Program-made: the position numbers and the translations under genes
The notes under the pieces: model-generated
What the model saw: only the letters and a program-made list of their open reading frames with translations
Told to the model about the DNA's origin: nothing
Databases searched by the model: none
IMG/VR virus record: IMGVR_UViG_3300038701_001112
Span: 1-31,727 of that record
Strand: one strand, 5' to 3'
Length of the DNA: 31,727 nt
DNA from: a virus
In this document: positions 1-31,727 of the stretch, piece after piece
How positions within the stretch are numbered: the stretch's first letter is position 1
How the letters are laid out: the number at the start of each line of letters is the position of its first letter

Positions 1-48
1 TGCCGCCATCGCCACCGCCCGAGGCTCCGAGCGGGAAGGGGGTGCGAG

Positions 49-249
49 TTGAACGAGTACCTCTTCTTCGCCCAGCCGACTCAACCGCACCACGACACAT
101 CGCCGCACGGAAGACCTTGGGCGAAATGCCCCGGCATGATCGCGATTCACAAGCGGATCGAGAAGAACGCAACACAACGCCGCCGTCGGTACGTCGATGG
201 CGACCCAACCAAAGGTGTCCGCGCCGACGCGAAAGGAGCCACCAAATGA
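49..249 (+). CDS. hypothetical small basic protein (possibly 5'-incomplete)
   Basis: This is a 66-residue protein I do not recognise, rich in Arg and Lys in its second half. I chose the TTG start because a GAAGGGGG ribosome-binding sequence ends 7 bases upstream, and the same arrangement (run of G, TGCG, TTG) occurs before the gene at 22812. The reading frame is also open from base 1, so the true gene could begin outside the window. It overlaps the next gene by 4 bases (ATGA), the junction style used throughout this phage. Function unknown; moderate confidence that it is translated. Confidence 0.45.
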   Translation: MNEYLFFAQPTQPHHDTSPHGRPWAKCPGMIAIHKRIEKNATQRRRRYVDGDPTKGVRADAKGATK

Positions 250-809
250 CCACCCAACCCTACACCCACGACAACGGCGTGACGATCCGGCGGCTCCCGA
301 GCGGGGCGTTTGAGGCGACGGTTCCCAAGGATGGCGATGAGAGGCTGCGTTCCTCCGATGGGATGCATTGGTGCTGGGATAACGGCGCTGAAGCGGTCAG
401 TTATCGAGTGCGACTCCGCGCCGCCTGGTACGCCTGGGCCGCCCAGCCCACCGCCGCCGAGCCCACACCGGGGCTTGTGGAGGCGGTGCGGGGGTTCTTG
501 AAAACGGTGGACACAGATGGAGTCATGGTCGCTTGGACCCACGATGGTCATCGAATTTATGACGCCCTCGCCGAGATCGACGCCGCGCCCGAGCCTGAGC
601 CTGAACCCGAGACGTTCAAGGGGGATGTGAGCGAGTGGGAGGACGGCCTTTACAAGTCGGGCGACAACCATCGTGTGTTTGTCATTGCAGGGATTGGCTT
701 CTACTCGTTCAAGGGAAGGCCGTGGACGAAGTTAGATAAATATGAGAGTACCTTCACCCGCATCGGCCCCGCCGACCCCAGCGTGATGTTCGAGGGGGGT
801 GCGTCGTGA
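246..809 (+). CDS. hypothetical phage protein with acidic Pro-Glu repeat
   Basis: The 187-residue product is unrecognised. It has a short Pro-Glu dipeptide run around residues 115-125, probably a linker between an N-terminal part (residues 1-110) and a C-terminal part (130-187) that is rich in aromatic residues. The ATG start is preceded by AAAGGAG at good spacing. The same frame could be extended upstream to a GTG at 42, but that would overlap the preceding gene completely. The 3' end encodes the ribosome-binding sequence of the next gene, which gives the Gly-Gly-Ala-Ser tail also seen in the two following gene products. Confidence 0.7.
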   Translation: MTTQPYTHDNGVTIRRLPSGAFEATVPKDGDERLRSSDGMHWCWDNGAEAVSYRVRLRAAWYAWAAQPTAAEPTPGLVEAVRGFLKTVDTDGVMVAWTHDGHRIYDALAEIDAAPEPEPEPETFKGDVSEWEDGLYKSGDNHRVFVIAGIGFYSFKGRPWTKLDKYESTFTRIGPADPSVMFEGGAS

Positions 810-1210
810 GTAGCACAAACGACGGCGGGCCTGCGTTCCCGGCAGTTGGGCAGGTCTACGGGGTAGAGGGGGATTCTCGTTGGGCAGCAGGCATGACGCT
901 GCGTGACTACTTCGCGGCGAACTGCCCAGTCTCGCGGCCTGATTGGTGGGAAGGTTCCGTGTACCCAGTGCCCGAGCCCAAGGGTCCGGAGAGCCTTGGT
1001 TACAGCCACGGTTGCACAAACGGCAAGCCCTCTTTGCCGGAGGATGACCCACGGTACAACGAGGTCAAGAAGTTTTGGGAGGATCAGAAAGTGGCGGACA
1101 AAGAGCGTCAAGCGTGGCGCGTTCGCCGAGACCTGTTCCTTGAAACAGCGTGGGCATACGAGTACGCCGACACGATGATCGCTCAGCGAGAGTCCGGAGG
1201 TGCGTCGTGA
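806..1210 (+). CDS. conserved phage hypothetical protein (GGPAFP...MTLRDYFAA type)
   Basis: The 134-residue protein carries two motifs recognisable from many phage and prophage hypothetical proteins: Gly-Gly-Pro-Ala-Phe-Pro at residues 7-12 and Met-Thr-Leu-Arg-Asp-Tyr-Phe-Ala near residues 30-37. Family members usually sit in the early/accessory region, as here, and have no established function to my knowledge. The C-terminal third is helical with a charged segment. It starts with GTG overlapping the upstream stop codon by 4 bases. Confidence 0.75.
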   Translation: MSSTNDGGPAFPAVGQVYGVEGDSRWAAGMTLRDYFAANCPVSRPDWWEGSVYPVPEPKGPESLGYSHGCTNGKPSLPEDDPRYNEVKKFWEDQKVADKERQAWRVRRDLFLETAWAYEYADTMIAQRESGGAS

Positions 1211-1719
1211 ACACCATCGACAACCGCCCGATCGTCACCCTCTCCGCAGAAGAACTCTGCAAGCAACCCCGGCGGCTCGCCAGTAACGAATGCCTCCCGC
1301 CGGTACTCGCGGCGTTCGTCCAGACCGTGCTTGAGGTCAAGGACAACTACGGCTACAAGGACACCCGCAGCGACGAGCAGAAGTGGAACTCGATCATCGA
1401 GAACCCGCACGCCTCGCTCGCCGCGTCGGTCTTCCTCTACTCCGACAAGTGTCGCGAGGACGGGTTTCTCTGGCCCTTGTTGTACGTCTACCAGGACTAC
1501 CTCGCGCCCGCGATCATCGAGGCCAAGCCAATCACGGACCGCGAGGCGTTCGCCCTGGAAGCGGTGCTGATCGAGTTTCTGAGCAAGCACCACGGATGGC
1601 GGTGGTTCGGGAGCAAGGAGGAGTGGGTGCTGGTCCACGAGGGCACAGACACGATCGTCTACGGCAGCGAGCCCGACTTCGCGTCGGCGTTGGCGTTCTC
1701 GATGGGGGGTGCCAAATGA
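1207..1719 (+). CDS. hypothetical protein
   Basis: A 170-residue, mostly helical protein with no family I can name. The GTG start at 1207 forms a GTGA overlap with the upstream stop and lies just after GGAGG, so I prefer it to upstream in-frame starts that would run into the previous gene. The C-terminal part is rich in Trp and aromatic residues (KHHGWRWFGSKEEW). It ends with a Gly-Gly-Ala-Lys tail that encodes the ribosome-binding sequence for the following gene. Confidence 0.65.
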   Translation: MNTIDNRPIVTLSAEELCKQPRRLASNECLPPVLAAFVQTVLEVKDNYGYKDTRSDEQKWNSIIENPHASLAASVFLYSDKCREDGFLWPLLYVYQDYLAPAIIEAKPITDREAFALEAVLIEFLSKHHGWRWFGSKEEWVLVHEGTDTIVYGSEPDFASALAFSMGGAK

Positions 1720-1919
1720 AGACCCCCGGCCGCACCATCACGCACTGCGACGACACACAGAAGCTCGCCAGCCGCAAGCTCGAAATGGCGATCTGGCATC
1801 AGGACCAAGCGGAAGGGCTCATGCGTGAGGCGATGGACCTGATTCGCCCGGCGGGTGACGACCCGTCCACGCTGGCCCGGATCGGGAACGGCGAGTACGC
1901 GGTGGAGGTGAAGGCGTGA
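1716..1919 (+). CDS. hypothetical small protein
   Basis: A 67-residue, probably helical protein with no recognised family. It is coupled on both sides by 4-base overlaps (ATGA with the upstream gene, GTGA with the nuclease gene downstream), so it is probably translated together with the recombination genes. Its function cannot be inferred. Confidence 0.6.
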   Translation: MKTPGRTITHCDDTQKLASRKLEMAIWHQDQAEGLMREAMDLIRPAGDDPSTLARIGNGEYAVEVKA

Positions 1920-2725
1920 ACAACACCATCCCCGATTTCATCCGTGAGCCTCACGACGCGTACAACGAGCAGCGTGCAACGCACCTGACCAGCACGGCGC
2001 TCAAGGACTACATCAAGTCTCCGGCGATCTTCAGGGCCAAGCGTGACGGCACGATCCCGCAGCGTTCATCGTCGGCGATGGACTTCGGAACCGCCGTACA
2101 CAAGTACGTCCTTGAGGGCCGCAGGGAGTTTGAGCGGTACTACGTCGTCTCCGACGGCCCGGTCAACGACAAGACCGGCGAGGCGTTCGGGGCACAGACC
2201 AAGACGCACAAGGCGTGGCGTGAGTCTGTCGCCCCGCTGGAGATCATCAGCACGGCGGACGGCGCGAGGATCGAGGCGATGCACGCGAGCGTCCACGCCC
2301 ACGACGAGGCGGCTGAGTTGCTGAGCAACGGGACCGCCGAGGGCGTGGTCCGGGCGGACCTGTTCGGGGTCGCGTCGCAGGCCCGCATCGACTGGTACCA
2401 CTTCCAGCGTGGGCTTGTGGATCTCAAGACGACCAAGGACCTTGACGGGTTCGCGGACCAGTACGACGACCTGGACTACGGCGTGCAGGCCGCGTTCTAC
2501 CAAGCGGTGTTCGAGGCCGCGAACGGGTACGCGCCCGACTTCCATTTCGTTGCGATCGAGAAGCAGGCCCCGTACCGCTGCGGCGTGTTCCGCATCGGCG
2601 GTGATGAGATGGGGTCCCTGCGTGATCGCGTCGAGCGGTTGGTCCGCGACGTTGCGGAGGCCATCGACACAGAGACATTCCCGACCGGCTACGAGCAGGT
2701 CATCACACTTGGAGGCGAATCGTGA
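1916..2725 (+). CDS. PD-(D/E)XK exonuclease, RecE/RecB-like (DUF3799-type)
   Basis: The 269-residue protein resembles the PDDEXK-like exonuclease VIII (RecE) family that pairs with phage annealing proteins. Visible motifs are Gly-Thr-Ala-Val-His (residues 58-62, the conserved N-terminal His region), Asp159 in ARIDW, Asp169-Leu-Lys171 as the catalytic (D/E)xK, and Gln191-Ala-Ala-Phe-Tyr195, the QxxxY motif of RecB-type nucleases. It would resect double-stranded ends to give 3' single strands. The ERF annealing protein and SSB lie just downstream with one 42-residue gene between, so this is the exonuclease of a complete recombination cassette. GTG start with GTGA overlap. Confidence 0.88.
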   Translation: MNNTIPDFIREPHDAYNEQRATHLTSTALKDYIKSPAIFRAKRDGTIPQRSSSAMDFGTAVHKYVLEGRREFERYYVVSDGPVNDKTGEAFGAQTKTHKAWRESVAPLEIISTADGARIEAMHASVHAHDEAAELLSNGTAEGVVRADLFGVASQARIDWYHFQRGLVDLKTTKDLDGFADQYDDLDYGVQAAFYQAVFEAANGYAPDFHFVAIEKQAPYRCGVFRIGGDEMGSLRDRVERLVRDVAEAIDTETFPTGYEQVITLGGES

Positions 2726-2850
2726 CACAGAACGAACGAGACGTATACGCCGCGCTCCGCAGGGCATCGCTCGCGCGGTCGCTGGGCATGAAGGACGCGG
2801 CCAGCGAGAACGCGAAGCGGGCGATCCGTCTGTTGGAGGATCGGAAATGA
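2722..2850 (+). CDS. hypothetical 42-residue protein between exonuclease and annealase genes
   Basis: This very short gene encodes a basic, helical peptide. It starts with GTG overlapping the exonuclease stop codon and ends in an ATGA overlap with the ERF gene, and GGAGG lies 7 bases before the start. Its placement suggests a small accessory factor of the recombination cassette or a coupling gene. I know of no homologue. Confidence 0.55.
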   Translation: MTQNERDVYAALRRASLARSLGMKDAASENAKRAIRLLEDRK

Positions 2851-3449
2851 GCGAGCAAACAGGAGTCAGAAAGGCGTTTGCCGCCGCGTGGAAGGATGTT
2901 CCCCGCATCGGATTCGACAGCAAGAACCCGAGACTCGGGAACGACTACGCCTCGTACGACAAGATCATGTCGGTGCTCCGCCCGATCCTGAACAAGCACA
3001 GCCTCATCCTCTCGCACCAGCCGTGCGCGATCGCCGGGCACGCCGCCGTGAGGACGGTTGTGATCCACGCGGAGACGGGTGAGGAACTGGACCTTGGCAC
3101 GACGGCGGTTCCCGCAGTTGCGCACAAGGGCATCAACGACGCACAGGCGTACGGGTCCTCGCAGTCGTATGCCGTCCGGTACTCGCTCCGCGCTGCGTTC
3201 GCTCTGACGACCGGAGAGGACGACGACGCGGAGGGCGCTGGCGGCGGCGGGGACCCGCGAGTGCAGGCGTACACCGCCGTGCGCAAATGGTGCGGGCTCG
3301 AAGGCGACGACCTGAACGCCGCCGCAAAGAGCATCGCGGAACTCCCCGACATCAAAGGCGACCCCATGAAGATCATCGCGTACTGCGAGCTGCACGGCTC
3401 GGAGGACTTTGTGGAACACATGAACAAGATCAAGGAGAACGCACAGTGA
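2847..3449 (+). CDS. erf: ERF-family single-strand annealing protein
   Basis: The 200-residue product matches the ERF superfamily of phage recombinases (P22 Erf type), which anneal complementary single strands. The diagnostic block is at residues 99-130: DAQAYGSSQSYAVRYSL followed by a helix and the acidic GEDDDAEG, which matches the family pattern of A-x-G-S-x-x-(S/T)-Y-A-x-R-Y-x-L before an acidic stretch. The N-terminal half contains the usual YxxYDKIM...L....L core. A Gly-rich linker at about 130-135 leads to a C-terminal region of about 65 residues, probably for partner interaction. It lies between an exonuclease and an SSB gene, as expected. Confidence 0.9.
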   Translation: MSEQTGVRKAFAAAWKDVPRIGFDSKNPRLGNDYASYDKIMSVLRPILNKHSLILSHQPCAIAGHAAVRTVVIHAETGEELDLGTTAVPAVAHKGINDAQAYGSSQSYAVRYSLRAAFALTTGEDDDAEGAGGGGDPRVQAYTAVRKWCGLEGDDLNAAAKSIAELPDIKGDPMKIIAYCELHGSEDFVEHMNKIKENAQ

Positions 3450-3871
3450 GTTACAACAAAGTCATCCTGATGGGGAACCTGACACGGGACCCCGAGACGC
3501 GGCACACTTCGAGCAACACCGCCGTGTGCAACTTCGGCCTTGCCGTCAACCGGAAGTTCAAGACCAAGGCGGGCGAGAACCAGGAGGAGGTCACGTTCGT
3601 TGACTGCGAGGCGTGGGGCCGCGTGGCCGAGGTGATCGCGCAGTACATGAGCAAGGGCAAGCCGATCCTGGTCGATGGTCGCCTCAAGCTCGACGAGTGG
3701 GAGGACAAGAACGGCGGGGGCAAGCGGTCCAAGCTCCGCGTTGTGGTCGAGTCGTTCCAGTTCGTCGGCGGCAAGGACGACGCGGGCTCGGGTGGTGGTG
3801 GCAAGAACCGTTCGCCGAGCCCCGCCAGCACCGGCGGCCATTCGATCGACCCCGACTCGATCCCCTTCTGA
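3446..3871 (+). CDS. ssb: single-stranded DNA-binding protein
   Basis: The 141-residue protein is a clear SSB. The OB fold begins with SYNKVILMGNLTRDPETRHT and continues to about residue 110. A Gly/Ser/Pro-rich linker and a C-terminal acidic tail ending DPDSIPF follow, close to the bacterial DDDIPF tail that recruits partner proteins. It would coat single strands during replication and ERF-mediated annealing. The GTG start at 3446 (GTGA overlap) gives exactly the canonical SSB N-terminus. It is the last gene before a 159-bp gap containing inverted repeats. Confidence 0.95.
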   Translation: MSYNKVILMGNLTRDPETRHTSSNTAVCNFGLAVNRKFKTKAGENQEEVTFVDCEAWGRVAEVIAQYMSKGKPILVDGRLKLDEWEDKNGGGKRSKLRVVVESFQFVGGKDDAGSGGGGKNRSPSPASTGGHSIDPDSIPF

Positions 3872-3898
3872 TTTCTCTTTCTCTCTCCGCTCACTCGC

Positions 3899-3927
3899 GC
3901 CCGACCCGGCGCGGGTGGGTTTCGGGC
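3899..3927 (+). terminator. nested inverted repeat after ssb, possible weak terminator
   Basis: GCCCGA (3899-3904) pairs with TCGGGC (3922-3927), and inside them ACCCG pairs with CGGGT (3904-3908 and 3912-3916). It lies 28 bases after the ssb stop codon. No strong T run follows, only CTTTCTT about 15 bases on, so termination would be weak. It could equally be a structured leader of the initiator gene. Confidence 0.3.
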
Positions 3928-3949
3928 AAGTCGTGAGTGCCCTTTCTTG

Positions 3950-3969
3950 CCGCGTGTGAAAGCACGCGG
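3950..3969 (+). promoter_or_regulatory. stem-loop upstream of the initiator gene
   Basis: A perfect 7-bp stem CCGCGTG/CACGCGG with loop TGAAAG lies 61 bases before the initiator start codon. There is no T run, so it is not a typical terminator. It may influence translation or act as an operator; no function is shown. Confidence 0.3.
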
Positions 3970-4030
3970 GTTGTACGGCCCTACGCCGCAGGGGTTCCAA
4001 CCACGAAGCGGCACTTTTGGAGGCTACGGA

Positions 4031-4771
4031 TTGGCCGGGGACTGGATCGCAATGTCGGTTGACCTTCACGAAACGGAAGAGGTTCTTGCGCTGGCGGACA
4101 CGCTCGGCGTTGACGACTTCTCCGTCGTAGGCAGGCTTCACCGCATGTGGTCCTGGATCGACAAGAACACCATAGACGGCGAGGGAATACGCATCTCCGA
4201 CCGCCGGATCGACAAGCTCGTCGGTCTGGACGGGTTCGCTGCGGCCCTACGCCATGTCGGGTGGCTTGATGGAAGCGATGGTGAAATAACCATCCCCAAG
4301 TTCGATCGCTGGAATGGCGGAACCGGCAAGGAGAGGGCGCGCGGTCGCAAGCGTACCGCGAAGCACAGGGGCAAGGGGCCCGATGTAACGGTCCGACCGT
4401 TACCAGAGAACAGTACAGGACAGAAGAAAACCAAAACCAAAGAGCGCGGCGTCGCCGCGTCGGGGTTCGATTGGTCGAGGGCTCCGGCTGAGATGCGGAC
4501 GCAGGCTGTGCGTGACGCGTGGGGGCGTTGGTGCGCGTACCGGCGTGAGGCGAAGCTGGGTCACTGGAAGCCGGTCACGCTGCTCGCCAATCTCCGCAAG
4601 TTCGTGGAGGCCGGGCTGGGCGGTGACGCGTGGGCGTCGTGTGTTGACGAGGCGATCAGCAACGGGTGGCGGGGTGTGTTCGTTCCGAAGGGTGGGGGGA
4701 AACAGGGCGCTCGCGGCGACGCGGGCGGCGAGTACGAGTTTGACTTTGATGACAAGGAGAAACGGGCATGA
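4031..4771 (+). CDS. phage replication initiator, O-like (DNA-binding N-terminus)
   Basis: The 246-residue protein resembles a phage family with the N-terminal pattern DWIxMxVDLHxxxEVxxLA, then VVGRLHRMWSWIDKNTIDG, a winged-helix-like region and a WLDGSDG...IPKFDRWNG block (residues 1-100). A basic, disordered linker (100-140) precedes a C-terminal domain of about 90 residues. Family members sit next to DnaC-like loaders and are regarded as lambda O-type origin-binding proteins. I chose the TTG start because GGAGG (4019-4023) lies 7 bases upstream, whereas the ATG at 4052 has no ribosome-binding sequence and would remove the conserved DWI. A 21-bp palindrome shared with the 13.7-13.9 kb region lies inside the linker-coding part (4384-4404). 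Confidence 0.72.
   Translation: MAGDWIAMSVDLHETEEVLALADTLGVDDFSVVGRLHRMWSWIDKNTIDGEGIRISDRRIDKLVGLDGFAAALRHVGWLDGSDGEITIPKFDRWNGGTGKERARGRKRTAKHRGKGPDVTVRPLPENSTGQKKTKTKERGVAASGFDWSRAPAEMRTQAVRDAWGRWCAYRREAKLGHWKPVTLLANLRKFVEAGLGGDAWASCVDEAISNGWRGVFVPKGGGKQGARGDAGGEYEFDFDDKEKRA
4384..4404 (+). repeat. 21-bp palindrome inside the initiator gene (iteron-like, copy A)
   Basis: The half-sites are TGTAACGGT and ACCGTTACC around a 3-base centre. The left and right arms match three sites in the 13.69-13.86 kb non-coding region, and the six bases after it (AGAGAA) are identical to those after copy D at 13837-13857. It is followed by an A-rich stretch. Its position in the disordered linker-coding part of an O-like gene parallels the lambda origin inside gene O. 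Confidence 0.65.
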
Positions 4772-4980
4772 CCACCTACGCCGAGATCCAGCCCCCCACG
4801 TGCGACATTTCCGGTTGCACTGGAGAGGCCGTCACCAAAGCAACCTTCCGGCACCCCGACCCGTCGTGCCGCTGGTCGGGCATGTTGTGCCTCACGCATA
4901 TGTACGAGGCGTTTGACAGGGCGAAGGGGGAGGGCGAAGTTACCTTCTCATCCACACAGCACAAGGACAACAACCAATGA
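4768..4980 (+). CDS. small putative zinc-binding protein
   Basis: A 70-residue protein with Cys12-x5-Cys18, then Cys37 and a C-x2-H pair (CLTH) near residues 43-46. Four such ligands spaced this way could bind one zinc ion, like other small treble-clef or ribbon proteins of phages. I do not recognise a named family. ATGA overlaps couple it to both the initiator gene and the next gene. Confidence 0.6.
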   Translation: MTTYAEIQPPTCDISGCTGEAVTKATFRHPDPSCRWSGMLCLTHMYEAFDRAKGEGEVTFSSTQHKDNNQ

Positions 4981-5240
4981 CCCCCACCCTCCCCGACATC
5001 CGGTCCGTGGATCGTGTGCCTGAGCCGCCCAAGAGCGGCGACCTGCGGCCGACGGCAGACACCGTGATCGGCTGCCTGTTGACGTTCGAGAAGCCTGTGC
5101 GTGTGAAGCACGCGCCCGATACCAAGCTCGCAAGCCTTGTGGTAGCGATCCACTCGGCGGCGAAGCGTCGCGGTCTTCGGGTGTCGGTGTCGGACCACGG
5201 GCACCAGGAGGTGTATGTGGAGCGGAAGGGGGTGGTGTGA
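4977..5240 (+). CDS. hypothetical protein
   Basis: An 87-residue protein with an alternating beta-alpha-beta pattern in its C-terminal half (LASLVVAIHSAAKRRG followed by LRVSVSDHGHQEVYVER). No family recognised. It is coupled by ATGA and TGATG junctions to its neighbours in the replication block. Confidence 0.6.
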   Translation: MTPTLPDIRSVDRVPEPPKSGDLRPTADTVIGCLLTFEKPVRVKHAPDTKLASLVVAIHSAAKRRGLRVSVSDHGHQEVYVERKGVV

Positions 5241-5440
5241 TGGCGTATACGTGCCGACACAAGTGTTCCGAGTGTCATTGCTACCTGTCTCGCAATGCTC
5301 TCATGTACAGCGACGCAACGTGTCCCCACTGCGGCAACTCAGCGGGCGGGTCTGTCTGCGACAGTTATAAGGAGTCGGGGCAATGGGTGAAATCAAACTG
5401 GTGGAATCCGTTCTCGTGGAAGTGGGTGCCCAAGCCATGA
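5240..5440 (+). CDS. small putative zinc-ribbon protein
   Basis: A 66-residue protein with Cys5, Cys9-x2-Cys12... and CPHCG near residues 29-33, the usual knuckle of a zinc ribbon, followed by a Trp-rich tail (QWVKSNWWNPFSWKW). I start it at the ATG at 5240, which overlaps the upstream stop codon. Its 3' end overlaps the next small gene by 58 bases in a different frame, so one of the two may be mis-called. The CPHCG motif and aromatic tail argue that this one is real. Confidence 0.6.
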   Translation: MAYTCRHKCSECHCYLSRNALMYSDATCPHCGNSAGGSVCDSYKESGQWVKSNWWNPFSWKWVPKP

Positions 5441-5481
5441 CCACGCCACGTAAAGCCGCCGCACCGGAGCCCACCAAATGA
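5383..5481 (+). CDS. hypothetical 32-residue peptide overlapping the zinc-ribbon gene out of frame
   Basis: The ATG at 5383 has a near-perfect AAGGAG (5369-5374) 8 bases upstream, the best ribosome-binding sequence in this area. The frame ends in an ATGA overlap with the DnaC-like gene. The peptide has a hydrophobic-acidic N-terminal helix and a basic Pro/Ala-rich end. An internal ATG at 5437, overlapping the previous stop codon, would give a 14-residue version. It may serve mainly to deliver ribosomes to the loader gene, which lacks a good site of its own. Confidence 0.45.
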   Translation: MGEIKLVESVLVEVGAQAMTTPRKAAAPEPTK

Positions 5482-6098
5482 CAGCAACCGCCATCAACCA
5501 GCACCGGCTCCGCATCGCACAACGCGCCGCACAGTGCGGGTTCCCCCGCCGTCACTGCGACGAACTCGGGTACGAACGCGCCGCCATCACACGCGAGCAG
5601 GAGGCCGGGTGGAAACGGCTCTGGCACGCGATCCGATCCGGCGGCACCGTCTACTTCTACGGCGGGTTCGGCGTGGGAAAGACGATCCTCGCGGCGGCGG
5701 TCGCCTTCCACTGGATCGACAAGCGGGACCGCAACCAGCTCCCGGCGAACGTGAAGGGGCTCCCCCGCTACTGGACGGCGCGCCAGCTCTTCGACGAACA
5801 GCTCGCGTGGCAGAAGGCGAACACGGACCGCGAGTCACCCGTGAAGCTCGCGGAGCGTGTGGGGTTCCTTGTGATCGACGAGCTGGGGCAATCGCGTTTC
5901 ACGGACTTCCAGAGCACGGAGATCAGCGGGATCGTTGACACGAGGTACACGAACCGCCGCCCGACGCTGTTGATTGCGAACGAGTCACCCCAGGCGATAG
6001 CGAAGCTGGGCCTGTCGCCGCTGGTCCTTGACCGGACGCGCGAGGGTGGTGCGGTGATCGACGCGAGCGGGTGGCCGAACATGAGGAGGCAGGAATGA
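5478..6098 (+). CDS. DnaC-like AAA+ ATPase, putative helicase loader
   Basis: The 206-residue protein has a Walker A motif GGFGVGKT (62-69), a Walker B motif FLVIDE (130-135), a sensor I strand TLLIANES (163-170) and an arginine-rich C-terminal end, the layout of DnaC/DnaI-type loaders. It is a little shorter than bacterial DnaC (about 245). With the O-like initiator just upstream and no helicase gene in the window, its likely role is to load the host replicative helicase at the phage origin. The start at 5478 overlaps the upstream small ORF by 4 bases. Confidence 0.85.
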   Translation: MTATAINQHRLRIAQRAAQCGFPRRHCDELGYERAAITREQEAGWKRLWHAIRSGGTVYFYGGFGVGKTILAAAVAFHWIDKRDRNQLPANVKGLPRYWTARQLFDEQLAWQKANTDRESPVKLAERVGFLVIDELGQSRFTDFQSTEISGIVDTRYTNRRPTLLIANESPQAIAKLGLSPLVLDRTREGGAVIDASGWPNMRRQE

Positions 6099-6514
6099 CA
6101 GACGCGAAGCCAACGCCGGGGCCGGTTGAGTACATCCCGTGCCAGAGTCCGAAGTTTGACCCGGACAGGATCTCGGTTCGCCGCACCGAGCAAAGGTCGG
6201 GCGACGACACGGTGCTCACCTTCATCATCGGTGGGCCGGACGCCCAGAACCTTCGCATCAACTGGGTTGGCCGAGGCAAGGATCAACTGTGTCTGATGCT
6301 CGCACCGGGCGATGCGGACCCCATCGCCGACGAACACCGCCTGACCCCGCGTCAGCTCGCGGAGCAGCGATCGTCGCTACTGGATGCGTGCAAGAACCTG
6401 CGCAGCGCGATCCACTCGTGCGACTTGTCTGAGAGAGATCGTGAAATCTTGAAGCCGTGGCTTCGCCAAGCAACCAATGCCATCGTTGCCGCCAAACCGG
6501 AGGGCCACGCATGA
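6095..6514 (+). CDS. hypothetical protein
   Basis: A 139-residue protein with no recognised family. Residues 30-75 look beta-rich (TVLTFIIGGPDAQNLRINWVG), and the C-terminal half is helical. The ATG at 6095 follows AGGAGG and overlaps the DnaC-like stop codon. It is part of the same translationally coupled replication operon. Confidence 0.6.
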   Translation: MTDAKPTPGPVEYIPCQSPKFDPDRISVRRTEQRSGDDTVLTFIIGGPDAQNLRINWVGRGKDQLCLMLAPGDADPIADEHRLTPRQLAEQRSSLLDACKNLRSAIHSCDLSERDREILKPWLRQATNAIVAAKPEGHA

Positions 6515-6741
6515 AAGCCCGCCGCATCCACATCCACACACCCGACGACCCCGCGCCGCAGCTCGCACGCGAACGCGCCATGACCGACGGCTGGCGGCTC
6601 TACCAAGACATGATGCCCCGTCCACAGAGGGACGGTACCGAGCGCACGGACGCGCTCATCGCGGGATGGGACGCCGCAGATCGCAAGGCCGCAATCTCAT
6701 TCAAAGGAGACGAGCATGGAAGCTGTGTATCTCAGGCTTGA
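6511..6741 (+). CDS. hypothetical small protein
   Basis: A 76-residue protein of unknown function with a short basic and His-rich N-terminus (KARRIHIHTP). It overlaps the next gene by 26 bases, longer than the usual 4-base junction here. Its 3' end contains the AAAGGAG site used by that gene. Confidence 0.55.
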   Translation: MKARRIHIHTPDDPAPQLARERAMTDGWRLYQDMMPRPQRDGTERTDALIAGWDAADRKAAISFKGDEHGSCVSQA

Positions 6742-7033
6742 AGATGTCCGCGATCTGGTCTGCCGGGTGTGGTCGATCAGCGTTGACGAACTCCAGTCGG
6801 ACGACCGGGGCAAGCCGATGCCCGACGCGCGCGCTGCGTTCGCTTGGTTGTCCCACATGAACACCGGGAAGAGCTGGTTGCGTATCGCGCGTGCGGCGGG
6901 GATGGTGAGCGGTTCGGCGGCGAGGGCGGCGGCGTGCCGGTACGGGGACCTTCCGGACGGCGTGCGTGGTTCGCTGGAGTCGGCGGTGTTTGAGATGAAG
7001 CGGGGCCGGTTTGGTGGGGAGGGCGCGGCATGA
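6716..7033 (+). CDS. DnaA domain IV-like DNA-binding protein (first copy)
   Basis: The 105-residue protein follows the layout of the DnaA C-terminal domain: VRDLVCRVWSISVDELQSDDRG (helix plus the L-x-S-x-x-R segment), ARAAFAWLSHM, then an S-x-x-x-I-A-x-A-x-G helix-turn-helix. The DnaA signature that reads the DnaA box (GGRDHTT) is here replaced by MVSGSAARAA, so sequence specificity, if any, differs. It lies in the replication operon and could bind the phage origin or compete with host DnaA. AAAGGAG precedes the ATG. The assignment is by pattern only. Confidence 0.55.
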   Translation: MEAVYLRLEDVRDLVCRVWSISVDELQSDDRGKPMPDARAAFAWLSHMNTGKSWLRIARAAGMVSGSAARAAACRYGDLPDGVRGSLESAVFEMKRGRFGGEGAA

Positions 7034-7623
7034 GCGCCATGCAACGCAACAAGGGCAAGCGCGGCGAGCGGATGCACGCGAAGGTACTCCGCACGCTCGG
7101 CGTCACCGACGCACGGCGCGGCGTGCAGCACGCGGGCGGGCCGGACTCGCCGGACGTGATCGGGATACCGGGCACGCACGCGGAGGTGAAGTACGAGAAC
7201 AAGCGGTTCTGGGTGTGCCACCTTGACACGCCGAACGCTGCCGTGCTTCTCAAGGTCAAGACGGATCTCGGTGACTTCATCGCGTTCCGCGCCAAGGTCG
7301 CACTGGCGGCCGCGTGGTGCATCAGAGAGTTTCCGCTCGTAGACGAAGATTCGTCGGGGGTTTACTCGTACGTCAACCAGTCATTTCCGGGCCTGCCAGT
7401 GTGCCACCTTGCGATCAGAAACCGCTCCCACAAACGCGGCATCGTCAAGGCGTACTGGGAGCAGGCCGTCAACGACTCGGGTGAGGGCGAGATCCCTTAT
7501 CTCGTTCTCCGCGAGAACGGCATGGGCGAAATGGATGAGGTCTGGATCGTGCGGGCGCGCGACGCTGCGGCGTTCGCGGGTCTGTTGGTTGAACACACAC
7601 GGAAGGAGGCCGCCGATGGCTGA
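7030..7623 (+). CDS. Hjc-like Holliday junction resolvase / PD-(D/E)XK nuclease
   Basis: The N-terminal 55 residues are typical of phage and archaeal Hjc-type resolvases: NKGKRGER with Glu13, ARRGVQHAGGPDSPDVIG with Asp42, and EVK with Glu52 and Lys54. The expected helix (YxxQAVxDxG) and final strand (PYLVLRE...VWIV) appear only at residues 141-175, so about 80 residues separate the EVK strand from the rest of the nuclease core. Usual phage relatives place that helix within about 15 residues. At 197 residues it is longer than common members. It would resolve branched recombination or replication intermediates before packaging. Confidence 0.75.
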   Translation: MSAMQRNKGKRGERMHAKVLRTLGVTDARRGVQHAGGPDSPDVIGIPGTHAEVKYENKRFWVCHLDTPNAAVLLKVKTDLGDFIAFRAKVALAAAWCIREFPLVDEDSSGVYSYVNQSFPGLPVCHLAIRNRSHKRGIVKAYWEQAVNDSGEGEIPYLVLRENGMGEMDEVWIVRARDAAAFAGLLVEHTRKEAADG

Positions 7624-8164
7624 CGAACACGGGACGGATCGGGTGGAGTACGCAGTCAAGACTTTGCGAAACGCTCCTGATTCTAGAGAGGCGTGGGACG
7701 AGGCGATCAAGGCGAAGAACCTGAAGATGTACGCCGACCTCCTCGAATCCATCGCCGCCGAGCGTGACACCCTCCGCGCCGAGGTCGAGCGGTTGCGGGG
7801 GGTGATGGACTGGCTCGCATCAGACGACACAGGGCTGTCGAGCGAGTGGATGGCGCATGTGATCTTCGGCGTGCCTGTGTCTGACCGATTCGGTGGCGGA
7901 TCATTCCCATACGACACGGGCGACTTCGGCAGGTGCTACCGATTTCTCCAGAAGTTCCCGCAAGCCCGAGAGAGCCTGCACAAGCTCCGGGCTTCGGGTC
8001 CGGTGTGGTCGGGGATGGTCGATCGCTGGGATGAGTTGGAGCGGCTGTACGACTCTGCCGAGCCGACCAGTAACGGAGACCTCAACCGCCTGTTGTGCAA
8101 GATCCGCGAAGACCGTGGGCTTGTCGAGCAGCGGGGCGAGACGCAGGGGGTGAGCGATGGGTGA
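7616..8164 (+). CDS. conserved phage hypothetical protein with N-terminal coiled coil
   Basis: Residues 35-65 form a likely coiled coil (AAERDTLRAEVERLRG). Residues 72-170 match a widespread phage domain of unknown function with the pattern SSEWMA...G......YPYDTGDFGRCYRFL...P..R..L.........W..MVDRWDELERLY. This block is common in early regions of phages and prophages of Gram-negative bacteria. The ATG start overlaps the resolvase gene by 8 bases and is preceded by GGAGG. Confidence 0.7.
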   Translation: MADEHGTDRVEYAVKTLRNAPDSREAWDEAIKAKNLKMYADLLESIAAERDTLRAEVERLRGVMDWLASDDTGLSSEWMAHVIFGVPVSDRFGGGSFPYDTGDFGRCYRFLQKFPQARESLHKLRASGPVWSGMVDRWDELERLYDSAEPTSNGDLNRLLCKIREDRGLVEQRGETQGVSDG

Positions 8165-8354
8165 GTACATGCACGATTTCACGGTCAAGACCATACGGAA
8201 GCGGAGCGACATCACGGAGATTTCCCGTCTCCGCGAGGCCATGCACGCCGCCGTCCTCAAGATCGAGGACGGGGCCGCGAGTCACGCGAGGGGTGTGCTG
8301 GTGGCGGCGCTGGCGGAGTCGGAGGATGGCGAACAGGAGGTGTGTGATGAATAA
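8157..8354 (+). CDS. hypothetical small protein
   Basis: A 65-residue, helical protein of unknown function. It overlaps both neighbours by 8 bases and ends in AGGAGG, which serves as the ribosome-binding sequence for the next gene. I recognise no family. Confidence 0.6.
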   Translation: MGEYMHDFTVKTIRKRSDITEISRLREAMHAAVLKIEDGAASHARGVLVAALAESEDGEQEVCDE

Positions 8355-8838
8355 CGAAGACACCCACGAAGCAGCTTCGCAGAAACTCGCTGATGATCTT
8401 GTTCGAGGCGGTGAGTGCGAGGAGTCTAGTAGTGTGTGGTTCAGGGCGGCAAGAATCTTGGGCGATCGCATCAAGAAAATACAGTTTGACGACGAAAAGA
8501 TTACAAGACAGAAGGGAGAAATAACTCGTCTCCACGACAAGATCGCCAAGCTCAAAGCCGAGCTCGCGGAGACGCGGGGGGTGGCGGCTCTTGTTTGGCG
8601 TGACGGATCGGGCAAACCAATCGGGTTTCGGACCACGAATCACTACATGATCGGGCCGGGCGGCGACGTTTGCGGCGTAGGTGTCTTTGCGATGGGCGAA
8701 GATCCGGACGGCGATCACGAATCGCCCCCACTGTTCGAGGTCCGAGACGCGACCGGCAACGAGTGGTGTGTACACCCCGACGATTTATTCTCCACCCTTG
8801 AAGCCGCCCAAGCCGCCGCGTCTGGGGGTGGGGCGTGA
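8347..8838 (+). CDS. hypothetical protein with coiled-coil and beta-rich C-terminal domain
   Basis: The 163-residue protein has a Lys/Glu-rich coiled coil at about residues 40-78, then a beta-rich segment (GKPIGFRTTNHYMIGPGGDVCGVGVFAMG) and a short C-terminal helix. The first part of the gene is noticeably less GC-rich than its neighbours, which could mean recent acquisition. Function unknown. Confidence 0.6.
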   Translation: MNNEDTHEAASQKLADDLVRGGECEESSSVWFRAARILGDRIKKIQFDDEKITRQKGEITRLHDKIAKLKAELAETRGVAALVWRDGSGKPIGFRTTNHYMIGPGGDVCGVGVFAMGEDPDGDHESPPLFEVRDATGNEWCVHPDDLFSTLEAAQAAASGGGA

Positions 8839-8918
8839 GTTGGGCACCCTACATCTGGCCGAAAGACGAAACCAACACCCCGCCCCGCGACGGCGGGGAG
8901 GACGAAAGGAGCGGGTGA
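8835..8918 (+). CDS. hypothetical 27-residue peptide coupled to the methyltransferase gene
   Basis: A GTG overlapping the upstream stop (GTGA) opens a 27-codon frame whose stop overlaps the next start by one base (TGATG). The peptide is Trp/Tyr-rich at the N-terminus and acidic at the C-terminus. Its end contains GAAAGGAG, the ribosome-binding sequence for the methyltransferase. The tight fit to both neighbours argues that it is translated. Confidence 0.45.
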   Translation: MSWAPYIWPKDETNTPPRDGGEDERSG

Positions 8919-9460
8919 TGGAAGAACCTATGAAGTTTGCCTATGCCGACCCGCCGTATCTCGGGCAGGGACAGCGAAAGTACGACCGCCCCGAGTGGGA
9001 CACCATCGAGCGGCACGCAGAGCTCGTCGAGATGTTGTGCAGCGAGTACCCGGACGGCTGGGCGATGTCAATGGGATCGAACAATCTGCGTGACATCCTT
9101 CCGCTCTGTCCCGATGACTGTCGTGTCGGGGCGTGGGGCAAGCCGTTTTGCTCATTCAAGCCCAACGTGAAGCCCGCGTATGCGTGGGAGGCCGTGGTGT
9201 TTCGCGGGGGGCGTCCGAGTAAGCGAACGGACGAGACGTACCACGACTTCCACACAGAGAACATCACGATGCGTAAGGGGTTCCAAGGAGCGAAGCCGCC
9301 GGGGTTTGCTCAGTGGATCGTCCGACTCTTGAACGCAAAGGTGGAGAAGGGCGACACGGTGACGGACTTGTTTCATGGCGCGGGCGGGATGCTCGGTGTG
9401 TGGCGGGTGGACATCGAACAGGTGCAGGACCAACTCACAGCAGGAGGAAAGAACGCATGA
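8918..9460 (+). CDS. phage DNA methyltransferase, DPPY type
   Basis: The 180-residue protein has the catalytic motif IV DPPY at residues 11-14 near the N-terminus and the SAM-binding motif I (TVTDLFHGAGGM, about 147-158) near the C-terminus, a permuted order as in beta-class amino-methyltransferases. The middle (CPDDCRVGAWGKPFCSFKP and AYAWEAVVFRGGRP) matches a family found in many phages. DPPY implies N6-adenine or N4-cytosine modification. It is short and has no obvious target recognition domain, and no cognate restriction enzyme is nearby, so it probably protects phage DNA from host restriction. Confidence 0.82.
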   Translation: MEEPMKFAYADPPYLGQGQRKYDRPEWDTIERHAELVEMLCSEYPDGWAMSMGSNNLRDILPLCPDDCRVGAWGKPFCSFKPNVKPAYAWEAVVFRGGRPSKRTDETYHDFHTENITMRKGFQGAKPPGFAQWIVRLLNAKVEKGDTVTDLFHGAGGMLGVWRVDIEQVQDQLTAGGKNA

Positions 9461-9861
9461 CCCCACCCCGCGAACTCATCACGAAGACCCTGCAAGCCCT
9501 CGACGCGCTGCGTGCGAAGGACGGCGGGTGTCCAGGGTTGGAGCCGAAACAGCGTCTCGTGATCGAGAAGTACCCAGATTCCACGAACTACTCGCTCGCC
9601 CTCGCCCATCTCAACTCGCGGCTCGGGGAGGTGATGGTGTGGTTGACCGCTCAGGGCGAGTGGTACTTCGAGTGCTCTTGGTGGGAGGGGAAAGCGGACC
9701 TCGGGTTTTGCCACCCGAACAGCGATCCCGACCGCGACCCGACCGATCCGCTTGCGAGGTACAAGGGAAAGACAGCCCCCAGAGTCACCGACGAACTCAC
9801 CGCCAAGTGCGAACTCGTCTGTGCGGCGGCGGGGGTTGTGGCGGGGGAGGGGACATGCTGA
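9457..9861 (+). CDS. hypothetical protein
   Basis: A 134-residue protein of unknown family. The centre (GEVMVWLTAQGEWYFECSWWEGKADLGFCHP) is Trp/Phe-rich and probably a beta-sheet. AGGAGG precedes the ATG, which overlaps the methyltransferase stop codon by 4 bases. Confidence 0.6.
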   Translation: MTPPRELITKTLQALDALRAKDGGCPGLEPKQRLVIEKYPDSTNYSLALAHLNSRLGEVMVWLTAQGEWYFECSWWEGKADLGFCHPNSDPDRDPTDPLARYKGKTAPRVTDELTAKCELVCAAAGVVAGEGTC

Positions 9862-10091
9862 CACGAACCGAGTCAGGCCAAGTACCTCCCGGCAGGGTCC
9901 GCAGGGTCGCGTACATCTTCGAGGCCCGTTGTGCGTCGTGCGACCACTCCGAGACTCTGACCTCGACGGGTGCAGGGGCGTGTCCCAAGACTCTGAGAGA
10001 TCGCGGATGGACGACAAGCCGGGGGCTGTGGAAGTGCCCCGGATGCTCTGGAACGGAAGCGGAAACCCCAACACTGAGGATCGCAACATGA
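9855..10091 (+). CDS. small putative zinc-ribbon protein
   Basis: A 78-residue protein with C-x2-C (CASC, about 26-29) followed by a single Cys in GACPKTLRDRGW and then C-x2-C (CPGC, about 61-64): two zinc knuckles separated by about 32 residues. The layout fits a zinc ribbon that could bind nucleic acid or protein. It overlaps both neighbours. Confidence 0.6.
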   Translation: MLTRTESGQVPPGRVRRVAYIFEARCASCDHSETLTSTGAGACPKTLRDRGWTTSRGLWKCPGCSGTEAETPTLRIAT

Positions 10092-10510
10092 CCCCCACCG
10101 ACCCCCTCAACCTCCCCCAGATCCTCGCCGACCTGGAGACTGTGAAGGCGGCGGGGTGCCCGCATTCGGTCGTGCCCGATACATCTAAGGCCATGGCAAG
10201 AGCGATCGGTTTTCGAGACTGGGGCACTGCGCGACTCTACTACCGCAGAGCAAGAGCCGACCTCCAAGCGACCATCACGGAGATCATGGGGTGGTTCTGC
10301 CGAGAGCGTCAGGTCTACATCAAGGTCGAAGTGTTCCACGACGGGTCGTTTGGTTTCGTCATGGAATCAACGACAGAGCATGTGATCGCGGAGAGCGGGG
10401 AAGAAGCGTTCGCCACCCCCCTCCCCGCCCACGCCGCGATCCTGCGGGCGATCGCGGAGACGCTTGGTGCGTCGCCCATCGCGGAGGCGGTGAAAGGAGA
10501 CAGCAAGTGA
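10088..10510 (+). CDS. hypothetical protein
   Basis: A 140-residue, mainly alpha-helical protein with a central beta hairpin (QVYIKVEVFHDGSFGFVME). No family recognised. Start and stop are shared with its neighbours through ATGA and GTGA overlaps. Confidence 0.6.
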   Translation: MTPTDPLNLPQILADLETVKAAGCPHSVVPDTSKAMARAIGFRDWGTARLYYRRARADLQATITEIMGWFCRERQVYIKVEVFHDGSFGFVMESTTEHVIAESGEEAFATPLPAHAAILRAIAETLGASPIAEAVKGDSK

Positions 10511-10719
10511 AGCAGGAAGACATCAGCGCGGAGGCTTGGTTGAAGGCGTGGCGAAAGGAGTTGCGGATAGCGAACCGCATCGCCAAGTTTGACGGCGACG
10601 ACAAGGCGTCCCGCGTGCTTCACCGTCTCATGTCGTCGGTGAACGACGCACAAAGAATGATCGACAATCGCCGTGAACAACAGCAACTCAACAAGGACCG
10701 GAACGCTCCGGAAGACTGA
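10507..10719 (+). CDS. hypothetical helical protein, 3' end apparently rebuilt by an insertion
   Basis: A 70-residue, charged, fully helical protein. It ends QQLNKDRNAPED and then stops, and the 19 bases encoding its last section (10683-10701) are repeated exactly 123 bases later (10806-10824). Continuing from the downstream copy in the matching frame gives a different end (QLNKDRDTPG...) that stops at 10875 in an ATGA overlap with the next gene, the normal junction of this phage. The ancestral gene was therefore probably about 20 residues longer at its end, and the insertion supplied a new stop codon. Confidence 0.65.
   Translation: MKQEDISAEAWLKAWRKELRIANRIAKFDGDDKASRVLHRLMSSVNDAQRMIDNRREQQQLNKDRNAPED
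10683..10701 (+). repeat. 19-bp direct repeat, left copy
   Basis: GCAACTCAACAAGGACCGG here is identical to bases 10806-10824. The two copies lie 123 bases apart (41 codons, so in frame) and bracket the tRNA-like element. The left copy lies inside the coding region of the 70-residue protein. Confidence 0.9.
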
Positions 10720-10724
10720 CATCT

Positions 10725-10803
10725 GGGCCGGTAGCGCAACTGGATAGCGCACCAAGCGGGTAAGGCCGTGAGGAGGGTGTGGGTTCGAGTCCCACCCGGC
10801 CCA
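10725..10803 (+). tRNA. tRNA-like element with no canonical anticodon arm
   Basis: A full 7-bp acceptor stem (GGGCCGG, 10725-10731, with CCGGCCC, 10796-10802), a D arm with stem GCGC/GCGC around AACTGGATA, and a perfect T arm (GTGGG, loop TTCGAGT, CCCAC) are present, as in a real tRNA. Between the D and T arms there are 27 bases (10752-10778) instead of the usual 21-22. No 5-bp stem with a 7-base loop can be formed there; the best I find is CGG/CCG around GTAAGG with mismatches. I therefore assign no amino acid. CCA is not encoded. It could be a decayed tRNA, a tRNA with an unusual arm, or a tRNA mimic. Confidence 0.55.
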
Positions 10804-10875
10804 TTGCAACTCAACAAGGACCGGGACACCCCTGGTCGCAGCGACCGCCGTGGGGCGGGGAAGGATGGTGGATGA
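10804..10875 (+). pseudogene. detached original 3' end of the upstream 70-residue gene
   Basis: Read from 10804, the frame begins with the same Gln-Leu-Asn-Lys-Asp-Arg encoded at the end of the upstream gene and continues for 17 more codons to a TGA at 10873-10875. That stop overlaps the next gene's ATG (10872) by the standard 4 bases. It has no start signal of its own. I infer that it is the stranded end of the gene at 10507, separated by insertion of the tRNA-like element. Confidence 0.55.
10806..10824 (+). repeat. 19-bp direct repeat, right copy
   Basis: Identical to bases 10683-10701. It begins 3 bases after the end of the tRNA-like element. Confidence 0.9.
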
Positions 10876-11159
10876 TGGGCTGGGCAAACTGTGGAACTGA
10901 CTCAAAGGGTCGTTCGATCGGGTACGCGCACAGCGGGATATGCGATCACCCCGGATGCACGACACCAATCAACCGGGGCGTTGACAATGCGTGCGCTGGG
11001 ATGCACGGGACTGATGAGGGTGGATGCGAAGGGTACTTCTGTGGCCAACACAGGGACGATGTTCCCGACTACGAACAGGAACTCCGAAGCCCGTCCATGT
11101 GCAAAGCGTGCGCCGAGAAGTGGATGGAGACACACGAATGGAAGGATGAGGAGGAATGA
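10872..11159 (+). CDS. Cys-rich putative zinc-binding protein
   Basis: A 95-residue protein with many potential zinc ligands: CDHPGC near residues 24-29, further Cys and His in the middle (CAGMH, then CEGYFCGQH) and C-x2-C (CKAC) near residue 78. Two zinc sites are plausible. The Trp-Ala-Asn-Cys-Gly N-terminus and IGYAH segment are distinctive, but I cannot name a family. Two ATGs occur in a row; I take the first because it overlaps the upstream stop codon. Confidence 0.65.
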   Translation: MMGWANCGTDSKGRSIGYAHSGICDHPGCTTPINRGVDNACAGMHGTDEGGCEGYFCGQHRDDVPDYEQELRSPSMCKACAEKWMETHEWKDEEE

Positions 11160-11557
11160 TGACCCCAACTAACCCCACCCTGCTCGCCCTCTGCCGCCGC
11201 GCCGAGAAACTCGGGGGGCCGGAGGTGCCGGGGCTGACCGTTGAAATCGAGGTTTACGAGAACGGATTCCATGAGTACGTCACCCACGAGGTGTCGCTGC
11301 CCACCGAAGAACGCGCCGCCGTCCTGCGGGACCATGCGGCGGGGGATGTGCGTGCGTGGGCGTGGAAGGACAAGGGCTACAAGATCGTGCTGGACGAACG
11401 AGAGCCCGGCGAGTACGACTGGTCCGTGGAGTGTGCCGGTGGTGCTGTGGTCGGAAGCCGCACACCCGAGAGGCTGCCGTGGCCCGCCGCCATCCTCGCG
11501 TCCCTCTCCGCCGCCCTCGACCTGATCGACGAGGAGGGTGATGATGGGGACGATTGA
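11156..11557 (+). CDS. hypothetical protein
   Basis: A 133-residue acidic protein of unknown function with a helical N-terminus, a beta-rich centre and an acidic end (EEGDDGDD). GAGGAG precedes two consecutive ATG codons; the first overlaps the upstream stop codon. The 3' end contains GAGGAGG, used by the next gene. Confidence 0.6.
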   Translation: MMTPTNPTLLALCRRAEKLGGPEVPGLTVEIEVYENGFHEYVTHEVSLPTEERAAVLRDHAAGDVRAWAWKDKGYKIVLDEREPGEYDWSVECAGGAVVGSRTPERLPWPAAILASLSAALDLIDEEGDDGDD

Positions 11558-11741
11558 CATTGACGACGCGAAGGGAAGGGCGGTCTTCGTTCGGAGCAAG
11601 GTTGAAGGCCTATCAGGTGCCTTGGTGGTCCGCAATGGCAGGGAGACTCACGCGGTATACAAGATGTCCCTGACTTGCCGGGACTACGAGAACGAACAAC
11701 GGCTCGCGCGAGCAGCCGCATACGCGAAGGGAGCACCATGA
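11544..11741 (+). CDS. hypothetical small protein
   Basis: A 65-residue protein. A GTG and two ATGs follow one another (11538, 11541, 11544). I chose the last because GAGGAGG (11531-11537) then sits 6 bases upstream. Unknown family, with a beta-strand-rich first half and a helical end. Confidence 0.5.
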   Translation: MGTIDIDDAKGRAVFVRSKVEGLSGALVVRNGRETHAVYKMSLTCRDYENEQRLARAAAYAKGAP

Positions 11742-12088
11742 CTGACCGACCGACCGACGAACTCACGGCGAGGGTCGTGGCGGAGTGGATGGGGTGGGAG
11801 AAGGCGTACAAGACTTGGGACTCGGACGTCTTCAAGAGCGACCGAGAGAGGCATGTACCCTTCGCTGACAACGACCATATCCAGAGATGCCCAGATCCCC
11901 GCGACGACACCAACGCCGCCCTGCGGCTGCTGGGGTGGGTCCGAACGGGGTATGCCTCGCAGACCCAGCTTGCGGAAGACGGGAGACACTGGCTCGTCTA
12001 CACCGAGAGAGGAACAAAGGCCATCCCCCTCTCCGGCGAACCCTTCCGCTACTCAGTCGTCGCGCTCGCGGGGGAGGTGTGCGGGTGA
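11738..12088 (+). CDS. Phage ABA sandwich domain-like protein
   Basis: The 116-residue protein follows the pattern of the phage ABA sandwich family: a start DELTARVVAEWMGW, a variable middle, the segment FADNDHIQRCPDPRDDTNAALRLLGWV, and a strand with aromatic residues. Known members are small early proteins of unknown role. The match is by motif recognition only. It begins with an ATGA overlap. Confidence 0.55.
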   Translation: MTDRPTDELTARVVAEWMGWEKAYKTWDSDVFKSDRERHVPFADNDHIQRCPDPRDDTNAALRLLGWVRTGYASQTQLAEDGRHWLVYTERGTKAIPLSGEPFRYSVVALAGEVCG

Positions 12089-12348
12089 GGAAATCAGCCA
12101 TCATCGTTGCTGCTTCAGCGTTACTTCTTTCGGGGTGTGACCTGCGCCCCGCTGTGTCCTCTGTTCGTGTCGAAGTCAAGATTGTATCTGCAAAGGGGCC
12201 GGACGAGGTTTCAGCGTGGGCCGACCCCGCGAGCGGAGTGACTGTCATAGAACGAATGGATACCCGAGAGCGGCGTCGAATCCCTGGGGTGTGGGGGCGA
12301 GTTGGTGACACCTACATAGCAGAATGGACAGAGGAGTACACCCCATGA
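12085..12348 (+). CDS. small predicted lipoprotein in the early region
   Basis: The 87-residue protein begins MRKSAIIVAASALLLSGC: two basic residues, a hydrophobic stretch and a lipobox LLSGC with Cys18 as the lipidation site. The mature part is about 70 residues and beta-rich. It lies among early genes and not in a lysis cassette. Small phage lipoproteins in such positions (for example T5 Llp) block receptors and exclude superinfecting phages, so a similar role is possible but not shown. GTG start with GTGA overlap. Confidence 0.72.
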   Translation: MRKSAIIVAASALLLSGCDLRPAVSSVRVEVKIVSAKGPDEVSAWADPASGVTVIERMDTRERRRIPGVWGRVGDTYIAEWTEEYTP

Positions 12349-12776
12349 CCAACCCCACCGCCCAACTCACCGAACTCCGCGAGATCCGCGACGCGATGGT
12401 TGCGAAGGGGATGCCGGATTGGTGGCCGAAATACCTGACGTACCACCAGCCTTCGATCAACCCCGAGGAGGACTTGTGGGTGTACAGAGGCGAGCGAGTT
12501 GGTGACACCTGTGCGCTCCGCCCCGCCGACGCCCTCACGCTCGTCGTGGACGCGGGGGAGAGGGTGTTGCTGAGCATGGGGGTGGGGATCGAGTACACGC
12601 CCGCAGCAAAGGATTCTGAGGCGAGGATCGAGCACGGTGTCTCGTATCGCGCGATCTACCGGGGCGGGGCAATCGGCAGAAGGAACCTCGCGTGCTTGAT
12701 AAAGGGCGATCGCGCCGAGTACGCAAGGGTTGGTCTGGCCGGTGCTCTCCGCGCCGTCATGGAGGCGGAGGAGTGA
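12345..12776 (+). CDS. hypothetical protein
   Basis: A 143-residue protein of unknown function. The N-terminus (LREIRDAMVAKGMPDWWPKYLTYHQPS) and the helical C-terminus frame a beta-rich middle. It is coupled by ATGA to the lipoprotein gene. No family recognised. Confidence 0.6.
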   Translation: MTNPTAQLTELREIRDAMVAKGMPDWWPKYLTYHQPSINPEEDLWVYRGERVGDTCALRPADALTLVVDAGERVLLSMGVGIEYTPAAKDSEARIEHGVSYRAIYRGGAIGRRNLACLIKGDRAEYARVGLAGALRAVMEAEE

Positions 12777-12778
12777 AG

Positions 12779-13003
12779 ATGCCAGTGCTGAAGGATGGGT
12801 GGTGCATGTTCGTCAGAGGCGTGCATGGCGATTGGGTTTGGCGTAGGGGGGCGTGGTGGCACAGGCACACACATCGGCGGGTCACGCGGGGGCATCGCAT
12901 CGCGGAACTTGAGAGAGTCAAGCGGGCGCGTATCAGGGAGATCCTGCGTCACAACAGAGACACGGCGAGCGAGTGCATAACGATCGCCGGGGGCGGATCA
13001 TGA
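12779..13003 (+). CDS. hypothetical small basic protein
   Basis: A 74-residue protein, very basic and Trp-rich (WVWRRGAWWHRHTHRRVTRGH), possibly nucleic-acid binding. Two starts are possible: ATG at 12779 with GGAGG 7 bases upstream, or GTG at 12773 overlapping the upstream stop. I prefer the ATG. The Arg-rich helix from residue 42 supports a DNA or RNA contact, but this is inference. Confidence 0.5.
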   Translation: MPVLKDGWCMFVRGVHGDWVWRRGAWWHRHTHRRVTRGHRIAELERVKRARIREILRHNRDTASECITIAGGGS

Positions 13004-13323
13004 AACCCATCCCCCCGTCCTTCATCGTCGAGACCGTCATCGAAGAACTCGGGGCCGACCCCGACGAGGTGCTGTCCGATCGGCGGTCGCCCTTCGCCGT
13101 CTTCACACGGCGCGCCATCGCCTACCTGTGCCGCGAACTCTCCGACGCGAGCTTCCCCGAGATCATGGTGGCGATGCAGAAGGACCGGGGCGGTCACTCG
13201 GCGGCGGCCGGGTACGACCGGGCGATGCGGGAGCTGATCGCGCTCGACCCCACCGCGAAGGCCCGCGTCGAATCGCTGGCCTTGATCGTGCGTGGGAGGT
13301 GGGGGATGGAGGTGGCGGCGTGA
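13000..13323 (+). CDS. DnaA domain IV-like DNA-binding protein (second copy)
   Basis: The 107-residue protein aligns well by eye with the C-terminal DNA-binding domain of DnaA. IVETVIEELGADPDEVLSDRRS matches the DnaA helix followed by L-x-S-x-R-R, RRAIAYLCREL matches the R-x-(I/M)-A-x-x-L-x-(K/R)-E-L helix, and SFPEIMVAMQKDRGGHSAAAG matches S-x-P-E-I-(G)...GGRDHTTV. His is kept in the signature; the Arg-Asp order is altered. It lacks the DnaA ATPase domains. It lies just before a perfect DnaA box (13587-13595), so it may bind the phage origin or modulate host DnaA there. Confidence 0.72.
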   Translation: MKPIPPSFIVETVIEELGADPDEVLSDRRSPFAVFTRRAIAYLCRELSDASFPEIMVAMQKDRGGHSAAAGYDRAMRELIALDPTAKARVESLALIVRGRWGMEVAA

Positions 13324-13358
13324 CGCTGCGGTATGATAAAGCAACAGGAGGCACGACC

Positions 13359-13610
13359 ATGATTGAGCGAGTGATGAGGCGTTTGGGGTACCAGAAGATC
13401 CGCCCGCTGCCGGATTCTTACCTGCTTATTCGCGGGTGCAAAGTCACGATCGGTTCGGGCCAGAGTATTGACGAGGTGGTAGTCGGCGTTGGCGGGGGGA
13501 TTGAGTACGAGTCTGGCCACGATTCTCTATGTGACCTGGAGGCTTGCGAGCGGGCCCGGCACCACCTGCGAAACACGCAGTCGGACTTATCCACACCAGA
13601 GCACGGGTAG
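13359..13610 (+). CDS. hypothetical small protein, last gene of the early block
   Basis: An 83-residue protein. I chose the ATG at 13359 because AGGAGG lies 7 bases upstream; an in-frame GTG at 13320 would overlap the previous stop codon. The product looks beta-rich (LLIRGCKVTIGSG, EVVVGVGGGIEY) with a helical end. A perfect DnaA box and the first 11-bp repeat lie within its last eight codons. Confidence 0.55.
   Translation: MIERVMRRLGYQKIRPLPDSYLLIRGCKVTIGSGQSIDEVVVGVGGGIEYESGHDSLCDLEACERARHHLRNTQSDLSTPEHG
13587..13595 (+). promoter_or_regulatory. perfect DnaA box
   Basis: TTATCCACA matches the classical DnaA box consensus TTATNCACA exactly. It lies at the very end of the upstream gene and immediately before the 11-bp repeats, an AT-rich stretch and palindromes. 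One chance match in a window this size is possible, so the meaning rests on its position. Confidence 0.6.
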
Positions 13611-13630
13611 CACATGGGTGGAGTACGTTT
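13598..13630 (+). repeat. tandem array of three 11-bp repeats (locus 1)
   Basis: The units are AGAGCACGGGT, AGCACATGGGT and GGAGTACGTTT, directly abutting. With the four units at 23112-23155, the consensus is R-G-M-R-Y-A-Y-G-G-K-T, with G2, A6, G8 and T11 invariant in all seven. The 11-base period places each unit on the same face of the helix, as expected for a protein-binding array. The array begins inside the stop region of the upstream gene. Confidence 0.65.
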
Positions 13631-13685
13631 GACGCTACCTATTTGAGAAACTTTGTAACAAGGGAATCCGCGAACAACACCCGAA

Positions 13686-13706
13686 TGTAACGCTCCGAGC
13701 GTTACA
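13686..13706 (+). repeat. 21-bp perfect palindrome (copy B)
   Basis: TGTAACGCT and AGCGTTACA flank a CCG centre; the two 9-base arms are exact complements. It shares TGTAACG...CGTTAC with copies A (4384), C (13814) and D (13837). Confidence 0.75.
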
Positions 13707-13813
13707 CAACCACCGCCGGTGGTGACGACGCGCCGCGCGAGCGCGACGAAAACCGCCGCGAAACGCGCCGCGAACACCGCGAAAAAACCCCGATCCCAGC
13801 GCGTCAGGGCCGA

Positions 13814-13834
13814 TGTAACGCTTCGACCGTTACA
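13814..13834 (+). repeat. 21-bp imperfect palindrome (copy C)
   Basis: TGTAACGCT and ACCGTTACA around TCG. Only 2 bases separate it from copy D, so their centres are 23 bp apart, about two helical turns, which would allow side-by-side dimer binding. The bases before it (CCGA) also precede copy A. Confidence 0.75.
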
Positions 13835-13836
13835 TG

Positions 13837-13857
13837 TGTAACGGTTGGACCGTTACC
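13837..13857 (+). repeat. 21-bp imperfect palindrome (copy D)
   Basis: TGTAACGGT and ACCGTTACC around TGG. It differs from copy A in the initiator gene only in the 3-base centre, and both are followed by AGAGAA and a purine-rich run. Copies A and D thus share at least 27 bases with few differences. Confidence 0.75.
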
Positions 13858-13923
13858 AGAGAAGAGAAGAGGAGAGGGAACTACGTTCCCCCCCTCGGTC
13901 CCCCCCGCCAAGTTTCGATCGGC

Positions 13924-13952
13924 TTGACGAATTCATTTCGCTGTGCTACGGT
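13924..13952 (+). promoter_or_regulatory. candidate sigma-70-type promoter for the late genes
   Basis: TTGACG (13924-13929) and TACGGT (13947-13952) are separated by 17 bases, with TGC just before the -10 as in an extended -10 element. It lies 107 bases upstream of the first late gene and after the polypurine tract. The -35 is strong and the -10 weak. Confidence 0.5.
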
Positions 13953-13977
13953 GAAAGTGGGAGGGGAGACCCTTCCG

Positions 13978-13995
13978 CCTGCGTCCCCCCGCAGG
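13978..13995 (+). promoter_or_regulatory. stem-loop in the late leader
   Basis: A 6-bp stem CCTGCG/CGCAGG with loop TCCCCC lies between the candidate promoter and the first late gene. No T run follows, so simple termination is unlikely; a leader structure is possible. Confidence 0.35.
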
Positions 13996-14059
13996 TCCTC
14001 GGATAAATACCCGATTGCCTGTTCCAACAAATAATGGAACAGCGGGACCCGAGGAAACG

Positions 14060-14758
14060 ATGACCAAGAGACTTCTGGCGTTGGCGGCTACCGCCATTCT
14101 TGTGATCGGGCTCGTTTCGTGCGGACCCGAGAGACAAGCTCAGAAATACCGCGAACTCGCCGAGACTTCGATCTCGATGTCCGAGACGATCTCCGGTGTT
14201 CTCGAACGGTACCCCGCAGGGCAGTACGAGGGCAACGCGCTCCTGGAACCCCTGCTCGCCGCACTCCCCGAGAAATGGCACGACGACCTGGACGGGTACA
14301 TCGGCATCGCCGGTGACGTTCGTGCGGGTGCGACCGCTGCGGCGCTCGGCCTCGCCGATCTCGCCGAGAACCTTGAGGAACGTGCGGTCGAGATGGACGC
14401 TCAGGCCGAGAAGGACGCGGGGTTCTGGGGGGATCTGGTTGCGACCGGATCGCAGCTCGTTCAGGCGTTCTCGGGACCGGGCGGCATCGCTGGCCTGATC
14501 GGTGGTGTGATCGTGGCGGTGCGTGAGCGCCGCAAGACAGCCGCCGTGGTGGAGAGCATCGAGGCTGGCCGGAAGTTTGATCCCGCGCTCAACGCCGCGT
14601 TCAGCGGACAGGGTGGCGCTGCGGTCAACGTGGGGCTCACAGCTCGCGGCGTGAAGGCTCGCGTTAGCAAGATCCGCGAGAAGTACGGCAAGGCGTCGCC
14701 GGACAACGTGCCGGTAGTCTCGAATCAGAAGCCGAGCGAAACCGAACCCGCTTCGTAA
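14060..14758 (+). CDS. predicted lipoprotein with second hydrophobic segment (lysis-associated?)
   Basis: The 232-residue protein begins MTKRLLALAATAILVIGLVSC, a signal peptide with lipobox LVSC and Cys21. A second hydrophobic, Gly-rich stretch (SGPGGIAGLIGGVIVAV, about 147-163) is followed by a basic segment (RERRK), as in a membrane anchor. The rest is helical. Being the first late gene, and followed by two other membrane-anchored proteins, suggests a lysis or envelope role. I do not recognise the family. The ATG at 14060 is preceded by GAGGAAA and gives an ideal signal peptide. Confidence 0.65.
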   Translation: MTKRLLALAATAILVIGLVSCGPERQAQKYRELAETSISMSETISGVLERYPAGQYEGNALLEPLLAALPEKWHDDLDGYIGIAGDVRAGATAAALGLADLAENLEERAVEMDAQAEKDAGFWGDLVATGSQLVQAFSGPGGIAGLIGGVIVAVRERRKTAAVVESIEAGRKFDPALNAAFSGQGGAAVNVGLTARGVKARVSKIREKYGKASPDNVPVVSNQKPSETEPAS

Positions 14759-14765
14759 CCCCCCG

Positions 14766-14788
14766 CCCCGCACGACGCGGGGTGTTTT
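14766..14788 (+). terminator. intrinsic terminator
   Basis: CCCCGC (14766-14771) pairs perfectly with GCGGGG (14777-14782) around ACGAC, followed by TGTTTT. It starts 7 bases after the stop of the lipoprotein gene. It may cut expression of the downstream genes relative to the lipoprotein, since no clear new promoter follows. Confidence 0.7.
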
Positions 14789-14807
14789 CGTGCAAGGAGG
14801 GCGCGGT

Positions 14808-15041
14808 TTGAGCCTCGACACTGGAATCCTCATCACCCTGTTCCTCGCCCTGACCGGCGCGCTCTGGCGCATGGGGACGTTCGTGGGGTCGATCAAGACC
14901 GACGTTCACGCGATCAAGCGGCACAGCGAGAAGCGTGACGACACGATCGACGAACACAGCGAGGAGATCGCCAAGCACGGTGTCCGGCTCGACGACCACG
15001 GCCGACGCATCGGCGTGCTTGAGGAACGGAGGGCGTCGTGA
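14808..15041 (+). CDS. small holin-like membrane protein with coiled coil
   Basis: The 77-residue protein has one N-terminal membrane segment (GILITLFLALTGALWRMGTFVG) followed by a charged coiled coil of about 45 residues. This shape fits single-span (class III-like or XhlA-like) holin accessory proteins often found beside lysis genes. The TTG start is supported by AAGGAGG 7 bases upstream; a GTG at 14790 would place the start before that site. Function is inferred from shape and place only. Confidence 0.6.
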   Translation: MSLDTGILITLFLALTGALWRMGTFVGSIKTDVHAIKRHSEKRDDTIDEHSEEIAKHGVRLDDHGRRIGVLEERRAS

Positions 15042-15430
15042 CCGCCACGCTGCTCCCGATCGTGCTGATGACTTCGAGAAGGCCCGGCAACTCGGGAAAC
15101 GGCCCTGGGCCGGGCGGCGTGATTGCATCCGTGATCTTGCTCGTCGTCCTCGCGGCTGGCATTCTGCTCATGCTCTCGATGAGCGCCTGCTCTGCGCCCA
15201 CCACACCCCCAGCGTGGGCACCACGCGGCATCGACCACGACGACCCGAGGCTCGCCGTCCACTTCACCGACGACGAGAGCCTGTTCAACCAAGGCGCGCT
15301 CTACGTCGTCTCGGTCAACTCCGAGCGGGTCGCCGTCTTCCAACGCTACCGCGAGCACACGCCGCTCGTCCTCAACAACTGGTCGCCACGGATCGAGTGG
15401 TACGTCTACACGCCGGGGGGTGGGGAGTGA
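15038..15430 (+). CDS. predicted membrane-anchored protein with possible lipobox
   Basis: The 130-residue protein has a Gly/Pro-rich N-terminus, a strong hydrophobic segment (GVIASVILLVVLAAGILLMLSM, about 27-48) ending in Ser-Ala-Cys-Ser, which could be a lipobox, and then a soluble region of about 80 residues. Spanin-like proteins combine a membrane segment or lipid anchor with a periplasmic domain, so this could take part in lysis. The soluble part is beta-rich (LYVVSVNSERVAVFQRY). GTG start in a GTGA overlap. Confidence 0.55.
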   Translation: MTATLLPIVLMTSRRPGNSGNGPGPGGVIASVILLVVLAAGILLMLSMSACSAPTTPPAWAPRGIDHDDPRLAVHFTDDESLFNQGALYVVSVNSERVAVFQRYREHTPLVLNNWSPRIEWYVYTPGGGE

Positions 15431-15465
15431 CCACGCCGCAAGACACACAGGGGAACCGCTCATGA
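15427..15465 (+). CDS. 12-codon coupling ORF
   Basis: GTG overlaps the upstream stop codon (GTGA) and the frame ends in ATGA at the next gene's start. The peptide (MTTPQDTQGNRS) is too short to have an expected function. I list it because the double overlap suggests that ribosomes pass through it to reach the hydrolase gene. Confidence 0.3.
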   Translation: MTTPQDTQGNRS

Positions 15466-17030
15466 CGCTTCCACGCCTCCCTTCGATGTCCTCCAACGAC
15501 ATCACCTACACGACGGGGAACCCGGACTACGACTCCGGGGCCGATCTCACGACGGGCACCAGCACCGGCCTGACCTACGGGACGTACCGGGGCGAGGTCG
15601 CCCGCCACATCCTGAGGTGCGACGGCGTTCGCATCATGTGGACCACGGACTCGCAGGGTTCGGGCGGGACCAACCGAGCCTTGTCGGCCATCGCCCTGAC
15701 CTGGGAACCCGACGTTCCGTGGTCGTCGTGGCCCGCGTACCCCACAGCACTGGACCCGTGGTACTGCACGGACTCCAGCTCGTCAGACCAGTACCACATC
15801 ACGAGCGGTTGGAACAGCACCTCTGCGTCGATCACCGGCGGCGGCGGCGACACGGTGACGGACATGCTCGGGGACGAGGGGCTGGGTGACATCTCCCAGA
15901 TCCCTCTCGTGTGGCACTGGAACCTTCAGGACGACACCGGGACATCGCTCGGAAGCATCAGCTCGCAGGGGTATGACGACCCCGCAACAAAGTGGTTCCA
16001 CGGCGCGGACCAGTGGGGCAGCGACTCGAACCCGGTCTACTTCTCGATCACCCAGATGCACCTGTTCGGCGGGTCGTCACGCGGCCCCTCTGACATCAGG
16101 ATCAGCACGCAGTATTACGACGGCCCGAGCGCCCTTGAGACGGACACCGAAGACTTCTCGGATCTCTCAACGATCGTCGAGTCGCACACGCTCAACCTGA
16201 GCAACAACGAGGCCGTGCTCGCGTACACGGAGGTCGGGCCGTACCAGAACTATGCGTCGCAGGCGTCGTTCCGCCCGACATCGTTTGTCGGCGAGCGTCC
16301 GACCGGCGAGGACTTCGAGGACAAGTCTCGCTTCCTGTTCGGCGGGATCATCACGCGGTACTCGGATGCCAGCACGCCCGAGGACACCATCGGGATCACG
16401 CTCAACCGATACGGCGCGGGGATGAACCCGTGTGCGTGGTTGCACGGAGCGACCCTCTCGGCGTCCGGACGGTTTGCGACGGGCGGCGACTACGGGGCGC
16501 GTGCGTTCGTGTTCGGGTACGCGAAGGTCCCGACCGTTCTCGCGTACTCGTTCGGTCACAACGACCCGACGCGAACAGGTACGGGGTTCAAGGCCGAGAG
16601 CACGTTCCAGGCGGACTACTTCGACCTGATCTGGCAGGACTACCGGACGGTCGTTGCGTCGGGCGGCGACGCCCCCTACGTCCTCGTCGTGATCCCGTGG
16701 TACGCGGGTTCGATGGATCAGGATCGGCACGACGAGATCATCGGCATGGTCGATGCTCTTGAGGCGCACGGCGTGAAGGTGATGGTTGACGACAAGTTCA
16801 ATCGCTACGACGGCGAGGACTTCACGACCACCGGAACCCCGTCGTCGGAGTACAAGACGGCGACGACGTTCGAGCTCGACGGAGACAACGACCCGGAAGG
16901 GTCCGGGGTCCATCCGGCCAACGCCGCGTCCGCGAACATCGCGTGGTACTCGACATGGGCGGCGCTCGGAGAGGCGTCGTTGAGCTACGCAAGCGGCATG
17001 CGTTCCCGCGACCGGAGCAGGGAGCGTTGA
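15462..17030 (+). CDS. SGNH/GDSL-type hydrolase
   Basis: The 522-residue protein carries the SGNH signature in order: block I as IMWTTDSQG with the likely nucleophile Ser64, block III as SFGHNDPT (about 363-370, the G-x-N-D motif), and block V as SGVHPANAAS (about 480-489), with the catalytic His in G-V-H-P and an Asp a few residues before. There is a long insertion (about residues 70-360) between blocks I and III. Such enzymes remove acetyl or acyl groups from polysaccharides or lipids. It has no signal peptide and lies between membrane-protein genes and the terminase, not in the tail cluster. Confidence 0.75.
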   Translation: MTLPRLPSMSSNDITYTTGNPDYDSGADLTTGTSTGLTYGTYRGEVARHILRCDGVRIMWTTDSQGSGGTNRALSAIALTWEPDVPWSSWPAYPTALDPWYCTDSSSSDQYHITSGWNSTSASITGGGGDTVTDMLGDEGLGDISQIPLVWHWNLQDDTGTSLGSISSQGYDDPATKWFHGADQWGSDSNPVYFSITQMHLFGGSSRGPSDIRISTQYYDGPSALETDTEDFSDLSTIVESHTLNLSNNEAVLAYTEVGPYQNYASQASFRPTSFVGERPTGEDFEDKSRFLFGGIITRYSDASTPEDTIGITLNRYGAGMNPCAWLHGATLSASGRFATGGDYGARAFVFGYAKVPTVLAYSFGHNDPTRTGTGFKAESTFQADYFDLIWQDYRTVVASGGDAPYVLVVIPWYAGSMDQDRHDEIIGMVDALEAHGVKVMVDDKFNRYDGEDFTTTGTPSSEYKTATTFELDGDNDPEGSGVHPANAASANIAWYSTWAALGEASLSYASGMRSRDRSRER

Positions 17031-17031
17031 G

Positions 17032-17427
17032 GTGCCCAACTACACCAAGGGTGAGAAGCGCAAGAAGGAGCACGCCGGGAAGCACGGCGGAGAGATCGTG
17101 GAGGACGGCCAGCGGTACGAGAAGGGCGGTTTCGCACCCGGCAACAAGAGCGGCAACAACTACTCCAAGGCCGCACGCGAACTCCGCGAGATCTTCCGCA
17201 AGAAGGTCATGGACCTTGACGGGATCAACGTCGCAACCGAGCGCCTCATCAAGATCATCAAGTCATCGAATGACGAGAACGCCGCGATCTCAGCCGCGAA
17301 GACGTTGCTCCAGTTTGCGATACCGCCGAATCTTTCACGAGGGGAGGCGGTGAATGAGCTGCCGGACGGGACAGTGCAACGGATCGTGTTCGAGGTGCGA
17401 GAGGGCGAAGTCGATGCCGACTCGTAA
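17032..17427 (+). CDS. putative small terminase subunit
   Basis: The 131-residue protein has a basic N-terminus (TKGEKRKKEHAGKHGG), a GGFAPGNKSGNN motif of the type found at the start of terminase-associated proteins (DUF5681-like, F-x-P-G-N), and a helical middle (ARELREIFRKKVMDLDGINVATERLIKII) that could form the oligomerisation core. It lies two genes upstream of the large terminase. Small terminases recognise the packaging site on phage DNA. The identification rests on position and motif. GGAG lies 7 bases before the GTG. Confidence 0.6.
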   Translation: MPNYTKGEKRKKEHAGKHGGEIVEDGQRYEKGGFAPGNKSGNNYSKAARELREIFRKKVMDLDGINVATERLIKIIKSSNDENAAISAAKTLLQFAIPPNLSRGEAVNELPDGTVQRIVFEVREGEVDADS

Positions 17428-17629
17428 CCCCTGCCACAAGTGCGGCGAGGCGTCGGTGCCGGGCTCGCACCTGTGCTACTACCACCGCGAGATCGAGATG
17501 CGTCGGCTGCGTTCGGGTGTGACGCCCAAGCTGCACCGATCGGACCCTGACTCGCACGTCCAGCTCTCGCACGATGTGCAGCGTTCGTGCGGTGCGGGCC
17601 CGACGGCGGCGCTGCGGGGGGGCGAGTGA
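17414..17629 (+). CDS. small putative zinc-finger protein between terminase genes
   Basis: A 71-residue protein with C-x2-C (CHKC, residues 7-10) and CYYH (residues 21-24), a compact four-ligand zinc site. The C-terminal half is basic and His-rich. It overlaps the small terminase gene by 14 bases and the large terminase gene by 4. HNH nucleases often sit next to terminase genes, but the HNH core (H...N...H) is absent here, so I call it only a zinc-finger protein. Confidence 0.55.
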   Translation: MPTRNPCHKCGEASVPGSHLCYYHREIEMRRLRSGVTPKLHRSDPDSHVQLSHDVQRSCGAGPTAALRGGE

Positions 17630-19023
17630 CGGCGATCGACGCGACAACCCGGCGGGTGCCGCTGCTGCCGAAGCAAGCCGACTTCATCGCACACGACGAG
17701 AAGCGGTGGTGCGGGTACTCGGGGTGCCGCGCGGGCGGCAAGTCGTACGCCGCGTGCTGGAAGGTCCGCAAGCGTGCGTCGGTCCCGATGGCGCGTGAGT
17801 TCCTTGGCCGCATGAACGAGACGGACCTGCGGCGATCGACGCTCAAGACGCTGCTCGAAGGCGACGGCGAGTTGCCGCCCGTGCTGGAGCCGGGGTCGTA
17901 CACGCACAACAAGGCCGAGAAGGAGATCAAGCTGCACGCCGGGGGCGAGATCATCTACGGCGGGTTCGACAAGGGCATCGCTGCGAAGGTCATGGGCGGC
18001 ACGGGCTCCAAGTCGTCGATGAACCTGACGGGCGCGACGCTCGACGAGGCGATCGAGATACCGGAGTCGCTGGTCATACAGCTCGACGGCTCGGTGCGTT
18101 CGTACGTCCGCGGCCTGTCCAACCAGATCAACGTCGTGTGCAACCCCGGTCCCCCGTCCAACTGGGTCGCCAAGAAGTTCGGGCTGTCGTCGGAGTACCC
18201 GTCCCCGCACGAGGACGCGTGGGCGGTCAGCACCACCATCTTCGAGAACACGTTCCTGCGTGACGGGTTCGCGGAGTCGTTCGCACGCTCGATGGACCCC
18301 GGATCCGTCGCATACAAGCGGTACGTCCTCGGCGAGTGGGTCGGGTCCGACGGCCTCGTCTACGACCGCTTCTCACGCACCGCGCACGTTGTGGAGTCTC
18401 CGTTCGAGCCCAAGTCGGTGAGCTACGCGATCGACCCCGGCTACACGGACCCGTTCGTGATCCTTGAGATCCACGAGGACTACGACGGCCGGATGCACGT
18501 TGCCCGCGAGTTCTACAAGGCGAAGACGATGGAGCACCCCGGCGTGACGCACGACGAGGGGCTGAACGTGCTCCAGTCGATGATGCTCGACCGCGAGGCC
18601 GAGGTGGTGATCGACTCGGCGGCCCCCGATCTGGTCGAGGCGGCGGTGCGGCGCGGCATCCGCGCGGAGCCCGCGAGCAAGGGGCAGGGGTCGATCGTCG
18701 CGGGGATCAACATGGTCCAGCGTCGGCTTGATGTGCAGGACGACGGCAAGCCGCGCCTGACCATCGACCCCGAGTGCGTGAACACGATCCGCGAGTTCGA
18801 GTCGTACGAGTGGAAGCGGACGGCGGACGGGCTGACCGAGAAGCCGGAGGACCGGGACAACCACGCGCTGGACGCGTTGCGGTACCGGGTGATGCAGAGG
18901 GACGGCGGGGCGGCCCCGTTCGTGTTTGTCGCGGCGGGTTCGGGGGAGCGTGCTGCGGCGAAAGACCGCCGAGAGATGACGGACGACGAGCGCCGGGCGG
19001 CTGACCCGGAATGGGGGTGGTGA
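17626..19023 (+). CDS. terL: terminase large subunit
   Basis: The 465-residue protein is the packaging motor. The ATPase half has Walker A GCRAGGKS (33-40) and Walker B ATLDE (137-141, with Asp140 and Glu141). The RNase H-like nuclease half has Asp270 in SYAIDPGYTDP, Asp330 in EVVIDSAAPD, and a final acidic site in DNHALDALRY (411-420). Length and motifs fit Terminase_3/Terminase_6-type proteins. The GTG at 17626 forms a GTGA overlap. The portal gene follows with a TGATG junction. Confidence 0.93.
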   Translation: MTAIDATTRRVPLLPKQADFIAHDEKRWCGYSGCRAGGKSYAACWKVRKRASVPMAREFLGRMNETDLRRSTLKTLLEGDGELPPVLEPGSYTHNKAEKEIKLHAGGEIIYGGFDKGIAAKVMGGTGSKSSMNLTGATLDEAIEIPESLVIQLDGSVRSYVRGLSNQINVVCNPGPPSNWVAKKFGLSSEYPSPHEDAWAVSTTIFENTFLRDGFAESFARSMDPGSVAYKRYVLGEWVGSDGLVYDRFSRTAHVVESPFEPKSVSYAIDPGYTDPFVILEIHEDYDGRMHVAREFYKAKTMEHPGVTHDEGLNVLQSMMLDREAEVVIDSAAPDLVEAAVRRGIRAEPASKGQGSIVAGINMVQRRLDVQDDGKPRLTIDPECVNTIREFESYEWKRTADGLTEKPEDRDNHALDALRYRVMQRDGGAAPFVFVAAGSGERAAAKDRREMTDDERRAADPEWGW

Positions 19024-21236
19024 TGCGGTTCAAGATGCCGTTCACAAAGAAGATCACCGAGCGTGAGGGTCTGACCGCTTGGAACGATGCGACCGTCCGC
19101 ACGGCCGAGAAACTGCGGCAGCAGCTCTCGCCCCGCGACATGCAGGCGATCGCGTACCTGGAGGTCGCGGTCGGCGTCGCGCACGCGTGCGCCATGACCA
19201 ACGCGAACGTCTCCGCGTCGATCCCGATGCGGCTTGTCCGCCGCGTGGACGACAAGGACCCGGACCGCCGGGCCTACGGGCGCGGCAAGACCATCGGGCT
19301 CGGTGAACGCAAGGCCATCGCACGCCGCCTGTGGGGGACCAAGGCGGGGTCGTTGGTCGATTCGGGCGCTGAGATCGAAGAGGTCAAGGACCACCCGATT
19401 CTGGACCTGATCGCTGACCCGTGCTCCACGATGACGGGGAAGCAAGCGGCGGTGCAGCGGTTCTACTTCCAAGACATCGTGGGCAAGTTCTTCAGCCTGA
19501 TCCCGACCGGCAGCGGCGGCTACCCGACGCTCATGCTCCCGCTCATGCCTCAGTACACCCGGATCGACTTCGGGGAGGACGGGATCGAGGGGTACGTCTA
19601 CGGGCGTGCGGAGACGGCGGCGCAGTGGATCGACGCGGAGGACGTGATCTTCTTCCGGCACGCGGTCCACCGGGACAACCCGCTCGACGGCGAGGGCCCG
19701 ATGGCGGGCATCGTCGCGGACGCCGAGCTGATCCAGTCTGCGTTGATCCACGACATCGCCATGGCGCACGAGGGCTACCGGCCTGACTCGATGCTGAACA
19801 TCCCGGCGACGGCGACGGACGAGACGGCGAAGGAGATCGAGCGGACGATCAACGCGAGGCGTGGTATCAAGTCGGCGGCCCGTGTGCATGTCACGCGTGG
19901 CGAGGCGACGCTGACCCCGCTCGTGTTCAACCCGAAGGAGCTTCGGACGGCCGAGCAGTTGGACCGCTCCGAGCGTCGCATCCGCACGGCGTTCGGTCAC
20001 ACGGAGTCGATGGGGGACCTGAACAGCGCGAACCTTGCGAGCGCCCGCGAGGGGTACAGCGTGCAGTACATGGACGAGGCGATCCAGCCGCGCGTGGACA
20101 ACATGGCGGAACAGCTCACCAAGTTCCTCGTGCCGAGGTTCGGGCTCGACCCGACCGAGTACTGCTTTGTCGCGGACGCTGCGGTGGAGCAGAGCGAGGA
20201 CGCGTTGGTGGACCGGATGGTGAAGCTGCGCCAGAACAACCTTGCGAGCGTCGATGAGGCGAGGACGGTGCTGGGGTACGACGCGATTGGCACGGACGAG
20301 GCGAAGGACCCGCTGTACGCGGGTGGTGGCGGCTCGGACCCGCTCGCGGGGTTCGGCATCCCGTCGTCGTTCCTGAGCGCCGGGAAGGCGGCTCCGGAGC
20401 CTGAGACGGCCCCGGAGCGACCCCGCTTCAACATGGCGGCGCACGTCAAGGTGTGTATCCGAAACGGCGAGCTACCCGAGTACACGGCCTGCACCTGCGG
20501 CCCGTACACCAAGGACGACGACGACATTCAGGCCGACCCGCTGTTGCGTGAGGCGTTCCGGCGCTACCGATCGCAGATCGAGGAGAGCATGGAGCGTGCG
20601 TTGCGCGCGATGCAGGACGAGGTGGTCGACGCGGAGGCCAACGGCCGCGAGCCCGACCTGGACTCGCTCAAGGCCGACGCCGCCCGCTCGATCAACGAGG
20701 ACATTCAGGGGGTCGCGGAGCTTGCGGGCCGCTCGGTCGCCGAGCAGTTCGATCTCGGTGACGACGCGTTCAGCGTGGTGCCTCAGAGCGTGCTGGACCG
20801 TTTCGAGCGTCACTCGATCATGGTGGCCGAGGACATCGCGCACACGACCGAGACGATCATCCGTCCTGCGGTGGAGCGTGGGCTCGCCGAGGGGCTGAGC
20901 ATCGACGAGGTGGCGTCGGAGATCGAGGGTGTGCCCAAGTACCGTGCGGAGCGGATCGCGCGCACGGAGATCCAGAACGCGGCGCAGGGTGCTCGGTACG
21001 AGCTGTGGAAAGAGACGGGCGTGGTGGAGATGGTGGACTGGGTGAACGCGCCGGGCGCGTCGCGTGCCCACCAGATCATCGCGTCGCGTTCACCGAAGAA
21101 GCTGGGCGAGCCGTTCGTGAAGGCGGGCGAGGAGATCGCGGGCGAGAAGTTCACGCGTGACGTGGAGTACCCGCCCGCGCGTCCCAACTGCCGTTGCTCG
21201 ATCCAGATCCATGAAACCGAGGGGGATGACGAATGA
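19023..21236 (+). CDS. portal protein fused to a MuF-like minor head domain
   Basis: The 737-residue protein combines two head-assembly parts. Residues 1 to about 450 are an HK97-type portal; DVIFFRHAVHRDNPLDGEGP and YSVQYMDEAIQPRVDNMAEQLTKFL are typical portal segments. A linker contains a Cys cluster (CIRNGELPEYTACTC, about 477-492). From about residue 560, and clearly from 640 (RAERIARTEIQNAAQ) to the end (ARPNCRCSIQI), it is a Phage_Mu_F domain. Portal-MuF fusions are known; the fused domain is likely carried into the head. The ATG at 19023 shares its A with the terminase stop codon. Confidence 0.9.
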   Translation: MRFKMPFTKKITEREGLTAWNDATVRTAEKLRQQLSPRDMQAIAYLEVAVGVAHACAMTNANVSASIPMRLVRRVDDKDPDRRAYGRGKTIGLGERKAIARRLWGTKAGSLVDSGAEIEEVKDHPILDLIADPCSTMTGKQAAVQRFYFQDIVGKFFSLIPTGSGGYPTLMLPLMPQYTRIDFGEDGIEGYVYGRAETAAQWIDAEDVIFFRHAVHRDNPLDGEGPMAGIVADAELIQSALIHDIAMAHEGYRPDSMLNIPATATDETAKEIERTINARRGIKSAARVHVTRGEATLTPLVFNPKELRTAEQLDRSERRIRTAFGHTESMGDLNSANLASAREGYSVQYMDEAIQPRVDNMAEQLTKFLVPRFGLDPTEYCFVADAAVEQSEDALVDRMVKLRQNNLASVDEARTVLGYDAIGTDEAKDPLYAGGGGSDPLAGFGIPSSFLSAGKAAPEPETAPERPRFNMAAHVKVCIRNGELPEYTACTCGPYTKDDDDIQADPLLREAFRRYRSQIEESMERALRAMQDEVVDAEANGREPDLDSLKADAARSINEDIQGVAELAGRSVAEQFDLGDDAFSVVPQSVLDRFERHSIMVAEDIAHTTETIIRPAVERGLAEGLSIDEVASEIEGVPKYRAERIARTEIQNAAQGARYELWKETGVVEMVDWVNAPGASRAHQIIASRSPKKLGEPFVKAGEEIAGEKFTRDVEYPPARPNCRCSIQIHETEGDDE

Positions 21237-21937
21237 ACGGCACAGAGTTGCTGGCGAGGCTCAAAGAGCACCCGATGGCGGCGGGGCGCAAGTCGCTCGG
21301 CATCGTCGGGTCCTACGGCAAGGGCGTTGAGATCGACGACGAGGGCGACAAGAACGACATCATCGCCATCGCCACGACGGACGACATCGACCTGGACAAC
21401 GAGATCATCGTGCCGGGCGGCCTGAACAAGACGTACATCGAGAAGAACCGCAAGGTGTTCGTGGACCACATGTACGGGATCCACGAGGCGGCGGGGTTCA
21501 TCCGCTCGATCTCGGCGTACCCGAGCACGTCCGACCAGAAGGGGTGGCGGGTCCGCATCGGCCTGATGGACAACCCGTCGGGGCGCGCCGTCAAACAGCT
21601 CGCCAAGGAGACGGGGCAGATCGGGCTCTCGATCGGGTTCTACCCGACGGACTACGGGCCGCTCACCGAGGAGGAGCGGGAGAAGTACGCCAAGGGCGGC
21701 ACGGCCCCGACGAGCATCGTCCGCGCTGGCGAGTGGTTCGAGCTGTCGTTCACGGCGCTCCCCTGCAACGTGTCGTGTCAGGGCGAGATCGCGGTCGGGC
21801 AGGATTCCAAGATGGTCGAGAAGCTGCGGACCCTTGTGGTCGCGGGCGACGTTGACGAGCGGACTGCCGAGCACTTCGGGGCTGGCCGCAAGACGGTGAA
21901 GGTGTTGAGCACAGGGGCGGTTATCGAGATCGGTTGA
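21233..21937 (+). CDS. HK97-type prohead protease
   Basis: The 234-residue protein fits the S78/HK97 prohead protease family. His79 in KVFVDHMYGIHEAAGF and Ser133 in QIGLSIGFYP are the likely catalytic residues, followed by the family segment EWFELSFTALPCN. It would cleave the scaffold (delta) region of the capsid protein during head maturation. As expected, it lies between portal and capsid, but two other genes and a long leader intervene. ATGA overlap with the portal gene. Confidence 0.88.
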   Translation: MNGTELLARLKEHPMAAGRKSLGIVGSYGKGVEIDDEGDKNDIIAIATTDDIDLDNEIIVPGGLNKTYIEKNRKVFVDHMYGIHEAAGFIRSISAYPSTSDQKGWRVRIGLMDNPSGRAVKQLAKETGQIGLSIGFYPTDYGPLTEEEREKYAKGGTAPTSIVRAGEWFELSFTALPCNVSCQGEIAVGQDSKMVEKLRTLVVAGDVDERTAEHFGAGRKTVKVLSTGAVIEIG

Positions 21938-21960
21938 AACACGAACGCACGGAGGCGTTG

Positions 21961-22800
21961 ATGGTTTCCGACAAGAACATCGTGAGGTTTCTGGCTTTCA
22001 GTTGCGTACATGCGCCGTTCCACGACCAAGACGCGGTGGACTGGATGTGCGGCCAGATCGAGGAGTTCCAGCCCGACGTTGTGGTCGATCTCGGCGACTC
22101 GATCGAGGCGGAGGCCGGGAGCCGCTGGCCGTCCGAGGCCAAGCACGGGCTGATCGACGAGCTTCGGGCCGACAACGATATCAAGGCGCAGATCATCCGC
22201 TCGGCCCAGCCGGGCACGCGGTTCGTGAAGCTCATGGGCAACCACGAGATGAACCTGCTCGACGAGAACCGCCTGCCCCCTGATATCAGGGAGTTGTGCG
22301 ATTGGCGGGTGCCGCAGTTCTCGCGTTCGGGTGAGCAGATCAACCGGCACGCGCTCCAGTGGGAGCTGGTGAGCACCTACGACTTCTGCCGCAAGCGAGG
22401 CGTGTTCCGCATCGGTCAGGTGACGTTCGGGCACGGGTGGTACACGGACGGCAGGGCGGACGAGAAGCACGCTGTGCAGCTCGGGTGTCCGTTCGGCCTG
22501 TTCGTGGGTGGGCACACGCACTCGCCGTCTTCGGTGTCTCAGGCGATGCTCACGCGGAAGGTGCCGCTGGACTACTGGTACGCGAACGCGGGGACGCTTC
22601 GTGACCTTGACCCGCAGTACATGAAGCGTTCGAGCGCGTTCAACTGGGGGCACGCGTGCGTGGTCGGCGAGGCTGATCTGCGTGCGGGACCCGCGAAGAG
22701 CCTGCGTATGTCGCGTCGTTGGGACGCTGAGACGCGTGTGAAAGAGATGTACCGGGACTGGTCGGATCGGTTGTTCGAGCCCGTTGGGGCGAATCTGTGA
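21961..22800 (+). CDS. metallophosphoesterase in the head module, with Cys in place of the first metal Asp
   Basis: The 279-residue protein shows the calcineurin-like phosphoesterase motifs: S-C-V-H-A-P-F-H (13-20, where D-x-H is usual), VDLGDSIE (GD, 45-46), LMGNHE (91-96), GHGW (157-160) and GGHTH (183-187). All metal-binding motifs are present except the first Asp, which is Cys15. It may act on nucleic acid or nucleotides; family proteins are scattered in phage genomes. Its place between protease and capsid is unusual. I chose the ATG at 21961 with GGAGG five bases upstream; a TTG at 21934 overlaps the previous stop but has no such site. Confidence 0.82.
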   Translation: MVSDKNIVRFLAFSCVHAPFHDQDAVDWMCGQIEEFQPDVVVDLGDSIEAEAGSRWPSEAKHGLIDELRADNDIKAQIIRSAQPGTRFVKLMGNHEMNLLDENRLPPDIRELCDWRVPQFSRSGEQINRHALQWELVSTYDFCRKRGVFRIGQVTFGHGWYTDGRADEKHAVQLGCPFGLFVGGHTHSPSSVSQAMLTRKVPLDYWYANAGTLRDLDPQYMKRSSAFNWGHACVVGEADLRAGPAKSLRMSRRWDAETRVKEMYRDWSDRLFEPVGANL

Positions 22801-22811
22801 GGGGGTGCGTG

Positions 22812-23105
22812 TTGAGCGAGAAGCGTGGACAGCGGGGCAAGACTCAGCCGGGCCGGGGCGTGATCCCTCGCCAGCCTATCGAACAGCGTGTGCGTGACGC
22901 GGCGGACCACCTGTTTGAGCACGCCGACGCGGTGTACATCGTGGTCGCCAAGATCGGTGGCGGCTCGGACAACGACGAGCTTGTGTTCAGCACTTCGCGT
23001 GGGTCTGGTCTTGCGATGCTCGGTGCGATGGTGAAGGTTGACGAGTTCAACGCGAAGAACGCGCGGGTGTGTGTGGACGAAGTGGACGACGACGAGGACG
23101 AGTGA
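22812..23105 (+). CDS. hypothetical protein upstream of the capsid gene
   Basis: A 97-residue protein with a basic N-terminus (SEKRGQRGKTQPGRG), a core that looks alpha/beta (VRDAADHLFEHADAVYIVVAKIGG) and a strongly acidic end (DEVDDDEDE). I chose the TTG at 22812 with AGGGGG six bases upstream; a GTG at 22797 overlaps the previous stop. It is the last gene before the capsid leader. Unknown family. Confidence 0.6.
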   Translation: MSEKRGQRGKTQPGRGVIPRQPIEQRVRDAADHLFEHADAVYIVVAKIGGGSDNDELVFSTSRGSGLAMLGAMVKVDEFNAKNARVCVDEVDDDEDE

Positions 23106-23111
23106 CCTTTT

Positions 23112-23155
23112 AGCACATGGTTAGAGTACGGGTGGAGCACGGTTGGAACATGCTT
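23112..23155 (+). repeat. tandem array of four 11-bp repeats (locus 2)
   Basis: The units AGCACATGGTT, AGAGTACGGGT, GGAGCACGGTT and GGAACATGCTT abut directly and match the three units at 13598-13630. Both arrays lie at the start of the only two long non-coding regions in the window. Confidence 0.7.
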
Positions 23156-23270
23156 TTTGATGAATCTCGCACCTTGTCCGGTTGACAAGCAATCAAAGAG
23201 GGCGCGATTTTCTATCATAAGGTGGCAGGCCACAGAAACAGCTCCGTGTGCTGGGGGTCTGCGGGGGGAC

Positions 23271-23298
23271 GGGTCGGCGGGTTGACGCTCGCCGGTCC
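23271..23298 (+). promoter_or_regulatory. stem-loop in the capsid leader
   Basis: Nine-base arms GGGTCGGCG and CGCCGGTCC pair with two G-T wobbles around a 10-base loop. No T run follows. It may be an RNA structure that controls capsid mRNA stability or translation. Confidence 0.4.
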
Positions 23299-23465
23299 AC
23301 TTGGTGCATGAAGTCGGGGTAACCCGTTCCTCTCTCGCGTGCTAGCGCCCGCCTGAGAGTTTCCAATCGGTGTCTCCTGCGGACCCATCGGCCATGCCCT
23401 GCCGGTCCAATCGCGGCTCCCTGCGGTGAAGGCAATCACGCATCACAAGCAAGGAGGACGCGATC

Positions 23466-24956
23466 ATGATGAATCGCAAGGATCTTATCGCCCACGCGAA
23501 GAGCGCGGGCTGGGACGGCGAGGGGGGCCTCGACGGGCTCAAGTCGTTCTGGGAAGGGGAGGGCTTCGGCGACCTGATGGTCGGCAAGGAGCGTCACAAG
23601 TTCACCGATTTCGACGGTATCTGGGCGAAGACCGTCACGGTCGAGATCAAGGCCGACGCGGGCGAGGACATCCAGGTCGTCGACGGCTCGCAGGCCGAAA
23701 CCGAGGCCGAGGGCGAAGACGACGAGATGGAGGACGAGGAATCGTCCGAGAAGTCCGTCAAGGCCGCGAGGGACGCGAAGCACGCCAAGGTCAAGGCACG
23801 CGAGGCTGAGCGGAAGCAGGCCGAGCGGGAGGCGTCGCGCAAGACGTTCGCGCCGATCCGGCCGGGGGCCAGCGTTCGTGTCGGCGGGGACGCCCTCAAG
23901 ATGAAGGCGTACGACCGGGCGGTACGCGATGGATCAACCTATCGGGGGGATCGCCCCGTCATCGGTGACGCGGAGAGGGTGAAGGCGCTCGGCGCTCTCG
24001 CCCGACTCCACGCGCTCGGCCCGCACGGGTACGGCCAGAAGTCCACCGATACGGCGATTGTCAAGGACATGGGGCTCGGCCAGAACCTGACCGGCGGCGC
24101 GCTGGTGTTTGGCGAGTTCGCGCCGGAGCTGATCGAGAACATCGAGGAGCACGGCGCGGCGCGTCGCGCGATCGGCGTGACCGACATGGCCGAAGGCGAA
24201 AAGACCGTTGCAAGGCTCGGTGCCGATGTGACGGTTTACGACGTTGGTGAGGGTTCGTCCATCACCGATTCCACGCCGAGTCTCGGAAACGTCAAGCTCA
24301 TCGCGTCCAAGACGGCGGCGCTCATCAAGGAGAGCAACGAGCTTGCGAACGATTCTGCGTTCGACGTTGGGCTCATTCTCAGCCGATCCATCCCGCGCGC
24401 GATGGCGAAGTGGGAGGACGAGTCGATCTTCTTGGGCCAGCACAACCGGACGGGCGTTCTTGACCTGATCGGGGCGAACACGACCTACGACGCGGCGTTC
24501 TCGTCTGCGTGGTCCGAGGTCGAGATCGACGACATTCAGGCCATGATCGCTCTCGCGCCCGCTTGGGCGAAGGACGACCCGAACGCCGGGTTTGTGTGTT
24601 CGGAGGGCTGGGCGCAGCAGGCGTTCATGAAGTTCGGCTTGGACGCTGGCGGGAACGACGGGAACAACATCTTCAACGGCTTCGGCGAGTTGAGGTTCAA
24701 CGGGTTCCCGATCTACATCTCGCAGGTCATGCCGAAGGCACGCGACGGCGGCGACGACATCGTGTGTCTGTTCGGTGCGTGGAGCCGTGCCTGTAAGTTC
24801 GGTGTCGTTCGCGGCTCCGAGCAGATGGCGACGAGCGATCAGCGCTACTTCGACAGCGATCAGATCGCGTTCCGTTACACGCAGCGTTGGGCGCACTCGC
24901 TCCACGATGTCAACAACACCGCGAACGAGTCGGGCATCGTTGCCCTCAAGGACTAA
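23466..24956 (+). CDS. major capsid protein, HK97 fold, with N-terminal scaffold region
   Basis: The 496-residue protein has a long N-terminal region: residues 1-70 unusual, then a Lys/Glu/Ala-rich coiled coil at about 75-135 that looks like a delta (scaffold) domain for removal by the prohead protease. From about 190 it shows typical HK97 capsid features: GGALVFGEFAPELIENIEEHGAARR, a beta-rich E-loop region, LIKESNELANDS, then NGFPIYISQVM and AWSRACKFGVVRG near the C-terminus. AAGGAGG lies 8 bases before the ATG, one of the strongest sites in the window, in keeping with high expression. Confidence 0.92.
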   Translation: MMNRKDLIAHAKSAGWDGEGGLDGLKSFWEGEGFGDLMVGKERHKFTDFDGIWAKTVTVEIKADAGEDIQVVDGSQAETEAEGEDDEMEDEESSEKSVKAARDAKHAKVKAREAERKQAEREASRKTFAPIRPGASVRVGGDALKMKAYDRAVRDGSTYRGDRPVIGDAERVKALGALARLHALGPHGYGQKSTDTAIVKDMGLGQNLTGGALVFGEFAPELIENIEEHGAARRAIGVTDMAEGEKTVARLGADVTVYDVGEGSSITDSTPSLGNVKLIASKTAALIKESNELANDSAFDVGLILSRSIPRAMAKWEDESIFLGQHNRTGVLDLIGANTTYDAAFSSAWSEVEIDDIQAMIALAPAWAKDDPNAGFVCSEGWAQQAFMKFGLDAGGNDGNNIFNGFGELRFNGFPIYISQVMPKARDGGDDIVCLFGAWSRACKFGVVRGSEQMATSDQRYFDSDQIAFRYTQRWAHSLHDVNNTANESGIVALKD

Positions 24957-24968
24957 GGAGGCACAGAC

Positions 24969-25412
24969 ATGATCGAGTTCCAGAACATGAAGATCGTGCA
25001 GGCTGCGAGTCCCCAGACGGTGGCGAACGGCTCTGCGAGCATCAACGAGGTGGACTGTACCGGGTACAGCTACGTCACCTACATCCTGAACGTCGGCGAG
25101 GACGGGACCCAGGACGGCGCGATCAGCGTCTTCAAGATTCAGGGTTCGGCTTCGGCTGGCGGGTCCGCTTCGGATATCACCGGGGCGGCACTCACGGGTA
25201 GCGACCTGCCGGGCGCGACGGACGACGGGAGCGCATACGCGATCCACATCGACCTTCGCGACAAGTCCAAGCCCATGTTCCACGACGTTGTTCTCACCGA
25301 GGACAACACGGGGTCGGGGGCCTACTCGGTGATCGCCATTCTCCAGAAGGAGGAAGGCCTGAACCCCGTGTCGGCAGCGACGCGCGGATTCGCGGCCGAG
25401 GCGTTCGCCTAA
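24969..25412 (+). CDS. probable head decoration or minor head protein
   Basis: The 147-residue, beta-rich protein has the pattern of small proteins that often follow capsid genes (NMKIVQAASPQTVANGSA..., then YVTYILNVGE...AISVFKIQGS and HIDLRDKSKPMFHDVVLTEDN). Role inferred from place and shape only. AAGGAGG precedes the ATG. Confidence 0.6.
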   Translation: MIEFQNMKIVQAASPQTVANGSASINEVDCTGYSYVTYILNVGEDGTQDGAISVFKIQGSASAGGSASDITGAALTGSDLPGATDDGSAYAIHIDLRDKSKPMFHDVVLTEDNTGSGAYSVIAILQKEEGLNPVSAATRGFAAEAFA

Positions 25413-25424
25413 TCACACACGCAA

Positions 25425-25452
25425 CGGCAGCGGGCGGAAACGCCCGTTGTCG
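25425..25452 (+). promoter_or_regulatory. 12-bp hairpin with GAAA tetraloop between head genes
   Basis: Arms 25425-25436 and 25441-25452 pair along all 12 positions (two G-T pairs) around a GAAA tetraloop. It starts 13 bases after the upstream stop and ends just before CTTTGGAGG, the ribosome-binding region of the next gene. The short T run makes it at best a weak terminator. An mRNA 3'-end stabiliser or processing site separating the abundant capsid message from the connector genes is plausible. Confidence 0.55.
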
Positions 25453-25468
25453 CTTTGGAGGTTCACAC

Positions 25469-25672
25469 ATGACAGTCAAGCACATCAAACTTCTCCGCGA
25501 CTACCCGCAGTACGGAAAGGAGGGGGCGGTCGTTCAGGTTGCCAAGGACACGGCCGACCGCCTGATCCGGAACGGCAAGGCGAAGGAGGCTGCGCCCGAA
25601 GACGCTCCGAGACGCAGGAAGACGCGAGCCACCCGCGCCAAGCCCAACAACAAGGCACTGAGCGCCAACTGA
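25469..25672 (+). CDS. small structural-region protein
   Basis: A 67-residue protein of the type KHIKLLRDYPQYGKEGAVVQVAKDTADRLIRNGKA, seen in many phages between capsid and connector genes, with a basic C-terminal tail. The N-terminal half suggests a small SH3-like or beta-barrel fold. Function unknown; it may decorate the head or neck. TTTGGAGG precedes the ATG. Confidence 0.6.
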   Translation: MTVKHIKLLRDYPQYGKEGAVVQVAKDTADRLIRNGKAKEAAPEDAPRRRKTRATRAKPNNKALSAN

Positions 25673-25673
25673 T

Positions 25674-26291
25674 ATGGCGCTCGTCACCGCCAGCGAGTAC
25701 AAGACCTACCGGGGTCTGTCGGGGGTTTCGACCTACGACACCCTTATCGCGTCGCTCATCACCCTCGCTACGGCGAGGCTGGAGTGTCTGTGCGGGCGAA
25801 CGTCCGGGGGGTTCGAGGCGAGCAACGGTCCGTTCACCGAGACGTTCGACGGCGACGGCACGCCCATACTCCGCGTGAGCAACGGGCCGATCTCGTCGAT
25901 CACATCGGTCAAGGTCGGCAACTCGTCGCAGACAACGCTCGACGCGAGTTCGTACACGATCCGGGGCAACCAGATCCTGCTCATCAACGGGTCCGCGTCC
26001 GAGCTTGTGTGGGAGTCGTCGGCCTCGCGGCTGACCGGCGCTCACCGCGGCGTGTGCTTCCCCGAGGGTGCGGGGAACGTCGAGGTGGTGTACGAGGGCG
26101 GGTACGACACGGTGCCCGGCGATCTCAAGCTCGTCGTGTACGAGATCATGGACCACATCTGGGGCACGCGCGGCGAGGACTGGTCGAAGGCGAGCAAGGC
26201 GGTGGGGGCGTCCAACCACACGCTGCGGACCGAGCAGGAGTTCGTTGAGCACCTGAACAACATCGCGCGTCCGTGGAGGCAGGTGATATGA
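25674..26291 (+). CDS. head-tail connector protein (gp6-like)
   Basis: The 205-residue protein has the layout of HK97 gp6-type adaptors: N-terminal helices (TASEYKTYRGLS...LIASLITLATARLECLCGR), a beta-rich insertion (PFTETFDGDGTPILRVSNGPISSI) and C-terminal helices (VPGDLKLVVYEIMDHIW). It would form the first ring under the portal. There is no clear ribosome-binding sequence, and its start is one base after the previous stop, so translation is probably coupled. Confidence 0.78.
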   Translation: MALVTASEYKTYRGLSGVSTYDTLIASLITLATARLECLCGRTSGGFEASNGPFTETFDGDGTPILRVSNGPISSITSVKVGNSSQTTLDASSYTIRGNQILLINGSASELVWESSASRLTGAHRGVCFPEGAGNVEVVYEGGYDTVPGDLKLVVYEIMDHIWGTRGEDWSKASKAVGASNHTLRTEQEFVEHLNNIARPWRQVI

Positions 26292-26674
26292 GCATCGCCC
26301 CGCCCCCGCTGCCGCCGTCGTTCGGGTCGTCGATGAACGGCCTGTGTGCGATCTACTCGATCGACAGTTCCAGCAACACGGGGGACGGGTTCGTTGGTGT
26401 ATCTGTTATGAACTCGTCGGCGGACCACTCCAACGTCCCGTGCCGTCTCGACCCGATGAGCCCGTCCAAGGCGACGCAGCTCGGCCTGACCTGGGACGCG
26501 ACGCTGTACGACCTTGTGCTGCCGCTTTCGAGCGAGACGGGGGCGGACATCACTGTGAAGGGCGTGGGTTCGTCGTGGCACTTCGTGGTGGGCAGCGACC
26601 GCTACGAGGCGATCGGCGGTTCGGTGCCTCATGGGGGGATGCAGAAGGTCCCTGTGAGGCGGGTGAGCACATGA
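26288..26674 (+). CDS. probable head closure / head-tail joining protein
   Basis: A 128-residue, beta-rich protein with a Pro-rich N-terminus (APPPLPPSFG). Its length and position directly after the gp6-like connector fit a head closure (stopper) protein. I see no definite motif. GGAGG lies 8 bases before the ATG. Confidence 0.55.
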   Translation: MSIAPPPLPPSFGSSMNGLCAIYSIDSSSNTGDGFVGVSVMNSSADHSNVPCRLDPMSPSKATQLGLTWDATLYDLVLPLSSETGADITVKGVGSSWHFVVGSDRYEAIGGSVPHGGMQKVPVRRVST

Positions 26675-27201
26675 GCTTCTCGCTTGAATGGAACGGCGAC
26701 AGGATTATCGAAGAGATCGAGGCTGCTTCTGAGAACGGCCTGAATGCCGCAAGCGACTACGTTGTAGACAAGATCCAGAAGCGAATGCCTGGGCCCGGTG
26801 CATCAAAGTCGGGCGACGGAAAAAGGTCATTGTACACGTCGTCCCAGCCCGGATCATCGCCGGGCGTCCGAACCAACCGGCTCAAGTCCAGCATCTCGTT
26901 CCAGAAGAGCGGGAAGCTTCAGCGTGTCGTCGGCACGAACGTCAAGTACGCCGAGATCCACGAAAAGGGCGGCGTCATCAACCATCCCGGCGGCACGGCG
27001 TATGTGCGTGTTGGTGCCACCGAGTTCGCGTTCATCAAGAACTCCGACGTATCCAAGTACGCGCCAAGCCTTGTCAAGCGAACGAAACCACACACGATCC
27101 GGATCCCAAAGCGGCCGTTCATGCTGCCCGGCCTGAAGGACTCGATGGGGAAGGTGTACGAGAAGTTCACTGAGGGCTTCCGAGCGAGGATGAAACTATG
27201 A
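26671..27201 (+). CDS. HK97 gp10-like tail completion protein
   Basis: The 176-residue protein has the features of HK97_gp10/Mu gpG-like virion morphogenesis proteins: an N-terminal helix pair, KYAEIHEKGGVINHPGG in the middle (Y-A-x-x-x-E/H-x-G-G is typical), and RPFMLPGLKDS near the end, matching the R-P-F-(L/M)-x-P-A-L motif. The gene is less GC-rich than its neighbours. It would act at the neck or tail end during assembly. Confidence 0.78.
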   Translation: MSFSLEWNGDRIIEEIEAASENGLNAASDYVVDKIQKRMPGPGASKSGDGKRSLYTSSQPGSSPGVRTNRLKSSISFQKSGKLQRVVGTNVKYAEIHEKGGVINHPGGTAYVRVGATEFAFIKNSDVSKYAPSLVKRTKPHTIRIPKRPFMLPGLKDSMGKVYEKFTEGFRARMKL

Positions 27202-27653
27202 ACAGCATCGCGCTCGAAACCGCGATCGGCACCCGCATCGTCGCCGCGCTGTCCGGCGAGGTCGCGGTGCAGGGTGTCTGGTCCGAAGTCGCGCCAAACG
27301 ACGCGAGCGGGTCGGAGATCAAGCCCACGCGCGGCGGGAACCCGATCGTGCTGTTCTCGCTGGCGGGCGCTGAGTCGGACCACACCGAGGTCAACTACCA
27401 GTTCGACGTTGAGTACGAGGTGCGCGTGATCGACTCGCGCGACAACGGCACCACGAACGCGAAGGCGGCGTGGGAGCGGATCATCGGCAACGGGAAGCCG
27501 GGCACGCCGGGGACCTACGGGCTGTCCCGATGGAAGCCCACGGTATCGGGGTACAACGTAACCACATCCATATTCGAGGGGTTCAGGTACGAGCACGACG
27601 CGGACCATCTGGTCTACGTCGCGTCGTTCTCGTTCCACCTGGGGGAGGCGTAA
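27198..27653 (+). CDS. probable tail terminator protein
   Basis: The 151-residue alpha/beta protein (NSIALETAIGTRIVAALSG, later YQFDVEYEVRVIDSRDNG) lies between the gp10-like protein and the tail tube protein, the usual place for a tail terminator. Identification is by synteny and fold-like pattern only. ATGA overlap. Confidence 0.55.
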   Translation: MNSIALETAIGTRIVAALSGEVAVQGVWSEVAPNDASGSEIKPTRGGNPIVLFSLAGAESDHTEVNYQFDVEYEVRVIDSRDNGTTNAKAAWERIIGNGKPGTPGTYGLSRWKPTVSGYNVTTSIFEGFRYEHDADHLVYVASFSFHLGEA

Positions 27654-27656
27654 GGC

Positions 27657-28478
27657 ATGGCATCAACAACGGGCGTGACCGCCCTGATTTCTTCAAACGA
27701 TTCGGACGACACCAAAGACCTGTATCACATGCTCAACACTTCGACGGCCCCGGTTGGGTGTACGCTCAACTACGAGACGGCGAACGACGGGCAGTCGGGC
27801 AACCTGACCCCGTTCGGGTCAACGGCCCCGATTTCGGCGGCGACGATCACGGGTATCCGGTCGTGGACGGTGGGGTTCACGGCCCGCTACCCGCAGGCGC
27901 TCGCGGAGATGGGTGACGGCGGCCTGGTGACGTTCGCCAGCGGGTACGTCGGCAAGGTCAAGTCGTTCAACCTGAACCTGACCTGCACGGAGATCGACAC
28001 GACGGGCATGGCATCGACCACGCCGACGGCGCGTGATTTCGTGCCGGGCCTGATCTCGTGGTCGGGGAGCTACGTCACGGACATCGACGACACGACGGCG
28101 CACGCGCCCCCTGGTACGAGCGGTTCGGCGACGTTCCGGCTCAACGAGGACACGGCGGACAACACGCTTGCGGGGACGATCCGGGTGACGAGCGTTGCGC
28201 CGAACATGCAACAGAACCAGCTCAACACGGCGACGGTGAACTTCGTGGGCTCGGGCAACCTGACGAGCGCGGGTACGAACACGCTGTTCCCGGCGGGCGC
28301 GCTGACCAAGCCGGACATCACGGACATTCTGTTGCAGGTGGACGCGGAGGGTTCGTCGGACGTTGACTTCGACGGGGCGGCGTTCTGGACATCGCTGGGT
28401 ATCAGCGTGGCGATCGGCTCACCGATCGAGGTGAGCGCGACGCTGCGTGGTACGGGTGCGTTGGTGCTTGGGGAGTGA
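27657..28478 (+). CDS. major tail (tube) protein
   Basis: The 273-residue protein is rich in Thr, Ser, Gly and beta-strand patterns (WTVGFTARYPQALAEMG; SGSATFRLNEDTADNTLAGTIRVTSV), as expected for a tube protein. Position after the tail terminator and before the tape measure supports this. It ends head-to-head with a reverse-strand gene (convergent, 1 base between stops). Confidence 0.72.
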   Translation: MASTTGVTALISSNDSDDTKDLYHMLNTSTAPVGCTLNYETANDGQSGNLTPFGSTAPISAATITGIRSWTVGFTARYPQALAEMGDGGLVTFASGYVGKVKSFNLNLTCTEIDTTGMASTTPTARDFVPGLISWSGSYVTDIDDTTAHAPPGTSGSATFRLNEDTADNTLAGTIRVTSVAPNMQQNQLNTATVNFVGSGNLTSAGTNTLFPAGALTKPDITDILLQVDAEGSSDVDFDGAAFWTSLGISVAIGSPIEVSATLRGTGALVLGE

Positions 28479-28479
28479 G

Positions 28480-28725
28480 CTAGTCGGTGATGCCGTGTTT
28501 GGCTTCGAGATCGCTCATTGCCTTGTCGGCTTCTGCAATCGCGCGGTCTAGGGCTTGGTCGTCACGCTTCATTTCCTGAATGGTCGCCAACGTGTAGCCC
28601 GCAAAGAAGGTGAAACCCATGAGGCAGAGAACGACAAACACGCGCTTCCCGCGACCACGACGGCGTTCCAGCCTCGCAATGTGGCGGTCGATGGCGGATG
28701 GCCGGGTTGGATTCAGGCTCGACAT
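28480..28725 (-). CDS. reverse-strand membrane protein, moron-like
   Basis: This is the only gene I support on the minus strand. The 81-residue protein has a basic N-terminus (RHIARLERRRGRGKR), one membrane segment (VFVVLCLMGFTFFAGYTLATI, about 29-49) and an acidic helical tail (about 50-81), so the N-terminus is probably cytoplasmic. It lies between the tail tube and tape measure genes, facing the other way, with a promoter immediately upstream, which is the layout of a moron. Lipid-anchored or membrane morons often change host surface properties or exclude other phages, but the role here is unknown. Confidence 0.7.
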   Translation of the reverse strand: MSSLNPTRPSAIDRHIARLERRRGRGKRVFVVLCLMGFTFFAGYTLATIQEMKRDDQALDRAIAEADKAMSDLEAKHGITD

Positions 28726-28730
28726 GTCCC

Positions 28731-28745
28731 CATTCTACCAGAATG
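28731..28745. promoter_or_regulatory. inverted repeat overlapping the moron promoter (possible operator)
   Basis: CATTCT (28731-28736) and AGAATG (28740-28745) are perfect complements around ACC. The repeat covers the -10 hexamer of the reverse promoter, where a bound regulator would block transcription. Confidence 0.4.
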
Positions 28746-28760
28746 CTGGGGCGGGAGCAA
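28732..28760 (-). promoter_or_regulatory. promoter for the reverse-strand gene, probably leaderless
   Basis: On the minus strand TTGCTC (28755-28760) and TAGAAT (28732-28737) are separated by exactly 17 bases; the -10 matches TATAAT in five of six positions. Only six bases (GGGGAC) lie between the -10 and the ATG, so transcription would begin at or next to the start codon. Confidence 0.6.
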
Positions 28761-28768
28761 GGGTCTAA

Positions 28769-29830
28769 ATGGCTAAAGGCATCCTCGCCAAACTAAGAAT
28801 CCTGATAACGGGCGATAACGACGACCTGAAGGCTTCTGTTGCGGAGTCAAAGCAGGAGGTTGAGAGCCTTGGCCGCGCCGGGAAGCGGGCGGGGGAGGAT
28901 GTTGACGGCGGGTTCTCCCGCGCTTCCAGAGGCGTTGATCGGCTCTCGCAGGGCGCGAGTCGGGTGCAGGAGGCGTTTGCCAAACTCATCATTCCGTTCA
29001 CGTTTGTTGCAGCCGTTGCCGGGCTGGTTGATCAGGTTCGCAGTCTCAGCCAAGGATCAAGAGAGTTTGAAAAGGGCATAGACGGGGCGATAGATAACCT
29101 TGAAAAGAGACTCAAGAACCAGGTCAGGTCTAACGCACTGTCGGGCCTTCAGCAGCAGCTTGCCGAAGTCAGCGATGAAGTTGATTCAATAAGCGACCAG
29201 ATCCTGGAGAAGTTTGACACAGCTGTCGTTGACACGAACGCGCTCCAAAGCACGTTGAGAAAGTCTGTGGAAATCTTTGAGAACCTGACAGGCATCGACA
29301 CGACGATCAAGACTGTCGCCGAAGCTCAACAGGAAGCCTTTGAAGGTCTAGAAGACGCAAGCGCACGCGGCGCAAAGATCAGTGAACAAGTCATTAAAAA
29401 CGCGGCGGCAGATTTCGCCAAGACCCTCGAAACCCTCGACCAAACCATCGGAGACTCGCTGCTCGCGTCCCGCGTCGATGAGCTGACACGCGCGGGCGAC
29501 AAGCTCGGGGCAACCGCAAAGCAGCTTGAGCTTGAATCCACCAAGACCGCGCGAGAGCGCGCACAACTCGTTGAGGATCTGAACGAGGGCGTGCGGCAGT
29601 TCGGCGAGCAGTACAAGCAGACCGCCGACAGGGTGCTGGCGGACTTCGACGCGCTCTCCAAGCGGCAGGCCGACGCGATCCGCGAGCAAGGCAGGCTCGC
29701 ACAGGAGCAGTATTTCAAGCCGTTCATCGACGCGCTCGACCGATCCACCGGGTCCGGTTTCACCACGCGCCTCGATGCGCTCACGGCCCGGATGCAGAGC
29801 CTTGAACGGACGATTGCGAGGGGCCAATGA
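28769..29830 (+). CDS. short tape measure protein
   Basis: The 353-residue protein starts like tape measure proteins (KLRILITGDNDDLKASVAESKQEVESLGRAG), has one hydrophobic segment (LIIPFTFVAAVAGLVDQV, about 72-89) and is otherwise almost entirely coiled-coil helix. Tape measure length sets tail length at roughly 0.15 nm per residue, which would give a tail of about 50 nm. The first two thirds of the gene is less GC-rich than its neighbours. No tail assembly chaperone pair precedes it; the reverse-strand gene occupies that place. Confidence 0.7.
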   Translation: MAKGILAKLRILITGDNDDLKASVAESKQEVESLGRAGKRAGEDVDGGFSRASRGVDRLSQGASRVQEAFAKLIIPFTFVAAVAGLVDQVRSLSQGSREFEKGIDGAIDNLEKRLKNQVRSNALSGLQQQLAEVSDEVDSISDQILEKFDTAVVDTNALQSTLRKSVEIFENLTGIDTTIKTVAEAQQEAFEGLEDASARGAKISEQVIKNAAADFAKTLETLDQTIGDSLLASRVDELTRAGDKLGATAKQLELESTKTARERAQLVEDLNEGVRQFGEQYKQTADRVLADFDALSKRQADAIREQGRLAQEQYFKPFIDALDRSTGSGFTTRLDALTARMQSLERTIARGQ

Positions 29831-30729
29831 GCGTTGACTGGATAGCGGCACGCCTCTACTTCGAGGAGAGATACGGCGTTTCGACCAGTGGCGAGAGCCG
29901 GTCGATCGGCTGGTTTGTTCCCGATCTCGGGCCGAAGCCCGCGAGCGAGGAACCGGGAGCGCCGCAGAAGCTTGACCAGCATCCGGATAACCCGTCCCTC
30001 GTCGCCGAGTCTGTCAGCTACCTGCCGAACGCGGCCGGGACGATCGTTCGCGCCAACTACGTCGAGCCGGAGTACCTGCCGGGCGGACCCGCGATCAACA
30101 CGGATGGCGCGGACTTCTCAGACATCGACGTGACGACGGAGTACATCGACGCCCTGATCCCTGTGTTCAGGAAGGTCGCGACGACGATCGACGGTACGGC
30201 AAAGAATCTGTACAAGGCCGTAGACAAGGTGGTCCCATTCCGGTACTCGCGTTCGGTCTACCGCGTCACGCTCAACTTCAACGCCCAACTGATCGGCTCG
30301 CCGATCGGGAACCTGATGGCCGTTGGCGATCTGATCGCGCGCCAGAACAACAAGATCCACTCGATCCCCTACACGGGCGGCGGCACCAAGAAGCTCCTGT
30401 TTGAGTCGAAGGGGACCAAGCCGATCTCGGCGACCAAGTATCAGGCAACGTACAAGTGGTCCGAAGATCCGGGCATCCCGAACACCTACGTTGGCGGCGA
30501 ATACATCGGCGCGAGCGAGGGGTCGGGTAGGCTGCGCGAGGTCGGGGCCGAGCTTGTCGCCATGTCGGGGAACGCTGATTTCATCCGACGCCCGTTCATG
30601 AGGCTTGAGACGGCCGTTGCCTCGCTCGACGGCACGGAGGACCCCACAAAGATCCCGGCCGTGTTCGAGGTGGAGGAGTTCGAGGAAGAGCCAAACGGCT
30701 GGCTCCAACTGCCGGGGGTGACGACATGA
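29827..30729 (+). CDS. putative distal tail protein
   Basis: A 300-residue protein of unknown family directly after the tape measure gene, where distal tail or tail tip proteins are encoded. Residues 1-40 look globular, then a Pro-rich segment, then beta-rich parts (YRVTLNFNAQLIGSPIGNLM; ATKYQATYKWSEDPG). A role at the tail tip is inferred from position only. ATGA overlap with the tape measure gene. Confidence 0.5.
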   Translation: MSVDWIAARLYFEERYGVSTSGESRSIGWFVPDLGPKPASEEPGAPQKLDQHPDNPSLVAESVSYLPNAAGTIVRANYVEPEYLPGGPAINTDGADFSDIDVTTEYIDALIPVFRKVATTIDGTAKNLYKAVDKVVPFRYSRSVYRVTLNFNAQLIGSPIGNLMAVGDLIARQNNKIHSIPYTGGGTKKLLFESKGTKPISATKYQATYKWSEDPGIPNTYVGGEYIGASEGSGRLREVGAELVAMSGNADFIRRPFMRLETAVASLDGTEDPTKIPAVFEVEEFEEEPNGWLQLPGVTT

Positions 30730-31034
30730 ACGAGGGTTCATCCACCATGAACCGGCAGGTGACGTTCGGCATCATCACGGCCGCGTCACGCACCGAGCCG
30801 TCGCCGCCGAGTGAGATCACATACGACGTTCTGGTTGAGCTGCCCGGCGTTGGGGCCTTGACGTTCGAGGGTGTCAAGCCCGCGTACCGGGCGGTTGACG
30901 ACGCGGAGGACGAGATCGACGTGTTCCCGTTCCCCGTGAACCGCCGCGTGCTCATCACGATCGAACCGCTTGGCGCGCGAGACGACATTCAGATCCACGA
31001 CCAAGAGCAACCCAGCTTCAAGAGGTGCGAGTGA
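30726..31034 (+). CDS. hypothetical tail-region protein
   Basis: A 102-residue, probably beta-rich protein (VTFGIITAASRTEPSPPSEITYDVLVELPGVGALTFEGVKP). Unknown family. ATGA overlap upstream and TGATG junction downstream place it in the tail operon. A second ATG at 30747 is possible. Confidence 0.55.
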   Translation: MNEGSSTMNRQVTFGIITAASRTEPSPPSEITYDVLVELPGVGALTFEGVKPAYRAVDDAEDEIDVFPFPVNRRVLITIEPLGARDDIQIHDQEQPSFKRCE

Positions 31035-31357
31035 TGCAAGGGCCCTACGCGTTCCCCGTCGATTTCACCAGCACCGGGCCGGTCAAGAACGGCACCGCAC
31101 CCGTCCGCATCGTGGTCGGGACCGAGGACAAGCTGTACTACAGCTTCGAGGGCGAGACGATCACAACCGGCGTGCTCCAGGTCTTCACCAAACGCTCCAC
31201 CAGCGAGACGTTCGGCGTGGGGACCACCCTCACGGTTGACGGCACCGCGAACAGCGTGGACATCTCGGGCGCGTACATCATCGAGTTTCAAGTCACAACG
31301 GCCGAGAGCGGCAAGACAGGCACGCTCTCGTTCTTCACCCGCAAGGATCAGGAGTAA
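31034..31357 (+). CDS. hypothetical tail-region protein
   Basis: A 107-residue, beta-rich protein (FTSTGPVKNGTAPVRIVVGTEDKLYYSFEGETITT) of unknown family. I chose the ATG at 31034, which shares its A with the upstream stop codon; AGAGG lies upstream. It could be a small tail or receptor-binding accessory protein. Confidence 0.55.
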   Translation: MQGPYAFPVDFTSTGPVKNGTAPVRIVVGTEDKLYYSFEGETITTGVLQVFTKRSTSETFGVGTTLTVDGTANSVDISGAYIIEFQVTTAESGKTGTLSFFTRKDQE

Positions 31358-31360
31358 ATC

Positions 31361-31727
31361 ATGGCAGTCGAGTATCTGGCAGAGGGGGCGACCACGCTGG
31401 CGGCGGCTGCGTGGTCCGGCAGTGGGTTCGCGGACGACGCAACGCTCGTCATCAACAAGCCGTTCGGCAGCGGGGCACCGATCACAGGGTCGAGTCTGGA
31501 CCAGTCGTCGCTCACCGAGGGCATCGACTATCTCGACATCAAGCCGGGGGCGGTCGGGCAGATCGGGTCCGACGAGGGGGCGCTGCTCGTTGACGCGGAC
31601 GGCGCGTCCACGGACTACGTTCGCAACCGGGGTAACGTGAAGCTCTACATCGGGGCGGGCGGCGACGATTCGACGATCAACAACTTCGACTTCGGCTCGG
31701 GCTCCGACAACGTGCTCGTGTCGGGGT
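31361..31727 (+). CDS. tail-region protein, incomplete at the window end
   Basis: The frame is open from the ATG at 31361 to the end of the window (122 codons). The product is Gly/Ala/Asp-rich and beta-strand patterned (DDATLVINKPFGSGAPITGSSLDQS...), compatible with a fibre or structural protein. The rest lies outside. GGAG precedes the start by 8 bases. Confidence 0.55.
   Translation, partial: MAVEYLAEGATTLAAAAWSGSGFADDATLVINKPFGSGAPITGSSLDQSSLTEGIDYLDIKPGAVGQIGSDEGALLVDADGASTDYVRNRGNVKLYIGAGGDDSTINNFDFGSGSDNVLVSG

What the first reader, a model, noticed from the sequence alone, without database searches (positions are those of the whole stretch)
10683..10875. tRNA-like element inserted in a gene, with a duplicated 19-bp sequence restoring the gene end
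The 19 bases before the tRNA-like element are repeated exactly after it, 123 bases (41 codons) on. The right copy continues in frame to a stop codon that makes the standard ATGA overlap with the next gene, so it looks like the original gene end. The inserted unit therefore carried a substitute end for the disrupted gene, which keeps the upstream protein intact, as in some intron, homing-element or prophage insertions.
Basis: partly seen in the sequence, partly recalled or inferred. Interest (0 to 1): 0.7.

Follow-up and report, generated by a model that had tools for sequence, protein, structure and literature searches.

The report
Odd phage tRNA between duplicated gene-ends
In an uncultured phage genome, a tRNA-shaped RNA with a misshapen decoding arm sits between two copies of the end of a small gene, which looks like an insertion scar, but no relative close enough to prove it could be found.

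Summary
GCAACTCAACAAGGACCGG occurs exactly at 10683-10701 and 10806-10824, 123 bp apart, on either side of a tRNA-like element (10725-10803). The right copy, read in the frame of the upstream gene (X, 10507-10719), runs open to a TGA overlapping the next gene's start (ATGA, 10872-10875). The repeat is the longest exact direct repeat in the window. Four-base stop/start overlaps are the rule in this operon (20 of 32 neighbouring pairs), which favours the right copy as the original gene end, though chance alone gives this in 23% of simulations.

The left end replaces a 16-residue tail (DTPGRSDRRGAGKDGG) by NAPED, so the protein is not kept intact. The proposed test, a tRNA-less relative, could not be run: no credible relative of X was found, and the best terminase relatives are 48-49% identical.

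The element scores as a tRNA (49.8 bits) with intact acceptor, D and T arms, but its anticodon arm has 22 nt instead of 17 and a 6-nt loop, so it probably cannot decode. Best reading: a short-homology insertion of a tRNA gene that stranded the old gene end. Mechanism unproven.

The parts
10507..10719 (+). Gene X, 70 aa, GTG start overlapping the previous stop (GTGA); present end ...QLNKDRNAPED*
   Evidence: ORF and junction; coding score +29.7 in frame against -39.4 and -58.5 in the other two frames; SD-like AAAGGAG upstream read; no homologue found
10683..10701 (+). Left copy of the 19-bp direct repeat (in-frame QLNKDR of X)
10702..10719 (+). Present end of X after the repeat: N A P E D stop, 5 nt before the tRNA-like element
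10725..10803 (+). tRNA-like element; acceptor 7 bp, D arm 4 bp, T arm 5 bp with TTCGAGT loop; anticodon arm 22 nt; no CCA encoded
   Evidence: Rfam RF00005 49.8 bits, ARAGORN, fold -38.4 kcal/mol, z -2.35
10752..10773 (+). Abnormal anticodon arm: CC/GG, 2x2 internal loop, GCGG/CCGU, 6-nt loop GUAAGG
   Evidence: 5 nt longer than six of seven hand-picked tRNAs aligned to it
10806..10824 (+). Right copy of the 19-bp repeat, two bases after the tRNA-like element
10825..10875 (+). Stranded, probably original end of X: DTPGRSDRRGAGKDGG*, ending in the ATGA overlap; also holds the SD-like GAAGGA of the next gene
   Evidence: coding score -1.1, undecided (in-frame control mean 10.0, sd 7.3; off-frame -11.3, sd 7.2)
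10872..11159 (+). Next gene, 95 aa, phrog_9476 (unknown function)

Best explanation
A tRNA gene was inserted near the 3' end of the small early gene X by recombination over a short homology, giving two copies of the X stretch coding QLNKDR. Shown: the repeat, the tRNA fold, the two reading-frame ends. Inferred: the right copy is the old end of X, which once overlapped the next gene by ATGA and is now untranslated leader of that gene; X now ends five codons into inserted DNA. Inferred: the tRNA-like RNA lies in the operon transcript, can be cut out by RNase P and RNase Z because its acceptor, D and T arms are intact, and so separates the X message from the next message, which has its own SD-like site. 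Inferred: with a 22-nt anticodon arm and a 6-nt loop it does not decode; it is either a decaying tRNA or is kept only as a processing signal or decoy.
For: Exact 19-bp repeat, longest in the window, flanking the element; right copy in frame with X and ending in ATGA; 4-base overlaps in 20 of 32 neighbouring gene pairs from 246 to 13323, against a 152-bp gap after X; homologues fix the start of the next gene; tRNA score, fold and abnormal arm.
Against: No tRNA-less relative or homologue of X exists in the data searched. Chance alone gives the ATGA agreement in 23% of simulations. The right tail has a neutral coding score. The changes cluster after base 19, which a simple duplication followed by random mutation does not predict. 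No recombinase was found near by.
Confidence: 0.5

Rival explanations
1. The left end (NAPED*) is the native end of X, followed by an old tRNA gene; the right copy is a secondary partial duplication of the X end, or a remnant of a second allele joined by recombination between related phages. The ATGA agreement is chance.
For: The left end is the one in use; the ATGA agreement has a chance probability of 0.23; the right tail has no clear coding signal; similarity fades gradually after base 19, as between two alleles.
Against: It leaves X as one of the few genes of the early operon without an overlap to its neighbour and needs a separate event for the right copy.
Confidence: 0.27
2. The 19 bp are a recombination core (attL/attR-like) or a target-site duplication made by an enzyme, so the unit of about 104 bp is or was mobile.
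For: Exact copies with a sharp left edge, the right copy starting two bases after the mature tRNA end; the e14 prophage in icd gives a precedent for an element that supplies a gene end (PMC6379469, passages read).
Against: No integrase, transposase or reverse transcriptase among PHROGs hits of the proteins scanned (not every ORF was scanned); no second copy in viral contigs by tRNA 5' half or by repeat pattern; weak similarity goes on beyond the 19 bp.
Confidence: 0.12
3. Chance: an ordinary intergenic tRNA gene with an unrelated 19-bp repeat.
For: A repeat of 19 or more occurred anywhere in 6 of 100 Markov sequences.
Against: Within 300 bp it occurred in 1 of 100, and here it also flanks the only Rfam tRNA of the window, in frame, with a matching gene end.
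Confidence: 0.06

Closest known systems
e14 prophage in E. coli icd (gene-end-restoring integration; PMC6379469, passages read)
   Same: An insertion at the 3' end of a gene, homologous sequence at both ends, the old gene end left on the far side.
   Different: e14 has an integrase and supplies a near-identical protein end; here the unit is about 104 bp with no enzyme and the new end is unlike the old.
Phage-borne tRNA genes (for example PMC10264068, abstract start in a search listing plus four passages; PMC11555353, abstract start in a search listing)
   Same: A lone tRNA-type gene in an early phage operon, with changes confined to the anticodon arm.
   Different: Phage tRNAs described there carry point changes in the anticodon loop and still have an anticodon; here the arm is 5 nt longer and no anticodon is assigned.
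tRNA-dependent lysogeny (PMC10865867, abstract and outline read)
   Same: A phage that carries its own tRNA gene.
   Different: It needs an integrase and a tRNA of a definite isotype; neither was found here.

Membership tests
tRNA (RF00005) | Covariance-model score above the gathering score | tested here: met
   49.8 against 29 bits, model 1-71
tRNA (RF00005) | Acceptor, D and T arms | tested here: met
   Fold and ARAGORN drawing
tRNA (RF00005) | 5-bp anticodon stem with 7-nt loop and an assignable anticodon | tested here: not met
   22-nt arm, 6-nt loop; ARAGORN gives '???'. So: tRNA-like, not filed as a decoding tRNA
Gene-end-restoring integrative element (e14/icd type) | Homologous sequence at both ends of the insert | tested here: met
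   19 bp exact, 27 nt at 89%
Gene-end-restoring integrative element (e14/icd type) | The element codes a like C-terminus | tested here: not met
   NAPED against DTPGRSDRRGAGKDGG
Gene-end-restoring integrative element (e14/icd type) | Integrase | tested here: not met
   None in the PHROGs hits of the four scans; no gene inside the insert
Gene-end-restoring integrative element (e14/icd type) | Empty site in a relative | tested here: inconclusive
   No relative of X found
Intron or homing element | Group I/II intron fold or homing endonuclease | tested here: not met
   Rfam at E up to 1 gives only the tRNA and one sub-threshold CRISPR-repeat match; no homing endonuclease among PHROGs hits
tRNA-dependent lysogeny | Integrase with attB in a host tRNA gene, phage tRNA of the same isotype | tested here: inconclusive
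   Host unknown, isotype not assignable, window is a fragment without integrase hit

The most novel reading that the evidence does not exclude
The unit is a tRNA-derived mobile insertion with a 19-bp target-site duplication: a precursor tRNA (22-nt leader, tRNA, UU tail) copied into the phage genome at a staggered break, a bacterial-virus counterpart of a SINE-like event, so that phages can gain tRNA genes by retro-insertion.
Probability: 0.04. Interest if true: 0.85.

Novelty: new variant of a known kind. Interest (0 to 1): 0.35.

Why it matters
How phages acquire lone tRNA genes is poorly understood. A site that still shows both the old and the new end of the interrupted gene is a rare visible scar of such an event and, if a relative without it turns up, would show the joint and so the mechanism. 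A tRNA-like RNA that keeps every feature needed for processing while its decoding arm is changed would also bear on non-decoding roles of phage tRNAs.

Tried and rejected
Homologues of X: viral contigs by peptide patterns (16 stretches, none confirmed), phages by tblastn (9 records, best E 0.6), plasmids (none), 12 related records (0 of 12), 31 records (1 of 31, G036/L108, 13.9 bits, E 0.003 for one genome; rejected as weak after a look at the frames of L108), 87 loci by tblastn and phmmer (best E 2.3). Neighbouring genes as bait: no relatives. Terminase as bait: 10 loci, 1 in genome contigs, 80 of 152 confirmed loci kept with an alignment. The locus with the most window genes in order, L037, shares the replication genes, a DnaA-C-like gene and the terminase genes, but has no detected X and no tRNA.

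tRNAs in relatives: RF00005 in the 11 virus records of the first set, 0 of 11 (the 12th record, a bacterial MAG, has its own 53); in 27 further records 2 of 27 at E up to 0.001, one over the cut-off. The one strong case (L053) has no flanking direct repeat, so the scar is not general.

Translational bypassing from one repeat copy to the other was considered: the frame is kept (123 = 41 codons) but two stops (TGA, TAG) lie between and the tRNA would be cut out of the message; no evidence for it. Promoter and terminator scans gave nothing that stands out. Fold of the whole 193 nt is no better than shuffles (z 0.27). A paper search for pseudo-tRNAs in phages held nothing on the point, nor did searches (listings only).

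Full report
Setting. The window is a 31,727-base virus record with a DnaC-like loader, SSB, Erf-like annealing protein, exonuclease, terminase, portal and major head protein; all genes around the finding lie on the + strand. Its host is unknown. No close relative is in the collections searched: the best terminase matches are 48-49% identical, 44% with the single-sequence query, 31% in one bacterial MAG.

The observation. The 19-mer at 10683-10701 recurs exactly at 10806-10824, and an 18-mer of it within 3 mismatches occurs only there. It is the longest exact direct repeat in the window; among 100 order-5 Markov sequences a repeat this long occurred within 300 bp once and anywhere six times. 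Weak similarity continues for about 10 further bases, with the first three differences all transitions (alignment; P 0.008 to 0.03 for 10 bases, 0.02 to 0.08 for 12).

The gene ends. X (10507-10719) ends ...QLNKDRNAPED*. The right copy reads QLNKDRDTPGRSDRRGAGKDGG* and its TGA overlaps the ATG at 10872. Phage homologues of the next gene align from MGWANC on, so that start is right. Of 33 + strand genes called between 49 and 13323, 20 of 32 neighbouring pairs overlap by exactly four bases, and the pair X/next has a 152-bp gap, one of four over 100 bp, two of which come from genes that my caller missed (ORFs ending at 10091 and 12348). This favours the right end as original. It is not strong: with the bases shuffled and a random frame the same agreement comes in 23%, and the tail has a neutral coding score, -1.1, between in-frame (10.0, sd 7.3) and off-frame (-11.3, sd 7.2) controls.

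The element. Rfam gives RF00005 at 49.8 bits over the full model. Acceptor (7 bp), D (4 bp) and T (5 bp) arms are intact; the anticodon arm has 22 nt (CC, AA, GCGG, loop GUAAGG, CCGU, GA, GG) and ARAGORN assigns no anticodon. In an alignment with seven hand-picked similar tRNAs out of the 231 records that matched, the window has five more bases in that arm than six of them; the seventh is a long-variable-arm tRNA. [quoted passage not shown] that this element does not decode is my inference.

Relatives. X has no credible homologue in viral contigs, phages, plasmids, 12 and 31 related records or 87 loci. The one flagged match (G036, 13.9 bits) I regard as chance. The predicted empty-site pattern and the 5' half of the tRNA have 0 hits in viral contigs. 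L037 shares the replication genes and terminase with the window but no X, no next gene and no tRNA, so the finding lies in a variable stretch of small genes.

Mechanism. I favour insertion by short-homology recombination (0.5), with a native left end and secondary duplication as the chief rival (0.27), an enzyme-made duplication at 0.12 and chance at 0.06. Whatever the origin, X now ends 5 nt before the tRNA-like RNA, so processing of that RNA would leave the X reading frame whole and give the next gene a new leader with an SD-like GAAGGA six bases before ATG 10872 (read; processing inferred).

Known analogues. e14 in icd supplies a gene end and leaves the old one on the far side (PMC6379469, passages). 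It works alike in outcome, but this is no member: no integrase and no like C-terminus. Phage tRNAs with altered anticodon loops are known (PMC10264068, passages), as is tRNA-dependent lysogeny (PMC10865867, abstract); the defining features of the latter were not found. My paper searches showed no report of a lone tRNA between duplicated gene ends, in an open-licence library only.

Noticed in passing
window 12297-12313 and 12494-12510: A second close direct repeat, 17 bp exact, 197 bp apart, both copies in frame coding RVGDT, one in the end of the gene that stops at 12348 and one in the next gene. No tRNA between; similarity stops sharply after the 17 bp.
   Followed up: partly
window 20278-20373: ARAGORN calls a tRNA-Tyr inside the portal gene; Rfam finds nothing there at E up to 1, so probably false.
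   Followed up: partly
L053 1588-1675: A related phage record carries a tRNA with a long variable arm but anticodon TGG called Pro (57.1 bits); no direct repeats around it.
   Followed up: partly
L096 1796-1868 and L101 10248-10320: Near-identical odd 'tRNA-Met' calls by ARAGORN downstream of the terminase in two records; not checked.
   Followed up: no
window 9855-11159: Small early genes around X (9855, 10088, 10507) have no PHROGs family at E up to 0.01, unlike the next gene, phrog_9476, which is shared with Vibrio, Caulobacter and other phages.
   Followed up: partly

Follow-up and report, generated by a model that had tools for sequence, protein, structure and literature searches.

In bacteriophage lambda, the origin lies within gene O and consists of the O iterons followed by an AT-rich tract that opens, and the system comprises the O initiator and a helicase loader (PMC7466680). 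It has been asked for years whether such an origin, embedded as it is in gene O, accepts O protein provided in trans (PMC6022878). The SPP1 phage has two sites about 13 kb apart, both of which are bound by gp38: oriL is part of gene 38, and oriR belongs to a noncoding segment of the late gene region (PMC6316719). Rac also has an active origin, oriJ (PMC3945230). The literature search found no paper or experiment mapping oriJ to the repeats of ydaU, although older work on oriJ may already describe these repeats; the palindrome discussed below was found in no paper, and the purine tract that follows it in none with a phage context.

The window analysed here is the whole of the IMG/VR virus record IMGVR_UViG_3300038701_001112, a linear stretch of 31,727 bp that probably represents an incomplete virus genome. 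A search of GenBank phages for near DNA relatives of the record returned none, and GC skew is of little use for placing the origin because the main genes are all on one strand. The sequence comparisons described below suggest that the intergenic stretch at the early/late junction is very probably a phage replication start site. We estimate a probability of roughly 0.72 that 13.68–13.91 kb is the main origin, of the lambda-like iteron type and displaced from the initiator gene to this junction. An origin between the early and late genes had been proposed in the initial annotation, and this proposal is strongly supported, as the palindromes and the purine tract are conserved together with the cognate initiator family. 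The same reading overlooked a fourth palindrome within the initiator gene, which is key to the function of the locus. The features are listed in Table 1.

Table 1. Features of the candidate origin and of the associated genes (positions in the window).
Feature	Position	Strand	Remarks
O-like initiator gene (Rac YdaU-like, PHROG 2509)	4031–4771	+	TTG start with GGAGG; 246 aa; predicted N-terminal winged helix
Fourth palindrome, GTAACGGTCCGACCGTTAC	4385–4403		+354 of the initiator gene; 10.6 bits
Degenerate purine-rich tract and hairpin CGCGGCG-t-CGCCGCG after the in-gene palindrome	4404–4460	+	
DnaC-like helicase loader	5478–6098	+	PHROG 50, E 1.5e-22
Small protein, DnaA domain IV-like helix-turn-helix	13000–13323	+	PF08299, E 8e-9
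Perfect DnaA box TTATCCACA	13587–13595	+	Inside ORF 13359–13610; role unsupported
AT-rich stretch upstream of palindrome 1	13618–13680		GC minimum 35% (40-bp windows)
Iteron palindrome 1, GTAACGCTCCGAGCGTTAC, arms perfect	13687–13705		Same 19-mer class within the initiator gene of about 100 phages
Iteron palindrome 2, GTAACGCTTCGACCGTTAC	13815–13833		
Iteron palindrome 3, GTAACGGTTGGACCGTTAC	13838–13856		23 bp from palindrome 2; spacing recurs in relatives
Conserved GTTACCAGAGAAGAGAAGAG core and purine tract	13852–13880	+	nhmmer 44.4 bits, E 1.9e-13 for 13813–13880
Hairpin GGGAAC-tac-GTTCCC (GGGAACtacGTTCCC) at the purine-tract end	13876–13890		Post-tract hairpins enriched in relatives

Four copies of the palindrome GTAACGSTYSGASCGTTAC are present, at 13687, 13815 and 13838 in the intergenic segment and at 4385 in the initiator gene, and a search of the record that allowed three mismatches gave no further one. 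Counted over two strands this amounts to 8 matches, far beyond chance given a shuffle mean of 0.04. The three intergenic copies, which had been described as 21-bp palindromes, measure 19–22 bp. The polypurine tract noticed earlier is 23 nt long (13858–13880), contains purines only, and is the sole purine or pyrimidine run of at least 18 nt in the record; together with the core that precedes it, it is a probable unwinding or loading element. The AT-rich stretch at 13627–13667 has a GC content of 36.6%, in agreement with the 37 percent reported; across the record, nine stretches contain 40-bp windows at or below 40% GC, this one included. The wider stretch is a possible accessory unwinding region. 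A CCCCCC(T)-N-CCCCCC motif is found 3' of the purine tract, both here (13886–13906) and in many relatives, where it often pairs with a G run as a hairpin.

The early block was said to encode an O-like initiator and a DnaC-like loader, and the genes found match PHROG 2509 and PHROG 50, the combination of an initiator with a dedicated helicase loader that characterizes lambda-type replicons. The start of the initiator was set at the TTG at 4031, since this aligns with the MAGDWI of the relatives and has a GGAGG just upstream. The protein matches PHROG 2509 (replication initiation protein) with an E value of 4e-41 and is only distantly O-like (PHROG 678, E 5e-8); it is 31% identical to VW-6S and 26% identical to Rac YdaU. 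The relatives found with tblastn include Rac YdaU and the initiators of Pseudomonas, Xanthomonas, Escherichia, Klebsiella and Salmonella phages, while Pfam gave zero matches for the initiator and likewise for Rac YdaU, and a sequence search of solved structures returned no convincing match. The AlphaFold model contains a confident N-terminal domain of the winged-helix type, a fold that is compatible with DNA binding but not diagnostic. In a fold search, this domain matched RepA-type initiators (5kbj, 4pql, 4pt7, 4pta) with Z scores of 4.5–4.9 and CRP-type regulators with Z scores up to 5.7, and an assignment to the RepA type was rejected as not specific, the RepA-type matches being no better than the CRP-type ones.

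The palindromes are tied to this initiator family in independent genomes. IMG/VR was scanned blind with the palindrome, using DNA only, and 102 of the 119 stretches thus selected carry an initiator-family ORF (Rac YdaU-like, PHROG 2509) with the palindrome inside it or at its 5' edge; in one further stretch the initiator lies just outside the fetched DNA, beside the palindrome. When 44 whole records were searched, the palindromes of each record lay within about 400 bp of one another, with the exception of G021. Of the 12 GenBank relatives examined, nine have, near +150 and +360 of the initiator gene, palindromes of the GTAACG-N7-CGTTAC type or closely similar ones; two (Uetakevirus) have GTCCGC-type repeats (GTCCGCATnnnATGCGGAC-type) at the same place with the purine tract kept, and one Vibrio phage has neither of these two repeat types in the gene. 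The exchange of the repeats with retention of the tract in Uetakevirus is expected if site and initiator co-evolve. The genetic association of palindrome and initiator family makes the palindromes the putative binding site of the initiator. Palindromes of the GTCCGCATnnnATGCGGAC class, in most cases with the same purine tract, occur in L008 (3354–3372), L013 (3369–3387), L326, L353, L355, L395, L411, L427 and L433, and as judged from their sequences the initiators of this class are a natural swap of specificity between initiator and site. In L383 and L409, where the usual repeats are missing, the initiator gene contains other palindromes (GCTGTTCTTTCAGAACAGC and GAACCGGCTGCGCCGGTTC), which are perhaps further site classes.

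The order of the elements is conserved as well. In the relatives, 19-bp palindromes are followed by CGTTACC[A/T][A/G]AGAAGAGAAGAG and often by a hairpin, and the intergenic segment of the record has this full layout, with three palindromes (two of them 23 bp apart), tract and hairpin. The 23-bp spacing was found in 20 pairs among the collected loci, a count that includes the pair of the window and in which some loci share a record. The CGTTACC[A/T][A/G]AGAAGAGAAGAGAAGAG element is conserved as DNA and includes TTA and AGA codons, which GC-rich members of the family seldom use, and the tract is retained even though the palindrome sequence changes. This near-invariance points to a part that is read by shared machinery and not by the specific initiator. 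Hairpins with arms of at least 6 follow the tract in 42% of 90 relatives, as compared to 6–10% in control segments and shuffles, and those with arms of at least 8 in 22% versus 1–2% in controls, while their sequence is unconserved. A DNA profile was built from 54 non-redundant in-gene cores of relatives, with the record itself excluded. In addition to the intergenic core listed in Table 1, it detects 13682–13708 with 16.2 bits, and the best of 100 shuffled records reaches 4.9 bits. Thus, as in a YdaU-type replicon, a PHROG 2509 initiator is accompanied by 19-bp palindromes and a GTTACC-purine core; the in-gene core that is usual in such replicons, and maybe not required, scores only 10.6 bits.

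It is the position of the good array that sets this record apart, 9.3 kb from the in-gene site and away from the usual in-gene position. An in-gene core of at least 25 bits is present in 204 of 212 initiator-bearing loci, most of which were chosen by DNA pattern. Among loci chosen by protein only, 75 of 76 have an in-gene core of at least 20 bits, some of them on contigs that overlap those already counted, and the same threshold is reached in 75 of 108 loci of a third sample, chosen by a protein-coding motif. The remaining loci in that sample mostly retain the purine tract within the gene or have palindromes of another kind there, while both are missing from a few. The sole exception among the 76 is IMGVR_UViG_3300030329_001685, which recurs among the remaining loci of the third sample as L403, and whose initiator gene (100–756) is without a core, and whose cores are found at about 9.4 kb (40.9 bits) and about 13.4 kb (43.8 bits), the latter between the genes of the small and large terminase subunits. 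In the tree both displaced phages fall in one unresolved polytomy, which fits one or two displacements. Synteny was compared with ten terminase relatives (31–55% identity), and the palindrome is absent from all ten. Several other candidates for displacement were rejected: L061 has an intact in-gene core, and its single distant GTAACGCTGCCAGCGTTAC (1368–1386), at 4.5 kb from that gene, lacks a purine tract; the core-like match in L166 is due to chance, the gene of L182 is split, and L195 is at a contig edge.

At the DNA level, the intergenic core is most similar to the core that L150 carries in its initiator gene (82% over 62 bp, E 2e-10), with L165 reaching an equal score, and the initiator closest by pairwise identity is also that of L150 (47% over 129 columns). 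As L150 is nearest for both, the intergenic array most likely descended from an in-gene origin within this same lineage. It could alternatively be the dead fragment of a second initiator gene gained by recombination, and one of its frames does read RCNASTVTCVTVGPLPEKRRGEG, which resembles the linker of the initiator family. However, the resemblance to the gene is limited to the origin segment, the DNA motif alone accounts for the peptide, and the motif is better preserved here than in the intact gene, which makes such a remnant unlikely.

The palindrome within the gene has perfectly matching inverted arms, and a 40-bp segment that includes it is 85% identical to the 13838 copy. The upstream palindrome and the clean purine tract have been lost. 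Position 4385 is the putative ancestral origin, and its palindrome might still act; the degenerate tract and hairpin that follow may be a relic or a weak second origin. The displaced origin is perhaps one of a pair resembling oriL and oriR of SPP1. In a scheme of this kind, a single initiator would serve two origins, theta replication would start at 4385, and the intergenic array would either serve as a late origin or stall forks and thereby trigger the switch to concatemer synthesis. With a single in-gene site and an array located 9.3 kb from it, the layout parallels that of SPP1, and the record encodes an exonuclease, an Erf-type annealing protein, an SSB and a weak RusA-type match, the kind of set that the SPP1 switch needs. 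On the other hand, the in-gene copy reaches only 10.6 bits and has lost its neighbouring elements, and in the other displaced phage the initiator gene is entirely without a core. We therefore consider this scheme possible but doubtful, and prefer a main origin in the intergenic segment, where the firing copy would be the intergenic rather than the in-gene one.

The location of the array upstream of the late genes also raises the question of whether its palindromes might be operators for late transcription, bound by the initiator or another regulator, and not an origin. By eye, an element resembling TTGACg-N17-TACGGT is discernible near 13924, but a promoter scan of 12900–14200 gave zero sigma-70-like sites, and a promoter role leaves unexplained why the tract and the 23-bp spacing match the in-gene arrays of relatives. 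Operators in place of an origin thus seem quite improbable.

The proposed initiator-plus-DnaA mechanism does not hold up well. It would require that the DnaA box and three abutting 11-bp repeats are functional, with the DnaA domain IV protein as a helper, and it is favoured by one perfect box shortly 5' of the AT-rich stretch and by the DnaA domain IV-like gene upstream. The box itself is real, a perfect TTATCCACA at 13587 and the only TTATNCACA of the record, although a perfect TTATNCACA arises in 10% of shuffled records and its role as an origin part found no support. It is held by the 3' end of ORF 13359–13610 (83 codons with an AGGAGG ribosome-binding site), which reads D-L-S-T-P, and an oriC-like cluster of boxes is absent from the record. 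The 11-bp repeats match one another at 8, 4 and 7 of 11 positions, and 38 positions of the record score equally high, which is the level of chance. In 130 relatives, 3 boxes (0.095 per kb) were found in the first 250 bp 3' of the core versus 0 to 0.11 per kb elsewhere, so that boxes are not enriched near the core. The palindromes and the purine tract of the array are conserved in relatives, and the DnaA box is not. A DnaA-dependent origin is accordingly the least likely of the explanations weighed here. A perfect box TGTGGATAA does lie just after the core in L083, L124 and L132 (about 70–85 bp) and in L013, too few for enrichment. The DnaA domain IV-like gene is genuine as reported, and nothing ties it to the origin; it encodes a phage protein that is almost wholly a DnaA domain IV-like helix-turn-helix, and it is located just upstream of the record's sole perfect DnaA box.

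For the preferred intergenic origin, a mechanism can be suggested by analogy with lambda and SPP1. The 246-aa initiator would bind the 19-bp palindromes via its N-terminal winged helix, probably as a dimer, upon which the adjacent GAGAAGAGAAGAG purine tract, bounded by the hairpin, would open, and the DnaC-like loader would place DnaB, the helicase of the host, on the exposed strand. The lone 4385 palindrome with its degenerate tract would represent the ancestral in-gene origin, which may by now be a mere relic, serve in autoregulation or act as a weak second origin. More generally, there is about an even chance that a widespread origin class, made up of exchangeable 19-bp palindromes, a near-invariant GAGAAGAGAAGAG tract and a variable hairpin, can leave its initiator gene, and that two or more phages carry it as a free module located at the late genes or close to them, possibly with two-origin replication. 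If true, free origin modules would provide a natural test of whether the linkage of origin and initiator is required, and a natural phage with an origin 9 kb from its initiator gene would make the in-trans question directly testable. In addition, the DNA profile locates candidate origins for hundreds of phages and prophages, and the records examined annotate no origin for most of these.

Compared with the known systems, the record shares with lambda ori a common plan, predicted here from sequence alone, of putative initiator-binding repeats followed by a tract that would open, with an O-type initiator and a loader, but it differs in the repeat sequence, in the GA-rich nature of the tract (AT-rich in lambda) and in the position of the array outside the initiator gene. 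Rac ydaU/ydaV resembles it in initiator family, GTAACGCTnnnAGCGTTAC palindromes, CGTTACCAGAGGAAGAGGAAGAG tract and a downstream loader gene, and since oriJ is active and ydaU contains the same in-gene array, Rac was counted in favour of the origin reading; however, its palindromes are inside or just upstream of ydaU and its tract is inside the gene, whereas the good array of the record is 9.3 kb away. IMGVR_UViG_3300030329_001685 has the same initiator family and cores away from the gene, although its initiator gene is core-free and it has two displaced cores instead of one. By analogy, the oriL/oriR pair of SPP1 is the closest known parallel, with sites both in the phage's own initiator gene and in a distant noncoding segment, while the SPP1 repeats are unrelated direct repeats, and it is in our record that the distant copy is the better one.
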